Below, in pieces: positions 1 through 64,000 of a stretch of DNA of 64,000 bases. Every line of letters begins with the position of its first letter. Within the stretch, counting starts at the first letter, position 1. Made by a program: the position numbers and the translations under genes. This DNA comes from Roseicyclus sp. (GTDB lineage Bacteria > Pseudomonadota > Alphaproteobacteria > Rhodobacterales > Rhodobacteraceae), in contig JAGYLB010000111.1 in NCBI GenBank assembly GCA_018401055.1, forward strand, positions 1 to 64,000, in the 5' to 3' direction. Below the pieces are notes generated by a model. It was given only the letters and a program-made list of their open reading frames with translations, ran no database searches and had not been told where the DNA came from.

Positions 1-1
1 G

Positions 2-1310
2 GACCTCTTCGACACCGCCCCGCCCGACAAGGGCCACCCGGTAAAGGGCGCGCCCGTTGGCCGACCGCCTGCGGCCTGCGCGGCTGGCCGATGTCATCGG
101 GCAGGACCACCTGCTGGGGCCCGAGGGGGCGCTGCGGGTCATGCTCGACGCAGGCGCGCTCACCTCGCTGATCCTCTGGGGGCCGCCGGGCGTGGGCAAG
201 ACCACCATCGCGCGGCTTCTGGCGCAGGAAACCAGCCTGCATTTCGTCCAGATCAGCGCGATCTTCACCGGCGTGCCCGACCTGCGCAAAGTGTTCGAGG
301 CGGCAAAACTGCGCCACGCCAACGGGCAAGGCACGTTGTTGTTCGTCGACGAGATCCACCGTTTCAACAAGGCGCAACAGGACGGCTTTCTGCCCCATAT
401 GGAGGACGGCACGATCCTTCTGGTCGGGGCCACGACCGAGAACCCCAGTTTCGAGCTGAACGCCGCGCTGATGTCGCGGGCGCAGGTTCTGGTGCTCAAC
501 CGCCTTGACGACGAGGCGCTGGAAAAGCTCATCGCCCATGCCGAACTGGAGTTGCACCACCCCCTGCCGCTCCGGCCCGAGGCGCGTGAGGCTTTGGTCA
601 GCATGGCCGATGGCGACGGCCGCGCGCTGCTCAATCTGGTGGAACAGGTCGCGGCGTGGAAGGTCGAGGGCCAACTTGATGGTGATCAGCTTTCCGCCCG
701 CCTGCAACGCCGCGCCGCGCAATACGACAAGTCGGGCGAGGGGCATTACAACCTGATCTCGGCGCTGCACAAATCCGTCCGCGGGTCCGATCCCGATGCC
801 GCGCTCTATTGGTTCGCCCGGATGCTGGAGGGGGGCGAGGACCCCCGCTTCCTCGCCCGCCGCATCACCCGCATGGCGGTGGAGGACATCGGGCTGGCCG
901 ATCCCGGCGCGCAACGGCAATGCCTTGACGCGTGGCAGACTTACGAGCGGCTCGGTTCACCCGAGGGCGAACTGGCGCTGGCGCAAGCCGTGCTCTACCT
1001 GGCGCTCGCGCCGAAATCGAACGCCGCCTATGTCGCCTACAAGGCGGCTCGGGCCAGCGCGAAATCCACCGGGTCCGCGCCGCCGCCCAAGCACATCCTG
1101 AACGCCCCCACCAAGATGATGAAAGATCAAGGCTATGGCGCGGGCTATGCCTATGACCATGACGCGGAGGACGGGTTTTCGGGGCAGAACTACTTCCCCG
1201 ACACCATGTCGCGCCCATCCTTCTACGCACCCGTCGAACGCGGCTACGAGCGGGATCTGAAAAAGCGGCTGGAGTGGTTCGAAGGGCTGCGCGCCAAGCG
1301 GAAAGGCTAG
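2..1310 (+). CDS. rarA: replication-associated recombination protein RarA (MgsA), 5' partial, one frameshift
   Basis: AAA+ ATPase of the clamp-loader-like RarA/MgsA family, which acts at stalled replication forks. The Walker A motif GPPGVGKTT, the Walker B stretch LLFVDEIHRF and the sensor motif ATTENPSF follow one another in the first third, and the C-terminal RarA domain is complete to the stop. The gene enters from the left edge: from base 2 the sequence reads DLFDTAPPDKGHP, a normal RarA N-terminus, but one extra G near base 56 changes frame and the family sequence resumes at 57 (LADRLRPARL). The TTG at 57 is therefore not a real start. crcB follows 44 bp downstream on the same strand. 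Confidence 0.93.
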
Positions 1311-1354
1311 GCCGCCCATTGACTCCCAATCGCGCGCGACCCATCACGCGGCCC

Positions 1355-1729
1355 ATGACAGCCATTCTTCAGGTCGCCCTCGGCGGCGCCATCGGCGCCG
1401 TGCTCCGATACCTCACAGGGATCGGCCTGATCCGGCTGTTCGGTCAGACGCCCATGCCCTTGGGCGTCTTGACGGTGAACATCCTCGGCTCGCTCGCCAT
1501 GGGCCTGTTCATCACCGCCGCCGCGCAACGCGGGTTCACGTATCTCTCGCCGCTGATCGCAACCGGCATCCTCGGCGGCTTCACCACCTTCTCGGCCTTC
1601 TCGCTCGAGGCGGTCGCGCTTTACGAACGCGGCGCGCTCGGCCTCGCGGCCGTCTACGTCATCGCCAATGTCACCCTGTCCATTGCCGCGCTGTTTGCCG
1701 GCATGGCAATCGCGCGAGGCCTCGCATGA
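1355..1729 (+). CDS. crcB: fluoride efflux channel CrcB (Fluc)
   Basis: Small four-helix membrane protein of 124 residues that exports fluoride as a dual-topology dimer. Visible family marks are GGAIGAVLRY near the N-terminus, TVNILGS with the conserved Asn in helix 2, and GGFTTFSAFS in helix 3, which holds the Phe residues lining the pore. I chose the ATG at 1355 because it starts directly at the first hydrophobic helix; the frame is open further upstream but that part overlaps the end of rarA. The stop overlaps the next start in an ATGA, so translation is probably coupled to the pseudouridine synthase. I see no fluoride riboswitch in the short upstream gap. Confidence 0.95.
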   Translation: MTAILQVALGGAIGAVLRYLTGIGLIRLFGQTPMPLGVLTVNILGSLAMGLFITAAAQRGFTYLSPLIATGILGGFTTFSAFSLEAVALYERGALGLAAVYVIANVTLSIAALFAGMAIARGLA

Positions 1730-2771
1730 GCGGCGTCCAGACCCTGACCATCGGCAGCGGCGAGGGCGGCCAGCGCCTTGACCGCTGGTTCCGCCGCCAG
1801 TTTCCCCAGATCTCGCAAGGTCGCATCGAAAGATGTGCCGCAAGGGCGAGATCCGCATCGACGGTGCCCGCGCCAAGCCCGCCACAAGGGTGGAGGAGGG
1901 GCAGGCCGTCCGCATCCCGCCGCTGCCCGACACCGAGGCGCCCGAGGCTGCGGCGCCCAAGCAGCGCATCTCGGACGCCGACATCGCCATGATCCGCGCC
2001 GCCGTCCTCTACCGTGACGACCACATCATCGCGCTCAACAAGCCTGCCGGTCTGCCCTCGCAGGGCGGATCGGGCCATACCCGCCATGTCGACGGACTGG
2101 CCGAGGCGCTGACCTTCGGCGCGCCGGACAAGCCGCGCCTTGTCCACAGGCTCGACAAGGACACCTCGGGCGTCTTGATCCTTGCCCGCTCGCGCATCGC
2201 CGCGCAGGCCATGACCGAGGCTTTCCGCGCCAAATCCACCCGCAAGATCTACTGGGCCGCCGTCGCGGGCGTGCCCAGCCCCCGCATGGGCACGATCAAG
2301 ACCGGCCTCGTGAAAGCCCCCGGCCATGGCGCGGGCGGCGAGGGCGAGAAGATGCTGGTCGTCCCCACCGACGCCATCGACAAGACCGACGGCGCGAAAC
2401 GCGCGGTCACCGATTACGCCACCCTCTCCGCGCTTGGATCGCGCACCGCATGGCTCGCCATGGTCCCGGTCACGGGCCGCACCCACCAGCTGCGCGCGCA
2501 TATGGCCGCCATCGGCCATCCCGTCATCGGTGATGGCAAATACGGCGGATCGGGGCAGGAAAACCTCGGCGACGGCTGGGGCGCGCAACTGGGCGGCGAG
2601 ATCAGCCGCAAGCTGCACCTGCACGCCCGGTCGCTCACCATGACCCACCCGATCACCAAGGCCCGCCTGACCATTACCGCCCCCTTGCCCGAGCATATGC
2701 AAAGGACATGGGATCAGCTGGAATGGCGCGCCTCCGACGTGCCCGCCGACCCGTTCGAGGATGAGGCATGA
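1726..2771 (+). CDS. rluC: RluC/RluD-family 23S rRNA pseudouridine synthase (one frameshift)
   Basis: Converts uridines of 23S rRNA to pseudouridine. An S4 RNA-binding domain occupies about the first 65 residues (RLDRWFRRQFP, then CRKGEIRIDG), followed by the catalytic domain with VHRLDKDTSGVLIL, whose Asp is the nucleophile, and the GRTHQLRAHM motif. The protein is complete except for a single-base loss near 1832, where GRIER passes into MCRKGEIR in another frame. It starts in an ATGA overlap with crcB and ends in another with the HAD phosphatase, so this is a compact operon. Assignment to RluC and not RluD rests on overall resemblance only. Confidence 0.9.
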
Positions 2772-3448
2772 CCGATCTGCGTCTTGTCATCTTCGACGTC
2801 GATGGTACGCTGATCGACAGTCAGGCGCATATTCTGGCGGCGATGCAGGCGGCCTTTGACGCCAACGGCCTTCCGGCGCCCGTTCGGTCCGACACTCTGG
2901 CCATCGTCGGTCTGTCGCTGCCCGTTGCCATGGCCCGCCTTGTTCCCGACCACCCGGATCACCACGACCCGCTCGTCGCCGCCTACAAGGACGCCTTTGC
3001 AACCCTGCGCCTGTCGCCCGACGGCGCGGCCCTCTCGCCGCTCTTCCCCGGTGCGCGCGCAGCCCTCGACCGTCTGGCGACCGAGGACCACACGCTCATG
3101 GCCATCGCCACCGGCAAGTCGCGGCGTGGGATGGACCATATCCTCGACCTCCATGGTTTGCGCGGTCTGTTCCAATCGGTGCAAGTGGCCGACGATCACC
3201 CGTCGAAACCGCACCCCTCGATGATCCACGCCTGCCTGCGCGATACCGGCGTCGACCCGCGCCGCGCCGTGATTCTTGGCGACACCACCTACGACATCGA
3301 GATGGGCGTCGCCGCGGGCATCCATGCGCTGGGCGTCACCTGGGGTTACCACCCGTCCGAGGCGCTGACCCGTGCGGGCGCCACCGCGCTGATCGACCGG
3401 TTCGATGCCCTGCCCGCCGCCCTTGACGCGCTAGGGGTGCCCGCATGA
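2768..3448 (+). CDS. HAD-superfamily hydrolase, phosphoglycolate phosphatase-like (Gph)
   Basis: 226-residue haloacid dehalogenase-type phosphatase. Motif I FDVDGTLIDS carries both catalytic Asp residues; ATGKSRRG holds motif II, KPHPSM the motif III Lys, and LGDTTYDIEMG the metal-binding motif IV. A C1-type helical cap lies between motifs I and II, as in phosphoglycolate phosphatase. Dephosphorylation of 2-phosphoglycolate would suit the glcDEF glycolate oxidase genes elsewhere in the window, but many such proteins act on other sugar phosphates or on nucleotides. It overlaps both neighbours by four bases. Confidence 0.85.
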   Translation: MTDLRLVIFDVDGTLIDSQAHILAAMQAAFDANGLPAPVRSDTLAIVGLSLPVAMARLVPDHPDHHDPLVAAYKDAFATLRLSPDGAALSPLFPGARAALDRLATEDHTLMAIATGKSRRGMDHILDLHGLRGLFQSVQVADDHPSKPHPSMIHACLRDTGVDPRRAVILGDTTYDIEMGVAAGIHALGVTWGYHPSEALTRAGATALIDRFDALPAALDALGVPA

Positions 3449-4161
3449 TCGGCGGATGGAAGGCCAAGCGCTTCTGGCAAGACGTGTCGGTCACCGAAGA
3501 GCCCAATGGCTTCGCCGTGATGCTCGACACCCGCCGCGTGCTGACACCCGGCAAGCAGCCCCTGATCGTGCCGACCCGCGCCATGGCCACGGCCGTTGCC
3601 GCCGAATGGGCCGCCCAGACGGGCGAGATCCAACCGCTCACCATGCCCGTCACCCGCGCCGCCAATTCCGCCATCGAACGCGTCCGCCCCCAGCGGGCCG
3701 AGGTCGCCGCAATGCTGGCCGCCTATGCCGAGACCGACCTGACCTGCCACCGCGCCGCCAGCCCGGCGGAACTGGTTGCCCGTCAGGCGCAGGCCTGGGA
3801 CCCCGTGCTCGACTGGGCCGCGACGGCCCATGGCGCGCCGCTGATCCCCACCACAGGTGTCTTGCCCATCGAACAGCCGCCCGAAAGCCTGCGCGCGCTG
3901 GCCGATCATGTCGCGGCGTTGGATGAATTCCACCTCACGGCGCTGCATGATCTGGTCACGCTGTCCGGCTCGCTTCTGCTGGGGCTCGCCACCGCCGAGC
4001 GCCATCTTGATCCCGAAGCGGCCTGGGCCGTGTCGCGAATCGATGAGGAGTGGCAGATTGAGCACTGGGGCCGCGACGAGGATGCCGACGCCGCGATGGA
4101 GATCAAGCGCGCGCAGTTCTTGATGGCCGATACCTTCTGGACGATGTGCACCGCCGATTGA
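3445..4161 (+). CDS. ATP12-family F1-ATPase assembly chaperone
   Basis: 238 residues, matching the ATP12 family, which in mitochondria binds the F1 alpha subunit before it joins the beta subunit; alphaproteobacteria keep a homologue. Recognisable stretches are the N-terminal KRFWQDVSV, the segment LDTRRVLTPGKQPL, the central AAEWAAQTGEIQP and the C-terminal EEWQIEHWGRDEDA. Its start overlaps the HAD gene stop in an ATGA. It is the last gene of the crcB operon; the 234 bp after it separates it from the transporter gene aapJ. The bacterial role is inferred from the family. Confidence 0.9.
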   Translation: MIGGWKAKRFWQDVSVTEEPNGFAVMLDTRRVLTPGKQPLIVPTRAMATAVAAEWAAQTGEIQPLTMPVTRAANSAIERVRPQRAEVAAMLAAYAETDLTCHRAASPAELVARQAQAWDPVLDWAATAHGAPLIPTTGVLPIEQPPESLRALADHVAALDEFHLTALHDLVTLSGSLLLGLATAERHLDPEAAWAVSRIDEEWQIEHWGRDEDADAAMEIKRAQFLMADTFWTMCTAD

Positions 4162-4395
4162 GGCGGGCGGCCCGGGCACATGGCCCGCGCAGGGAAAGAA
4201 TCAGGTCCAACGCTGCGAAAATGGGCGTTTGGGGTGGCCGATTGACGGGGAACCTGCCCTGTTTCCCTTGACGTCTTAGCAGGCTTTGCACAGGTTGCCT
4301 TCGTTAAGGGGTACCGTATCGCCGTGAACGAAGGCCAAGCGCTTTCGTAAACAAAAATCAGATGCCGTCGGGCGGCCCTGCGGGAAGAGGTCAAC

Positions 4396-5415
4396 ATGAT
4401 GAAACCGATGCTGTGCGGGGCTGTGGTTGCCGCAAGCCTCACGGCAGGTGTGGTGCAGGCACAATCCTTGCGCGATACGGTGCAGGACCGAGGCGTGCTG
4501 ACTTGCGGGACCAACGAAAGCCTCGTTGGCTTTGCAGCGCGAAACGCCAATGGCGTCTGGAACGGCTTCGATGTTGCCATGTGCCGGGCGATCGCGGCCG
4601 CTGTTCTGGGCGATGCGCTGGCAATCGAGGTGGTTCCCCTCGCTCCCGAGGCAAGTCTTGTCGCGCTGGCCACGGGGGACGTGGATGTGCTTGTCCGCAA
4701 GACATGGGATTTCTCGAACGACGCAGGCATGGACGTCGATTTTGTCGGCGTCTACCACTACGACGGTCTTGGTCTGATGGTGCGTTCGTCCCTCGGGGTC
4801 GCGTCAACGACGGAATTGGAGGGCGCGACAGTCTGCGTGACGCCCGACACCGCGACGGATGCTAACCTGTCCGACTATTTCAGGGTCAACAACATCAGCT
4901 ACCTTGATGTGCCGGTGACCGATGCCGCCGATGCACAGCGCCGCTATCTGGCCGGCGACTGCGAAGTGATCAGCGGCGCCATCTCAAGTCTTGCCGCGAC
5001 CCGCGCGACCTTCGAGACGGCCAGCGAACATGTTATTTTGCCCGAGATCTTGTCGCGTGAGCCGCTCGGGCCCGCCGTCCGCTCGAATGACGCAGAATGG
5101 GCCGATATCGTGCGATGGACGCTGTTCGCCCTCATTGCAGCCGAGGAATACGGGGTGACATCGGTCAATGTCATGGAACTGGCTGCGGCCCCTACCAGCA
5201 ACCGCGAGGTGAACCGCCTGCTCGGCACCGAGGGGGATTTCGGCGCCATGCTCGGCCTGCCCGCCGACTGGGCGGCCCGTGTCATTGCGGCTGTCGGCAA
5301 CTACGGCGAGGTTTTCGAGGGCAGCATCGGCGAGGCCACGCCCGTCGGCCTTGCGCGCGGGCTGAATGCGCAGTGGATCGACGGCGGCTTGATCTACGCG
5401 CCGCCTTTCCGCTGA
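4396..5415 (+). CDS. aapJ: general L-amino acid ABC transporter, periplasmic binding protein (AapJ/BztA-like)
   Basis: 339-residue periplasmic solute-binding protein. A signal peptide (MMKPMLCGAVVAASLTAGVVQA) is followed by the family start LRDTVQDRGVLTCGTNESLVGF and by the paired cysteines of AapJ/BztA proteins. The C-terminus GGLIYAPPFR is the normal family end, so the protein is full length. The start is ATG 4396 or 4399; both give the same signal peptide and an AGAGG-type ribosome site lies just upstream. Normally two permease genes (aapQ, aapM) follow; here only 204 bp separates it from the ATPase gene. Substrates are probably glutamate, aspartate and other polar amino acids. Confidence 0.92.
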   Translation: MMKPMLCGAVVAASLTAGVVQAQSLRDTVQDRGVLTCGTNESLVGFAARNANGVWNGFDVAMCRAIAAAVLGDALAIEVVPLAPEASLVALATGDVDVLVRKTWDFSNDAGMDVDFVGVYHYDGLGLMVRSSLGVASTTELEGATVCVTPDTATDANLSDYFRVNNISYLDVPVTDAADAQRRYLAGDCEVISGAISSLAATRATFETASEHVILPEILSREPLGPAVRSNDAEWADIVRWTLFALIAAEEYGVTSVNVMELAAAPTSNREVNRLLGTEGDFGAMLGLPADWAARVIAAVGNYGEVFEGSIGEATPVGLARGLNAQWIDGGLIYAPPFR

Positions 5416-5619
5416 GCCGCGCGGCGCGCGCCGGCACGGCCGCTCCGCCCGTATTAGGGGCCCAAGCCCAAACGAGTGGTGTTTTTTTCGGCGAATCGTG
5501 ACGGATCGCCGCAAAATTCGGCGTATGCCTTGGGTGCCGGGTTGCCGGATCGCAGTTTCGCGGTCAGTTTGTGACACATGCCGGGCAGTGTCCGGTGACG
5601 ACCAGAAAGGAACGCTGTC

Positions 5620-6423
5620 ATGGCCGACGCTCAGGCACATCTCGCCGAAACCCGCGATATCGACCGGTCGCAGATGACGGTCTCGGACGAGATCGCGATT
5701 TCGATCAGCAACATGAACAAGTGGTATGGCACCTTTCATGTGTTGCGCGACATCAACCTGACGGTGAACCGCGGCGAACGTATCGTGATCTGTGGCCCGT
5801 CCGGATCGGGCAAGTCCACCCTGATCCGCTGCATCAACGCGCTGGAGGAACATCAGAAGGGCCAGATCATCGTCGATGGCACGCGCTTGTCCAATGACAT
5901 CAAGAATATCGACACGATCCGGTCCGAGGTCGGGATGGTGTTCCAGCACTTCAACCTGTTTCCGCATCTCACCATTCTCGAGAATTGCACGCTGGCCCCG
6001 ATCTGGGTGCGCAAGATCCCCAAGCGCGAAGCCGAGGAAACCGCGATGTATTTCCTCGAAAAGGTCAAGATCCCCGAGCAGGCGCTGAAATATCCCGGCC
6101 AGCTGTCGGGCGGCCAGCAGCAGCGCGTCGCCATCGCGCGGTCCCTGTGCATGCGGCCCCGGATCATGCTGTTCGACGAGCCGACCTCTGCGCTCGACCC
6201 CGAGATGATCAAGGAAGTGCTCGACACCATGATCGCGCTGGCCGAGGAGGGCATGACCATGCTGGTGGTGACCCACGAGATGGGCTTCGCGCAGGCCGTG
6301 GCCAACCGTGTGATCTTCATGGATCAAGGCCAGATCGTCGAACAAAACGAGCCCAAGGCCTTTTTCAACAACCCCCAGAACGAGCGGACCAAACTGTTCC
6401 TCAGCCAGATCCTCGGGCATTGA
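5620..6423 (+). CDS. aapP: amino acid ABC transporter ATP-binding protein (AapP/BztD-like)
   Basis: 267-residue ABC ATPase of the polar amino acid uptake family. Walker [11 protein letters not shown]-loop [10 protein letters not shown], signature [15 protein letters not shown], Walker [13 protein letters not shown] and H-loop VVTHEMGF are all intact. An N-terminal extension of about 27 residues precedes [10 protein letters not shown], as in AapP of related bacteria. The ATG at 5620 has AAAGGA eleven bases upstream. The partner permeases are not next to it, so it must pair with permeases elsewhere or the assembly has lost them. The histidine phosphatase gene follows on the other strand. Confidence 0.93.
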
Positions 6424-6453
6424 GGCGGGTGTTTTGCGAGGCGGAAAACGCCG

Positions 6454-6954
6454 TCACAGGTCGCGCGGCACCACGAAATCGACCACGCGGCCCGACCACC
6501 AGTCGACTGCAGACCAATCGTCACCCTCAAACTCGGCCACCAGCGTGGCGCAGGTAGGGTAATCTATAAATCGGGGATGCGGTGCGGGCTCGGCCACGAT
6601 GCGATGCGCGCATTCCCCGATGCCGGGGTTGTGGCCGATCAGCATGACCTTTTGAACGGATGCCCCTCTCAGGTGCTGCAAGATCTGCTGCGCCTCGGCG
6701 TGGTAGAGATCCGGCTCGACCGTCATCGGCACGGGACGCTCAAGGGTGGGGGCAAGCAGCTCCCATGTTTCTTGCGTCCGGCGGGCCGATGACACCAGCA
6801 CCGCCTCGGGCACATGGCCGTGTGCCGCGAGCCACGCCCCGATCTTGGGTGCATCGCCTCGGCCCCGCGCGTTCAGCACCCTGTCGTGATCGGACAACAG
6901 AGGATCATCCCAGTCGGATTTGGCGTGCCGGGTCAGGATCAGGGTCAGCGTCAT
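6454..6954 (-). CDS. SixA-like histidine phosphatase
   Basis: 166 residues of the histidine phosphatase (phosphoglycerate mutase-like) superfamily, close to SixA, which removes phosphate from phosphohistidine proteins. The N-terminal motif LTRHAKSDWDD carries the catalytic His (RHA in place of RHG, as in SixA), and LIGHNPGIGE carries the second His. The ATG at 6954 overlaps the TGA of the upstream iron-sulfur protein gene by ATGA, so the two are probably cotranscribed. The target of the phosphatase cannot be told from the sequence. Confidence 0.88.
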   Translation of the reverse strand: MTLTLILTRHAKSDWDDPLLSDHDRVLNARGRGDAPKIGAWLAAHGHVPEAVLVSSARRTQETWELLAPTLERPVPMTVEPDLYHAEAQQILQHLRGASVQKVMLIGHNPGIGECAHRIVAEPAPHPRFIDYPTCATLVAEFEGDDWSAVDWWSGRVVDFVVPRDL

Positions 6955-7598
6955 GGGTGAAAGCTCCGCATGTGGAACGCCGACTGCTCGGGGCGACGAC
7001 CGTAGGTTTCGCTGACCGGGCAGGCCCTGCCGAACACGGCACCCCCGATCCAGACAATCCTGCCCCGCCTCGGTGTCGAGAAAGGCATGGCAGGCTGCAA
7101 TGTCATACCCCGACCTGCCCAGCGCGCCAACAGGGCAGGCTGTCTCGCAGGGGCGCGCGCAAGAGAGGCAGGGGGAGGCGGCGGCGGCGGCAGGTCGATC
7201 CGGTCGCGCAGGGCCAGCGCGCGCCGCCACGACGCCATCAGCCCGGCCATATCATGAACCAGCAGCGTCACCGGGCTGACATGGGCACGCCCGGTCCGCT
7301 GTGCCCATCCGATGAAGGGTTGGAACGGCGGCCCGCCGAAGGGAAAAGGGCCCTGGCGCCGCAGGTCGCAAGCCAGCCTGCCGATCACCCGTCGCGACCA
7401 ACGGTCAAGCGGGTCTGGCTTGCCGTCGGAAAATTCGGGCTTGGCGGTCACATGGTCCCAGAACCCCGGTTCGCGCGGGCCAAGCAGCAAAAGCGTCTGG
7501 CAACCGACCGGCGTGGCGTCATCTGGGTCGGGATAAAACCCGCCAAAGACCGCCAGATGATGGCAGGCGAGGCGGGCTTCGATCTCCTCGATGGTCAT
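6951..7598 (-). CDS. ferredoxin-like 4Fe-4S protein (two compensating frameshifts)
   Basis: About 215 residues. The N-terminal part (CHHLAVFGGFYPDPDD, then LLLLGPREPGFWDHV) resembles conserved rhodobacterial proteins annotated simply as ferredoxin. The cluster-binding region lies in a different frame from both flanks: it reads CLSCARPCETACPVGAL and later CLDRGC, so one shift falls in the C-rich run near 7160-7190 and one near 7030, after which ACPVSETYG returns to the first frame. Together the cysteines could bind one 4Fe-4S cluster. Partner and reaction are unknown; some similarity to epoxyqueuosine reductase-type ferredoxin domains is possible. Its stop overlaps the sixA-like start. Confidence 0.7.
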   Translation of the reverse strand: MTIEEIEARLACHHLAVFGGFYPDPDDATPVGCQTLLLLGPREPGFWDHVTAKPEFSDGKPDPLDRWSRRVIGRLACDLRRQGPFPFGGPPFQPFIGWAQRTGRAHVSPVTLLVHDMAGLMASWRRALALRDRIDLPPPPPPPASLARAPARQPALLARWAGRGMTLQPAMPFSTPRRGRIVWIGGAVFGRACPVSETYGRRPEQSAFHMRSFHP

Positions 7599-7661
7599 CC
7601 TGCCCGTCCTCGTTGTCGTGCACGCGCGGTGTACGGGCTGTGTACACCCTGTGACCGGCCC

Positions 7662-8522
7662 TCAGGCCCGGATCATCGACCCCGCGCCGTGTTCCGTGAA
7701 CAGCTCCAGCAGCACCGCATTGGCCACCCGCCCGTCCACAATAGTGCAGGCCCTGACGCCCGCGCGGACCGCCTCGATCGCAGTTTCGGTCTTGGGAATC
7801 ATGCCGCCCGCGATCACGCCCGTGCGTGTCATCTCCTCGACCTCGGCGGCCTTCAGCTCGGTCACCAGTTCGCCTTCGGCATTCTTCACACCCGCAACAT
7901 TCGTCAGCAATAACAAGCGGTCGGCCTTCAGCGCCGCCGCGATGGCACCTGCGGCCGTGTCGCCGTTGATGTTGAAGGTCTCGCCGTTGCGCCCCATGCC
8001 GATGGGGGCGATGACCGGGATCATGTCATCCTCGAACAGGTTGTTGATCACCGCCGGGTCGACCTCGACCGGAATGCCGACGAAGCCGAATTTCGCATCC
8101 GCCGGTTCGCAGATCATCAAAGAGGCATCCTTGCCCGACAGGCCCACGGCTTTGCCGCCTTGCGCATTGATCGCCTGCACGATGCGCTGGTTCACCAGCC
8201 CCGACAGAACCATCTCGACCACCTCGACGGTGGCGGCATCGGTGACGCGCTTGCCGTCGATGAACTCGGACTTTATCCCGAGTTTGTCGAGCATTTCGTT
8301 GATCATCGGCCCGCCGCCATGCACGACGACCGGGTTCACACCGACCTGCCGCAGCAGCACGATGTCGCGCGCGAAGCTGTCCATGGTATCGTCATCGCCC
8401 ATCGCGTTTCCGCCGAACTTGATGACGACAACCGCGTCGTTGAAGCGCTGCAGATAGGGCAGAGCCTCGCTCAGCGTGCGGGCAACGGCAAGGTGATCGC
8501 GGGTCATGTCTCTTTGCTTCAT
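7662..8522 (-). CDS. argB: acetylglutamate kinase
   Basis: Phosphorylates N-acetyl-L-glutamate, the second step of arginine synthesis. The 286-residue protein is intact: [10 protein letters not shown] near the N-terminus, [10 protein letters not shown] in the substrate pocket, [11 protein letters not shown] for nucleotide binding and [10 protein letters not shown] near the C-terminus are all as in the family. The reading frame starts at 8522 (MKQRDM); a second ATG at 8507 (MTRDHL) is equally possible. It stands alone, between the iron-sulfur protein gene and engB, on the same strand as both. Confidence 0.96.
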
Positions 8523-8619
8523 CTTTGGGCCCCGGGGTGGTGTTGCGCTTGAATAGGCGAGGCATGCGCCGGTGTGAAGCGGCGCCTTCGCATATTTGAG
8601 GAAAGATGAGGGCGCGGGG

Positions 8620-9280
8620 TCAGTCCAGCGTGGCGATGATGGCGCGCAGCGCCTCGATCCCGTCGCCCTTCTCCGAGGAGGTCAGGACCAGTTCGGGATA
8701 GGCCGCCGGGTGCTTGGCCAGCGCGCACGCGCACCTGCGACAGCGATCGTTTCGCGGTCGGTGCCGCGCAGCTTGTCGGACTTCGTCATCACCACCTGAA
8801 ACGGAACCGCAGATTTGTCGAGCAGCGTCATGATCTCCTGATCGACCTCTTTTGCGCCATGGCGCGCGTCGATCAGCACGAAGGCGCGGCGCAGCGTGGC
8901 GCGCCCGGGAGATAGGATCGCAGCAGAGCACGCTGCCATTTCTCACCAACGGCCGATGGGGGCCTCGGCGTAGCCATAGCCGGGCAGGTCGACGAGGTAA
9001 TGGCTTTCGCCCAAGGTGAAGAAGTTGATTTCTTGCGTGCGGCCCGGCGTGTTCGACGCCCGGGCCAGCGCCTTGCGCCCGGTCAGCGCATTGATCAGCG
9101 TGGATTTTCCCACGTTCGACCGGCCGGCGAAACAGACCTCGGGGCGGTCGGCGGGCGGCAGGCCGTCCATGGCCACGACACCTTTGATGGAACTCGCCCC
9201 GCCTGCGAACAGCTTGCGGCCAACCTCGGCGGTGATATCGTCGGGCTCTTCGGCCAGGGGAAAGGGCAGGGCAGCGTCAT
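8620..9280 (-). CDS. engB: ribosome biogenesis GTP-binding protein EngB (YihA/YsxC), frameshifted
   Basis: Essential small GTPase for large-subunit ribosome assembly. In order: G1 [17 protein letters not shown]2 region [13 protein letters not shown]3 [10 protein letters not shown]4 MTKSDKL and G5 LTSSEKGDG, then the terminal helix ending IIATLD. The frame changes at least three times, near 9265, 8945 and 8730, with conserved EngB sequence on each side. The ATG at 9280 overlaps the TGA of the upstream MOSC gene (ATGA), so the order yidC-MOSC-engB is coupled. Because the gene is essential in most bacteria, the shifts are most likely sequence errors. Confidence 0.9.
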
Positions 9281-10042
9281 GCGACGGGCCACCTCGTCGC
9301 CGGCGGCAATCGGCCCGGCGCGGCGCACCGTGGCATAGACCGCCGAAACTCGGTGTGGCCCCAACCGTCCTCAAGGCGTGCAGAGCACGGCCGCGTCGCG
9401 GCTTGCCGGTCGTCGGGTTGGCTCTCGGTCGCGCGGCAGCGGATCCGATGCGGCTCGATCACCGCAGGAGCGCGGCATCCGCCGATCACGCAGGACTTGC
9501 CGACCAGATCGAACTCCTCCAACGGGGCCAGTCCGTCGAGCCAGAGGTTACCGCGAAACCGCCGCGGGTCGAGGGCTTGGCCGATCCGCTGCGACAGCGC
9601 GCGCTGAGCGAGGCGTGGTTCAGCACCGAGACCGAGGCGAAGGGCGCGTCACTCATGCCCGTGCCAGGGCGCCTTGACCAGCGCTGCAGGCCTGGGCCGG
9701 CCCTCGGGGTAGAATCGGGCGTCAGCCAGTCCAGAAAGCGGCGCGCCGCCCTCGGTTTCCGGGTGCAAGGCCAGATCGGGCGCGGTCGGGATGACACAGG
9801 ATGGATCACCCTGTCGGTCCACCCTTGCGCGCGCACGGCCATCAGGCTGGACGGCTTTGCGCACCCGCGCAGGAAGTTGCGGCAAGACCATCCAGCCATC
9901 CGCGCCTCGCCCTCTCTTGCAGCACGGCCCAGCGCCGGTCAAGCGGCAGCGGCCGGTCGATGTGCAGGCCCACATGGTCCAGCGCTTCGGCCCCGATCCC
10001 CTTGATCGGATGCCGCCAGATCTGGGCCAGTTGCCAGCTCAT
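9277..10042 (-). CDS. MOSC-domain protein, several frameshifts
   Basis: MOSC domains occur in molybdenum-cofactor sulfurases and in YiiM/YcbX-type proteins that handle Moco-dependent detoxification. The N-terminus [15 protein letters not shown] has the beta-barrel start (WRHPIKG) of the family, and pieces such as [29 protein letters not shown] and [17 protein letters not shown], spread over three frames, form the rest, including the single Cys in the KSCVIGG region. At least four frame changes are needed. The ATG at 10042 overlaps the yidC stop (ATGA). The chemistry in this organism is not known. Confidence 0.75.
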
Positions 10043-11867
10043 TTGCCTTGGGGCTTCTTCCGCTGGAAGCTGCCGCGGATGTTGCCGAAGAGGTCCGGTT
10101 TGTACCCGTGCCGCCGCATGATGATGTATTGCTGCGCGAAGGTGATCGTGTTGTTGGCGATCCAGTAGACCAGAAGGCCACTGGCAAAACTGCCCAGCAT
10201 GAACATGAAGACCCAAGGCAGCCAGGCGAAGATCGCCGCCTGTGTCGGGTCGGTCGGTTGCGGGTTAAGCTTTTGCTGAAGCCACATCGAGATGCCCAGC
10301 AAGATCGGCAGCACACCGATGAAGATCAGCGCGAGGATACTGGTGGGTTCCGGTGCGGCCCATGGCAGCAAGCCGAAGAGGTTGAAGATCGACGAGGGAT
10401 CGGGCGTCGACAGGTCGTTGAGCCAGCCGAAGAAGGGTGCGTGGCGCAATTCCAGCGTGACGAAGATCACCTTGTAGAGCGAGAAGAAGATCGGGATCTG
10501 CAGCAGGATCGGCAGGCAACCCGAGGCGGGGTTCACCTTCTCCTTCTTGTAGAGCTCCATCATCTCCTGCTGCAGCTTCTGGCGGTCGTCGCCGGCGCGC
10601 TCCTTGATCTTCTCCATCTCCGGCTGAAGCTCTTTCATCTTGGCCATCGAGACATAGGATTTGTAGGCCAGCGGGAAGAGGGCTGCCTTGATGATCAGCG
10701 TCAGCGCGATGATCGCCCAGCCCATGTTGCCGATCAAGACGTTGAGCGTGTGCAGCAGCCAGAACATCGGCTTGGTCAGGAAGTAGAACCAGCCCCAGTC
10801 GATCGAGTCGATGAAGCGTTCGACGCCTGCGGCCTCGTAGTCTCGGATGGTTTCCCACTCCTTGGCGCCGGCGAAAAGCTGGGTCGTCACCTCGGCCGTC
10901 TGGCCCGGCGCGACATCCATCGCGGGGAGGCGCGCTTCGGTCTGGTAGATGTCGGCGGCCGCGACATATTTCGTGACGCTGGTAAAGGGCTGGTCGGCGC
11001 CCGGGATCAGCGTGGTCATCCAGTATTTGTCGGTAAATCCGATCCAGCCATTCGCCTCGACCGCGACCACCTCGGCGGCGGCGGCTTCGCGCGGCACGAA
11101 GTCGAGGTCGGGCAGGTCGTTGTAGCCGATCTCGTCCAGTTGACCGTCGACCTTGCGCACCACACCTTCGTGCAGGATGAAGAAATTCTGCAGGTCATCG
11201 GGCAGGCCATGTCGGGCGACGATGCCATAGGGGCCAGCCGTACGGTGGCTCCGCTGGTGTTCTCGACCGATTGGGTGACCGAGAACATGAAATTCGCGTC
11301 GATCTCGATGATGCGCCGGAAGATCAGGCCCGAGCCGTTGTCCCAGACCAGCGTGACGGGCGTTTCGGGCGTCAGAACCTCGCCGCTTTCGACCGACCAT
11401 TCCGTGTTGGCGCCCGGCACATCCTCGAAGCCGAGGCTGGTGCTGCCCCCTGGCACCCAGCCGTAGAGGGCGTAATAGGGCTCGGCGCTGCCGACTGGGG
11501 ACAGCAGGCGGACGATCGGGCTGTCCTCGTCGAGCGTCTCGAAATAACCACGCAGCGACAGGTCGTCGATGCGGCCCCCGATCAGCGAGATGGACCCCTC
11601 GACCTCGGGCGTGTCGATGCGCACGCGCGGTGCCTCGGGCGCGGCGGCGGTTGCCGCCTCGGCCTCGGGCAAGGCGGGGGTGCCATCCGTCGCGGCGGGT
11701 GGGAGGAGCGCGATATCGGTGCCGCCTTCCGCGGGTGCCTGCGCCGTGGGCGCCGTGGCATTGGGATCGGTGACCGGCTCGGGCGGCGGGAAGAGGACAA
11801 ACCACACCAGGATGACCAGAAAGCTCAGCGCCGTGGCCAGGATCAGGTTTCTGTTCTGATCTTGCAT
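10039..11867 (-). CDS. yidC: membrane protein insertase YidC (one frameshift)
   Basis: Inserts and folds inner-membrane proteins with or without SecYEG. The N-terminal transmembrane helix (MQDQNRNLILATALSFLVIL) is followed by a Pro/Ala-rich linker, the large periplasmic beta-sandwich domain, and the five-helix insertase core with QQEMMELYKKEKVNP, the cytoplasmic loop, and LLQIPIFFSLY. One frameshift near 11230 separates the front part (ATVRLAP) from YGIVARHGLPDDLQ. Length is about 608 residues. In many bacteria yidC, yidD, rnpA and rpmH are adjacent; here yidD-rnpA-rpmH lie 4-5 kb further right on the same strand. Confidence 0.95.
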
Positions 11868-11965
11868 GATTGTCAGCGTCCCGCGGTTGATATCCTCGCG
11901 GGTTCAACAGATCGGGGGGGCAAAGGTCAAGGGGCGTTTTCCGCGCGGGCATGTCGTGGGCCGGG

Positions 11966-13522
11966 TCACCCCGCGCGCCGACCGATCGCGGAGGGGCGGG
12001 CCAGCGTCTCGTTGTGGCGCGTGGCCCATGCGACCGTGTCCTCGAGCGGCATCGGATGGGCTATGTGGTAGCCCTGTAGATGGGTGCAGCCCATCTGCGC
12101 CAGAAGCGTCTGGACGGAAGCGTCTTCGACCCCTTCGGCAAGGGTCTGCACGCCCAGGTGCCGTGCCATGGACAGGATGGCGGCGACCATGGCCTGCTGA
12201 CCGGGATCTTGATCAAGACCGAGGATGAAGGACCGGTCGATCTTGATCCGGGCCACGCCGAAGCGCCGGATCGCCGCCAGCGAGGCCTGGCCGATCCCGA
12301 AATCGTCGAGGTCGAGCGCGATGCCATGCGCGCCGATGGCGGCGATGGTGGCAAGGATGGTGTCGTCGTCACCCTGTGCCGCCACGGTCTCGAGAATTTC
12401 GACGGTCAGGCGTCCGGGGGCGATATCGAAACGGTCGACCTCCCATTTGAGGTGGTCGGCGAGGGCGGGGTTGCGCAGTTCGTCGGCCGAGAAGTTGACC
12501 GAAACCGAGGGTACGCGCAGCCCGGCCTTGTCCCACAGGCGCAGCGCATCCAGCGCGTGGAACAAGATCACTTGGCCCAGCGCGTCCATGCGCCCCGCGT
12601 CATCGACGGCCGGCAAGAATTCCCCGGGGGTCAGTACGCCCCGGTCCGGGTGGTGCCATCGCGCCAGCGCCTCGAACCCCGAGATCACGCGGGTGGCGGC
12701 ATGGATTTGCGGTTGAAACCAAGGGCGTATTTCACCACCCTCCAGCGCGGCGGTGACCTCGCCGGCCAGATCTGCCCGTGCGTTGCGTTGGCGCAGCAGC
12801 GCCGGTGCAAAGGCGCGCACCGCATTGGGCCCGTTGCGCAGCGCCTCGGTCAGCGCGGCCTCGGCGGCAGTCAAGGTTGCCCCTGCGACATCGCCCGCCT
12901 CGCGCATCAGACCGACATGACCGACCGACGCCGTCATGCGGACAGCGGCACCGCCGATGCCGATGGGTTCGCTCAGCGCGGCGCGCAGGCGTGAGGTGAT
13001 CGCCTCACGCGTGCCTAGACGAAGCGACGGAACCGGATGAAGCACGATGCCAAAGCGTGCATCGCCCAGCCGCGTCACCAGATCATCTTGCCTGAGCGCG
13101 GTGCAGATGCGTTCGCCACAGCGCTGGGCGACATCCTCTGCGGCCTCAATGCCCCAGCGTTCGCCAAGCCTGCCCCAATCGTCGATCTGGATCAGGATGC
13201 AGGCACTGTCCTGGCCGGGCGTTTGCGCGACACGATCCAGCATCGCCAGCAAAGCATCCTGCCCTGAAAGTCCGTTGCGCGGATGCGGCAGCGCTGCATA
13301 GCCCGTATCGGCCAAAGGCGCGCCGCTTGCGGCCAAGGCCAGCGCACGCAAGGCCAGCAGGGCGGGCAGGGCGAAGGCCGTGACCAGAACCAGATCCATC
13401 AGCCCGAGCCAAAGCGCCCCTAGGGCCGTCAGCGGAAACAGCGCCAGCACGTCGATCCGCGTCAACGCCCGACCTGTCGTCACCGCAAGGCGGTTGGCAA
13501 GGCTGCGATATCTCTCGGCCAT
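11966..13522 (-). CDS. GGDEF/EAL-domain protein, probable c-di-GMP phosphodiesterase with degenerate GGDEF
   Basis: About 518 residues: two N-terminal hydrophobic helices ([18 protein letters not shown] and a second one), a GGDEF-type domain, then an EAL domain. The EAL site looks complete: [41 protein letters not shown] and LAEGVED supply the metal- and substrate-binding residues. The cyclase signature is replaced by [10 protein letters not shown], so cyclase activity is unlikely. The likely role is therefore c-di-GMP hydrolysis at the membrane. I prefer the ATG at 13522 (AAAGG upstream) to the one at 13543. It has its own position between yidC and ttcA. Confidence 0.85.
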
Positions 13523-13630
13523 GGGCTGCGCCTTTCGGATCATCCGGGGGGCGCTGGACCCGAGCGGTGTCTGCGCCGACGCGCATCGGATAGTCGGCCA
13601 AGACCTGACAGGCGCTTAACGTCGGAGGCT

Positions 13631-14516
13631 TCAGTCCTTCGAATTTTCCGCAGTTGCCGCCTGCGCCAGCCCGGCGAAATCGAACAGGTCGGTGTCCAGC
13701 AGATGCGAGGGCCGGGCCGTCATCAGCGCGGAGAAGATCTTGCCCCGGCGGCCCGGCGCGCGCGCCTCCCATTCGTCGAGCATACGCTTGATCACCTGTC
13801 GCTGCAGGCCGTCCTGGCTGCCGCACAGGTCGCAAGGGATGATCGGATAGCCCATGGCGCGCGAAAATGCCTCGCAATCGGCCTCGGACACATGCGCCAG
13901 CGGGCGGTGTACAAACAGGTCGCCCTCGTCGTTGAGCAGACGCGGCGGCATGGTCGCAAGCTTGCCGCCATGAAACAGGTTGAGGAAAAATGTCTCCAGA
14001 ATGTCGTCGCGGTGATGGCCGAGGACGACGGCGGAACACCCCTCCTCCCGCGCGATGCGGTAGAGGTTGCCGCGCCGCAGCCGCGAGCACAGCGCGCAGA
14101 TAGGTCCGGCCCTGCGGGACCTTGTCCATCACGATGGAATAGGTGTCGGCGTATTCGATGCGGTGCGGCACGCCCATCTCGGTCAGGAACTCGGGCAGGA
14201 CGGTCGCAGGGAACCCCGGCTGCCCCTGATCGAGGTTGCACGCGAGGATGTCGACGGGCAGAAGCCCGCGCCATTGCAGTTCGGTCAGGGCCGCCAGCAG
14301 CGTATAACTGTCCTTGCCACCTGACAGACAAACGAGCCAGCGTTGCCGTGGCGCGGAGGGATCCCGGTCGACCATGCCGTAGCGGTCGATCGCTTCCCGG
14401 GTCTCGCGGATGATACGCTTGCGCAGCTTGCGGAACTCGGTGGTTTTCGGCGCACCATGGAACAGAGGGTGGATGTCGTCGCCCGCGTCTGCGGCGATGT
14501 CGTCACGGTCAAGCAT
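13631..14516 (-). CDS. ttcA: tRNA 2-thiocytidine(32) synthetase TtcA (frameshift)
   Basis: Thiolates cytidine 32 of some tRNAs, using ATP and a 4Fe-4S cluster. The PP-loop [21 protein letters not shown], the HHRDD region and [12 protein letters not shown] (CxxC of the cluster site) are present. The central part changes frame near 14090: front sequence up to GRTYLRAV continues as [16 protein letters not shown] in another frame, then [16 protein letters not shown] runs to the end. The total of about 294 residues suits the family. Confidence 0.92.
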
Positions 14517-14658
14517 GGGGCGTGTCCTTGTTGCGCGCGGCCTGGGTATGGGGCCGGGGCCGGGCAGGCGTCAAGCGGCGTGGGGGGAAACCCTACTTTG
14601 CGGATCAGCAGGCCTGAGTCATCCTCGGCCCGACCCTTCCCCGAGCCGAGGCCCGACC

Positions 14659-15576
14659 ATGCCCCTTTTCGTCACTCGCCGCAGCTTCAACGCGTCAACC
14701 GGCCGGTTCACGCACAACCGTGCCAGCGTCACGCGGCATGTGGCCGTGCCTGACGCAACGTCGCCCGGTGGGGATCACATCGTGGATCAGGCCACCTGGC
14801 TCAGCCTCGTCAAGCAAGGGGCGCAGGCGGGCGAGATCTTGATTTTCATCCACGGCTTCAACACCGAACAGGCCGAGATGCTGGAGCGCCGCCGCAAGAT
14901 CGAGCTGGGCCTTGCTGCTGTCGGCTGGACCGGATTGGTCATCGGGTTTGACTGGCCCAGCGACGGCACCGTTCTGGGCTATCTGAGCGACAGGGGCGAT
15001 GCCAAGCACACCGCCCCTTATCTTGTGGTCGATGCCATCGGCCCGATCCTGAACCTGCGGCCGCAACCAAAGGTCCACCTTCTGTGCCATTCGATGGGCA
15101 GCTATCTGACTTTGCGGGGCTTTTCCGGCGTGGGTGACGGTGGCGCGCCGGGCACGGTGCCTTGGGGGGTGGATCAGGTCGCCTTTGTCGCCGCCGACGC
15201 CGACAAGCCATGGATGGAAAGCGGGGCCTGGGGCGCGCTGGTGATGGATTTGCGCTGCAAGCGGCTGACCAATTATTATTCCACCTTCGACCGCGTGCTG
15301 AGCCTGTCCGAGGGTATCGTGCACGGCCAGCAGCGTGCCGGGCGCAACGGGATGCCCGTGGCGATCCCTTCGCGATTTCATGACGTCTATTGCGGCGCGC
15401 AGTACGAGGCCAAGGTGCCGCCCTCGGGCAAGACGATGCGCGGCTCGCACACCTGGTATTTCGACGATCCGGGCTTCTATGCCGATCTGGCGCAGACGCT
15501 TGCGGGTGCCGATCCGGCGACGATGCCCACCCGGCGACCTGTGGCCGGGTCGTCCGACCTTGCGCTGTTGACCTGA
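14659..15576 (+). CDS. alpha/beta hydrolase, DUF900-type
   Basis: 305 residues with an alpha/beta-hydrolase core. ILIFIHGFNTE supplies the oxyanion-hole loop, VHLLCHSMGSY the nucleophile elbow with Ser, and a His near the end (GSHTWYF) could complete a triad; the Asp is less clear. The arrangement matches the DUF900 family of uncharacterised esterases. No signal peptide is visible, so it is probably cytoplasmic. The substrate is unknown. I chose the ATG at 14659; the upstream part of the open frame overlaps ttcA on the other strand and has no family sequence. Confidence 0.82.
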   Translation: MPLFVTRRSFNASTGRFTHNRASVTRHVAVPDATSPGGDHIVDQATWLSLVKQGAQAGEILIFIHGFNTEQAEMLERRRKIELGLAAVGWTGLVIGFDWPSDGTVLGYLSDRGDAKHTAPYLVVDAIGPILNLRPQPKVHLLCHSMGSYLTLRGFSGVGDGGAPGTVPWGVDQVAFVAADADKPWMESGAWGALVMDLRCKRLTNYYSTFDRVLSLSEGIVHGQQRAGRNGMPVAIPSRFHDVYCGAQYEAKVPPSGKTMRGSHTWYFDDPGFYADLAQTLAGADPATMPTRRPVAGSSDLALLT

Positions 15577-15643
15577 CACCGGCCTTGCCCGCCGCGCGCG
15601 TCGGGTTACGTGGCGTGATGACGCAACGCCTTGGGGGTCCTTC

Positions 15644-16171
15644 ATGCGACTGATCGTGCTCCTTACCGCCACCCTGATGCTGGCGGCCTGCGGCGGGCGG
15701 CCATCTCTGGAGGATGCGCCGCTGAGCGAGGCGCAACTGCACCTCGAGGAGTTCTTCGAGGGCGATCTGATAGCCTATGGCCAGTTTCAGGATGTCTTCG
15801 GCACCGTCCGCCGCCGCTTTGTCGTCGAGATCGAAGGCACATGGGACGGCGAGACACTGCGGTTGGTCGAGGATTTCACCTATGAGGACGGATCGACCGA
15901 GCAACGCATCTGGACCTTGACCAAGACCGGACCGGACAGTTGGCAGGGCACGGCGCCGGGCGTGATCGGCATGGCCACTGGGCAAGAACGCGGCGATACG
16001 TTCAACTGGCAATACACCATCGACCTGCCCGTGCCGGGCGGCGAGACAATGCGCGTCAGCTTTGACGACTGGATGTGGCTCTTGTCCGAGGACAGGCTTT
16101 TGAACCGGGCCTACATGTTCCGGTACGGCGTGCGGATCGGCGAGGTCATCATCAGCTTCGAGCGGCTCTAG
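15644..16171 (+). CDS. DUF3833-type lipoprotein
   Basis: 175 residues with a lipoprotein signal (LIVLLTATLMLAAC, Cys at about residue 18). The mature part contains HLEEFFEGDLIAYGQFQDVFG and FDDWMWLLSEDRLLNRA, characteristic of the DUF3833 family, found as single envelope lipoproteins in proteobacteria. Function is unknown. It is read toward yidD, with which it converges; only 8 bp separates the two stops. Confidence 0.88.
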   Translation: MRLIVLLTATLMLAACGGRPSLEDAPLSEAQLHLEEFFEGDLIAYGQFQDVFGTVRRRFVVEIEGTWDGETLRLVEDFTYEDGSTEQRIWTLTKTGPDSWQGTAPGVIGMATGQERGDTFNWQYTIDLPVPGGETMRVSFDDWMWLLSEDRLLNRAYMFRYGVRIGEVIISFERL

Positions 16172-16179
16172 CGCCCCGG

Positions 16180-16401
16180 TCAGTCCGGCACATTGTCCAC
16201 ACCGGACCCGCCCCAGGGGTGACAGCGCCCGATACGCCGGGCGGCAAGCCACGCCCCTTTGAGCGCGCCGTGTTTTTCCAGCGCTTCCATTGCATAGGCC
16301 GAACAGGTCGGATGGTAGCGGCAGCCATGACCGACCCATGGGCTGAACACCAAGCGATAGAACCGCACCGGCAGCGACACGACATAGGCCATTGGCGTCA
16401 T
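16180..16401 (-). CDS. yidD: membrane protein insertion efficiency factor YidD
   Basis: 73 residues. The N-terminal amphipathic region ([16 protein letters not shown]) and the [11 protein letters not shown] and [12 protein letters not shown] motifs, with their conserved cysteines, are diagnostic of YidD, a small protein that assists YidC-dependent insertion. The ATG overlaps the stop of rnpA by ATGA, as commonly seen in the rpmH-rnpA-yidD operon. Confidence 0.95.
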
Positions 16402-16796
16402 TTGTGCAGCATCCTCAGCGCCTTGGCCAGATCGGTCTTGAGTTGGTCAAAGGGCAGGTCGGCCGTGGCTTCGGCGCGGCCGACCAGAACGTAATCCCAA
16501 CCCGCGCGCCCGTCCACGGGCAGGATGGCACGGGCGATCTCGCGCAGGCGACGCTTGGCGCGGTTGCGCGCAACGGCATTGCCGACCTTTTTGGAGCAGG
16601 TATAGCCGATGCGGATGGGGCTTGCCGCCTGTTCGTCATCGCCCCGCATCCTGCTCTGCAGCAAAAACCCCGGCATCGGCTGGCGACGGGCGCGGGCGGC
16701 GCGCAAGAAATCCGCGCGCTGCTTGAGGACCGAGAGCTTCACAACAGAAAAAGCCCCCGGCGAGTCATCGCCCGGCGGAGGCGTCTCAAGGGTCAC
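16398..16796 (-). CDS. rnpA: ribonuclease P protein component
   Basis: Protein subunit of RNase P, which matures the 5' ends of tRNAs. The helix [22 protein letters not shown] holds the RNR signature that contacts the RNA subunit. I chose the GTG at 16796, giving 132 residues and a start ([11 protein letters not shown]) like that of related rnpA genes; a later GTG before KLSVLKQR is the alternative. It follows rpmH by 14 bases and overlaps yidD. Confidence 0.93.
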
Positions 16797-16810
16797 AACC
16801 CCGGCCTGCG

Positions 16811-16948
16811 TCAGGCGCTGAGAGATTTCCGGCCGATCGCGCGACGCGCGTTCAGGATCTTGCGGCCGGCCTTGGTGGCCATGCGGGCACGGAACCCGTG
16901 GCGCCGCTTGCGCACGAGGTTCGAGGGCTGATAGGTCCGCTTCGACAT
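16811..16948 (-). CDS. rpmH: 50S ribosomal protein L34
   Basis: 45 codons read [16 protein letters not shown], then [20 protein letters not shown] and end in KSLSA, an unmistakable L34. The ATG has GGAGA seven bases upstream. One residue differs from the usual pattern: RRAIGRKS where an Arg or Lys is normal in place of Ile. It is first in the rpmH-rnpA-yidD operon. Confidence 0.97.
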
Positions 16949-17030
16949 CTGATTTCTCCGTCACTGGTTCGGGCCGGGTCGCTACACGAGCGCGCCTCAT
17001 CGACCCAAGGGAATCCCCGATGAAGCCCGG

Positions 17031-17059
17031 GCAATACGGAATGCCGCGCAGCCTGTCAA
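17031..17059 (-). promoter_or_regulatory. probable sigma-70 promoter of rpmH-rnpA-yidD
   Basis: On the minus strand TTGACA (17054-17059) and TATTGC (17031-17036) are separated by exactly 17 bp, about 80 bp before the rpmH start. This is a strong housekeeping-type promoter at the expected place. Confidence 0.7.
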
Positions 17060-17440
17060 TGAAGAGCGGGGTACGCCCGGGCGATTTTCACCGCGCGCCA
17101 GAGCAGCGGCCATATCGGCGATCTGTTCGTTCAACAACACCCGCACACAGGCCAGTCGCAGCGCGGCGGTCAGCACGCCTTCTCCCGGTTGCCGGACCCC
17201 GTCGAAGCGTCCCGCGTGGATGAGGGCGCGCCCCGCAGGGCAGGTGCTGACCGGAAGGCGTTCCATGGGGCCACCTTCTGAAACATCCGCACCCAAAGGT
17301 TACGTTGTCGCGGCCGGATCGTCACGAAAACCCGCGTTCCCGTCACGCCCCATCAAGCCCCTGTGAACTTGTCGCCTTTGCCCTGTCGCATCGACGCGGG
17401 CTGACGCATTCACTGGACATCGCCAAAGGACAGTGCCCCC

Positions 17441-19609
17441 ATGACCGACATCGTGCCCCAGACCCGCAAATCCCCCCTCGGCCGCAATTTGCCGCTGATC
17501 GCCATCGCCCTCGGCGCGTTGGTGGGCTGGTGGTATCTCGGCGACCGCATCAGTTTTCAAACGCTGGCCGACAACCGCGAGGCACTGATCGCCCTGCGCG
17601 ACGCGCATTACCTTGCCGCCGTCATGGGGTTCATCGCGCTCTATGCGGTCATCGTGGCCTTTTCACTGCCGGGCGCCACCATCGCAACGCTGACGGGCGG
17701 GTTTCTCTTTGCCACCTTTCCGGGCGCGCTGTTCAACATCGCGGGTGCGACACTGGGCGCCACGGCCATCTTTCTGGCGGCGCGCAGCGGCATCGGCGCA
17801 GGCATGGCGGCGCGGCTGGAAGGGTCCGAGGGGCTGGTCAAGCGCATTAAGGACGGGATCGACGACAACCAGTGGTCGATGCTGTTCCTGATCCGTCTGG
17901 TGCCCGTGGTGCCCTTCTTCCTCGCCAATCTCATCCCGGCCTTTCTCGACGTGCCGCTGCGGCGCTTCGTGATCTCGACCTTCCTCGGCATCATGCCGGG
18001 CGCAGTGGTCTTCACCTCGGTGGGCGCGGGCCTGTCCGAGGTCTTCGCCCGCGGCGAGACGCCCGATCTTGGCATCATCTTCGAGCCGCAGATCCTGTTG
18101 CCGCTGCTGGGCCTCTCGGCGCTGGCGCTTCTGCCTGTCCTCCTCAAGCTGGTGCGCGGCCGTCCCGGCTGGACACCACCCGAAGGGGCCCTGACCATGT
18201 CGCGCATCAAGACCGATATCTGCATCATCGGCGCAGGCTCTGGCGGGCTGTCGGTCGCCGCCGGTGCCGTGCAGATGGGGGCGGATGTCGTCTTGATCGA
18301 AGCGCACAAGATGGGTGGCGATTGCCTGAACTACGGCTGTGTGCCCTCCAAGGCGTTGCTGGCCGCGGGTCACAAGGCCCATGCGACGGCGCAAGACGCC
18401 TTTGGCACCCAAGGCCACGCCAGTACCCCCGATTTCGCCGCCGCCAAGGACCATGTGCAGGCCACCATTGACCACATCGCCCCCGTTGACAGCCAGGAGC
18501 GGTTCGAAGGGCTAGGCGTACGGGTGATCCGCGAAAGGGCACGCTTCATCTCGGATACCGAGGTGCAGGCGGGCGATCAAATCATCACCGCGCGCCGATT
18601 CGTCATTGCCACCGGGTCGCGCCCCTTTGTGCCGCCGATCCCGGGGCTGGAGGCGACGCCGCATCACACCAACGAGACGATTTTTGACCTGCGCGAGCGG
18701 CCCGGGCATCTCATCATCATTGGCGGCGGCCCCATCGGAATGGAGATGGCGCAGGCGCATCGCCGCCTTGGCTGCCGCGTCACTGTGCTGGAGGGGCAAA
18801 AGGCGCTGGGCCGCGACGACCCCGAGGCCGCGGCCATCGTGCTCGATGCCTTGCGCCGCGATGGCATCGAAATCCTGGAGGGCGCTCAGGTCGCTTCCAC
18901 TTCGGGCACCGAGGGCGCGATTGTGGTCCAAACTGTCGATGGGCGCGCGATCGAGGGAACGCATCTGCTGGTCGCGGTCGGCCGCCAAGTGAATGTCGAC
19001 GGCCTCGATCTCGACAAGGCGCATGTGGCCCATGACCGGCGCGGCGTGACCGTCGACAGCGGCCTGCGCTCGACCAACAAGCGGGTTTATGCCGTCGGCG
19101 ATGCGGCGGGCGGTCTGCAGTTCACCCATGTCGCGGGATACCATGCAGGCGTCATCATCCGCCCGATGCTGTTCGGCGTGCCCGCCAAGGCGCGCAAGGA
19201 TCACATTCCGTGGGTCACCTACACCGATCCCGAACTGGCGCAGGTCGGCCTGACCGAGGCCGAGGCGCGTGCGAAGCATGGGGATCGGCTGTTCGTGGCC
19301 CGTGCCGATTTCGCCGATAACGACCGCGCCATTGCCACCGGGCAGGCGCATGGTTTCGCCAAGGTCATGGTGGTCAAAGGGCGGCCGGTAGGGGCAACGA
19401 TCGTCGGGCCGCAGGCGGGCGAATTGATCCAGATCTGGGCGCTGGCCATTGCCAATCGGCTCAAAATGTCGGCCATCGCGGGCATGGTCGCGCCCTATCC
19501 GACACTGGGGGAGATTAACAAACGCGCCGCGGGGGCCTATTTCTCTCCCAAACTGTTTGAAAGCCCTATGGTCAAAAAGGTCGTGCGTCTGGTTCAGCGC
19601 TGGCTTTGA
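17441..19609 (+). CDS. fusion of a TVP38/DedA-like membrane domain and a dihydrolipoamide dehydrogenase/mercuric reductase-like flavoprotein
   Basis: 722 residues in one intact frame. Residues 1 to about 245 form a TVP38/TMEM64 (SNARE-associated/VTT) membrane domain with several helices and FLIRLVPVVPFFLANL. From about residue 250 (MSRIKTDICIIGAGSGGLSV) there is a complete class I pyridine nucleotide-disulfide oxidoreductase: FAD-binding GAGSGGLS, redox-active pair in GGDCLNYGCVPSK, NAD(P) motif IIIGGGPIGMEMAQ, and the dimerisation domain to the stop. The ATG at the domain junction (18198) could be an internal start. The fusion suggests a membrane-anchored reductase; the disulfide substrate is not known. 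Confidence 0.9.
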   Translation: MTDIVPQTRKSPLGRNLPLIAIALGALVGWWYLGDRISFQTLADNREALIALRDAHYLAAVMGFIALYAVIVAFSLPGATIATLTGGFLFATFPGALFNIAGATLGATAIFLAARSGIGAGMAARLEGSEGLVKRIKDGIDDNQWSMLFLIRLVPVVPFFLANLIPAFLDVPLRRFVISTFLGIMPGAVVFTSVGAGLSEVFARGETPDLGIIFEPQILLPLLGLSALALLPVLLKLVRGRPGWTPPEGALTMSRIKTDICIIGAGSGGLSVAAGAVQMGADVVLIEAHKMGGDCLNYGCVPSKALLAAGHKAHATAQDAFGTQGHASTPDFAAAKDHVQATIDHIAPVDSQERFEGLGVRVIRERARFISDTEVQAGDQIITARRFVIATGSRPFVPPIPGLEATPHHTNETIFDLRERPGHLIIIGGGPIGMEMAQAHRRLGCRVTVLEGQKALGRDDPEAAAIVLDALRRDGIEILEGAQVASTSGTEGAIVVQTVDGRAIEGTHLLVAVGRQVNVDGLDLDKAHVAHDRRGVTVDSGLRSTNKRVYAVGDAAGGLQFTHVAGYHAGVIIRPMLFGVPAKARKDHIPWVTYTDPELAQVGLTEAEARAKHGDRLFVARADFADNDRAIATGQAHGFAKVMVVKGRPVGATIVGPQAGELIQIWALAIANRLKMSAIAGMVAPYPTLGEINKRAAGAYFSPKLFESPMVKKVVRLVQRWL

Positions 19610-19648
19610 GGATCGGGGGCTGTCTGTCTCGGCAAGGGCGTAAACCGC

Positions 19649-21035
19649 GTGACCAATACCCTTTCAGGGCGCTTTTTGATCCTCACCGTCATCTTCGTGA
19701 TGCTGGCGGAGATCTTGATCTTCCTGCCCTCCATCGCGCGCTTCCGCGAGGATTACCTGCTGGCGCGGCTGGAACGGGCGCAGATCGCCTCGCTCGCGCT
19801 GCTGGCGACGGACGGCATGATCTCGAGGAGCTCGAGGAAGAGCTGCTGCGCAATGCCGAGGTGCTGAACGTCGTGCTGCGCCGGGATGCGGTCCGCCAGC
19901 TGATCTTGTCGAGCGACGGGATGCCGCGCCATCGCCGCCAGTTTCGACCTGCGCGACCCGTCGGCCTTTGAGCTGATGCGCGACGCGCTAGGGCGCCTGG
20001 CTGAACCCGAGCCGCAGGTGATCCGCGTGATCGGCGAGCCGGTCCGCGAGGCCGGGCTTTTGATCGAGATCACCATGCCGACCGAGCCGCTGCGCATGGC
20101 GATGATCGACTACGGGCTCCGCATTCTCGTTCTCTCGGCGGTCATTTCGATCTTCACCGCCGTTTTGCTCTTCGTGGCGGTGCAACGCCTTATGGTGACG
20201 CCGATCCGAAGACTTGTCGGCTCGATGATGCGCTATGCCGAAGCACCTTCGGATGCCACCCGCATCATCCGCCCGCAGGGCCGGGTGCGCGAGTTGCGCA
20301 ATGCCGAGGATGCGTTGCAATCGTTGCAGACCGACCTGACCGGCGCGTTGAAACAGCGCGAGCGTCTGGCGCAACTGGGCGAAGCGGTGGCCAAGATCAG
20401 CCATGACCTGCGCAACATGCTGTCGGTCGCCACGCTGGTGGCGGGACCGGCTGGAGAGTTTCGAGGACCCGACCGTGCGCCGCATCGCGCCGCGACTGGT
20501 CGGCTCGCTGAACCGTGCGATCAACCTTACCGAGGCGACGTTGGCCTTTGGCCGCGCCGAGGAACCCGCGCCCAAGCTGGACCGGGTGTTCTTGCGCCAG
20601 TTGGTCGAGGATGTGATCGAGAATGACAGGCTGGCCGCAGACAGTGCGCAGATCACCTATGCCTGTGAGGTTCCGGCCAGTGTCTCGGTCCGCGCGGACC
20701 CCGAACAATTGCACCGCGTGCTGTCTAATCTCGTGCGCAATGCCCGGCAGGCTATCGCCGCGACCGACAAGCCGGGCGAGATCCGCGTGACCGGCACGGA
20801 TGGCCCCGAGGCCTGGATCATCGAGATCAGCGACACCGGGCCGGGGTTGCCGCAAAAGGCGATCGATCATCTGTTCCAGCCGTTCCATGGCGGGGCGCGC
20901 AAGGGCGGCAGCGGCCTTGGCCTGGCGATCTGCGCCGAACTGGTCCGCGGCCATGGCGGGCGGCTGGAACTGGCGCGCAGCGGGGCTGAGGGGACGTGCT
21001 TTCAGGTCATCCTGCCCGCCGGACTTGCGGCGTGA
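19649..21035 (+). CDS. membrane sensor histidine kinase (three frameshifts)
   Basis: Two-component sensor of about 460 residues. One N-terminal transmembrane helix (FLILTVIFVMLAEILIFL), a periplasmic part, a second helix (RILVLSAVISIFTAVLLFVA), a HAMP-like linker, the H-box KISHDLRNMLS, N-box NLVRNARQAI, G1 DTGPGLP and G2 GGSGLGLAI are all recognisable. Frame changes occur near 19815, 19925 and 20440. I use the ATG-like GTG/ATG start at 19649 (MTNTLSGRF). No response regulator gene is adjacent, so its partner must be elsewhere. Confidence 0.88.
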
Positions 21036-21053
21036 AGGATCGGGTTTTCCCCC

Positions 21054-21082
21054 TTGCAAGGCCGGTTCACCAGCGCTAAACC
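21054..21082 (+). promoter_or_regulatory. probable promoter of tRNA-Arg
   Basis: TTGCAA (21054-21059) and TAAACC (21077-21082) are 17 bp apart and end 10 bp before the tRNA 5' end. Confidence 0.5.
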
Positions 21083-21092
21083 CCGCCCTCAC

Positions 21093-21169
21093 GCACTGGT
21101 AGCTCAGTTGGATAGAGTACTTGACTACGAATCAAGGGGTCGGGGGTTCGAATCCTCCCCAGTGCGCCA
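21093..21169 (+). tRNA. tRNA-Arg (anticodon ACG)
   Basis: 77 bases fold into a full cloverleaf: acceptor GCACTGG/CCAGTGC, D-arm with a G-T pair, anticodon stem CTTGA/TCAAG around the loop CTACGAA (anticodon ACG at positions 34-36), T-arm with TTCGAAT and an encoded CCA end. ACG is normally edited to ICG to read CGN codons. The 3' end is the integration site of the element that follows. Confidence 0.97.
21156..21169. repeat. attL: tRNA-Arg 3' end copy of the 14-bp direct repeat
   Basis: TCCCCAGTGCGCCA, the last 14 bases of the tRNA including CCA, repeated exactly at 36433-36446 in the same orientation. Confidence 0.88.
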
Positions 21170-21225
21170 TCCACATATTTGATTGCTGAAAAATCAAACA
21201 CTTAGACGCCACCGTCTGAAGTGAT

Positions 21226-21250
21226 TGTGTAGCAAAATGTGTATCAAAAT
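21226..21250 (+). repeat. subterminal repeat near attL (possible integrase arm site)
   Basis: TGTGTAGCAAAATGTGTATC with following A-rich bases is closely matched at 36317-36341 (TGTGCAGCAGAATGTGTATC) in the same orientation, with only two or three differences. The two copies lie just inside the two att sites, where arm-type integrase sites are expected. Confidence 0.5.
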
Positions 21251-21307
21251 TTTCCTCTCTGAGGGTGCCAGCTCTTCGCCATAACTTGCTTGTCAAGTCC
21301 CTTCGTG

Positions 21308-21335
21308 ATATCCGATAATTGAACTTATCGGATAT
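21308..21335. promoter_or_regulatory. 28-bp perfect inverted repeat just upstream of the left integrase
   Basis: ATATCCGATAA and TTATCGGATAT are exact 11-bp arms around a 6-base centre. It ends 7 bp before the integrase ATG at 21343, so a bound repressor or an mRNA hairpin here would block expression of the integrase. Confidence 0.65.
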
Positions 21336-21342
21336 AGACCCC

Positions 21343-22285
21343 ATGTCAGATGGTTTTTTGCCCTCTCCCCCTACTCAACATTCGGAAGATCTCGAGGCCC
21401 AGCTTGCGAGCTATGCCGCGATGTCCCGCGGCGCTTTTGCGCAGAACACGCTGCGGGCGATCCGGTCGGACACAGAGATTTTCGCGACCTGGTGCGCAAG
21501 GAACGGAGAAAGCTTCGGTCCACCTGCCGCGCCTGAAACACTCGCCCGGTTCGTCGACGCGATGGGAGAGACCCGGAAACCGGCCACCGTGTCTCGCTAT
21601 GTGGCCTCCATCGACCATCTGCACCGCGCGCTCGATCTGTCCGTGCCCGGAGCATCCAACACCGTGCGCCTAGCCTTGAAGCGGCTGCGCCGGGCCAGAG
21701 GGCACCCGGCAGGATCAGGCCAAGGCTCTGCGTTGGCCCACTATCCAAAAGGCGCTCGACCGCCTGGGCGATGACCTCATTGATCTGCGCGACGCGGCGC
21801 TGCTGTGCCTTGCCTACGACACCTTCGCCCGTGCCTCGGAGCTGGTCGCGATAAATGTCGGGGATCTGGAGCGCGACATCGACGGGGCGACCTGTTTCAT
21901 CGCAAGGTCCAAAACTGATCAGGATGGCGAGGGCGATCACCGCTTTATCGCGTCGACGACCTATGACCGTATCATCGCCTGGACGAGGGCGGCGCGTCTG
22001 GACAGGGCAGACCCGCTGTTCATCCCGCTAGGTTTTGCCGCAAAGAATGAGCGGATCGGCACCCGTGACGTGTCCGAGATCTTTCGGCGGCGCTGCGGCG
22101 ATGGTTACAGCGCCCACAGCACGCGGGTTGGAGCGGCGCAGGATGCGAAGGTGGCAGGGGCAAGCACGGGCGCCATCGCGCAGGCAGGGGGGTGGAAGTC
22201 GGAACAGATGGTTGGGCGGTATACCGCCAAGCTCCGCGCGCAGGAGAGTGCGGCAGCGATGCTGGCGCGGGCGCAGGGGCGATAG
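21343..22285 (+). CDS. tyrosine-type site-specific integrase (one frameshift)
   Basis: About 314 residues. The N-terminal SAM-like DNA-binding domain (AFAQNTLRAIRSDTEIFATW, and ETRKPATVSRYVASI) is followed, after a frame change near 21715, by the catalytic domain: Arg in FARASELVAIN, the box SAHSTRVG with His and Arg, GGWKS, and the Tyr in MVGRYTAKL. It lies directly next to tRNA-Arg/attL. It differs clearly from the second recombinase at the other end of the element, so the element has two non-homologous candidates for integrase. The ATG at 21343 lies after an operator-like palindrome. Confidence 0.85.
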
Positions 22286-22432
22286 CATCAGCAAAACTTG
22301 GAACTGGGCAACCCGCCCAAGGCTTAGCGAGCAGCTCAGATTTGGGCTGAAACAACGGGACACTTGAAAAGCTCTCACTGCGCTGGCCGTACCCGTCCGA
22401 AAGATTGTTGCCTCAAATGTGCAACTTGGCCA

Positions 22433-22455
22433 AGGTGGCGGAGTTGCCACATTTT
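22433..22455. promoter_or_regulatory. shared operator-like palindrome, copy A (upstream of the restriction gene)
   Basis: AAGGTGGC-GGAGTT-GCCACATTTT, a dyad with GTGGC/GCCAC arms, 53 bp before the restriction gene start. Two related dyads with the same core and centre occur at 34738-34763 and 34808-34824. Confidence 0.55.
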
Positions 22456-22507
22456 TTGGGTCAGATCACTTGCCGATGACGCAACATAAATCTAGGCCGG
22501 AGACCGC

Positions 22508-25500
22508 ATGACAGAAACGTTCTTTGCCCAGCCCATTCTGAACTCCCCTTACGAATATCCCGGGCGGCATTGGGAACTTGACGCAGACGGCCAGCCGACA
22601 GCCAAGATCGTTGAGAAGCGCAGAAGGTCGGATCTCGTTACCCCGGTCCCCAAGCCGAAGAAGCGGAAGGCGTCACGGACGGATCAGTCGGAGTTGCTCC
22701 TCGCGGACAGCGAAGGGCTGTCGAGCTTGTCGCAGGAATACAATCCGACCCCCATCATCAACGAAATCCGCGGTTACGTTGACCAATGGCGATCTTTGTC
22801 GAACCCCAACGATTGGGGCGTGACACCGGAAACGGCGCGTCTTCTGCAGCATTGGCGCCATCACAAATTCGAAGGCATCCGCCCGTTCTTCTGTCAGGTC
22901 GAGGCCGTTGAGACGGCGATCTGGTTGACCGAGGTTGCTCCAAAGCTTGGGCCAAGAACCGCGAAGTTCTGGGAGCACATCAAAGGTGCGAACGCGCAGG
23001 CAAATCCGGAGTTGCTCCGTCTTGCGCTCAAGCTTGCGACTGGGGCCGGCAAGACGACTGTGATGGCGATGCTGATTGCATGGCAGACAGTCAACGCAGT
23101 GCGCCATCCGAACAGCAAGACCTTCTCGCGCGGTTTCCTGATTGTCGCGCCCGGCATCACGATCCGAGACCGGCTGCGCGTCCTGCTGCCGAACGATCCG
23201 GAAAGCTACTATCGCAATCGCGAAATCCTGCCGCCCGACATGCTGCCAGATATCGACCGGGCCAAGATCGTCATTACCAACTATCATGCTTTCAAGCTTC
23301 GCGAGCGATTGAGCCTTGCGAAGGGAACGCGCGACGCTCTGGCCGGTTGGCGGGGCGAGCAGATCGCGACCGTCGAGACCGAAGGTCAGATGCTTCAGCG
23401 GGTCATGCCCGAGTTGATGGGTATGAAGAGCATCGTCGTCCTGAACGACGAAGCCCATCACTGCTACCGCGAGAAGGTCGCTGATCCTGAAGGCGATACG
23501 CTTGACGACCTCAAGGGCGATGAAAAAGCGGAAGCCAAGGAAGCGAGCGAAGCCGCGCGGATGTGGATTTCCGGGCTGGAGGCCGTGAAGCGCAAGCTTG
23601 GCGTCTCGCTGGTTTACGACCTGTCCGCGACCCCCTTCTTCCTGCGTGGCTCGGGCTACATCGAGGGGACATTGTTCCCTTGGACGATGAGCGATTTCTC
23701 CCTTATGGACGCCATCGAATGCGGGATCGTGAAACTGCCGCGCGTGCCGATTGCCGACAACGTCCCCGGTGGCGACACACCCAAGTTCCGCAACCTGTGG
23801 GAGTATATTGGGAAGAAACTTCCAAAGAAGGGCCGCGGGGCGGGCAAGGTGCTCGACCCTCACAGCCTGCCCATCGAACTGCTCAACGCGGTCGATGCCC
23901 TATACGGCCACTACAAGAAGACCTTCGAGCTTTGGGATACCGAGGGCATCGGCGTGCCGCCCGTATTTATCGTGGTCTGCAACAACACCGCGACCTCGGA
24001 ACTGGTCTACAAATACGTCTCCGGCTTTGACCGGCAGAACGACGACGGCACCACCACCCTGGAAAACGGCCGTCTCGACCTGTTCCGGAACTATGACGAC
24101 TTTGGCAACCGTTTGCCTCGTCCGAACACGATCCTGATCGACAGTGCTCAGCTCGAAAGTGGCGAGGCGCTGGACAAGGATTTTGAGGCCGCCGCCGCCG
24201 ATGAAATCGAACGTTTCCGGCGTGAGATCATTGAGCGGACGGGTGACGCCCAAGCCGGTGATAAGATCGAGGCAAGCACGCTTTTGCGCGAGGTGATGAA
24301 CACCGTCGGCAAGAAGGGTAAGCTGGGTGAGCAGATCCGCTGCGTCGTCTCGGTCTCCATGCTGACCGAAGGCTGGGACGCCAACACTGTGACCCACATC
24401 CTAGGGGTTCGCGCCTTCGGCACGCAGCTCTTGTGCGAACAGGTAGTCGGCCGCGGCCTGCGGCGACAGTCCTACGACCTGAACGACGACGGCCTGTTCA
24501 ACGTGGAATACGCCGACATCCTCGGCATTCCCTTCGACTTCGCGGCCAAGCCCACCATCTCGCCACCCCAACCGCCGCGTCAGACCGTCCGCGTTCATGC
24601 TGTGAAGCCCGAGCGTGATGCACTGGAAATCGTCTATCCGCGGGTCGAAGGCTACCGCGTCGAACTGCCCGATGAACGGCTCGACGCTAAATTCGGCCCA
24701 GATCACGTGCTGACGCTGACGCCCGATCTGGTCGGGCCCTCGAAAACCGAGAACCGGGGGATCATCGGCGAGGGTGTCACTCTCACCCTCGAACACCTCC
24801 AAGAGATGCGGCACTCGACGCTCGTCTACAACCTGACGCAACACCTGCTCTACGCGAAATACCGCGATCCCGGCGACCAGCCCCGGATGCACCTGTTCGG
24901 CCAGCTCAAGCGGATCGTGCGGCAGTGGCTCGACGCGGGCTGCCTCGAATGCAAGGGCGACACCTATCCCGGTCTCCTGATGTATAAGGAGCTAGCCGAC
25001 ATGGCTGCCGAACGCATCAAGGCGGCCATCACCGAGACATTGCAGGGCGACAGGCCAGTCAAGGCGATCCTCGACGCCTACAACCCCACCGGCACCACGG
25101 CGCATGTCAACTTCACCACTTCCAAGGAAACCCGCTGGGAAACCGATCCCCGCAAGAGCCACGTCAACTGGGCGATCTGCGACAGCGACTGGGAGATCGA
25201 GTTCTGCCGCGTGGTCGAGACGCACCCCAAGGTCCTGTCCTACGTCAAGAACCAGAACCTCGGGCTCGAGGTGCCATACCTGATGGGCTCCACCCCGCGG
25301 AAATACATCCCTGATTTCATCGTCCAGATCGATGACGGGCGGGATGACCCCTTGAACCTGATCGTCGAGATCAAGGGCTACCGGGGCGAGGATGCCAAGG
25401 AAAAGGCCAACACCATGCGCGCCTATTGGGTGCCCGGCGTGAACAACCTGGGCAAGTTCGGGCGCTGGCAGTTCGCGGAATTCACCGCCGTCTACGAGAT

Positions 25501-25558
25501 GGAGAAAGAGTTTCGCGGACTGGTCGAAACCTTGGTGTCAGGAGGACAGGATGTCTGA
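22508..25558 (+). CDS. type III-like restriction endonuclease (Res: SF2 helicase plus PD-(D/E)XK nuclease)
   Basis: 1016 residues, intact. The SF2 motor has Walker A LATGAGKTTVMA at about residues 178-188, motif II LNDEAHHCYR at about 311-320, SVSMLTEGWDANTVTHILG and motif VI CEQVVGRGLRRQ at about 643-654. Near the C-terminus PDFIVQID and EIKGYRGED (about 934-960) form a PD-(D/E)XK nuclease site. From memory it matches the family that annotation pipelines call BPTD_3080 restriction endonucleases. GGAG lies before the ATG. A methyltransferase gene follows two genes downstream, so this is the cutting and translocating subunit of a type III-like restriction system; the order res before mod is unusual, since mod normally comes first. 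Confidence 0.93.
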   Translation: MTETFFAQPILNSPYEYPGRHWELDADGQPTAKIVEKRRRSDLVTPVPKPKKRKASRTDQSELLLADSEGLSSLSQEYNPTPIINEIRGYVDQWRSLSNPNDWGVTPETARLLQHWRHHKFEGIRPFFCQVEAVETAIWLTEVAPKLGPRTAKFWEHIKGANAQANPELLRLALKLATGAGKTTVMAMLIAWQTVNAVRHPNSKTFSRGFLIVAPGITIRDRLRVLLPNDPESYYRNREILPPDMLPDIDRAKIVITNYHAFKLRERLSLAKGTRDALAGWRGEQIATVETEGQMLQRVMPELMGMKSIVVLNDEAHHCYREKVADPEGDTLDDLKGDEKAEAKEASEAARMWISGLEAVKRKLGVSLVYDLSATPFFLRGSGYIEGTLFPWTMSDFSLMDAIECGIVKLPRVPIADNVPGGDTPKFRNLWEYIGKKLPKKGRGAGKVLDPHSLPIELLNAVDALYGHYKKTFELWDTEGIGVPPVFIVVCNNTATSELVYKYVSGFDRQNDDGTTTLENGRLDLFRNYDDFGNRLPRPNTILIDSAQLESGEALDKDFEAAAADEIERFRREIIERTGDAQAGDKIEASTLLREVMNTVGKKGKLGEQIRCVVSVSMLTEGWDANTVTHILGVRAFGTQLLCEQVVGRGLRRQSYDLNDDGLFNVEYADILGIPFDFAAKPTISPPQPPRQTVRVHAVKPERDALEIVYPRVEGYRVELPDERLDAKFGPDHVLTLTPDLVGPSKTENRGIIGEGVTLTLEHLQEMRHSTLVYNLTQHLLYAKYRDPGDQPRMHLFGQLKRIVRQWLDAGCLECKGDTYPGLLMYKELADMAAERIKAAITETLQGDRPVKAILDAYNPTGTTAHVNFTTSKETRWETDPRKSHVNWAICDSDWEIEFCRVVETHPKVLSYVKNQNLGLEVPYLMGSTPRKYIPDFIVQIDDGRDDPLNLIVEIKGYRGEDAKEKANTMRAYWVPGVNNLGKFGRWQFAEFTAVYEMEKEFRGLVETLVSGGQDV

Positions 25559-25650
25559 TTTTCATCCTTGCACCATGGCATTTATCCACATACATTATGT
25601 GCACATTCGCCCCTTGGCAGTATGCCCTCCCGTGATCCTGGGAACGGCAG

Positions 25651-25672
25651 AGCCCTTGGGGCTTTTTCTTTT
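25651..25672 (+). terminator. terminator-like hairpin between restriction and NYN genes
   Basis: AGCCC-TTG-GGGCT is followed by TTTTCTTTT. The stem is short (5 bp), so it may act as a weak terminator or attenuator that lowers expression of the genes downstream of the restriction gene. Confidence 0.5.
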
Positions 25673-25687
25673 CGCGGGGGCGCGCCC

Positions 25688-26422
25688 GTGAAAGCAGCGA
25701 TACTCATCGACGGCGGCTACTTTCTCAAGCGCCTTGGAAGCGTCCGCCGTGACGTCGACACGCTCGATCCGGAGGCCGTAGACAAGGCTATCGGCCAATT
25801 GGTCGACAGCCACCTCAAGCAGCTCAACGAAATCGAAAAAGCAGGGCACGCCTACAGCCTGCTCTACCGTTGCTTCTTCTATGACGCCCTTCCCTACATG
25901 GAGAAAGGCCACCTACCTGTATCGGGCAGAGCCATAGATTACGCCAAATCGGATCAGGCCCGGTTCAGGCTTGCGCTGTTCGACAAGCTGCGCCGCCGCG
26001 CCAACTTCGCGGTTCGCCTGGGACAGGTGCGCAAGGAAAGATCCTGGGTCCTGTCGGAGGATGCACAAAAAGCCTTGCTTGACGGCACGCGGCAGCCTTC
26101 GGATCTGACAGATGCCGATTTCTACCCGGGCCTCCGGCAAAAGGCCGTCGACATGCGCATCGGCGTCGACATCGCATCCATCAGCCTCAAGCGTCAGGCC
26201 GATACCATCGTTCTTGTGGCAGGCGACAGCGATTTCGTGCCGGCCTCCAAGCTCGCACGGCGCGAAGGCGTCCGGATTATCCTCGATCCGATGTGGCGGT
26301 CGGTCGAGGCCTCTCTTTTTGAACACATCGACGGTTTGCGCAGCGGCTTTCCGAGGCCCAAGCCCAAGGAAAAGACAGCCGCGGCCACTTCTGCCCCCCA
26401 ACCTTCAGACCAAGGGGAATAA
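25688..26422 (+). CDS. NYN-domain (PIN-like) protein, probable ribonuclease
   Basis: 244 residues from a GTG at 25688. AILIDGGYFLKRL gives the first conserved Asp, VDMRIGVDIASISL the middle acidic residues and VLVAGDSDFVPASKLA the third acidic cluster; these form the metal-binding site of NYN/LabA-like nucleases. The C-terminal tail (about 30 residues, KPKEKTAAATSAPQP) is Pro/Ala/Lys-rich and probably disordered. It sits between restriction and methyltransferase genes and ends 3 bp before the methyltransferase ATG, which argues for a function in the same system, perhaps RNA cleavage during phage attack. That role is inference. Confidence 0.85.
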   Translation: MKAAILIDGGYFLKRLGSVRRDVDTLDPEAVDKAIGQLVDSHLKQLNEIEKAGHAYSLLYRCFFYDALPYMEKGHLPVSGRAIDYAKSDQARFRLALFDKLRRRANFAVRLGQVRKERSWVLSEDAQKALLDGTRQPSDLTDADFYPGLRQKAVDMRIGVDIASISLKRQADTIVLVAGDSDFVPASKLARREGVRIILDPMWRSVEASLFEHIDGLRSGFPRPKPKEKTAAATSAPQPSDQGE

Positions 26423-26425
26423 CCC

Positions 26426-29342
26426 ATGGCCAAGAAACCCATCGAGGTCGAAACCCTCACCCACGACGCCACGCGCAAGAACATTCCGACCGCGGAATTC
26501 GAAAGCATCATGCGCGAGCAGGACAAGACGCCGATCCAGCTTGCCTACGCGCGCCGCAACCGCGATCTGGACCCGCAGCTGGTCTGGCGCGGCAAGGATG
26601 AGCAGGACTGGTCAGACCTGATCGTCGCGGCCCCGCCGCTCTATATCCAGGAAAAGGTCCATCCCAAGGCGATCATCGACGACCTCAAACGCGCCTCGCA
26701 AAAACGGGCCGAGGCGCGGGCGGCGGTCGAGGCGCCGATGATGGACCTGTTCGCCGATTTCAACGGCCTGCCCGATGCCGAGGCCGCGACCGAGTTCTAC
26801 GCCCATGACCAGCACTGGTCGAACCGGATGATCTCGGGCGATAGCCTGTCGGTGATGGCGTCGCTGGCGGAACGCGAAGGGCTGCGCGGGCAGGTGCAGT
26901 GCATCTATTTCGACCCGCCCTATGGCATCAAGTTCAACTCGAACTTCCAGTGGTCCACCACATCGCGCGACGTCAAGGATGGGGCCAAGGACCACATCAC
27001 CCGCGAGCCCGAACAGGTGCGCGCCTTTCGCGACACCTGGAAGGACGGCATCCATTCCTACCTGACCTACCTGCGCGACCGGCTGACCGTGGCGCGCGAT
27101 CTGCTGAGCGAGAGCGGCAGCATCTTCGTGCAGATCGGTGACGAGAACGTCCACCGCGTGCGGGCGCTGATGGATGAGGTATTCGGGGACGAGAATTTCG
27201 TCTCACAAATTACCTTCACAAAGACTTCCGGTTTGGAGACAAGCGATGGCGTTTCGGGCGCCTTCGATTATCTATTGTGGTTCTGCAAACGCAGAGGAAG
27301 CCTAAAGTTCCGTCCTGTGGTTCGCGAACGAAGTCAGGCCTCGCAAGATCGTTTTAGCTCCGTCCAAATGATTGACGGTAGCTCCATTCCATTGGGAAGC
27401 GATGCTTACCAGGAAATGCAACGACGGGGCGAATGGTCGCGAGTATTCACTGACACAGACCTTACCAAGCCAGGGCCTGGTGCGAAGTATGATGTTTCCT
27501 TTTGGGGTCTTCTGATTAACTCAGGGGAACGTTGGTGGGGAACCCAACAACAAAGCATTGATCGCGTTGGCCGCGCGCATAGACTTTTTCTGACAGGGCG
27601 AAAGAAGCTCCGGTTCGTTCGCTGCGAAGACGACACCGGTGGCCAGGGAATTACGAACAACTGGAGTGATATTGGCGGATCGGTTCAAAGCAGATCAGAC
27701 CCAAAGGTCTACGTGGTTCAGACTGGAACTGCTGTCGTTGCGCGCTGTATTCAAATGACCACCGACCCCGGCGACTTGGTGCTCGATCCCACCTGCGGCT
27801 CCGGCACCACCGCTTACGTTGCTGAACAATGGGGGCGGCGCTGGATCACCATCGACACCAGCCGCGTCGCCGTGGCGCTCGCCCGCTCCCGCCTGATGGG
27901 CGCGCGCTATCCCTATTACCTGCTGGCCGACAGCCCCGAGGGGCAGCCCAAGGAAGGCGAGCTGACCCGCACCCCGCCCAAGACCACCCCCACCCACGGC
28001 AGCCATGCGCCAAGGCTTCGTCTATGACCGCGTGCCGCATATCACGCTGAAATCCATCGCCAACAACGCCGAAATCGACGTGATCTGGGACCGGATGCAG
28101 CCCGCGGTCGAGGATGCGCTCAAAGCCCTCAACACCGAACTCCGCGGCTACCCCACCCCCTACAAGGTGGAAACCGGCGGCCGCGCGGGCAAGACCATCG
28201 ACTTCACCGCCTCCGGTCAGGTCACGCTGCCCTCGGGCGAACACGCGCCTGCGAACGGCTTCATGGAATGGGAAATCCCGCGCGAGGCGCCGCAGGATTG
28301 GCCCGAGATGGCCAAGACCGCGCTCGCCCGCTTCTGGGAGGCGCGGATCGCCCGGCAACGGGAAATCGACGCCTCCATCGCCGCCAAGGCCGAGTTCGAA
28401 TACCTGTATGACAAGCCCCATGCCGCGAGGGACAAGGTCCGTGTCGCCGGGCCTTTCACCGTCGAAAGCCTGTCGCCCCACCGCACGCTGGCTGTGGACT
28501 GGGACGACGAGCTGATCGACCTGCACGAGGCGGCGGAGGGCAAGCGCCAGAAGGAACGCGAGGGCACCGACGATTTCGCCCACATGATCCTTGAGAACCT
28601 CAAGGCCGCGGGCGTGCAGCAGGCGCACAAGGAGGACCGCATCGCCTTCACCAGCCTGTCCGGCTGGCCCGGCGACCACATCTGCGCCGAGGGCACGTTC
28701 ATGGAGGGCGACACGGTGCGGCGCGCCGGCATCTTCATCGGGCCGGAGTTCGGCACCGTGTCGCGCCCCGACCTGGTGGCGGCGCGCGCGCGAGGCGGGC
28801 GATGCCGGCTTCGACGTGCTGATCTGCCTGCGCCTTCAACTACGACGCCCATTCCGCCGAGTTCGACAAGCTCGGCCGGGTGCCGCGTGCTGTAAGGCCG
28901 CGCATGAACCCCGACCTGCACATGGGCGGCGACCTGAAGGCGACGGGCGCGGGCAACCTGTTCGTGATCTTCGGCGAGCCAGACATCCGGATTTCCGATG
29001 TCGGGGAGGGCATGTTGCAGGTGCAGGTCTTTGGCGTCGACGTGTTCAAGCCGCAGACCGGCGAGGTGATTGTCGGAAGGCACCGACGGCATCGCGCTGT
29101 GGATGCTCGACACGGACTACGACGAGGAAAGCTTCTTCGTGCGTCACGCCTATTTCCTGGGCGCGAACGACCCCTACAAGGCGCTGAAGACGACGCTGAA
29201 GGCGGAGATCGACGAGGAAGCGTGGGAGACGCTGAACTCCGACGTGTCGCGGCCCTTTCCGAAGCCGAAATCGGGCCGGATCGCGGTGAAGGTGATCAAC
29301 CACCTCGGGGACGAGGTGATGAAGGTGTTTGCGGTGGGGTGA
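26426..29342 (+). CDS. type III-like site-specific DNA methyltransferase (Mod), C-terminal part frameshifted
   Basis: About 970 residues when read through frame changes near 28005, 28790, 28890 and 29078. The beta-class order is seen: catalytic CIYFDPPYGIKF at about residue 160, a long target-recognition region from about 255 to 445, then the AdoMet motif LDPTCGSGTTAYV at about 452. It would make N6-methyladenine or N4-methylcytosine. The remaining half (RVPHITLKSIANNAEIDVIW, FDVLIC, MNPDLHMGG, IALWMLDTDYDEESFF) is typical of large Mod proteins paired with this type of Res. DNA of the target-recognition part (about 27190-27760) is visibly poorer in G+C than both flanks. The stop overlaps the next ATG (TGATG). 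Confidence 0.9.
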
Positions 29343-29665
29343 TGGGAAAGAAGGGGACCTATAATGGTGGCTCAACCATTGTGAAGGCGAGCCCTTGGCC
29401 CAGTGCAAGCCGTGTGCGGACCGATAGACAGATCGGACTGCTGGATGCTCAACGCGAAGCGGTGGAAAGCCAAAAGAAGGAAGCCGAAACCTTCGTGATC
29501 AGGGCCGGTGAGGAGGAAGCTCTCAAGGCGCTGGGAACAGGCACATCGCCCAGAGGCAAGAAGCGCTTCGTCCGCAAGGGTTCAGCAAAGAAGAAAAAGA
29601 AGGCTCGCCGCGGGAAAAGTGTCCTGAGAGAGATTATTTCGAACCGGTTGCCAAAGGGCTGTTGA
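29342..29665 (+). CDS. small lysine/arginine-rich protein of the restriction cluster
   Basis: 107 residues, not recognised with certainty. It starts MGKKGTYNGGSTIVKAS; similar KGTYNGGST starts occur, as far as I recall, in other short proteins of unknown function. The middle is charged and helical, and the C-terminal third is strongly basic (KKRFVRKGSAKKKKKARRGK), which suggests nucleic-acid binding. Its ATG overlaps the methyltransferase stop (TGATG) and its stop lies 5 bp before the helicase start, so it is almost certainly translated with them. It could be an antitoxin-like partner of the RelE-like domain, but nothing in the sequence proves this. Confidence 0.75.
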   Translation: MGKKGTYNGGSTIVKASPWPSASRVRTDRQIGLLDAQREAVESQKKEAETFVIRAGEEEALKALGTGTSPRGKKRFVRKGSAKKKKKARRGKSVLREIISNRLPKGC

Positions 29666-29670
29666 GGTCA

Positions 29671-31765
29671 ATGGAATTTCGGATCGCCGACACCTTCACC
29701 GACAGTCTCGCCCGCCTGACCGCTCAGGAACAGAAGGCCGCCAAGACCACGGCCTTCGACCTGCAGCTCGACCCGAGCGCGAACGGCTTGTCGTTTCACA
29801 AGCTTGATCGGGCGAAGGACAGCAATTTCTGGTCGGTCCGGGTCAACGCCGACATCCGGATCATCGTCCATCGCAGCGCGTCGAGCATCCTGCTGGTCTA
29901 TGTCGACCACCACGACGATGCCTACAAATGGGCCGAACGGCGCAAGATCGAGCGCCACCCGACCACCGGCGCGATGCAGCTGGTCGAGGTGCGCGAGCTG
30001 GTGCAGGAGGTCGAGATCTACGGCGCCCCGCAGGCCGAGGCAGACCAGCCTGCAGCCCCAAAGCCCGCCGCGGTCTCTGCCCCCCTTTTCGCGAACCTGC
30101 GCAAGTTCGAGCTGATGGCCTTCGGCGTGCCCGCCGAATGGGTGGAGGACGTCCGCCGCGCGACCGAGGATACGCTGTTCGACGTGATCGGCCACCTGCC
30201 GCAAGAAGCGCAGGAGGCGCTGCTGAAGCTTGCCGTGGGCGAGAAGCCGGAACCGCCCGCGCCCCAGCCTGAGACCGCAGACCCCTTCGCTCATCCCGAT
30301 GCACAACGTCGCTTCCGCGTGCTGACAAACGTGGAGGAATTGAAGCGAGCGCTGGACTACCCGTGGGACAAATGGGCAGTGTTTCTGCATCCTGCGCAGG
30401 AGGATCTGGTCAAGCGGACGTTCAACGGCCCCGCGCGCGTGTCCGGATCGGCCGGAACAGGAAAGACCATCGTCGCGCTCCATCGCGCCGTCCACCTTGC
30501 GCGCGAAAACCCGCAGTCGCGCGTGCTGTTGACCACCTTCTCGAAGCCGCTCGCCAACGCTTTACAGAGGAAGCTGAACAGCCTGACTCTCAAGCGAGCC
30601 GGTCATCGGCGCGAGGATCACGGTCAAGCCGATCTCTGCAGTGGGGTATGATCTCTACACCGAGAATTTCGGGCAACCGAACCTCGCGCCAGCGCCCCTT
30701 ATCCGCAGCCTGCTGCAGGACGCCGCCCGGTTGGTGGAGGGGCATGGTTTCGCGCTGCAGTTCCTGCAGAACGAATGGGGCGACGTCGTCGATGCGTGGC
30801 ACCTCAAGACCTGGGAGGAGTATCGTGATGTTTCCCGGCTTGGCCGCAGGACGCGGATCGGTGGGAAGCAACGCGAAGTGCTGTGGCAGATCTTCAGCCA
30901 TGTCCGGCAACGCCTGAACGAGCGCAACGTTGTCACCTGGTCGGATGTTTTTGGCCGGATGGCAGATGTGCTGGCTTCAGAGCATCGCAGGCCCTTCGAT
31001 TTCGCCGTGGTGGATGAGGCGCAAGACCTGAGCGTCTCCGAAAGCCGTTTCCTCGCGGCCATGGCTGGCGCCAACACCAATGGCCTGTTCTTTGCAGGCG
31101 ATTTGGGCCAGCGCATCTTTCAGCAACCGTTCTCCTGGCGTGCGCTTGGCCTCGATGTTCGTGGTCGGTCCTTCACGTTGCGGATCAACTACCGCACCTC
31201 GCACCAGATCAGAGCGCAAGCGGATCGCCTGCTGCCCACGTCAGTCTCCGACATGGATGGTTTGAGCGATAGCCGTCGCGGGACGGTGTCCATCTTCGAC
31301 GGACCAGCGCCTTCGACATTGGTCTTTGACCGTGAGGAGGATGAAATCGCTGCGGTTGCGGATTGGATCAATGATCAGATTAAGCGGGGCGTCGACCTTG
31401 GGGAGATAGGCCTGTTCGTCCGTTCTGAGGCGCAGTTGAAGCGGGCCAGATCGGCCGTGAAAGCTGCTGGTCAAGAGGCCGTCGAACTGAGTGACAAGAT
31501 CGAAACGGATGCGAACAGGATAGCCATCGCAACGATGCACTACGCCAAGGGCCTCGAATTCAAGAGCGTGGTTGTGATGGCATGCGATGAAGAAGTGGTT
31601 CCACTGCAGACCCGGATCGAAACAGTGACCGACGAAGCTGACCTGAAAGAGGTCTATGAAACCGAACGTCACCTTTTGTATGTTGCATGCACCCGTGCGA
31701 GGGATCGACTTCTTGTTACGGCCGTCGATCCGGCGTCGGAATTTCTGGATGATTTCGGCGGGTGA
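29671..31765 (+). CDS. RelE/ParE-like domain fused to UvrD/Rep-type helicase (one frameshift)
   Basis: About 698 residues. Residues 1-90 (MEFRIADTFTDSLARL to HHDDAYKWAERRK) look like a RelE/ParE-type toxin fold. After a linker the SF1 helicase begins: Walker A SGSAGTGKTIVALH, motif II VVDEAQDLS, motif III FAGDLGQRIFQ, NYRTSHQIR, MHYAKGLEFKSVVV and YVACTRARDRLL. One frameshift near 30595 separates the first third of the helicase from the rest. GAGG precedes the ATG at 29671. Such RelE-UvrD fusions are known in defence-rich regions; here it ends a run of five same-strand genes that starts with the restriction gene. Confidence 0.87.
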
Positions 31766-31932
31766 CGCTTCTCAGCTTGGGGTGTCCGACTTGGCGGCAT
31801 TGGGGCTCCCATCGAGCAAGATAGGAAGCTCGATCATCCACACGGCGCCAACAGAAACGAGGTTGATGCGTCTGCTCGCTGTCCTTCCGATTACCCACCT
31901 CTTGAAAAAGGTCTAACCGAATTCCGCGCCGG

Positions 31933-32355
31933 TCACGTCGCATCCCAAGGGTTGATCAATGCTACCCCGCAGCCGTCGAAATCGCTGACGTTGCGCGTTG
32001 CCACCGGCGCGCCCACAGCCTTGGCGATGGCGGCGATCTGGCAATCGGCCTCTGCAATCGGCCTGCCTGCGGCGCGGCGCGTGGCGGCGATCTGAGCGTA
32101 GGGGCGGGTGGCGGTGGTGTCGAAGGGAAGGATGCGGCCGTTGAAATCCTGCTCGATCATTGCGTCGATGGCCTGCTGCAGCCGGTTGCGGCGCTGACCC
32201 TCGGGCAGGTAGGCCACCCCGGCGCGCAGCTCCGCCTCGGTCACGGCTGAGATGTATAGATCGGTTGCCTCATGCTGGGCGAACCAGTCGAGCACAGCTT
32301 GTGAGGGCTCCGCGCGCATCAGTTCCGAGATGGCGTTGGTATCGAGCAGGATCAT
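31933..32355 (-). CDS. PIN-domain toxin, FitB/VapC type
   Basis: 140 residues. MILLDTNAISELMRAEP carries the first Asp, SAVTEAELRAGVAYLP the conserved Glu, IAEADCQIAAIAKAVG the third acidic residue and ATRNVSDFDGCGV the last Asp, the complete PIN site; the protein should cleave RNA. It follows its antitoxin gene by 3 bp. Such pairs stabilise islands by killing cells that lose them. Confidence 0.92.
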   Translation of the reverse strand: MILLDTNAISELMRAEPSQAVLDWFAQHEATDLYISAVTEAELRAGVAYLPEGQRRNRLQQAIDAMIEQDFNGRILPFDTTATRPYAQIAATRRAAGRPIAEADCQIAAIAKAVGAPVATRNVSDFDGCGVALINPWDAT

Positions 32356-32358
32356 CGG

Positions 32359-32601
32359 TCAGTCGAGATCCGGGGCAGGGCGCATGGCGGTGCGAGCCGT
32401 GGGGTGCAGATCGACACCGCCGAGAGCCGCGAACCGTGCGTGGATCGATTGGCCAAGGTTCCGCGGGGCAGCGGGCCGGCCCACGACCTGGCGCAGAATA
32501 TCGCGCGCTTCCTCCTCCATCGAGCGGCCATGTTCTGCGGCACGCACACGAAGGCGGCGTTTGATGTCATCGTCGAGGTTGCGAATTGTGATGCTGGCCA
32601 T
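32359..32601 (-). CDS. FitA-like ribbon-helix-helix antitoxin
   Basis: 80 residues from the ATG at 32601 (GGAGG seven bases upstream). MASITIRNLDDDIKRRLRVR is the ribbon-helix-helix DNA-binding segment, followed by AAEHGRSMEEEARDIL of the FitA/plasmid-stability family; the C-terminal tail should bind and block the PIN toxin. A 19-bp palindrome lies 34 bp upstream, overlapping its likely promoter. Confidence 0.92.
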   Translation of the reverse strand: MASITIRNLDDDIKRRLRVRAAEHGRSMEEEARDILRQVVGRPAAPRNLGQSIHARFAALGGVDLHPTARTAMRPAPDLD

Positions 32602-32634
32602 GGTGCCCTCCGCTTGTAGGGCCAAAGCTAGAGT

Positions 32635-32653
32635 TTGATTGCACTGCAATCAA
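32635..32653. promoter_or_regulatory. perfect palindromic operator and promoter of the toxin-antitoxin pair
   Basis: TTGATTGCA-C-TGCAATCAA. On the minus strand TTGATT of the palindrome is 17 bp from TAGCTT, a plausible -35/-10 pair, so binding of the FitA-like protein here would shut off its own promoter. Confidence 0.7.
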
Positions 32654-32942
32654 GCGGTGTTGTGGCCTTCGTTGGGATGGTGACATGGCCGCGCGCTGCC
32701 ACAGGTAATTCCGGGGCGATGGATGGGGGGGAGGGCTGATTTCGGCATGTTCTTGGATGCCAAGTGTATCGCCGACCCGGAAAGCCCAATCGGATGGGAT
32801 GGTCGGTGCGAGCTGATGAAAACTTGGTCTCCGCGACTGTTTGTCGATGTTCGTTTTCCCCTAGAGCGGGGAAATAACCGAACCACTTTCCATCGCGGAA
32901 TTCTCCCGATCCCAATATATTGCCCATAGGCGTGGTGCTGCC
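32654..32942. other. 289-bp gap between toxin-antitoxin and RusA-like genes
   Basis: No coding sequence with family resemblance and no strong hairpin is visible. Base composition is lower in G+C than the flanking genes. It probably holds the upstream region of the toxin-antitoxin promoter and the 3' end of the RusA transcript. Confidence 0.4.
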
Positions 32943-33353
32943 TCAAGGCCTCTGCAGACCGCCGTTGAACACGTCGACGATCACGCAGCCGCCCGCGACC
33001 GGTGTTCCCTTGCGGATGGTGAACGACCAGCCGCTGTCATCGACATCCGCAGCGAGCGCAAGGCCGTCGAGATGGGACTTCAACGAGGCGAGCAGATTGT
33101 CGAGGTCGCGGCGGCGTTGATCCGGCGGGTGGAAGACGATCTCGATGTGCGCGTTGGCTGAGATCTGGGCGCGAATGCGCTTTAACTCCGCCCATGCCTC
33201 CATTTTTGCTGTCTGGCGGGCGCTGGTGGCGATGCGGCGGTCCACTCGCGCGTTGGGGGATAACTCGCGGGCGGGCCAACCAAGGCGTATGGCGAAGCTG
33301 TGTGCCGCTGGCTGAGGCGGCTCCTGATGAGCGCGGGGACGCTGGTGCATCAT
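32943..33353 (-). CDS. RusA-family Holliday junction resolvase
   Basis: 136 residues. LSPNARVDRRIATSARQTAK near the front, then EIVFHPPDQRRRDLDNLLAS and KSHLDGLALAADVDDS provide the acidic cluster of RusA endonucleases, which cut four-way junctions. It is a typical gene of prophages and replicating elements. GGGAGG precedes the ATG at 33353. It lies downstream of the Rep-like gene, with the palindrome array between them. Confidence 0.9.
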   Translation of the reverse strand: MMHQRPRAHQEPPQPAAHSFAIRLGWPARELSPNARVDRRIATSARQTAKMEAWAELKRIRAQISANAHIEIVFHPPDQRRRDLDNLLASLKSHLDGLALAADVDDSGWSFTIRKGTPVAGGCVIVDVFNGGLQRP

Positions 33354-33479
33354 GGGCTGCCTCCCTCAGCTTCTTTCCCACCGGGACCAAAATCGTGCGT
33401 GGTGAATACTGGCGATTGCCAATCAAACCAAGCATGTGGCGCGGTGAGGTTTTTCCCATATTGGATGGTAGATAAGGAT

Positions 33480-33617
33480 GTCACCAAAACTGTGACGTGC
33501 CGCACCTCGCCAAAGACCGTTTCGTCACCAAAATTGTGACGGCCTGTCATTCTTTTGGTGACGCACCACATGTTAGACGTCACCATTATTGCGACGGGCC
33601 GTCACCATTTTGGTGAC
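33480..33617. repeat. array of five near-palindromic 17-bp repeats, phased by 11 bp (iteron-like)
   Basis: Copies at 33480-33496, 33524-33540, 33546-33562, 33579-33595 and 33601-33617, consensus GTCACCAAAATTGTGAC. Start-to-start distances are 44, 22, 33 and 22 bp, all multiples of 11, so every copy faces the same side of the helix. The last two copies lie inside the 3' end of the winged-helix gene. Position and phasing suggest binding sites of that protein: an origin-like iteron array or a cooperative operator. Confidence 0.75.
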
Positions 33618-34073
33618 AGGCTTTTTCGCTTTCTTCCCGCTTGGATTGTGCACGGCTGCCTTTTGGACGGGGAAGTCCTCGCCTTCACGCCACTCGAGAT
33701 AAAGCTTTCGTCCGACCGGCTTATTGGAGTTCGGCATAGGCAATTCGGTGAGTTCGAACGCAGGGCACTTCGCCGCGCCCCCAAGCCCTAGGTGTGCAGG
33801 TTCGCGGACTACAATGAACCCTTTCGCTTGAAGAGCGTGGAAGGCTCGGGCGGCAGTGTTGATACTCACGCCCATTTTTTCCGAAACCTGCCTTACGCTC
33901 AAGCGGATCTTGCCGTTGTTATTCGCCCTGGGTCCCCGCCATTCGAATTTCAACCACACATAAAGGATTTGAGCAGTTGTCGATAACGAACGCCAAGCTT
34001 TGGTTTCCATCATGGCTCGCATCATCTTCGTGAAGTGCTCAAACGATTGCTCGTTGTTCTTATCGCGTCCCAT
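33573..34073 (-). CDS. winged-helix/HTH protein, possibly Rep-like
   Basis: 166 residues from the ATG at 34073 (GGAGG upstream). SLSTTAQILYVWLKFEW and KIRLSVRQVSEKMGVSINTAARAFHAL form a winged-helix domain of a kind common in replication-initiation and phage regulatory proteins of alphaproteobacteria. The C-terminal tail is basic (KKAKKPVTKMVTARRN) and is encoded by DNA that also contains two of the phased palindromes. The start overlaps the stop of a small ORF (TGATG). Replication function is inferred from context only. Confidence 0.75.
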   Translation of the reverse strand: MGRDKNNEQSFEHFTKMMRAMMETKAWRSLSTTAQILYVWLKFEWRGPRANNNGKIRLSVRQVSEKMGVSINTAARAFHALQAKGFIVVREPAHLGLGGAAKCPAFELTELPMPNSNKPVGRKLYLEWREGEDFPVQKAAVHNPSGKKAKKPVTKMVTARRNNGDV

Positions 34074-34303
34074 CAGCAACCTCCCCCCTTGGCCTCGAAG
34101 TGATCGGAAAGCCAGTGTTGCTTCACGCGGTTGTTGGTCTCCTGTTTGAGGCGGTGACAGCGAAACAAGCTGGCGCGCCGGAAAAAGCCGATCAGCGACG
34201 CGTGACGCGGAGGGGAGGTGATCAAAGCGACGCCTGGCCCGATCAGGCGAGACACCGCCCCCGTCGCGCCTGCCAGCGCGCCGGGGTTCATATTTGCCAC
34301 CAT
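34073..34303 (-). CDS. small ORF between alpA and the winged-helix gene
   Basis: 76 residues, family not recognised. A glycine/alanine-rich hydrophobic first half (ALAGATGAVSRLIGPGVALI) is followed by a basic half (FFRRASLFRCHRLKQE). Its ATG lies 3 bp after the alpA stop and its TGA overlaps the next ATG (TGATG). This tight fit on both sides is the main reason to believe it is translated. Confidence 0.6.
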   Translation of the reverse strand: MVANMNPGALAGATGAVSRLIGPGVALITSPPRHASLIGFFRRASLFRCHRLKQETNNRVKQHWLSDHFEAKGGGC

Positions 34304-34306
34304 GGG

Positions 34307-34510
34307 TTAGCCTGCCGAGGTTTCGCGGCTTTCCTGCCAAGCAGCGATCTCGTCCACCCGCCAGCCAACCGCGCGGAGACCAAGCTTCACTGGGCGAGGA
34401 AAAGTGGGATCGAAATAGCGGCTTTTGGGGTTCAGGCGTTCGTAAATGGCCGAACGGGAAAGCCCCGTCAGCTTCTCGACTTCGCGACGCCTTACGATAC
34501 GGACAACCAT
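34307..34510 (-). CDS. AlpA-family phage-type transcriptional regulator
   Basis: 67 residues from the ATG at 34510. IVRRREVEKLTGLSRSAIYE is the MerR-like helix-turn-helix of AlpA, and FPRPVKLGLRAVGWRVDEIAAW the remaining wing. Such proteins regulate excision and integrase genes of integrative elements, often as excisionase-like activators. It heads a three-gene minus-strand operon with the small ORF and the winged-helix gene. Confidence 0.93.
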   Translation of the reverse strand: MVVRIVRRREVEKLTGLSRSAIYERLNPKSRYFDPTFPRPVKLGLRAVGWRVDEIAAWQESRETSAG

Positions 34511-34604
34511 ATGCGTTTCCTCAATTTTTCTCCAAAGAACGCTTGCTTTGGGTTTCAGTTGAGGCAGACTGCGCGCGGGGGGACGTGTCGTTTTCCCAGC
34601 ACAG

Positions 34605-34638
34605 GCCCCGTATCGTTGTTGGCGCAAGGATACGGGGC
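34605..34638. repeat. 10-bp perfect inverted repeat upstream of alpA
   Basis: GCCCCGTATC and GATACGGGGC with a 14-base centre, 95 bp before the alpA start. Either an operator or a stable RNA hairpin in the leader. Confidence 0.6.
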
Positions 34639-34737
34639 AACCTGAAACTCTGCCGGACTTTCCAGGCATCTGTAGACTTGCCTTGCAACAGCCCTCGCGC
34701 AAGAGATTTTTTTGCCAACTATCTGATTTGGCGTAAT

Positions 34738-34763
34738 AAAAGGTGGAAGAATTGCCACCTTTT
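34738..34763. promoter_or_regulatory. shared operator-like palindrome, copy B
   Basis: AAAAGGTGG-AAGAATTG-CCACCTTTT, perfect 9-bp arms. Same core and same dyad centre as copies at 22433-22455 and 34808-34824. Confidence 0.6.
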
Positions 34764-34807
34764 GGATGTAAAGAGGGGTGGGAAAATCACGTATTGCGTG
34801 GTGTTCT

Positions 34808-34824
34808 AGGTGGCAGTTCTGCCA
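34808..34824. promoter_or_regulatory. shared operator-like palindrome, copy C
   Basis: AGGTGGCAGTTCTGCCA, containing the perfect dyad TGGCAG-TT-CTGCCA. It aligns with copies A and B about the same centre; copy B lies 67 bp away. Confidence 0.55.
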
Positions 34825-34992
34825 TTTTCTGACGCGCAAACTTTTTTCGACGGTGTCGCGCATTGAACAGCAGGGCCGCGTCGTCGTCGCCCTTTCGGTC
34901 GCCCCGTCACTATGTTCGAGTTTTCGAAACGTCTCGGGTCAGAGGTCGAAACGCCCTTGTTCTAAGCCGAGATCCCGTGGTCATCCGTCGCG

Positions 34993-36270
34993 TCACAGAG
35001 CGACGCTGGCGAGGATTTCGTGGAGCTGCTCGAGCCTCGCGCCCGCTCCGTAGCGCTCCCGATTGGCCAGCTTGTGCCCCATGAGGTCGCGCCGGATGCG
35101 CTCGTCCACGCCCGCGGCCAGCAGGCAATCCTCAAAGCTGTGGCGAAGGCCGTAGAGCGTGTGACCGGGGCTTTCACGCAGGCCGTTCTCCCGCAGGTAT
35201 TTGTTCACGATGGCGGTGAGAGACGCGCTGTCGCGGTAGCGTGGGAAGCCGTCGCGGCATGTCTTGAACGCCTCTAGACTGACACCGACCACGGGGATCA
35301 GCCGCTCGGACTGGCGTGTCTTGAGCTTGCGGTAGCGCCCATTGATCGAGATGTGCGGGATGGTCGTGTCGAGCCGGATGTCCTCCTGCCTCAGTTCCGC
35401 CCCCTCGGAGGGGCGGTATCCCGTGTTGATCATGCCCAATAGTATGCCGCGCGCCTCGGTATTCAGACCATCTAGCGCGCCGGGAGCGAGCATCTTGTCG
35501 CGGATCCAGTCGTCGGAGAAGGGCAGGCGGGTGTTCTGTTCGGCATCCTTGAAGCGAACGCCTGCCGTTGAGAAAGACAGCCCCATACGGCGTACGGTGC
35601 TGACATGGCGCAGGACCGCAAAGGCAAGGGTCATCTGCTTGTTGGCGGTGGCGCGGTTCATCGCACCGGATCTGACCTGCGCCCAAAGAGCCTCTCGGAA
35701 ATCAAGCATTTCGTCGGGGCCGAGTTCGGCCACGTCGACGTCGCCCACGGCCTCGATCAGCAGGCCGATCGCACGGGTGCGGGCATTGCGCCAGACACGT
35801 TCCTGATTTCGGGTCATGGCCTCGCTGCGATCCTTGGACACGTCGAAGAAGATTTCGAGGGCGCGCGATATGGTGATCTTCGCGGGGGGGACCAGGCCCA
35901 GCAGCGCAGGCGCGACGATGCGGTCGAAGCGCCCATCGCGCCCTGTCGCGGCCTCAACGCGGGAAAGCAGCTCCTCGAGCGGCCCTGTTGCGATTTCCTC
36001 GTTGGGTTTGTAACGGAAACCGTGCGCCTTGGCGATGCGCCGGGCGGCCTCCATCTGTTGGTCGGCGGCCGCTGTTTCCCCGAAAAGCCTAGCCTCCCAT
36101 GCCTCGACCATTTCCGACCACGCACCGTCGGCACGGATGCGAGCTTGGCGTAAACTGTCGGTGTGTAGGCTAACCCAGACCGATGTGCGTTTCTCAACGC
36201 TTTTGAAGCGCCGTGGCACGCGGCGTCGGAGGTAATAGATGTCTCCGCGTAGGACTGGATCGGCTGTCAT
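34993..36270 (-). CDS. tyrosine-type site-specific integrase, probable integrase of the element
   Basis: 425 residues, intact. The N-terminus (DIYYLRRRVPRRFKSVEKRT) is the DUF6538-type arm-binding start common in alphaproteobacterial island integrases. The catalytic part has Arg in TGYRPSEGAELR, HTLYGLRHSF with His and Arg, LMGHK, and the Tyr in NRERYGAG. It lies 163 bp inside attR, reading inward. As the only undamaged recombinase and with the repeats near attR, it is the best candidate for tRNA-Arg integration. Confidence 0.93.
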   Translation of the reverse strand: MTADPVLRGDIYYLRRRVPRRFKSVEKRTSVWVSLHTDSLRQARIRADGAWSEMVEAWEARLFGETAAADQQMEAARRIAKAHGFRYKPNEEIATGPLEELLSRVEAATGRDGRFDRIVAPALLGLVPPAKITISRALEIFFDVSKDRSEAMTRNQERVWRNARTRAIGLLIEAVGDVDVAELGPDEMLDFREALWAQVRSGAMNRATANKQMTLAFAVLRHVSTVRRMGLSFSTAGVRFKDAEQNTRLPFSDDWIRDKMLAPGALDGLNTEARGILLGMINTGYRPSEGAELRQEDIRLDTTIPHISINGRYRKLKTRQSERLIPVVGVSLEAFKTCRDGFPRYRDSASLTAIVNKYLRENGLRESPGHTLYGLRHSFEDCLLAAGVDERIRRDLMGHKLANRERYGAGARLEQLHEILASVAL

Positions 36271-36316
36271 GGAGGCAACTCGTCCACTACGCGTGCGGCC
36301 TGCTCAAGCCTAAAAA

Positions 36317-36341
36317 TGTGCAGCAGAATGTGTATCAGAAA
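36317..36341 (+). repeat. subterminal repeat near attR (partner of 21226-21250)
   Basis: TGTGCAGCAGAATGTGTATC plus A-rich bases; it nearly matches the copy next to attL in the same orientation. Possible arm-type integrase site. Confidence 0.5.
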
Positions 36342-36432
36342 ATAGCCCTACGGTTGTAAAATCACGCAAGATTTCAAAATAAACAAGCATAAACAATATC
36401 TTAAAAGTCATTCTGTCCGAAAGTTTGGCGGA

Positions 36433-36446
36433 TCCCCAGTGCGCCA
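36433..36446. repeat. attR: 14-bp copy of the tRNA-Arg 3' end
   Basis: TCCCCAGTGCGCCA, identical to 21156-21169. It marks the right boundary of the element; chromosome resumes after it. Confidence 0.88.
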
Positions 36447-36833
36447 CCCTCCCAAATAAGCGTTGAAACCACCCGCGCTTGCGATCCGGCCCCGGTCCGT
36501 CGCCGTGAGTCCTATGTCCTGACGCATGAGGAGCCGACCTTGGTCGATGTCGCGGTCCAGACGGTTTTTTGCGTCCTGCAAGATCATTGCCCGCCACGCC
36601 CGCCTCGCCTGCAAGTGCCTGGTTTCATGTGTCAACTTTGCTTGCCACCTGCCTGTATTCTTGCGTTTTGAGCAATAAAAAAACATATTTCCGAAGGACC
36701 AGTCAGATCGAATAGTGTAAATCTGGGTTGACAGATGGCGCGGTATACTGTGGTCTTCCGTCAGGGAAGCGCGCGGGAAAAAGCCAGTTCCCCCGGTGTC
36801 GGGGCGGCTGCTCTTGCAGACGATGAAAGACGA
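36447..36833. other. 387-bp gap between attR and the AerR/PpaA-like gene
   Basis: No supported gene. The right part holds an A-rich stretch (around 36675-36690) and the PpsR-type box at 36716-36733. A short minus-strand frame across attR has no family resemblance. Confidence 0.5.
36716..36733. promoter_or_regulatory. PpsR/CrtJ-type box (TGT-N12-ACA)
   Basis: TGTAAATCTGGGTTGACA fits TGT-N12-ACA exactly and includes a TTGACA that could be a -35 element. It is 101 bp before the start of a gene whose known relatives (AerR/PpaA) work together with PpsR/CrtJ. Confidence 0.5.
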
Positions 36834-37680
36834 ATGACCGCCATGACCGATCAGCCGCAAATCCCCGCTCCCTTCCCTGACAACCGCCCCGGCCGCCCGT
36901 CCGACCTGTCGCGGCTGGCCCAAAGCGCCATGGCACGCCTCTGCGCCGAGATGCGCGCGCAACCCGGACGAACCGATGCGCACAAGGTGCTGGGCGACCC
37001 CTGTGTTGCGGCGCTGGCCTATGCGCTGTGCGACCAGGATGATCAGGCCGCGTCGGTTCTGGTCGAAGATCTGCTGGAGGCAGGTCTGTCCGTGGAAGAG
37101 GTGTGTCTCGACCACCTCGCGCCCGCCGCCCGCCGATTGGGCGAGTTGTGGGACACCGATCGCCTGCCCTTCAGCGAGGTGGCACTTGCTGGCGCCCGCA
37201 TTCAGGCCATCGTGCGTCGAATGCCCGCCAGCCGGATGACACCGTCCTGCGCGCAAGGCAAGGGCGCGGTCTTTGCCGCCGTCCCGGGCGAGCAGCATAC
37301 GCTGGGCGTGATGATGGCCGCCGATCTGTTCCGCCGCAACGGCTGGGATGTGAGCCTGATGGTGGGCCAGACCCATGACGAACTTGTCTCGCGCATCTCG
37401 CGCGATGACCGGCCGGTGATCGGGCTTTAGTTGTTCGGGCGATCATTCCTATCCCGCGCTCCGGCGATTGCTTGCGGCGCTGGCCCGCACGCGGCCCGAC
37501 GCGCAGGTGCTTTTGTCGGGGCAGATCATCAAGGATACCTCCAAGCTCACCACGCTGCCCGCGCCGGTCACGCTGGTCGCCGATGTGGCCGAGGCAGAGG
37601 CCCAGATGATCCGGATCGAGGCGATGCTGGCCGCAAACCGCAAGGGTCAGTCGCAGCGCCGGTCCAATTCGGCGGCGTAG
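36834..37680 (+). CDS. B12-binding regulator, AerR/PpaA-like (one frameshift)
   Basis: About 281 residues. The C-terminal half is a cobalamin-binding domain: EQHTLGVMMAADLFRRNGWD gives the His that ligands B12, then DELVSRISRDDRPVIGL, and after a frame change near 37430, GDHSYPALRRLLAAL and LLSGQIIKD. AerR and PpaA sense light through B12 and act with CrtJ/PpsR on photosynthesis genes; no photosynthesis genes are in this window. I chose the ATG at 36834, before MTAMTDQPQIP; the earlier ATG at 36735 lies too close to the PpsR-type box. Its end overlaps the convergent regulator gene by 34 bp. Confidence 0.78.
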
Positions 37681-38335
37681 AAATCCTCCATCCGCTGGCC
37701 GGGTTCGGGCGCGAAACGGTCGAGTAACTCGGTCCCTGCGATTCTGTCTATGCGGAACATCCTGAAATCATGGCGCAATTCGCACCATGCCACCAATGTC
37801 CAGACCGTGCCCCAGAACCAAAGCCCCAGCGGGCGCAGGACGCGGGAAGTATTTGCCCCGGTCTCGTCGCGGTAGGCGATGCGGACCTCTGGCGGGCCTC
37901 GCAGGCGCGTTCCAGCGCGTCGATGGCCGCCCGCGTTGCGGCATCAAGCGGGCGCGCCGTGACCGACCGGATCGCCACCGCCTCGGCACGGGCGCGCAAG
38001 GGCGGGGGCAAGATCGCCGCAATCTTGTCGAGCGCGCGGTCGGCGCCTTGCGCCATGGCGGTGCCGCCGAAGGTCGAGACCATCCGCGCCCCCGCGATCA
38101 GGGCCACGATCTCGTCGGCGTCAAACATCAGCGGCGGAAGATCATAGCCCGGCCGCATCAGGTAGCCCATGCCCGCCGCGCCTTCGATGGGAAGGCCCGC
38201 GCCGATCAGATGGGCGATGTCGCGGTAGATCGTGCGCTCGGACACCTCCAGCGTTTCGGCCAATGCGGCGGCCGTGACCAGCCGCCCGGGGCGGAGCCTT
38301 CGACGATCATGAACAGGCGGTCGGCGCGGCGCATG
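37647..38335 (-). CDS. YafY-family transcriptional regulator (HTH plus WYL domain), frameshifted
   Basis: About 229 residues. The N-terminus has MRRADRLFMIVE, then the HTH ALAETLEVSERTIYRDIAHL after a frame change near 38285. The WYL-type part begins with DLPPLMFDADEIVALI; its C-terminal half changes frame near 37890 and 37840 and finishes with GQRMEDFYAAELDRR. Such regulators often control the neighbouring gene, here possibly the VOC protein, but the ligand is unknown. Confidence 0.82.
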
Positions 38336-38396
38336 AGATCACGCTACAGCGCCGCGCCCCGGCGACCAAGCCGCTCGGGGCGCGGGGCAGGGGTCA

Positions 38397-38770
38397 CTAG
38401 GCCGCCATCTCGAACAGGCCGATGGAATTGCCGTCGGGATCCTGCGCGTAGCAAAATGTGCCCGGCGGGATCGTGATGTCGGGGCTCGCGACGCGCCCTC
38501 CCGCCGCGATCAACCGCGCCTTGGTGGCCGCAAGGCTGTCGGGCACGACAAGGTGGATCGTCGGGCCGTTCTCTGAAGGTTTTCCGGGATAGAGATGCCC
38601 CGACACACCCGCTCTACCCCGCTGTCGGGAAATCGACGATGGGATTGGGCTCCATCTGGGTGATCTTGAGCTCCATGTCGAAAACGGCGCCATAGAAGGC
38701 TATCGCGCGGTCGAGGTCGGTCACGGGGATCTCGAACCAGCAGGCGAAATGGGTGGGTTTGTAGGGCATC
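38397..38770 (-). CDS. VOC-family protein (glyoxalase/bleomycin resistance fold), one frameshift
   Basis: About 124 residues. The start MPYKPTHFACWFEIPVTDLD and the segment DRAIAFYGAVFDMEL give the first beta-alpha-beta-beta-beta module; GPTIHLVVPDSLAATKARL and GTFCYAQDPDGNSIGLFE the second, with the usual terminal metal or cofactor residues. The frame changes near 38615. Probably an uncharacterised member of the lactoylglutathione lyase-like proteins. The YafY-type regulator gene lies just downstream on the same strand. Confidence 0.85.
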
Positions 38771-38853
38771 GGTCTGTCTCCGTCGGTCGGGGTTGCGATG
38801 CCTCGTCGCTAACAGACCCCTCCTGACAGCGTTCTGTCAGGAGTGTTCAGCGC

Positions 38854-39468
38854 TCAAAGGTCCCGTACCGGGATGAAGGGGAAGAACGTGCCGCCCGACC
38901 ACAGGCCGAACCACTCCTCGCCGTCCACGCCATGGGCCTCGCCGATATCGACCAGCCGGTAGAAGCTCTTGCGGTCGATCAACGCCTCCAGCCCCGCGCG
39001 GACATGGACATAGGGGCTTGGCTCGCCGTTTGCGTCACGGATCACGCGGATGGGGTTTTCAGGCCCCGCCACCGTGCTGTCGCCCACGTTGGTGGTGAAA
39101 GTCACAACCTGTTCGGGGCCGCGCCCCTCGGCTGTCACGGTGAAATCTTGCGCCACGAAAGGCGCATCCTCGACCCTGATCCCGACCTTTTCGACGGGTG
39201 TGACGAGAAAATAGGCATCGCCCTCGCGCTTCAAGATCGTCGAGAACAGTCGCACCAGAGGTGCCCTGCCGATGGGGGTGCCCTCGTGGAACCATGTGCC
39301 GTCGCGGCGGATTTCCATGTCGATATCGCCGCAAAAGGGCGGGTTCCACAGGTGGACCGGCGGCAAGCCGCCTGCCTTGGAAGCTGCCTTGGTCGCCTGC
39401 AGCAACTGGTCGAGCGCGCCGCCGCCATTCCCCGTCACGATCTTTTGTGTGCCGTCTTGCTTTGCCAT
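38854..39468 (-). CDS. DUF1285-domain protein
   Basis: 204 residues from the ATG at 39468 (MAKQDGTQKIVTG). VHLWNPPFCGDIDMEIRRDGTW, then FSTILKREGDAYFLVTPVEK, are clear DUF1285 marks; the fold is beta-rich and soluble. Function is unknown. It is divergent from the MoxR gene, with 62 bp between the starts, an arrangement common in Rhodobacterales. Confidence 0.9.
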   Translation of the reverse strand: MAKQDGTQKIVTGNGGGALDQLLQATKAASKAGGLPPVHLWNPPFCGDIDMEIRRDGTWFHEGTPIGRAPLVRLFSTILKREGDAYFLVTPVEKVGIRVEDAPFVAQDFTVTAEGRGPEQVVTFTTNVGDSTVAGPENPIRVIRDANGEPSPYVHVRAGLEALIDRKSFYRLVDIGEAHGVDGEEWFGLWSGGTFFPFIPVRDL

Positions 39469-39530
39469 TTGTGGTCCGCGGAATAGGTCTGTTACCACTG
39501 ACCTACATAACCATGATCCGGAGCATTGCC

Positions 39531-40538
39531 ATGTCTGACCCCGAGGCCCTCGTTGCCGAGATCGAACAGCTTGGCGAAAAGCTTGCTCAGGCCAAGGCCT
39601 CCATCGCCAAGCGCATCATCGGTCAGGACGAGGTGGTGAACCTTGCGCTGTCGGCGATGCTGTCGGGGGGGCACGCGCTTTTGATGGGTCTGCCGGGGCT
39701 GGGCAAGACCCTGCTGGTCGACACGCTGTCGACCGTCATGGGGCTGTCGGCCAACCGCATCCAGTTCACGCCCGATCTGATGCCCGCCGATATCCTTGGC
39801 TCCGAAGTGCTGGAAACCGCGCAGGATGGCAGCCGCAGCTTCCGCTTCCTGCAAGGCCCGATTTTCTGCCAGCTTCTGATGGCCGATGAGATCAACCGCG
39901 CCAGCCCCCGCACGCAATCGGCGCTGTTGCAGGCGATGCAGGAACGAGAGGTGACGATTGCGGGCAATCACAAGCCCTTGCCGCGCCCGTTCCATGTGCT
40001 GGCGACGCAAAACCCGATCGAGCAAGAAGGCACCTATCCGCTTCCCGAAGCGCAGCTTGACCGCTTTTTGGTCAAGATCGACGTGGCCTACCCCGACCGC
40101 GACACGGAACGCGGCATCTTGCTGGCGACCACCGGCACGACCGAGGCCCGCGCGCACGCCGTCTTTACCCCCGAGGCGTTGATCGCGGCTCAAGGTGTGG
40201 TGCGGCGGATGCCGGTGGGCGAAAGCGTGGTGGAATTGATCCTCGATCTGGTCCGCGCCTGCCGCCCCGACAGCCCCGAGGCGCCCGAGATCGTGAAGAA
40301 AACCGTCGCATGGGGCCCCGGACCGCGCGCGGCACAGGCCTTGATGCTGACCGTCCGGGCGCGCGCGCTGCTTGATGGCCGTCTGGCGCCCTCGCCCGAT
40401 GATGTGGCCGCATTGGCCCGCCCTGTCCTTGGCCACCGCATGGCGCTGAGCTTTGGGGCGCGCGCCGAGGGCGCGGTTTTGGAACAGGTGATCGACGAGG
40501 TGACGGCCCGCGTCACCCGGATCGGTCTGGCGGCTTGA
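39531..40538 (+). CDS. MoxR-family AAA+ ATPase
   Basis: 335 residues, intact. Walker A GLPGLGKTLLVD, Walker B LLMADEINRASP, sensor 1 VLATQNPIEQEGTYPLPEAQLDRF and sensor 2 GPGPRAAQAL are all present. MoxR ATPases act as chaperones that help assemble metal-containing or von Willebrand-type proteins and are nearly always followed by a DUF58 gene, as here. I prefer the ATG at 39531, with GGAG eight bases upstream, to the one at 39513. Confidence 0.95.
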   Translation: MSDPEALVAEIEQLGEKLAQAKASIAKRIIGQDEVVNLALSAMLSGGHALLMGLPGLGKTLLVDTLSTVMGLSANRIQFTPDLMPADILGSEVLETAQDGSRSFRFLQGPIFCQLLMADEINRASPRTQSALLQAMQEREVTIAGNHKPLPRPFHVLATQNPIEQEGTYPLPEAQLDRFLVKIDVAYPDRDTERGILLATTGTTEARAHAVFTPEALIAAQGVVRRMPVGESVVELILDLVRACRPDSPEAPEIVKKTVAWGPGPRAAQALMLTVRARALLDGRLAPSPDDVAALARPVLGHRMALSFGARAEGAVLEQVIDEVTARVTRIGLAA

Positions 40539-41427
40539 CCGACGCGGCGCTCCATACGCCTGACAGCCTGCGTTCCCGCTCCGAGGCGGTCGCCTCGACG
40601 CTGCCCGCGCTGATGGCCGATGCGCAGCATCTGGCCGCAACGGTTCTGCTCGGCGTGCACGGGCGCAAGCGTGCGGGCATGGGTGATGAATTCTGGCAAT
40701 ACCGGCCCGCGCAGGCGGGCGATGGCTACCGGCAGGTCGATTGGCGCAGGTCCGCCCGGTCGGACGGGCATTTCATCCGCCAGACCGAATGGCAGGCGGC
40801 GCAATCGGTGATGCTGGGGGTGGATGATGCCGCATCCATGACCTTTACCGGGCATCGCAACCGCCCCTCGAAACTGCGCCGCGCGCAGACGATTGCCATG
40901 GCTTTGGCGATTGTCGCGGTACGTGGGGCGAACGGGTGGGGCTGACCCATCTGCCGGAGCCGCCGCGCGGCGGCACGGCGCAGCTGATGCGCATGGCGCA
41001 GGCGCTGATGGATGGGCATGAGCCGGGCGATTACGGCGCACCGCAGCCGCAGATGATGCCGATGGGCAGCCGGGCGGTGTTCTTGTCGGATTTCTTCGGG
41101 GATATGGCGGCCATCGAAGCTGCGCTGGGCCGCGCCGCCGACCGCGAGGTCAGGGGCGCGCTTGTGCAGGTTCTCGACCCCGATGAAGAGGTGTTCCCCT
41201 ACGACGGGCGCACGGTCTTTGAATCCATGACCGGCGCAATCCGGTTCGAAACCTTGAAGGCCAAAAGCCTGCGCGACGCCTATCTGGCGCGTCTTGCCGA
41301 GCGTAAGGCGCATCTGCAGGAACTGTGCCGCCGCACCGGCTGGCGCTACCACCTGCATCACACAAACCAACCGGCCGAACCGACACTGCTGTGGCTTTAC
41401 CGGGCGCTGGAAAAGGTGCGCGGATGA
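40535..41427 (+). CDS. DUF58-domain protein (one frameshift)
   Basis: About 297 residues, the usual MoxR partner. FWQYRPAQAGDGYRQVDWRRSARSD, with a DWR motif, is the DUF58 signature; LSDFFGDMAAIEAALGRAADR is its vWA-like end. The frame changes near 40920. The start is a TTG overlapping the moxR stop (TTGA); no better start is in reach. It ends in an ATGA overlap with the DUF4159 gene. Confidence 0.9.
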
Positions 41428-44188
41428 TCGGATCGCTCGCCTTCGCCACGCCGCTTTTGCTGACCGCGCTCATCGCCCTTCCGATCCTGTGGTGGATCTT
41501 GCGCGCCGTGCCGCCCGCCCCGATCCGGCGTCGGTTTCCGGGCGTGGCGCTGCTCTTGGGTCTCAAGGATGACGACAGCCAGACCGACAAGACGCCGTGG
41601 TGGCTGCTGCTTTTGCGCATCGCGGCCGTGGCGGCCGCCATCGTGGGGTTCGCAGGCCCCGTTCTGAACCCGGCCACCGTCCGCACGGGCGAGGGGCCGC
41701 TCTTGATCGTGATGGATGCCAGCTGGGCGTCGGCCTGCGACTGGTCGGCCAGGGCCGACCGCGTGGCCCTGCTGCTTGACGAGGCGTCGCGCGCAGGGCG
41801 GCCCGTAGCCCTTGTGGCGCTGACCGACCTGCCGCCGGGCGATCTGCCGTTGCAATCGGCCAATGCCTGGGCTGCGCCGCCTGCCCTCGCTTGCGCCCGC
41901 GCCTTATGCCCCCGACATGACCGCCGCCGCCGATTGGGCCGCGGCACTCGAGGGGCCGCTCGAAACCTGGTGGATGTGCCGACGGCCTTGACCATCCGGG
42001 CCGCGACGCCCTGACCGAAGCCTTGCGCGATCTGGGGCCCCTGTCGGTGTTCCAGGGCGACCGCGACGCGCTGCGCTGTGCGCCCGCCGTTCGAGGATGG
42101 AGTGGTGCGTGCCGCCCTGTCTCGGCTCGGCGACGATGTCGCCATGAGCTTTGACGTGGTAGCCCACGGCCTCGATCCCGCAGGCATCCCGCGCGATCTC
42201 GCCCGGTCCGAGGCAGTGTTCGAGGCGGGCACGGCACAGACGGAAGCCGTCTTTGACCTGCCTCCGGAACTCAGGAACCGCATCACGCGGTTCGAGGTCG
42301 CGGGCCTGCGCGGCGCGGGCACCGTGACGCTGACCGATGACGGGTTGCAGCGACGGCAGGTCGCCTTGATCGCGGGCGGGGCGAGCGATGAGCAACAGGC
42401 GCTGCTGTCGCCCTTGCACTACCTGCGGCAGGCGCTGGCCCCACCGCTGACCTGATCGAGGGCGCGCTGTCCGACATGCTGTTGGCCAGCCCCGATGTCA
42501 TCATCCTCGCCGATATCGCGACACTCTCGCCCGAGGAGGATCAGGGCTGACCGAATGGGTCGAGCGTGGCGGCCTTCTGGTGCGCTTTTGCGGGCCCGCG
42601 TCTTGCGGCCTCCGACGTGGCGCGCGATGCGGCGGGGCCGCTGATGCCCGTCCGTCTGCGCGAGGGCGGGCGCAGCGTGGGCGGTGCCATGAGCTGGGGC
42701 GAGCCGAAACAGCTGCGCCCTTTTCCCGACACCTCGCCCTTCTTCGGGCTGGAGATCCCGCCCGACGTCACGATCAGTAGCCAGGTGCATGGGCCCAGCC
42801 CGACCCGGAACTGGCCGCGCGCACCATTGCGTCCCTGGACTGACGGCACGCCGCTGGTGACGCGCGCGGGCCATGGGCAGGGAACCGTGGTATTGTTCCA
42901 TGTTACGGCGAATGCCGATTGGTCGACTTTGCCCCTGTCTGGTTTGTTCGTGCAGATGCTGGAGCGGCTGGCGATTTCCACACGCCCCGCCGCGGCTCCG
43001 AGGCCGCTGATCTGGAAGGCACGGTCTGGACCCCCGATCAGGTGCTGGACGGGTTCGGCACGCTGCGCGACGCGGGCACCCGCCCCGGCGTTCCGGGCGA
43101 GACATTGGCCGAGGCGCCGCTGTCGGGCGATCTGCTGCCGGGCCTCTATGCCTCCGACGATCGGCGGATCGCGCGCAATGTCGTGACGGCCGAGACGGTG
43201 CTGGCCCCTGCATCCTGGCCCGCAGCCGTTCCCGTCGAGGGGATGAACGTGATCGCCCCGACCGACCTGATGGCGGCATTCCTTACGGGCGCGCTGACAT
43301 TGCTGCTGATCGACGCCATCGCCTCGCTATGGCTGGCTGGTCGCTTGTCTGGCCTCGCGCGCGGGGCGGCGGTTCTTGCGCTGGTCGTGACCTTGCCGCA
43401 AGGCGTGCAGTCGCAGGGCCTGTCGCCCGAGGATGAACGCGCGCTTCTCGCCACATCAGAGGTGACCTTGGCCTATGTGCTGACGGGCGACGCGCAAATC
43501 GACGAGACCTCCCGCGCGGGGCTTCAGGGCCTGTCGAACACGCTGTTCCAGCGCACATCCGTGGAACCTTCGCCCCCCATCGGGATCGATCTGGAACGCG
43601 ATGAACTGGCGTTCTTTCCGATGCTTTACTGGCCTGTTACCCCCGACCAGACCTTGCCGTCCGCGGCGGCCTACCGGCGGCTCAACGATTACCTGCGCTC
43701 GGGCGGCATGATCGTGTTCGACACGCGCGACGCACATATCGGCGGCTTCGGCTCGGCACGCCTGACGGGCGGCGCCTGCAGCACGCTGGCCGCGCCGCTC
43801 GACATTCCGCCGCTCGAACCCGTGCCGCCCGACCACATCCTGACGCGCACCTTCTACCTGCTGCAAGATTTCCCCGGCCGCCACCTGTCCCGCGATGTCT
43901 GGCTGGAGGCATCTCCCCCCGATGCCGAGGACGGTGGAGGGGATGCCGTTCCGCAACCTCAACGACGGGGTCACGCCGGTGCTGATCGGCGGCAATGATT
44001 GGGCCGCCGCTTGGGCGCAGGACGATAGCGGGCGGCCGCTTTTGCCGGTGGGCCGCGGGGCCACGGGTGAGCGCCAGCGCGAGATCGCGCTGCGCTTCGG
44101 GGTCAACCTGGTGATGCATGTGCTGTCGGGCAATTACAAATCCGACCAGGTGCATGTGCCCGCGTTGTTGGACAGGTTGGGGCAGTAG
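41424..44188 (+). CDS. BatA/DUF4159-type membrane protein, many frameshifts
   Basis: About 920 residues over at least eight frame changes, roughly between 41870 and 43930. The N-terminus (FATPLLLTALIALPILWWIL, then PAPIRRRFPGVALLLGL) is the BatA-type membrane anchor, followed by a second helix, a vWA-like part (LLIVMDASWASACDWS), a long periplasmic-like region, a further helix (DLMAAFLTGALTLLLIDAIA) and a C-terminal DUF4159 domain (ELAFFPMLYWPV, YLRSGGMIVFDTRD, RHLSRDVWLEA). It belongs to the moxR-DUF58 operon. The function of the complex is not known. Confidence 0.85.
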
Positions 44189-44189
44189 C

Positions 44190-46274
44190 ATGGCGCAGAC
44201 GATTCTCTTCGATCCGCTTTTGCCGATGGCCCTGATCTGGGCGCTGGCCGCCGCTGCCGCGCTGGTCGTGGCGCTGGCGCTCTGGCGCGGGCTTTCGGGC
44301 TGGCCCTTCCGCTTGCTGGCGGCGGGGGCGCTGCTGGCGGCGCTGCTAAACCCCTGCTGCCAATCCGAGGACCGCGAGGCGATGACCGACATCGTTCTGG
44401 TCGTCACCGATGCTTCGGCCAGCCAGCGGATTTCCGACCGCCCCGACCAGACGGCAGAGGCGCTGGCCGCGCTGGAGGCCGAGATCGCGGATCTGGGGAT
44501 GGAGATGCGGCTGTCGACCGTGGCGGATGCGCCCGACAACGCTGAACACGACGCTCTGTGATGGCGCACTTGAACCGGATGCTGGCCGAGGAACCGCGCG
44601 CGCGGATTGCCGGTGCCATCCTTGTCACCGACGGGCAATTGCACGATGCCCAGCTGGTCCCCGACATGCCCGCGCCGCTGCATGCGCTGATCACCGGGCG
44701 CGCGAGCGACTGGGATCGTCGCCTCGTCATCGAGACCGCGCCTGCCTTTGGCATCATCGGTGAAGAGCTGATGATGACGCTCCGCATCGAGGATCAGGGC
44801 GCCGTGCCCACGGGCCTGTCGGGCCGGGCCGAGATCGCCATCGCCATCGACGGTGGTCTGGCGCAGACCTATACCGTGCCCACCAACGAGACGCTGCAAC
44901 TGCCGCTGACGCTGGAACATGCAGGCCAGAACGTGGTGCAATTCACCATTCCCGAGGCCGCGGGCGAATTGACCGACCGCAACAATGCCGCCGTCGTGCA
45001 GATCAACGGCGTCCGCGACCGGCTGTCGGGTGCTGCTGGTCTCGGGGCGAGCCGCATCCGGGCCAGCGCACATGGCGCAACCTGCTGAAATCCGACCCTT
45101 CGGTTGATCTGGTCCACTTTACCATCCTGCGCCCGCCGGATCGGCAGGACGGCGTGCCGGTGACTGAGTTGTCGCTGATCGCCTTTCCCACGCGCGAGCT
45201 GTTCATGGATTCGGTCGATGATTTCGACCTGATCATCTTTGACCGCTACCAGCGGCGCGGCATCTTGCCGATGCTCTATATCGACAACATCCGCCGCTAT
45301 GTCGAAGACGGCGGCGCGCTGTTGCTGGCGGCGGGGCCGGATTATCGCCTGCGGCCGACCTGCTCTACCGCACCCCGCTGGCTGATATTCTTCCCGGCCG
45401 CCCGACCGCGCGCGTGATCGAGGCGCCATTTCTCCCCGAGATTTCAGATCTTGGCCAGCGCCATCCGGTGACGGCTGGACTTGACGCGACGCATGAGCCG
45501 CTGGAAGGCAGCGACCAACCCTGGGGCCGCTGGATGCGCCAGATCGAGGTGACGGCGCAGTCGGGGCAGACCGTAATGACCGGCAATGGCGGCGCGCCGC
45601 TGCTGATGCTGGATCGTGTGGGCCAGGGCCGTGTGGCGCTGCTGGCCTCCGATCAACCCTGGCTCTGGGATCGCGGCTACGAGGGCGGAGGCCCGCAACT
45701 GGAAATGCTGCGCAGGCTGGCGCATTGGATGATGGGCGAACCCGACCTTGAGGAAGAGGCGCTGGTGGCCGAGGCGGATGGCCAGACCATTCGCGTGACG
45801 CGCCGCACGCTGGCTGATGGGGTCGGCACGCTGACGTCGACCAGCCCCGGACGGAACCGAGACCGAGATCGTGCTGGAGGAAACCGCGCCCGGCCGCTTT
45901 ACCGCCGAGATCGAGGGGACCGGAGCAGGGGCTTTACCGGCTGGCCGAGGGCGAGCTGGAGACCGTGATCGCCGCTTGGGCCCGGCCGCGCCACGCGAGT
46001 TCGAGGAGACGATCGCCAGCGGCGGACCGGCTGGCGCCGCTGACCGAGCCGCCGTGCGGCGCCGTGCTGCGGCTGGAGGACGGGATGCCCGACCTGCGCC
46101 GTGTGGTCGAGGGGCGCAACGCCGCGGGCCGCGGCTGGATCGGGCTGACGCATCGCGCGAGGCGTATCTGACCACGGATGTGACCGTGACGCCGTTGATT
46201 TCGGCCTGGCTGTTCTTGCTGTCTTGGCGGCGGGCCTGACGTTGGCGGGCTGGCTGCGCGAGGGGCGTCGGTAA
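44190..46274 (+). CDS. large membrane protein of the MoxR operon (vWA-like/glutamine amidotransferase-like), many frameshifts
   Basis: About 690 residues. Two N-terminal helices (LPMALIWALAAAAALVVALAL and WPFRLLAAGALLAALL), a vWA-like segment (IVLVVTDASASQRISDRPDQ), a beta-rich extracytoplasmic region, a segment FDLIIFDRYQRRGILPMLY followed by DGGALLLAAGPDY of the class I amidotransferase-like fold, and a final helix (PLISAWLFLL) with GWLREGRR. At least seven frame changes, the worst cluster between 45850 and 46230. It starts 1 bp after the DUF4159 stop. It is the last gene of the operon, followed by a strong inverted repeat. Confidence 0.82.
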
Positions 46275-46286
46275 ACGACGGCATCG

Positions 46287-46342
46287 GTAGGGTGCGCCTT
46301 CAGGCGCACCTGCGGAATGGTGCGCCTGAAGGGGCACCCTAC
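46287..46342. terminator. 24-bp near-perfect inverted repeat between convergent genes (bidirectional terminator or REP-like element)
   Basis: Arms 46287-46310 and 46319-46342 match at 23 of 24 positions around an 8-base loop. The arm core is GGTGCGCCTTCAGGCGCACC, itself palindromic. It lies between convergent genes, as terminators do, but lacks a T-tract; the sequence type is one I recall as a dispersed repeat in Rhodobacterales. Confidence 0.65.
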
Positions 46343-46351
46343 GCAAGCTGG

Positions 46352-46716
46352 TCAGCGTGGCAGATGGACCCGATCAGAGGTGCCTTGCGCCCAGCCTTCC
46401 ACATTGGTGCGGGCGCGGATGACCACCTCGGTCACATCCTCGGCAATCGCCACGCCCGACAGTGACCGGGTAAAGGGCTGTTCCTCGACATGCGGATGTC
46501 CGGAGCGGGCGTTCGCCCAGGACCGTGCCTCGGGTGTCTCGACGCGCCAGCCATCGGCGTAATCCTCCCAGCGGTGTCGCCATGTGCCAGAGTGACATGG
46601 AAGGTCCAGCCGGAGCCACCCGCCACCGCCTCGACCGCGACGACGCGGGCGGGATCGGCCAGTGCCGGTTGTGCGATGGACAGGGCGAGGGCGGCGAGAG
46701 CGATGCGATGGGTCAT
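46352..46716 (-). CDS. small secreted protein (one or two frameshifts)
   Basis: About 121 residues. A signal peptide (MTHRIALAALALSIAQPALA) is followed by DPARVVAVEAVAGGSGWTFH, and after a frame change near 46580, by WEDYADGWRVETPEA and VTEVVIRARTNVEGW to the stop. It resembles a conserved rhodobacterial periplasmic protein but I cannot name a function. It faces the MoxR operon and lies 52 bp after the CopD/HemJ-like gene on the same strand. Confidence 0.75.
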
Positions 46717-46767
46717 GCCTGTCCATAGCCCATCGCGGGCACCTTGTGGGGTCACGCTGTGGTGAGG

Positions 46768-47178
46768 TCAAAAGGGCTTGAACACCACGATGATCAGGAC
46801 CGCGATGGCGCCCAGCACACTGATCTCATTGAAGACGCGCAGCCAAAGGTCGCTTTCGGTGAAGACGCCGCGCTTTGCGCGCAGGACCAGACGCCCGGTC
46901 CAGCCGTAGTGGGCGGCCAGCAGCGCGACGACCCCGAGCTTGGTCCAGACCCAGAGCGGATAGCCCCAGAACCAACCGAGCCAGAGGCCGGTCAGAATGG
47001 CGATGACACCAAGACCCAGCGAAAAGCGGTAGATGCGGATGGTCAGGTCACCCGTCGGGCCGAATCCGCCCAGCCGCGCATATTCGCGTTTCCAGAAGAT
47101 GATCGCGCGCGGCACCGCGAAGATGCCCGTCATCCAGCCCAGAACGGCCAGCAGATGCAGTACCTTGATCCAATCCAT
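46768..47178 (-). CDS. CopD/HemJ-like integral membrane protein
   Basis: 136 residues with four hydrophobic segments. The start MDWIKVLHLLAVLGWMTGIF, with a His in helix 1, resembles both CopD-type and HemJ (protoporphyrinogen oxidase) proteins. Later helices are FSLGLGVIAILTGLWLGWFWG, LGVVALLAAHYGW with another His, and ISVLGAIAVLIIVV. Two His residues in membrane helices suggest heme or copper binding. The choice between the two families cannot be made here. Confidence 0.78.
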   Translation of the reverse strand: MDWIKVLHLLAVLGWMTGIFAVPRAIIFWKREYARLGGFGPTGDLTIRIYRFSLGLGVIAILTGLWLGWFWGYPLWVWTKLGVVALLAAHYGWTGRLVLRAKRGVFTESDLWLRVFNEISVLGAIAVLIIVVFKPF

Positions 47179-47257
47179 GCCCGCACTTGCCCAGCATTTC
47201 AGGGGCGCGGCAACGCGCGGAGTTGTCTCAGGGGGATTTTCATTGCCTAATGGTCAG

Positions 47258-47280
47258 ATTGGTTATATTTATTTACCAAT
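47258..47280. promoter_or_regulatory. candidate operator upstream of glcD
   Basis: ATTGGT and ACCAAT form an inverted repeat with an 11-base A/T centre, 24 bp before the glcD start; TGGTCAGATTGGT just before it adds half-sites. TGGT...ACCA dyads are typical of GntR/FadR-type regulators such as GlcC. No regulator gene is nearby. Confidence 0.4.
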
Positions 47281-47303
47281 TCATCACAGAGGAGGACTGT
47301 GAC

Positions 47304-48755
47304 ATGGAGATGCCCACCCCCGACGCCGCGATTTTGTCGCGCAAAAGCAAGATCGTGGAGCGGTTGCGCGCGGCCCTGCCTCAGGCCGCGGTGATTCACG
47401 ACGAGGCCGAGTTGCGCGCCTATGAATGCGACGCGCTGACCGCCTATCGCTGCCCGCCGCTGGCCGCGGTGCTGCCGCGATCGACCGCCGAGGTCGCCGC
47501 GGTGCTGCGGATCTGTCACGAGATAGGGGTGCCGGTGGTGCCGCGCGGGTCGGGCACATCGCTTGCCGGCGGGGCGCCTTGCCCACGGCCGACAGCGTGA
47601 TCCTGGGCGTCGCGCGCCTGACCGACGTGCTGGAGACCGATTACGACAACCGCTTCATCCGCGTGCAGACCGGGCGCACCAACCTGAGCGTGACCGGCGC
47701 GGTCGAGGACAGATGGATTTCTTCTACGCGCCCGATCCCTCCAGCCAGCTTGCCTGCGCCATCGCGGGCAATATCGCGATGAATTCGGGCGGCGCGCATT
47801 GCCTGAAATACGGCGTGACCACCAACAACCTGCTGGGCGTGACGATGGTCAGCATGGCTGGCGAGGTGATGGAGATCGGCGGCGCGCATTTGGATGCGGG
47901 CGGGCTATGATCTGCTGGGGGTGATCTGCGGATCCGAGGGGCAGCTGGGCGTCGTAACCGAGGCGACCTTGCGCATCTTGCCGCAAGCCCGAGGGCGCGC
48001 GCCCCGTGCTGATGGGGTTCGACGGCAACGAGGTGGCGGGCGCCTGCGTGTCCGACATCATCAAGGCGGGCGTGCTGCCCGTGGCGATCGAGTTCATGGA
48101 CCGCCCCTGCATCGAGGCGACCGAAGCCTTTGCCAAGGCGGGCTATCCGATGTGCGAGGCGCTGCTGATCGTCGAAGTCGAGGGCAGCCCCGCCGAGATC
48201 GACGAACAGCTTGGCCTGATCACCCAGATCGCGCGCCGCCACAACCCGGTGGAGCTGCGCGAGGCGCAATCGGAGGACGAGGCCAAGCGCATCTGGCTGG
48301 GCCGCAAATCGGCCTTTGGCGCGATGGGCCAGATCAACGATTACATGTGTCTCGACGGCACGATCCCGGTCTCGTCGCTGCCCTATGTGCTCAAGCGCAT
48401 CGGCGAGATGTCGAAGGACTACGGGCTGGGCGTGGCCAATGTGTTCCACGCGGGCGACGGCAACATGCACCCGCTGATCCTGTTCGACGCCAACAAGCCC
48501 GGCGACCTGGAACTGTGCGAGGCCTTCGGCGCCGACATCCTGAAGCTCTGCGTCGAGGTGGGCGGCTGCCTGACCGGCGAGCACGGGGTGGGGATCGAAA
48601 AGCGCGATCTGATGACGACGCAATTCGCCCCCGCTGATCTGGAGGCGCAGATGCGTGTCAAGGACGTGTTCGATCCGGCGTGGTTGCTCAACCCGGCCAA
48701 GGTCTTTCCGCTCGCCGTATCGCGGGCGCGGCGCGAGAGGGGTGTCGCCGCCTGA
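47304..48755 (+). CDS. glcD: glycolate oxidase FAD-linked subunit GlcD (four frameshifts)
   Basis: FAD-binding subunit that oxidises glycolate to glyoxylate. The PCMH-type FAD domain has [36 protein letters not shown] and [12 protein letters not shown]; the C-terminal domain has [17 protein letters not shown] and [14 protein letters not shown]. Frame changes occur near 47575, 47712, 47905 and 47995. Length of about 483 is normal. GGAGG precedes the ATG at 47304. glcE and glcF follow on the same strand. Confidence 0.94.
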
Positions 48756-48870
48756 CGGCGTCGACCCGTGCGAGGGGGCTGTCTGTCCCTCGGTCGCCAT
48801 TGTCACTGGACCAATGGCGTTCCAATGACGACCCCCGAGGATACTTTCGAAACAGAGAAGGAGCGGCCGG

Positions 48871-49988
48871 ATGCTGAGCCCTGCGACCGAGAGCGGAGTT
48901 GAGCGAGATCGTGGCGGGGCCGCGGCACCTGCATGTGATCGGCGGCGGCACGCGGCCCGTCGGGCGGCCGGTGGCGGGCGAGGTCCTGTCGGTGGCCGGG
49001 ATGGCGGGGATCGAGCTGTATGAGCCGGGCGCGCTGACCATCGTGGCCAAGGCCGGAACGTCGTTGGCCGAGGTGGAGGCGGCGCTGGCGCGTGACGGGC
49101 AGCGCCTGCCGTTCGAGCCGATGGATCACCGCGCGCTGCTCGGGACGAAAGGTGAGCCGACCATCGGTGGTGTCGTCGCTGCCAATGTCTCGGGTCCGCG
49201 CCGCATTCAGGCGGGGGCGGCGCGCGACAGCCTGATCGGGGTCCGCTTTGTCGATGGCAGTGGCAGCATCATCAAGAATGGCGGGCGGGTGATGAAGAAC
49301 GTCACCGGCTATGATCTGGTGAAGCTGATGGCGGGAAGCTGGGGCACGCTGGGCGTTCTGACCGAGGTCGCCTTCAAGGTGCTGCCCGCGCCCGAGGCGG
49401 CGGCGGGCTTGAGCATCGCAGGCTTGAGCGAGTTGCAGGCGGTCGAGGCGATGGCTGTTGCACTGGGCTCTCCCTTTGAGGTGACAGGGGCGGCGCATCT
49501 GCCGGGCGAGGGGCGGACTTTGCTCAGGATCGAGGGGTTCGCGGCCAGCGTCGCCTATCGAGCCGGACGGCTGGCGGAGGTGATGGCGCCGCTTCGGCGC
49601 GGTCGCGGTGGACGCGCGATGCCGCGGCCGTGGCCGAGACATGGCAGCAGATCCGCGATGTGCAGGTCTTCGCCCAGCGCCCGGGCGATGTCTGGCGCAT
49701 ATCCGTCAAACCATCCGATGCGCCGGGGTGGCGGCGCTGACCGGGGGCGAGGTGATGTTCGACTGGGGCGGCGGGCTGATCTGGGCGCTCATGCCAGAGG
49801 GCACCGACCTGCGCGCGCGGCTCGGGGCCTTTGCGGGCCATGCGACGCTGGTGCGCGCTTCCGAGGAGACGCGGGCGCGCATCGCGCCTTTCCATCCGGA
49901 GCCTGCGCCGCTGGCGGCGCTGTCGGCCGGGCTTCGTGCGAAATTCGACCCGAGGGGCATTCTGAACCCCGGGCTGATGAGATCGTGA
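48871..49988 (+). CDS. glcE: glycolate oxidase subunit GlcE (three frameshifts)
   Basis: Second FAD-binding subunit of glycolate oxidase, about 372 residues. The ATG at 48871 (AAGGAG upstream) reads MLSPATES and, after a frame change near 48895, LSEIVAGPRHLHVIGGGTR. Typical stretches are GTKGEPTIGGVVAANVSGPR and GRVMKNVTGYDLVKLMAGSWG; the C-terminus ends KFDPRGILNPGLM. Further frame changes lie near 49605 and 49725. It is smaller than GlcD and lacks the C-terminal part of that family, as usual. Confidence 0.92.
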
Positions 49989-49995
49989 GGGTTTG

Positions 49996-50340
49996 ATGAT
50001 GATCGAAGTCTTTTCTGTCGCGCTGCCCTCGGCCGCGCTGTTCTGTTCCTTTGCACTGATGTCGGACCGCAAGCGCGGCGCCTTCCTCGCGCAGGGCGCG
50101 TTGGTGGTGGCGGTCGTGGCGATGTTCCTCGCCATCACCGCGAACGGCCCGTTGGCGGGGCTCGACCCGATCCGGCTTGCTGCCATCGCCACGGGCCTGA
50201 TCGCCGCTGCAGTGGCGGGGATGCTCTACCACCTCTACCTCGGTCGCTTCGTCCGGGTCTGGGCGGCGCGGGGCGTCTTCACGGCGGTCTACCTCGGCCT
50301 CTCGGCCCTGTTCGGCTTGGTCTTCCTCTCCCTTTTCTGA
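49996..50340 (+). CDS. four-helix membrane protein between glcE and glcF
   Basis: About 114 residues with four hydrophobic helices (LPSAALFCSFALM, QGALVVAVVAMFLAI, LAAIATGLIAAAVAGMLY and AVYLGLSALFGLVFLSLF). I do not recognise a named family. It starts 7 bp after glcE and ends 10 bp before glcF, so it is cotranscribed with them. It could anchor the complex or move a substrate, but that is only context. Confidence 0.75.
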   Translation: MMIEVFSVALPSAALFCSFALMSDRKRGAFLAQGALVVAVVAMFLAITANGPLAGLDPIRLAAIATGLIAAAVAGMLYHLYLGRFVRVWAARGVFTAVYLGLSALFGLVFLSLF

Positions 50341-50350
50341 AAGCGCGGAC

Positions 50351-51670
50351 ATGCAGACGACATTCACCCCCGAACAGCTGAAAGACCCCGCCACCGCGCG
50401 CTCGAACGAGGTGCTGCGCACCTGCGTGCATTGCGGCTTCTGCACAGCGACCTGTCCGACCTATCAGGTGTTGGGCGATGAGCTGGACAGCCCGCGGGGG
50501 CGGATCTACCTGATCAAGGACATGCTGGAAAAGGGTCGCCCGGCTGATGCCAAGACGGTTCAGCATATCGACCGCTGCCTGTCGTGCCTGGCTTGCATGA
50601 CGACCTGCCCTTCGGGCGTGCATTACATGCACCTGGTCGACCATGCGCGCGAATACATCGAGCAGACCTACAAGCGCCCGCTCTTCGACCGCGTCCTGCG
50701 GTGGACGCTGGCGCGCATCTTGCCCTATCCGACGCGGTTCCGCATCGCACTGCTGGGGGCCAAGATCGGGCGGCCCTTCGCCTTCCTGATGCCCGACGCG
50801 CGGCTCAAGGCGATGCTGGCAATGGCGCCCAAAACCATCCCCCCTGTCAGCCGCAACGACGACCCGCAGGTGTTCCGGGCGCAAGGGACGCGCAAAATGC
50901 GCGTCGCCCTGATGACGGGCTGCGCGCAGCGCGCGCTCAACACCGACATCAACGACGCCACCATCCGGCTTCTCACGCGGCTGGGCTGCGACGTGGTGAT
51001 CGCGGACGGGCAGGGGTGTTGCGGCGCGCTGACCCATCACATGGGCAAGACGGCGGAAAGCCATGCGACGGCGGCGAAAAACATCCGCGCCTGGACGCGC
51101 GAGATGCAGGGCGAGGGGCTCGATGCCATCGTCATCAACACCTCCGGTTGCGGCACCACGGTCAAGGATTACGGGCACATGTTCCGCGGCGAAGCGCTCG
51201 CTGCGGAGGCCGCGGCGGTGGCCGCCATCGCCCGCGACGTGTCCGAGGTGCTGATGCAGCTCGACCTGCCCGAGGCCGCGATGGGCCACCGCGTCGCCTA
51301 TCACGCCGCCTGTTCGCTCCAGCATGGCCAGCAGATCAAGACCTACCCCAAGGACCTGCTCAAGCGTGCGGGCTTCAAGGTGGTCGAACCCGCCGACAGC
51401 CACCTGTGCTGCGGCTCGGCGGGGACCTACAACCTGATGCAGCCCGAGATTTCGGGCCAGCTCAAGACGCGCAAGGTCGAGACGTTGGAGGCCACGCGCC
51501 CCGACATCATCGCGGCAGGCAACATCGGCTGCATGATGCAGATCGGCTCGGGGACGGATGTTCCCATCGTCCACACGGTCGAATTGCTTGACTGGGCCAC
51601 AGGTGGCCCTCGGCCGCCCGCGCTGGACGCCGAAGGCAAGCGCGCGGTCCCGGTGCCGATCCTGCGCTGA
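50351..51670 (+). CDS. glcF: glycolate oxidase iron-sulfur subunit GlcF
   Basis: 439 residues, intact. Two ferredoxin-type motifs, CVHCGFCTATCPTYQ and CLSCLACMTTCPSG, bind two 4Fe-4S clusters and pass electrons from the FAD subunits to the quinone pool. Two cysteine-rich CCG domains follow (QGCCGALTHHMG and LCCGSAGTYNLM). Together with glcD and glcE it completes the three-subunit enzyme. Confidence 0.96.
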   Translation: MQTTFTPEQLKDPATARSNEVLRTCVHCGFCTATCPTYQVLGDELDSPRGRIYLIKDMLEKGRPADAKTVQHIDRCLSCLACMTTCPSGVHYMHLVDHAREYIEQTYKRPLFDRVLRWTLARILPYPTRFRIALLGAKIGRPFAFLMPDARLKAMLAMAPKTIPPVSRNDDPQVFRAQGTRKMRVALMTGCAQRALNTDINDATIRLLTRLGCDVVIADGQGCCGALTHHMGKTAESHATAAKNIRAWTREMQGEGLDAIVINTSGCGTTVKDYGHMFRGEALAAEAAAVAAIARDVSEVLMQLDLPEAAMGHRVAYHAACSLQHGQQIKTYPKDLLKRAGFKVVEPADSHLCCGSAGTYNLMQPEISGQLKTRKVETLEATRPDIIAAGNIGCMMQIGSGTDVPIVHTVELLDWATGGPRPPALDAEGKRAVPVPILR

Positions 51671-51758
51671 GGGGGGCGCCGCGAACGGAATGGGTGACAT
51701 AATTCTGCCCTGAAGGGGTGGCATCGATACAGTCAATTGTAGTGATGTCCGGACCCCG

Positions 51759-52613
51759 ATGCGCCGTCTTTCTGTTGCCCCTGCGATCCTTGCGCTGGCC
51801 GTCCTTGCCCTGCCCGTGAGCGGGCAGGACATGACCAGCGTGACCCGCCCCGAGGGGTCCGCCCCGCTGCGCGGGCTGCACACGGCTGATGATGCGCGCG
51901 ATTGGGAAGCGGTTGGACGCCTGGATACGGGCATGTCCTTCTGCACCGCGACGCTGATCGCCCCCGATCTGGTCCTGACCGCGGCGCATTGCCTGTTCAC
52001 CGAGGCGGGCGCGCGGATCGCAGACGGCGATCTGACCTTTTCCGCAGGACTGCGCCATGGAAGGGCCGAGGCGATCCGCGGTGTGGCGCAAAGCCAGGTT
52101 CCGCAGGGCTATGCGCGCCCCGTGGGACAGGCCGACATGCAGGCCATCGCACAGGATCTGGCGCTGTTGCGTCTCGACCGTCCGGTATCGGCAGCAACAG
52201 TGCGCCCGATCGCGGTGGGGGCGCAAGCGCCCCTGCTCAGCGCGGTGACGCTGGTGTCCTACGGCGCCGAGCGCGAGGCCTTCCCCTCGATCGAGGATGA
52301 ATGCCGCGTGCTGTCGGGCTTTGACGCGGTGCAGGTGCTGTCATGCCATGTCGTGTCGGGCAGTTCCGGCGCGCCGGTGATGCGGATGGGCGCGGATGGG
52401 CCGCAGATCGTGGCCATCGTCTCGGGCCGGTCGGACATGGCCGAAGGGGATGTGACCGTCGCGGTCGTGGCCGCACCGCTGGTCGAGGCGCTGATTGCCG
52501 AACGCGCCGCCCCGGTCGCGCGGGGTCTGCAGGGCGGCAGCATCACCATCCGCCGTGTCGGCGAGGCTGGCACGACGCGCGAGGGGCTGGGCGCGCGCTT
52601 CCTGCGCCCCTGA
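51759..52613 (+). CDS. secreted trypsin-like serine protease
   Basis: 284 residues with a signal peptide (VAPAILALAVLALPVSG). The triad is visible: His in LTAAHCLFT, Asp in AQDLALLRLD and Ser in GSSGAPVM, which is the V8/S1-type GxSGxP pattern. The C-terminal extension of about 40 residues has no clear domain. It should act in the periplasm or outside the cell; the substrate is unknown. It stands alone between glcF and hsp20. Confidence 0.9.
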   Translation: MRRLSVAPAILALAVLALPVSGQDMTSVTRPEGSAPLRGLHTADDARDWEAVGRLDTGMSFCTATLIAPDLVLTAAHCLFTEAGARIADGDLTFSAGLRHGRAEAIRGVAQSQVPQGYARPVGQADMQAIAQDLALLRLDRPVSAATVRPIAVGAQAPLLSAVTLVSYGAEREAFPSIEDECRVLSGFDAVQVLSCHVVSGSSGAPVMRMGADGPQIVAIVSGRSDMAEGDVTVAVVAAPLVEALIAERAAPVARGLQGGSITIRRVGEAGTTREGLGARFLRP

Positions 52614-52766
52614 GCCATCCACTGGGGATCTTGACAGGCGGGGCACGCTTCCCAGATCACAGCCGTGCTGGGGTGCCGAGGATCGGGCCCCGGCGCATCA
52701 CCCAAGGACCGCGCCCGCGCAAGGGGTGGTCCGTCACCACAGTTGTCGCTCGATGGAGGATGACAG

Positions 52767-53222
52767 ATGCGAACCTACGACCTTTCCCCGCTTTACCGCG
52801 CCAGTGTCGGTTTCGACCGCATGGCCGACCTGATCGACCGTGTGATGTCGCAAGACAGCGCCGCGCCGACCTATCCCCCCTACAACATCGAAAAGACTGC
52901 CGAAGGTGCCTATCGCATCTCGATCGCGGTCGCGGGCTTCACCGATGCCGAGCTGAGCATCGAGCAGCGCGAGCAGGAACTGGTGGTTGCTGCCCGCAAG
53001 ACCCGCGACGAAGAGGCCCGGACCTACCTGCATCGCGGCATCGCCACGCGTGCATTTGAAAAGCGGTTCCAGCTGGCCGATCATGTGCGCGTCACGGGCG
53101 CGCTGCATGAAAACGGCATGCTGCACATCGATCTGGTGCGCGAAGTGCCCGAGGCGCTGAAGCCCCGCCAGATCGAGATCGCGCGCGCAGAGCCCAAGGT
53201 GATCGAAGGCGCGAGGGTCTGA
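52767..53222 (+). CDS. Hsp20-family small heat shock protein (IbpA-like)
   Basis: 151 residues. The start RTYDLSPLYRASVGFDRMADL and PTYPPYNIEKTAEGAYRISIAVAGF are typical of proteobacterial IbpA-type proteins; the alpha-crystallin core ends with ALHENGMLHIDLVREVPE. It holds unfolded proteins for refolding. A CTTGAC lies 134 bp upstream but I cannot fit a convincing sigma-32 promoter. GGAGGATG precedes the ATG. Confidence 0.94.
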   Translation: MRTYDLSPLYRASVGFDRMADLIDRVMSQDSAAPTYPPYNIEKTAEGAYRISIAVAGFTDAELSIEQREQELVVAARKTRDEEARTYLHRGIATRAFEKRFQLADHVRVTGALHENGMLHIDLVREVPEALKPRQIEIARAEPKVIEGARV

Positions 53223-53243
53223 TCCCAAGCCCATGCAGTCTGG

Positions 53244-53269
53244 AAGGGCGGCCCTGTCGGGTCGCCCTT
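53244..53269 (+). terminator. probable terminator of hsp20
   Basis: AAGGGCG and CGCCCTT pair around an inner CCC-TGTC-GGG stem, followed by TTCG. The T-tract is weak. It lies between the convergent hsp20 and MFS genes. Confidence 0.6.
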
Positions 53270-53288
53270 TCGTCACGGCACGCCGTGG

Positions 53289-54475
53289 CTACAGGGTCGG
53301 TGCCAGCCGCCGCAGCATCACCGGCACCTGCCAGCGGCGCCGCGACACACAGCACGACGACCGCGCCATAGCCCAGAAGGTCGGCAATCACCGCGCCAAG
53401 GCCGGGGGCCAGGGCAAAGGCGAAAAGCGACAGGCGCGCCACGGCCCCCGCGCTTTCGCCAAAGCCCGCCTCGCCCATCACCTCGCGGGTGACGACGGGG
53501 CGCAGGATCAGATCACGCCGTTGCCCACCCCTTGGGCCGCGGCAAGGACCAGCCAACGCGGGTAGGGCGGCGGCCGCGCCCAAAAACACGGCGGCCGCCG
53601 CCAGCATCACGAAGGCCCCGAGCACCACGCGCCGTGCCGCCACCCGCGCGCCCGCGACGATCAGCAAGATGCGCCCGGCCACCTGCAGCTAGCCCGATGG
53701 TCGAGGCGGCAAGGATCGCCAGCACCTCGGGCACGCCAAGTGCTGCCATCAGCGGCATCAGGTTGCTCAAGATGATCCCCACACCCAGCGCTGTCAGCGC
53801 GAAACCTCCCGCCAAGGGCCAGTAGCCGGGGCGGGCGCTGACGCGGGTGCGGGCGGTTCCGGCGGCGGTGGCAGCAGGCGTGCGGGCCTGCGCCTCGCGT
53901 TCCATCTTGTGCGCGGCATAGCTGGCGAGCGGCAGCACAAAGACCAGCAACCAGCGCCGCCAGCACCCAGACCGACGCGCGCCAGCCGCGCCGCCGCTGA
54001 CCCAGGCGGTCAGCGGATAGGTGAGCGTGGAGGCAAAGCCCGCCGCCAGCGTGATCGCCGTGATTGCCGCCCGCGCCTGTGCCCCGCGTGCCCGTGTCAC
54101 CACCGAGAAACAGGCGTCATAAAGCGTGAAGCCCATCATCAGGCCCATCCACGCCCAGACGGCGTAAAAGGCCCACAGCGTCTCCACCTGCGTCAGCGCC
54201 GCCAGCCCGGCCAACGCCCCTAGGGTTCCCAGCGCAAAGCCCCAAGGTGCCAGCCCCCGGTCGATCGCCCGCCCGACCCAAGGTGCAGCCAGCCCCTGCA
54301 AGGCCAGCGCAAGGCTGAACGCCCCCAGCGCCGCCGTGGCCGACCAGCCGAACTCGTCCTTCCATTCAAGGACCAGCGCGGGGAAACTGTAGAAGATCGA
54401 AGCCCAGATGACGGTCTCGGACACCATGAAGGCCAGCACCGGGCCATCGCGCCAGACGGGTGGCGGGGGTGTCAT
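53289..54475 (-). CDS. MFS transporter (several frameshifts)
   Basis: About 395 residues with the MFS layout. N-terminal helices start at VLAFMVSETVIWASIFYSFPAL, the loop WVGRAIDRGLAPWGF is the motif A region, and helices 4-6 include FYAVWAWMGLMMGFTLYDACF. The second half is spread over two other frames (frame changes near 53975, 53690 and 53525), with ALGVGIILSNLMPLMAALG and ARLSLFAFALAPGLGAVIAD. The substrate is not predictable. I placed the stop at 53289 where LRRLAPTL ends; this is approximate. The glycosyltransferase-like gene ends 5 bp upstream. Confidence 0.8.
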
Positions 54476-54479
54476 GATC

Positions 54480-55352
54480 TCAGAACCACTGCCCCGGCTC
54501 CATCAGGCCCAGTTCCATCAGTTGCAGCGACGACCAATGAAAGGGCGTCGATTTGTGCCAGCGGAAATCATGGATGTCGTGGCGTGAACCGGGATTGGTC
54601 CGCAGCGCCTTGGCGACGCGGAACGAACAGATCGTCGCCGTCAGCGAATGGTGCCACGGGCAGGCATAGGTGTTCATCTCTTCGTCGCTCAGCGTGTGAT
54701 CCTCGCGCAGGCGCAGGCCGGGCTTGGCCTGAAACAGGCCGATCCGGTCGATCTTGCGCTTGGGCTTGGCGACATGTTCCTCGAACCGCCAGCGCAGGCC
54801 GCCGTAGAAATCAAGCTGCCGGTCCTTCGGGTTGCCATGCTCGTCCGGGCGGCCCTCGGCGTAATAGCCCGAGCTGTCCAGCATCGCGGTGTCCAGCGAC
54901 ACGGCATCGGGGTAGGTCCTCAGGTCGGGGGCGTAGAGGTCGATGACATAGGTCAGGACGGCGGCGCGCCGTTCTTCCGTCACCCATGTGACCATCTCGC
55001 CCACGCTGCGATCCTCGCAAAACGGGTAGAACAGGTACTCGCCGTTGTAGCAGTAATGCAGCCATTCGCCGGGCATGACGTCGATCAGGGCGTTCACGGC
55101 GGCCTGCGTCGCGCCGGGCGCCCGGCTGCGGGACCTGATCACATGCTGTTCGGACTTGGTGCCCTGCGGGGCGGGTGGCACGTTGAGATCGGGGGGGGCC
55201 AGCACGAAGACATGGCGAAACCCCAGCGACCGGACATGGTCGATGGTCGAGCCGACCTCGATCCGGTCCTCGGCCACGACCATGGCGGCGGGCCCCTTGC
55301 CGAAGCTGCCCGGGCGCTGCGCCGCGAATTGTTCCAGAGTATCGAAATCCAT
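54480..55352 (-). CDS. glycosyltransferase family 2-like protein, function uncertain
   Basis: 290 residues from the ATG at 55352; an earlier ATG at 55397 adds a basic segment without family look. The order [20 protein letters not shown], then [20 protein letters not shown], resembles GT2-type proteins of Rhodobacterales in which the strand ends with a DxDE acidic motif; here it reads YNGEY, so the metal site looks altered. C-terminal parts are [16 protein letters not shown] and [19 protein letters not shown]. It precedes the MFS gene on the same strand. I am only moderately sure of the family. Confidence 0.55.
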
Positions 55353-55503
55353 CGCGTCGGCCTTGCCGGTCCGTTTTCCCTGCCTCACGCGGCACATTGG
55401 CCCGGCACGGCGGCGAATTCAATCGCGCACGTCGGTTGAAGTGCAAGCCGCTGCGCTGTACATGCGGCGGACCACGCTTTCCTCAACCAGCGGACCGGGT
55501 GCG

Positions 55504-56836
55504 ATGACCGAGGCGAAAAAGCTCTACGTCAAGACCTATGGCTGTCAGATGAACGTCTACGACAGTGAACGCATGGCCGAGACGCTGGGCGCGCAGGGCT
55601 ATGTTCAGGTCGACACCGCCGAAGCGGCCGACATGATCTTGCTCAACACCTGCCACATCCGGGAAAAGGCGGTCGAGAAACTTTATTCCGACCTTGGGCG
55701 GCTGAAGCCCCTGCACGACGAAAAGCCCGACCTCAAGATCGGGGTGGCGGGCTGCGTGGCGCAGGCCGAGGGCGGAGAGATCATGCGCCGCATGCCCATC
55801 GTCGATCTGGTGGTCGGGCCGCAGACCTACCATCGCCTGCCCGCGATGATGGAGGCCTTGGGGCGCGGCGAAACCGCGCTCGATACCGAATTCCCCGAGG
55901 AGGACAAGTTCGCCCATCTGCCCAAGGGGCGTGGCACACACAAGGGGCCGACTGCCTTTCTAACCGTGCAGGAAGGCTGCGACAAATTCTGTTCCTTCTG
56001 CGTCGTGCCCTACACGCGCGGCGCCGAGGTCAGCCGCCCCGCCGACCGCCTGCTGCGCGAGGCGCAGGGTCTGGTCGAACGTGGTGTGCGCGAGATTACC
56101 CTTCTGGGCCAGAACGTGAACGCCTACCATGGCGCGGGAGGCGGCGGGACAGAATGGGGTCTGGCGCGTCTGGTGCGCGCGCTTGCGCGGATCGAGGGGC
56201 TGGACCGCCTCCGCTACACCACGTCCCATCCCAACGACATGGAAGATGATCTGATCGCCGCCCATGGCGATTGCGCCAAGCTGATGCCCTATCTGCATCT
56301 GCCGGTGCAATCGGGGTCCGACCGCATCCTCAAGGCGATGAACCGCAAGCACACCGCTGACAGTTATCTACGCGTGATCGACCGCCTGCGCGCGGCGCGG
56401 CCCGATCTGGTCTTGTCGGGCGATTTCATCGTGGGCTTCCCCGGCGAGACGGAGGCCGATTTTCAGGCCACGCTCGATCTGGTGCGGGCAGTGGGCTACG
56501 GCAGCGCCTACAGTTTCCAAGTATTCGCCCCGCCCCGGCACGCCCGCCGCCGAACGCGCACAGGTCGATGCCGCCGAGGCAGACGACCGCCTGCAGCGCT
56601 TGCAAGCGCTTATCTCCGAGCAGCAGCGTGCCACCCAGACCGCCATGGTTGGGCGGACCATTCAGGTGCTTTTCGAGAAACCGGGCCGGATGGCCGGGCA
56701 GATAACGGGGAAGTCGGACTATCTGCATGCTGTCCATGTCGACGGGCCCGAGACCCTTATCGGCCAAATCACCCCGGTCGAGATCGTCGGCACCAACACC
56801 AATTCTCTGGCTGGTCGGCTTGTCGCCCGGGGCTGA
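55504..56836 (+). CDS. miaB: tRNA-2-methylthio-N6-dimethylallyladenosine synthase MiaB (one frameshift)
   Basis: Radical-SAM methylthiotransferase that modifies A37 of tRNAs. The N-terminal cluster domain has [23 protein letters not shown] and [10 protein letters not shown] with three Cys ligands; the radical-[18 protein letters not shown] motif gives the CxxxCxxC site; TRAM comes last ([13 protein letters not shown]). The frame changes near 56525, between YSFQVFA and TPAAERAQ. Length of about 444 is typical. The ATG at 55504 begins with [14 protein letters not shown]. Confidence 0.95.
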
Positions 56837-56841
56837 CGGGC

Positions 56842-57177
56842 TCAGCTGCCCGGCGGTGTCCGGCGCAAGATGTCGGTCATCGTGGCGCTGCTAGCCACTG
56901 GCCGGCCTATGCTGCTTGCATCGCGACAGACCCGTTCGGCGATGGCATGCGCCTCGAGAAAGGTGTAGCCGACGCTGACGAGACTGTCGGTGAAGACCGG
57001 GTTCGGGCTGTCCCAGATCACCTCTTGCCACGGCCTGCGATAGCAGCTGACGGTGATTACATGGGTGGTGTGGCCGTGGTGGTGGTAGCGCTAGGTGTCC
57101 GCGTTGACCGTCAGCGCAGAGCCCGACAGAATCAGCGCCGCAAGGGCGACCCGTGGCAGACTTGATGAAACGCTCAT
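56842..57177 (-). pseudogene. small secreted protein interrupted by an in-frame TAG right after the signal peptide
   Basis: 112 codons from the ATG at 57177, with GGGGGAAGGA upstream. Residues 1-26 ([20 protein letters not shown] then ALTVNA) form a good signal peptide. Codon 29, at 57091-57093 on the minus strand, is TAG, and the same frame then continues without a break as [35 protein letters not shown] and AIAERVCRD to the TGA at 56842. Either the TAG is a sequencing error or a recent mutation, or it is read through. The protein family is not known to me. Confidence 0.6.
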
Positions 57178-57539
57178 TGGTTGTTCCTTCCCCCAACGGA
57201 TTGTGAAAGCACATCCCGATGGCAGCCCGACCGCGCAAAACACGGTCACAGCACGTCGGCACCGGTCGGACGGTCAGTTTTCTTAACAAAAGGTTAAAGG
57301 GAGGGTGCTGTGTCGAGGCCCGCCACGCGACGGGCCGCTTCATCAGCCACGTTGCTGCAAAAAAGCGTCAGTTCAGACGCGCGTTGTTTCCAAATTGGCG
57401 ACGCTGATCGAAAAATGCCTCTTCCCTTGGGAAGGCATGCTGCTATCGTGCCGAAATCAAAGATGTTTTCGTGCGGGCCTCTGCCAAGGCCTGATGACAG
57501 GGCGGGAACATCGGAAAACAATTGGGGGATGTGGATGTG
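57178..57539. other. 362-bp divergent intergenic region with a CtrA-type box
   Basis: Separates the minus-strand secreted-protein gene from the plus-strand OmpA-like gene. No gene is supported. It holds the TTAA-N7-TTAA box at 57283-57297 and a small palindrome CTTCCC-TT-GGGAAG near 57421. Confidence 0.55.
57283..57297. promoter_or_regulatory. CtrA-type binding site (TTAA-N7-TTAA)
   Basis: TTAACAAAAGGTTAA fits the full CtrA consensus. It lies 106 bp before the minus-strand secreted-protein gene and 243 bp before the OmpA-like gene. Confidence 0.5.
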
Positions 57540-58114
57540 ATGACCAACTTGTCACGCATTGTGCTGCGCAGCTTGGGCGGTGCGGCGCTTTTTGCCTGCA
57601 CGCTTGCGCTTGTGCCGGATGCGGCCATGGCACAGGACAGAACGACTGTCACGGGGCGGGTGCAACCGGGGATCTGGATCGATCCGGACGGCTGCATGCA
57701 CTGGGTCGCGGATGGCGGTGTCGAAGGCTACATGGAAGGCCGGGTGAACCCCCATGACGGGATGCCGGTCTGCCTGAACGTGAACACCTGCGCCGTCACC
57801 AACAGCGACGTCCTGTTTCATACCGACAGCGCCCGCCTGACCCATTCAGGCCGCGCGCAGCTGGAACAGTTCTTCCGCTCGGCTATAGCGCCTTTGCCTA
57901 CGCGATCTATGGACATACCGACAGCCGCGCCTCGGATGAGTACAACATGTCGCTCAGCCAGCGCCGCGCCGCATCCGTGGCGAACGTCGCCCGGTCCGTA
58001 GGCGCCCGCGTCGCGCGCGAGATCGGCTATGGCGAGCGCCGCCCTGTCGCCTCCAACGCCACGGCCGCCGGGATGCAGCAAAACCGCCGAGTCGAAATCG
58101 TGTGCTACCGGTGA
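57540..58114 (+). CDS. OmpA-family envelope protein with N-terminal IDPDGC module (one frameshift)
   Basis: About 191 residues. Signal peptide ([20 protein letters not shown]), then a small module [20 protein letters not shown] with PHDGMPVC, then a C-terminal OmpA peptidoglycan-binding domain: [20 protein letters not shown], and after a frame change near 57887, [20 protein letters not shown] and [10 protein letters not shown]. The OmpA domain should bind the peptidoglycan diaminopimelate. The front module recurs in the next gene. GGGGGA precedes the ATG. Confidence 0.88.
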
Positions 58115-58128
58115 GGGGGATGAGGGAC

Positions 58129-58487
58129 ATGAAAACACTATTCAAGGCCTCGGCCCTTCTCGGTTGCGCTGTTCTGGTGTCGGGCTGCGTCGAAGGCTTC
58201 GAGGGCACGCAGCGCCCCAGCGGCCCAGCTCCGATCGTCGCCATCGGCGAAGACCGGGGCCGCGACGCAGGGCGCAGCCTCAGCCAGCTTAAGCGGGCAT
58301 CTACATTGACCCCGATGGCTGCCACATCTGGATGATCGACGACGGCCTCGAAGGCTACTGGTCGCGTCGTCGCGACCCGGTCTCGGGCCCGCCGGTCTGC
58401 ACCCCCATCGCGCCGCCAAACTCCATTGTCGGAAATATCAGCGCCAATCCGGGCATCCCGGACCGGGTGCCGCGCATCCGCAACTGA
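58129..58487 (+). CDS. lipoprotein with the same IDPDGC module (one frameshift)
   Basis: About 119 residues. The start MKTLFKASALLGCAVLVSGC has a lipobox with Cys at about residue 20. After a frame change near 58290 it reads GIYIDPDGCHIWMIDDGLEG and DPVSGPPVC, closely matching the module of the preceding OmpA-like protein. It lies 14 bp after that gene, so the two are one operon and probably partners in the envelope. The ATG at 58120 is an alternative start. Followed by a clear terminator. Confidence 0.82.
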
Positions 58488-58510
58488 TCGTTGCTTGTAA
58501 TGTCTCAAAG

Positions 58511-58540
58511 CGGGCGGTTCCCTCGGGGCCGCCCGTTTTC
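58511..58540 (+). terminator. rho-independent terminator after the lipoprotein gene
   Basis: CGGGCGG and CCGCCCG around an 11-base loop, followed by TTTTC, 23 bp after the stop. Confidence 0.8.
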
Positions 58541-58656
58541 TGTTCTTTGCGACCACAGGATCAAGAAACTTTGGTGACAGCGGCCACAACCTGTTGCGTT
58601 GTGGGCGGGCTGTTGTCACAGTCTGTGTCAGGCGCAACTCCAAACCGGAGCGGGAT

Positions 58657-59665
58657 TTGGCGATCACCACACTGGCGGCCCCGACAGATGGCACCCCGGT
58701 CGAGCTTTCGCTCGAGTTCCCTGACAACCGTCTCCTGATCGAACTCTGTGGTGAATTCGATCGCAACCTTGCCCAGATCGAACATCTTCTGTCCGTCCAT
58801 GTCTTGCGGCGCGGCAACATGCTGGCGGTGCTGGGGGATGCACGTGTCGAAGCGGCGGAGGTCTTGAAAAAGCTCTATGCCCGGCTCGAGGCGGGGCGGG
58901 GGCTGGAACCCGGTGACATCGATGCCGCCGTTCGGCTGGGTGGCTCGAACGAGGACACCGGCGCGCGCGCGGGCGACCAGATCGAGATGTTCCAGCGCGG
59001 GCGGCTCGAAATCGGCACCCGCAAGAAAACCGTCGAACCCCGCACCGAGGCGCAGCAGGCCTATGTCCGTGCGCTCTACCGAGAACGAACTAGCCTTCGG
59101 CATCGGCCCCGCGGGCACCGGCAAGACCTATCTCGCCGTCGCGGTCGCCGTGAACCAGCTCATCAACGGCGGCGTCGACAAGATCATCCTGTCCCGTCCG
59201 GCGGTCGAAGCGGGCGAGCGTCTGGGCTTTCTGCCCGGCGACATGAAGGACAAGGTCGATCCCTACATGCAGCCGCTCTATGACGCGCTGAACGATTTCC
59301 TGCCCGGCAAGCAGCTGCAAAAGCTGATGGAGGAAAAGACCATCGAGATCGCGCCGCTGGCCTTCATGCGCGGCCGCACGCTCTCGGGCGCCTATGTCGT
59401 GCTGGACGAGGCGCAAAACACCACGACGATGCAGATGAAGATGTTTCTGACCCGCCTCGGGCGTGGCTCGCGCATGGTCATCACGGGCGACCGCAGCCAG
59501 GTCGATCTGCCGCGCGGCGTGACCAGCGGCCTCAGCGATGCTGAGCGCATCCTCAAGGACGTGAAGGGCATATCCTTCAACTACTTCACCTCCAAGGACG
59601 TCGTCCGCCACCCGATGGTCGCCCGCATCATCGAGGCCTATGACGCCGACGCGCCCCCGGGCTGA
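58657..59665 (+). CDS. PhoH-family ATPase (one frameshift)
   Basis: About 336 residues. The N-terminal KH-like domain ([19 protein letters not shown]) is followed by the P-loop domain: [55 protein letters not shown] and [12 protein letters not shown]. The frame changes near 59085, between VRALY and ENELAFGIG. It resembles the YbeZ/PhoH group that works with YbeY in rRNA processing; ybeY lies 1.3 kb downstream. The start is a TTG at 58657 with GGAG eight bases upstream; no ATG fits. Confidence 0.92.
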
Positions 59666-59674
59666 CCCCTGACG

Positions 59675-60958
59675 ATGACTGGCCGCCGCGCCTTTCTCGC
59701 CCTTGCGGGGCTTCGCTTGCGATGCCCCGTATCGTCCGGGCCCAACCCTTTCTGGATGCCGAGGTCGTGGTGATCGGCGCAGGCGCGGCAGGTATCGCCG
59801 CCGCGCGCCGCCTGACCGAATGGGAGTATGATGTCATCGTGCTCGAGGCGCGCGACCGCGTCGGCGGCCGGGCCTGGACCCATGCGGGCGCGCTTGGCCT
59901 GCCTTGGGATCGGGGGTGCGCAGTGGCTCCACAACGGACGTTCCAACCCGCTGGCCCGGCTTGCCACCGACGCAGGATCTGCGCTGACCGACAGCCAGTA
60001 CGACACGCTCACCGCGCTTGATGGGAACACGCCGCTCGACGTGACGGCCGAAGCGCTGCTTGCCGCGCTCGACCGGTTGGACACCCGTATCGACGCCATT
60101 CGGCGCCCGGGTGCCACGCTGGCCGATCTCGCCGGTGCCGACCGGATGGACCGCGCCTCGGTCGCGCTGGCCGCGCTGTCGATGGGCGGCGACCCGCAGG
60201 CGGTTTCGTTGGCTGACGCGGCGATGCAAACGGCGGGCGAGGATCGGCTTGTCGCAGGCGGGCCCGGTGGGCTTTTGGCGCATCTGGCCGAGGGGCTGCC
60301 GCTGCATCTTGGCCATGCCGTCACCTCCATCGGCCTCAGCCCCGCCGACCATGTGGCGGTTTCGGGACGGTTCGGAACGCTGCGCGCGGGCGTCGTCGTC
60401 GTGACCTTGCCACCCGTGTTGCTGGCGTCCGGTGCCATCACGATAACCCCCGCCCTGCCACTTGGCCAAACAGGCCGCATGGGCGGCGCTGGGCGCGGCG
60501 GAGTTCGTCAAGGTCGGCCTGCGCCTGCCGCATGCCGTGCCGGACGCGGCGGAATTCGCCATCGATGTGCCGCGCCTTCTGTCGGGGCAGGGAGCGCTTT
60601 TGCATCTTGATCCGCGCGCCCCGCTTGCCGGTGTCATCTTCGCAGGAGCCTCGGCAGCCGATCTCGCGTCCAGCGGCCCGGCGGCCTTGGCCGAGGCCGC
60701 GCGCGACACGTTGCGCCACCACCTGCGGATCGAAGCATTGGCCACCGACAGCCATGATTGGTCTGCCGATCCCTTCAGCCTTGGCCCGTGGTCGCGCGTC
60801 ACTCCCGGCGCCGATGATGCGCGCGCGGATTACGCCGAACCGTTCGAGGACCGCCTGTTTTTCGCCGGCGAGGCCGCACCCAGGCCGCTTGCCACGACAC
60901 TGGGGGCGCGTGGCAATCGGGGCTGGCGGCCGCCGATGCGATCTGGGACGTGACCTGA
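59675..60958 (+). CDS. Tat-exported flavin amine oxidase-like protein (several frameshifts)
   Basis: About 427 residues. [12 protein letters not shown] is a twin-arginine-type start; after a frame change near 59712, [20 protein letters not shown] is the FAD dinucleotide motif and [15 protein letters not shown] the following GG motif of monoamine oxidase-type flavoproteins. The C-terminal FAD contact is [11 protein letters not shown]. Other frame changes lie near 59925, 60465 and 60910. It sits between phoH and ybeY, which are often adjacent; its substrate is unknown. Confidence 0.85.
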
Positions 60959-61005
60959 GCGCCTGTCCATTGACGCGGCCCTCGTGGCGGTGCATGGCGC
61001 GCTCC

Positions 61006-61503
61006 ATGGAGATCGACATCCTCATCGATGACGAAAGCTGGGACGAGGCAGCGCTGGAGACGGCGGCGCGCGCGGCCTTTGGCGCGACGTTTGAGGCGCT
61101 CGACCTCGAGCCTGCGGGGTTCTGCGTGTCGATCCTCGCCTGTGACGACGACCGCATTGCGGTGCTGAACGCCGAGTTTCGTGGCAAGCCCACGCCCACC
61201 AACGTGCTGTCATGGCCCTCGGAGGAGCGCGGCGCGCAAACGCCCGGCGCGATGCCCGATCTGCCCGAGGCCGACCCTGACGGTCCGCCCGAGGAATTGG
61301 GCGATATCGCGCTGGCCCATGGCGTCTTGACCCGCGAGGCGGCCGAGGCGGGCAAGCCGTTCGAGCATCATCTGACCCATCTTCTGGTCCACGGCCTGCT
61401 GCATCTGTTGGGTTTCGATCACATAACCGACCCCGATGCGGGTTTGATGGAGGGTCTTGAGACCCGCATCCTTGCAAGACTGGGCCAACCTGACCCATAT
61501 TGA
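61006..61503 (+). CDS. ybeY: endoribonuclease YbeY
   Basis: 165 residues from the ATG at 61006 (MEIDILIDDESW), the usual start; an ATG at 60994 is the alternative. The metal-binding motif HLLVHGLLHLLGFDH has the three His residues of YbeY, and NAEFRGKPTPTNVLSWPSEE precedes it. YbeY matures the 3' end of 16S rRNA and takes part in ribosome quality control. It is followed by corC at 43 bp. Confidence 0.96.
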   Translation: MEIDILIDDESWDEAALETAARAAFGATFEALDLEPAGFCVSILACDDDRIAVLNAEFRGKPTPTNVLSWPSEERGAQTPGAMPDLPEADPDGPPEELGDIALAHGVLTREAAEAGKPFEHHLTHLLVHGLLHLLGFDHITDPDAGLMEGLETRILARLGQPDPY

Positions 61504-61546
61504 CGCTGCGGGCCACGACGGGCGCGTGCAGTTTCGGAAAGGAGCC

Positions 61547-62448
61547 ATGAGCTCGAACCCAGATCCCTCGTCTCCTGCAGCGCGTGGCGCGCAGGAAGAG
61601 GCAGATGATCCCGGACCGCAAAGGCAGGGATTTTTCGCAAGATTGTTTGGCAATGGCGACGAAGCCGAGACAAACGGCTCCGACACCGGCGAGCGCCCGC
61701 AAGAGGGTGGAGCCGCAGGTGTGATCCAGCCCCAGTTCGGCATGTCAAACCTGCGCCGGATGCGCGTCTATGACGTGGCCATCCCGCGTGCCGAGATCGA
61801 GGCCGTGTCCTGCGACGAAGACCTGCAGGGACTGGTCAAGGTGTTCCGCGACAGCGGCATGACCCGATTGCCGGTCTATGAGGGCACGCTCGACAGCCCG
61901 CTGGGGCTTGTGCACCTCAAGGATGTGGCGCTGCGTTTCGGCTTCAACGGCGTGGACGACAGCTTCTCGTTGCGCACCATGATGCGGCCGTTGCTCTATG
62001 TGCCGCCCTCGATGCCGATCGGCGTGCTGCTGACCAAGATGCAGACCGAACGCACCCATATGGCGCTGGTGATCGACGAATATGGCGGTGTCGACGGGCT
62101 GGTCACGATCGAGGACCTGATCGAACAGGTTATCGGCGAGATCGAGGACGAACACGACATCGAAGAGGCGCAACCCTGGACCCGTGAAAGCGAGACCCAG
62201 TGGCTGGCGCTGGCGCGCGCGCCCTTGGACGAGTTTCAGGCCGAACTGGGCATCGCCCTGTCCGAGGTGGATGACGAGGAAGAGGTCGACACGCTGGGCG
62301 GCCTCGTGTTCCTGCTCTCGGGCCGGGTGCCCGCGCGGGGCGAGGTCGTCCCCCATCCCTCGGGCGTGGAATTCGAGGTGATCGAGGCTGACCCGCGGCG
62401 GATCAAGCGGGTTGCGTGTGCCGGGTCCCGAAAGGGGTTGCCGGGTGA
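61547..62448 (+). CDS. CorC/HlyC-type CBS-domain protein (one frameshift)
   Basis: About 300 residues with GGAG before the ATG. A low-complexity N-terminus (about 60 residues) is followed by two CBS repeats (SCDEDLQGLVKVFRDSGMTR and PIGVLLTKMQTERTHMALVI with DEYGGVDGLVTIEDLIEQVI), then a CorC_HlyC domain. Proteins of this type are linked with magnesium and cobalt efflux. A frame change near 62412 precedes the end PKGVAG and the TGA at 62446-62448, which overlaps the lnt GTG (GTGA). Confidence 0.92.
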
Positions 62449-64000
62449 TCCAGCAGTCCGGGGGCTTGCGGTCGGCTCCCGCCGTCCAGCCTTTGGCTCG
62501 CCGGTCTGAGCGGCGCCGTCGCGGCCCTTGGCCTTGCACCTTTCGGTCTGTGGCCTTTGGGTTGGGCGGGCTTTTCCGGTCTGTGTGTCGCCGTGGGTGG
62601 CGCCCCGACCGCAAGACGGGCGGCCTTGGCGGCCTGGATTGGGGGCACCGCCTATTTTGCCGTTGCGCTGCACTGGATCGCCGCGCCCTTCTTCGTGGAT
62701 GCCGCGCGTCATGGCTGGATGGCGCCCTTTGCCGTCGTTCTGATGGCGGGGGTATGGCGCTGTTCTGGATGCTGGCGGGCTGGGGGCGGCACGGCTTGCA
62801 GGCACCTGCTGCGCGGCGCTGCGGATCTTGGTGTTCGGCGGTCTGATCGTGTTGGCCGAAGCACTGCGCGCCACGGTCCTGACCGGCTTTCCATGGGCGC
62901 ATCCGGGTCACATCCTGATCGGCTCGCCTTTGCTGGGGCTTGCGGCCTTCATGGGGCCGCATGGACTGACGGCGGTGGTCATGGGCATCGCTGCGGCCTG
63001 TGCCGCGGCGCTGATCGCCCGCCCTCGGCTGGCTGCCGTGCCCGCAGCCCTGGCCTTGTTCGTCACCTTGTTGGCCATGGTCATGATACCGCCCTCAGAA
63101 GTGCCGGACCCCGATGCGCCGGTGGTCAGGCTGGTACAGCCCAATGCGCCGCAGCATCTCAAGTGGCGTCCCGACATGATCGATGTCTTTTTCGAGCGAG
63201 GGTTGGACCTGACAGCTAGACCGCCGCTGAATGATGGTCCCGCACCGGACCTCGTCGTCTGGCCCGAAACCGCCATGCCGGTTTTGCTGGAACGCTCTGA
63301 CGCCGTGCGCGCCCGCATCGCCGGGGCGGCGGGGTCTGCGCAGGTTTTGGTCGGCGCGCAGCGCTTCGAGGGGTTTCGGGCGCGCAACACATCGGTATTG
63401 CTGACGCCGGAGGGTCTGATCGCGCAGGTCTACGACAAGCACCACCTCGTGCCCTTTGGCGAATACATGCCGGGCGGTGCCATGGCCGAGGCGCTGGGAC
63501 TGCGCGGGATGGCCGAGGTTCTGGCGGGCGGTTATGGGCCCGGTCCCGGCCCCGCGCTGCTGGACATGGGGGGCGGCCTTGGCCGCGCCTTTCCGATGAT
63601 CTGCTACGAGGCGATTTTTCCGGGCTACATCCGTCAGATCAACCGCCCCGACTGGATGGTGCACCTGACCAATGACGCGTGGTTCGGCAGCTTTTCCGGC
63701 CCTTATCAACATCTGGCCATCGCCCGGTTGCGGGCCGCCGAGCAGGGTCTGCCGGTGCTGCGCGCGGCCAATACCGGCGTCTCTGCCGTCATCGACGGGC
63801 GCGGGCGCGTGCTGGCCGCGCTGCCCTTGAACGAGGCTGGGTATCTTGACGCGCCGCTGCCGCCCGCACTGCCGCCTACGTTCTACGCCCGGACCGGTGA
63901 TATGCCCGTGTTGCTGCTTGTTCTTTTTGCAACAGGGGGCGCGTTGCTGGGTGGCGCGGCGTTCCGGGGCATTGCGCAGGCGGCGGATAACGGCGTACGC
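62445..64000 (+). CDS. lnt: apolipoprotein N-acyltransferase Lnt, 3' partial, several frameshifts
   Basis: Adds the third acyl chain to lipoproteins at the inner membrane. It starts at GTG 62445, overlapping corC, and runs past the right edge without a stop. The front membrane part (LAPFGLWPLGWAGFSGLCVA and GGTAYFAVALHWIAAPFFV) changes frame near 62500, 62750 and 62830. The nitrilase domain from about 63080 is in one frame: catalytic Glu in VVWPETAMPVLLE, Lys in YDKHHLVPFGEYMP and Cys in MICYEAIFPG. About 518 codons are in the window and only a few are likely missing. Confidence 0.93.

Follow-up and report, generated by a model that had tools for sequence, protein, structure and literature searches.

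A Conserved Res–Mod–RelE-UvrD Core with Variable Gaps in a Roseicyclus Restriction-Like Locus

The five adjacent forward-strand genes at positions 22508–31765 of the window (the whole 64,000-nucleotide stretch of Roseicyclus sp. DNA analysed here) consist of a widespread, conserved core, Res–Mod–RelE-UvrD, with a variable gap on either side of Mod. The one that follows Res, referred to as slot X, holds a gene for an NYN-domain protein, and the one that precedes the helicase, referred to as slot Y, holds an orphan open reading frame (ORF) of 107 aa. The NYN gene and the small ORF look like two interchangeable extras and not parts of the core, and the five-gene defence system proposed in an earlier note on this DNA is not supported. 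The best reading of the locus is type III-like restriction supplemented by an ArmD-like subunit and by two slots for cargo; no name for the three-gene core was found among the open PMC papers listed. The observations in that note are borne out in part: its coordinates, strand and domain calls hold, with the RelE part under the Pfam cut-off, and there are no long gaps between the five genes. At 29342 the stop codon of Mod shares bases with the start ATG of the small ORF, which itself runs to a stop ending at 29665; after 5 more bases the helicase ATG follows at 29671.

Linkage of the core genes was assessed in two separate samples, 398 genomes from one phylum and a set of 81 loci in which 80 are the best 80 of at least 581 matches and which is biased towards close relatives. 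In the 398 genomes, 18 of the 21 readable close Res loci (“readable” here takes in short loci happening to show UvrD) have Mod and RelE-UvrD in the order Res–Mod–RelE-UvrD, and a stricter count by hand, requiring at least 9.5 kb after Res, finds UvrD in 14 of 17 Res loci. Conversely, 18 of 19 close RelE-UvrD genes sit in genomes with Res (chance probability 1e-23, kinship ignored). In the 81-locus set, drawn from the best 80 of at least 581 matches, Mod is present in 76 of 77 readable loci and precedes UvrD in all 53 loci holding the three genes. Of the 49 loci whose sequence extends at least 9.5 kb past Res, 43 have RelE-UvrD downstream of it, a count that becomes 54 of 60 once shorter loci that happen to show RelE-UvrD are added as readable. 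Agreement in strand is by construction because upstream or other-strand matches were left uncounted. The suggestion that the locus amounts to more than a Res/Mod pair is thus upheld by linkage in both directions, with RelE-UvrD as a recurrent third component. UvrD is absent from three of the 21 readable close loci (G126, G106 and G066, with no match genome-wide at E 1e-30) and absent within about 10 kb in 6 of the 49 loci from the best-80 set, and it may therefore be dispensable. For two more distant Res proteins (31–33% identity; G254 and G124), Mod lies upstream and UvrD has no match.

The NYN gene (25568–26422) is a single open frame with TTG listed as its start. Its product matches PF01936 with 38.2 bits against a cut-off of 24.2, and D48, D201, D220 and D222 are invariant in ten aligned homologues; an NYN domain with conserved acidic residues, as in NYN RNases, makes the protein a predicted RNase. 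It also gives a weak match to the PADLOC model HEC-09 (E 0.0047). NYN occupies slot X in 5 of 76 other loci of the 81-locus set (best 80 of at least 581) and in 4 of the 398 genomes. The gene is mostly located away from Res: 20 of the 398 genomes bear it, linked to Res in 5, undecidable in 1 and unlinked in 14. One intact operon with NYN, that of Tabrizicola flagellatus (L005), has an empty slot Y; another intact operon is carried by plasmid p6 of Gemmobacter fulvus (L081). For the basic 107-aa ORF (29342–29665) no family was identified, and neither the loci nor a search of 5.8 billion proteins yielded a relative other than itself. A 261-aa ORF at 28880–29665 was rejected as the small protein, as its first 63 residues match Mod and the intended ORF starts at 29342.

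Together, the two gaps hold 91 protein clusters with dozens of unrelated genes in the 81-locus set (best 80 of at least 581), some of them probably spurious ORFs because gap ORFs were picked mechanically. Family scans took 22 of 22 slot X and 52 of 62 slot Y representatives, 10 from slot Y being dropped by eye, and left out clusters that were masked or had a longest member under 110 aa. Among the families listed (at most 25 of 42 and of 239 for slot Y, and of 53 for slot X in the PADLOC scan), the cargo includes the known defence families IetA, ThsB-type TIR, SoFic and GmrSD. Cargo turnover is apparent when loci are paired whose Res proteins share 90% identity or more: of 22 such pairs, 13 have no slot X cluster in common, and slot Y clusters are not shared in 8 of 12. 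The comparison ignores relatedness, treats two empty gaps as alike and scores any gap lacking an assigned ORF as different. In the closest of the listed loci (L001, Res 92% identical), slot X is empty and slot Y contains an unrelated ORF of 102 aa. The slot X and slot Y repertoires are largely different, with 2 of 21 multi-member clusters found in both gaps compared to a mean of 14.7 after shuffling; none of 5000 shuffles was as low, and this control, like the chance estimate for linkage, ignores relatedness.

These observations bear on two other explanations of the gene arrangement. A fixed five-gene system, with the NYN and small proteins as working parts, would fit the shared strand of the five genes and their overlaps or small spacings, as well as the recurrence of NYN in slot X. 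It is very improbable, however, given the empty slot X and unrelated slot Y ORF of L001, the separation of NYN from Res in 14 of 20 genomes and the failure to find a relative of the small protein. The co-occurrence test set beforehand divided the genes in the same manner: the helicase stays with Res/Mod, and the NYN and small protein genes do not. The opposite possibility is an ordinary two-gene type III-like system in a defence island, where the helicase and cargo are independently collected genes. Some Res loci indeed lack UvrD, and the cargo includes known defence pairs (IetA, S8 peptidase/IetS), but close UvrD genes accompany Res in all but one of 19 genomes and occupy the final position in the 53 complete loci, and the cargo, unlike UvrD, differs among close relatives. 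We regard this explanation as unlikely.

Res (22508–25558) is one open frame. It scores 1360 bits on NF046055 (BPTD_3080 family; cut-off 800) and matches the ResIII domain PF04851 above cut-off, and it falls outside the curated NCBI model for type III Res, PRK15483 (23.3 bits vs a cut-off of 564). The motifs GAGKT (179), DEAH (314), SAT (373), QVVGRGLR (645) and PDF...EIK (from 935) point to an SF2 translocase with a predicted C-terminal PD-(D/E)XK-like nuclease, the nuclease call resting on the motif and the NF046055 family name, with PF19778 at 19.4 bits below its cut-off of 23.4. At E 0.01, no PDB sequence matches the Res of L001.

Mod (26426–29342) is a beta-class amino-methyltransferase of the type III type and has a long C-terminal region. 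It contains an N6_N4_Mtase domain (PADLOC PDLC03632, 647 bits for the first segment), and the motif order is that of the beta class, motif IV before motif I, with DPPY (163) followed by DPTCGSG (454). Among PDB sequences, the first half matches two Mod proteins, that of EcoP15I (4zcf, E 2.2e-21) and 6k0w (9e-22), and past about position 489 there is no match at E 0.001. The alignment of Mod proteins excludes L033, which has a stop codon, and a structure model of Mod (pLDDT 54.8, pTM 0.32) supports no claim.

As sequenced, the Mod and helicase frames are both broken in the window. Mod runs through five segments (26426–28003, about 27912–28799, 28786–28827, 28826–29068 and 29073–29339), a feature on which the earlier note was silent, and the helicase through two (29671–30588 and 30590–31762). 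L001 has both as single ORFs, of 944 and 695 aa. It is possible that the locus has decayed and that Mod and the helicase are non-functional pseudogenes, as might be suggested by a frame that changes four times in Mod (three times within about 290 bp) and once in the helicase, and by a split first integrase. Sequence error is likelier than decay because chromosomal genes on the contig are also frameshifted: frame changes occur outside the island near 11.23, 14.10, 16.79 and 20.44 kb, at 4 of 18 gene places judged by eye. Moreover, relative to L001 Mod, the Mod segments retain 67–98% identity, with 97.8% across the final 89 residues, and the Res and NYN frames are open. We consider decay rather unlikely.

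The third core gene (29671–31765, break near 30588) encodes a RelE-like domain fused to a UvrD/SF1 helicase. PF05015 is matched by all 27 members examined, with E values of up to 0.05 and 1.8e-5 at best; the first member scores below the cut-off, and no PDB sequence match was found for the domain. In relatives, residues 1–110 have a predicted strand-helix-helix-strands order with pLDDT blocks of 78–92, an order that we take to fit the topology of RelE. Foldseek was rejected as a test for RelE, the 50 matches listed being helicases and complexes containing helicases. RelE-UvrD proteins from ARMADA-like loci share 31–33% identity with the helicase; these loci were recognised by their neighbours, so that the likeness to ArmD rests on those loci and not on a published ArmD sequence. 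Six homologues of 32–35% identity in the 398-genome sample each follow a large ORF of 1266–2134 aa, and the two of these six loci that were scanned contain DEAD, Helicase_C and MZB domains.

Synteny with two relatives ends at the 3' end of a forward-strand tRNA-Arg (ACG) gene (21093–21169), which marks the left boundary of an island. Positions 36433–36446 on the forward strand repeat the last 14 bp of the tRNA (21156–21169) exactly and form the probable right attachment site, and a reverse-strand tyrosine integrase (34993–36270; PF00589, PF20172) adjoins it. The explanation that we favour as probable is that the locus sits on a mobile anti-phage island in tRNA-Arg and that the island carries a three-gene restriction-modification-like core with interchangeable cargo.

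Canonical type III restriction-modification is a two-gene unit in the order Mod–Res, whose products form a complex that uses an asymmetric site and cuts at a fixed distance from it. The present locus resembles it (EcoP15I Mod/Res) in the first half of Mod and in a Res with an SF2 helicase and a C-terminal nuclease motif, and differs in the order Res–Mod with a gap, the third recurrent gene, a Mod C-terminus without PDB match and a Res that scores far under the type III Res model. Payne et al. reportedly described embedded defences in 2024. In the passages concerned, type I restriction operons embed unrelated effectors, DarTG2 in the RptR island (PMC12255303) and PrrC and RloC (PMC3710099), and their hsdS-hsdR gap carries varied inserts. 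The likeness lies in unrelated effectors among restriction genes; the differences are type I versus type III-like systems and one gap, as far as those passages describe, versus two here.

In ARMADA type II (ArmABCD), the relevant part of a preprint states that every gene is required, ArmD included (PMC12458937). The locus shares with that system, as outlined there, an operon-terminal ArmD-like RelE-UvrD fusion, whereas YprA-like, BrxHII-like and PglX-like genes are absent from the nine island proteins scanned, and Res and Mod stand where ArmC with ArmA and ArmB would. Hma and other DUF499-centred BREX-related systems are portrayed, in the portions of PMC8565338 and PMC12839542 that treat them, as a helicase, methyltransferase and ATPase core with other defence genes embedded nearby. 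Helicase and methyltransferase genes with embedded defence genes, and the HEC-09 match of NYN, recall Hma as defined in PADLOC, but Pfam gave no match to DUF499 (the ATPase HmaC) in the nine island proteins scanned. Hma was rejected as the identity of the locus since it is DUF499-based in the same portions of those papers.

Gene content, order, linkage, domain families and cargo turnover were computed, and we infer each biochemical step of the following scheme. Mod would methylate host sites, and Res would translocate on and cut DNA bearing unmodified sites. The ArmD-like RelE-UvrD, as the usual third subunit, may act on DNA of a restricted or stalled invader, and its RelE-like domain possibly also acts on invader RNA. 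The gaps between the core genes would hold exchangeable accessory effectors. PrrC, encoded in a type I restriction locus, is a precedent for an effector unleashed when restriction is blocked, and by analogy the NYN protein, a predicted RNase, would most likely be a second-line effector co-expressed with the core and perhaps unleashed in the same way. A further-reaching speculation, which we offer as a tentative possibility well short of likely, is that Res–Mod–RelE-UvrD is an unnamed, phylum-spanning platform with two position-specific sockets and separate effector pools, whose core silences the cargo until restriction is blocked, the NYN RNase serving as a guarded fail-safe and the RelE-like domain as a second RNase.

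If the favoured explanation of a three-gene core with interchangeable cargo is true, type III-like restriction would be tied to ARMADA via a related RelE-UvrD subunit, and the core would provide a searchable anchor, with any gene in slot X or slot Y a candidate defence gene. The nearly separate repertoires of the two slots raise the question of why position matters, be it through transcript order, protein contact or recombination.

Five genes follow one another on the plus strand of the window: Res (22508–25558; NCBI family NF046055, 1360 bits against a cut-off of 800), NYN (25568–26422), Mod (26426–29342; PADLOC model PDLC03632, listed there as type III methyltransferase), a 107-aa ORF (29342–29665) and RelE-UvrD (29671–31765). 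An earlier note, which described the gene junctions correctly, proposed that the five form one defence cluster. The window Mod is made up of five frame segments and the helicase of two; in L001, a Rhodobacteraceae MAG and the nearest relative compared (Res 92% identical), each is a single ORF, of 944 and 695 aa, respectively. Decay of the operon genes is one explanation for these frame breaks, and three of the Mod faults do fall inside about 290 bp, but chromosomal genes of the window show frame faults as well. When window positions 1–21 kb were compared with genes of three relatives (G477, G445, G467), frame changes were seen by eye in 4 of 18 chromosomal gene places at identities of at least 47%, near 11.23, 14.10, 16.79 (a weak case) and 20.44 kb. 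Frame faults are thus shared by operon and chromosome, which makes sequence error a likelier source than decay. Positions 1–21169 appear error-rich; the ORF at 17441–19609 is a fusion of two genes that relatives carry apart.

The association of RelE-UvrD with Res and Mod was assessed in an even sample of 398 genomes from the phylum to which L001's genome belongs, not picked by similarity to the window. NF046055 scored above its cut-off in 27 of them. Two (G254, G124) are distant, with 31–33% identity, Mod upstream and no UvrD match, and four (G186, G118, G158, G190) are cut by contig ends. Among the 21 readable loci, 18 contain Res, Mod and RelE-UvrD in that order (across two contigs in G019), while UvrD was not found in G126, G106 and G066; the count becomes 14 of 17 if at least 9.5 kb after Res is required. 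The reverse search gave a UvrD match at E ≤ 1e-30 in 29 of the 398 genomes, near full length with 50–100% identity in 19 (in two pieces in G176) and consisting of short fragments or 28–36% identity in the other 10. Res exceeded the cut-off in 18 of the 19 genomes with a close UvrD, the nineteenth (G005) being at a contig edge; the chance probability of 18 shared genomes is 1.3e-23 with kinship ignored. The family has another arrangement in L163 and L165, distant NF046055 members (31–33% identity) in which Mod lies upstream of Res and RelE-UvrD gave no match.

The three genes were also counted in a set of 81 loci: one on a plasmid and 80 on genome contigs, the latter being the best 80 of 581 Res relatives. 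Same-strand matches downstream of Res were counted. By record titles, many of them of MAGs, these cover Alpha-, Beta-, Gamma- and Deltaproteobacteria, Planctomycetota, Verrucomicrobia, Nitrospira, Acidobacteria, Spirochaetes, Chloroflexi, Firmicutes and Cyanobacteria. Four loci are too short for Mod to show; Mod lies downstream of Res in 76 of the 77 readable ones (the exception is L002). Where 9.5 kb or more follows Res (49 loci), RelE-UvrD is present in 43 and was not found in six; the tally becomes 54 of 60 once shorter loci showing it, some partial or cut, are added. Mod precedes UvrD in all 53 loci with the three core genes.

NYN occupies the Res–Mod gap (slot X) in 5 of 76 loci (L005, L007, L009, L020, L075). 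It occurs in 20 of the 398 genomes, inside this gap in four (G019, G126, G134, G190), immediately upstream of Res in G158, and away from Res, Mod and UvrD in 14, where some contigs end nearby; short contigs leave its placement in G118 undecidable. An alignment of ten homologues keeps residues D48, D201, D220 and D222 unchanged throughout, and the window NYN is therefore probably an active RNase. The 107-aa ORF had no match in the collected loci (best E 0.62), and a search of 5.8 billion proteins that depends on shared short words found only the ORF itself; it could be cargo that evolves fast or simply an ORF arising by chance. Of the proposed five-gene unit, the link of RelE-UvrD to Res and Mod stands, whereas NYN looks like exchangeable cargo and no relative of the small ORF was found in these searches.

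Slot X measures 400 bp or more in 55 of 76 loci, reaching 4.1 kb, and slot Y, between Mod and RelE-UvrD, does so in 40 of 53, reaching 5.8 kb; with L001's genome left out, the 398-genome sample gives 18 of 21 and 11 of 16. The 146 gap proteins fall into 91 clusters; 27 are found in X and 66 in Y, with 2 shared. Where two loci have Res proteins that are 90% or more identical, 13 of 22 such pairs have no X cluster in common, and for Y this is true of 8 of 12. Only 2 of 21 multi-member clusters occur in both slots, compared with 14.7 on average after shuffling (none of 5000 shuffles as low, kinship uncontrolled). The 17 slot X families (22 representatives) include Schlafen AlbA_2, Bro-N, GmrSD, Fic, YhcG, PIN, NYN, DUF3800, ASCH and ORF6N, and the PADLOC matches listed include SoFic, IetS and PDC candidates. 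For slot Y (52 of 62 representatives scanned), the 25 of 42 families listed include AAA/SMC-like ATPases, TIR, ThsB, SLOG, KAP, HerA (DUF87), HNH and RhuM, with IetA, NsnB, AriA, PtuA and PDC candidates among the PADLOC matches listed. Loci L009 and L010 (Res 98.5% identical) carry the same clusters in slot Y and share one slot X cluster; the other slot X gene is NYN in L009 and a different 245-aa gene in L010, a recent exchange. An IetA-like AAA ATPase and an S8 peptidase, a known defence pair, lie inside the operon in slot Y of L034, L035 and L042 and slot X of L077 (scanned in L034 and L077, respectively, and otherwise assigned via blastp clusters), and theirs are the two clusters found in both slots.

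The 100-residue RelE-like domain is strongly conserved across phyla, with 34 invariant positions in 27 sequences. All 27 members match PF05015 at E ≤ 0.05 (best 1.8e-5; the first member below the cut-off), and no PDB sequence match was found for the domain. In the structure predicted for the L001 protein (mean pLDDT 84.5) the domain has the order strand-helix-helix-strands, which is the RelE topology, and the N-terminal part is putatively RelE-like. Among the 10 genomes whose UvrD matches are fragments or of 28–36% identity, six loci were inspected (L169–L174), and in all of them a large ORF (1266–2134 aa) precedes the helicase; the two scanned (L169, L174) contain DEAD, Helicase_C and MZB domains, as would fit the YprA-like gene found in ARMADA type II, the ArmABCD system. 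Its last gene, ArmD, is described in a preprint (PMC12458937) as a GajB-like helicase plus a RelE-like domain, required by the system and with an essential Walker A lysine. The suggested tie between RelE-UvrD and ArmD comes from neighbour genes rather than the published ArmD sequence. RelE-UvrD homologues on Thermus and Allomeiothermus plasmids (L224, L226; 36–37% identity, annotated only as 3'-5' exonuclease) have an ARMADA-like setting, with a large DEAD/DEAH helicase before them and a DNA methylase nearby.

Synteny of the window with G477 and G445 ends at the 3' end of tRNA-Arg, a 14-bp copy of which (36433–36446) adjoins an integrase with DUF6538 (34993–36270). We therefore delimit an island of about 15.3 kb (21156–36446), bounded by this repeat and containing the operon and, after it on the minus strand, a VapBC-like pair (31933–32649; PIN-domain toxin, FitA-like antitoxin). 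Directly after tRNA-Arg lies a second tyrosine integrase-like gene (21319–22285), which seems to be broken across two frames; PF00589 is matched by the C-terminal piece (5e-13), and the N-terminal piece gave no family match.

NCBIfam already has a name for the Res family, and PADLOC already includes the Mod family. Embedded defences were reportedly treated by Payne et al. in 2024. Searches of open PMC papers found neither the three-gene core nor its two cargo slots described. Defence genes embedded in restriction operons are already known (PMC12255303). Judging by their families, Mod would protect and Res would cut, and RelE-UvrD may act as ArmD does. PrrC offers a precedent for a guard role. 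By analogy with it (PMC3710099), NYN could serve as a guard. Given that the stricter linkage counts are slightly lower and that the tie to ArmD is based on neighbours, we consider it reasonably probable that the window carries a mobile island with a three-gene restriction-like core and interchangeable cargo.
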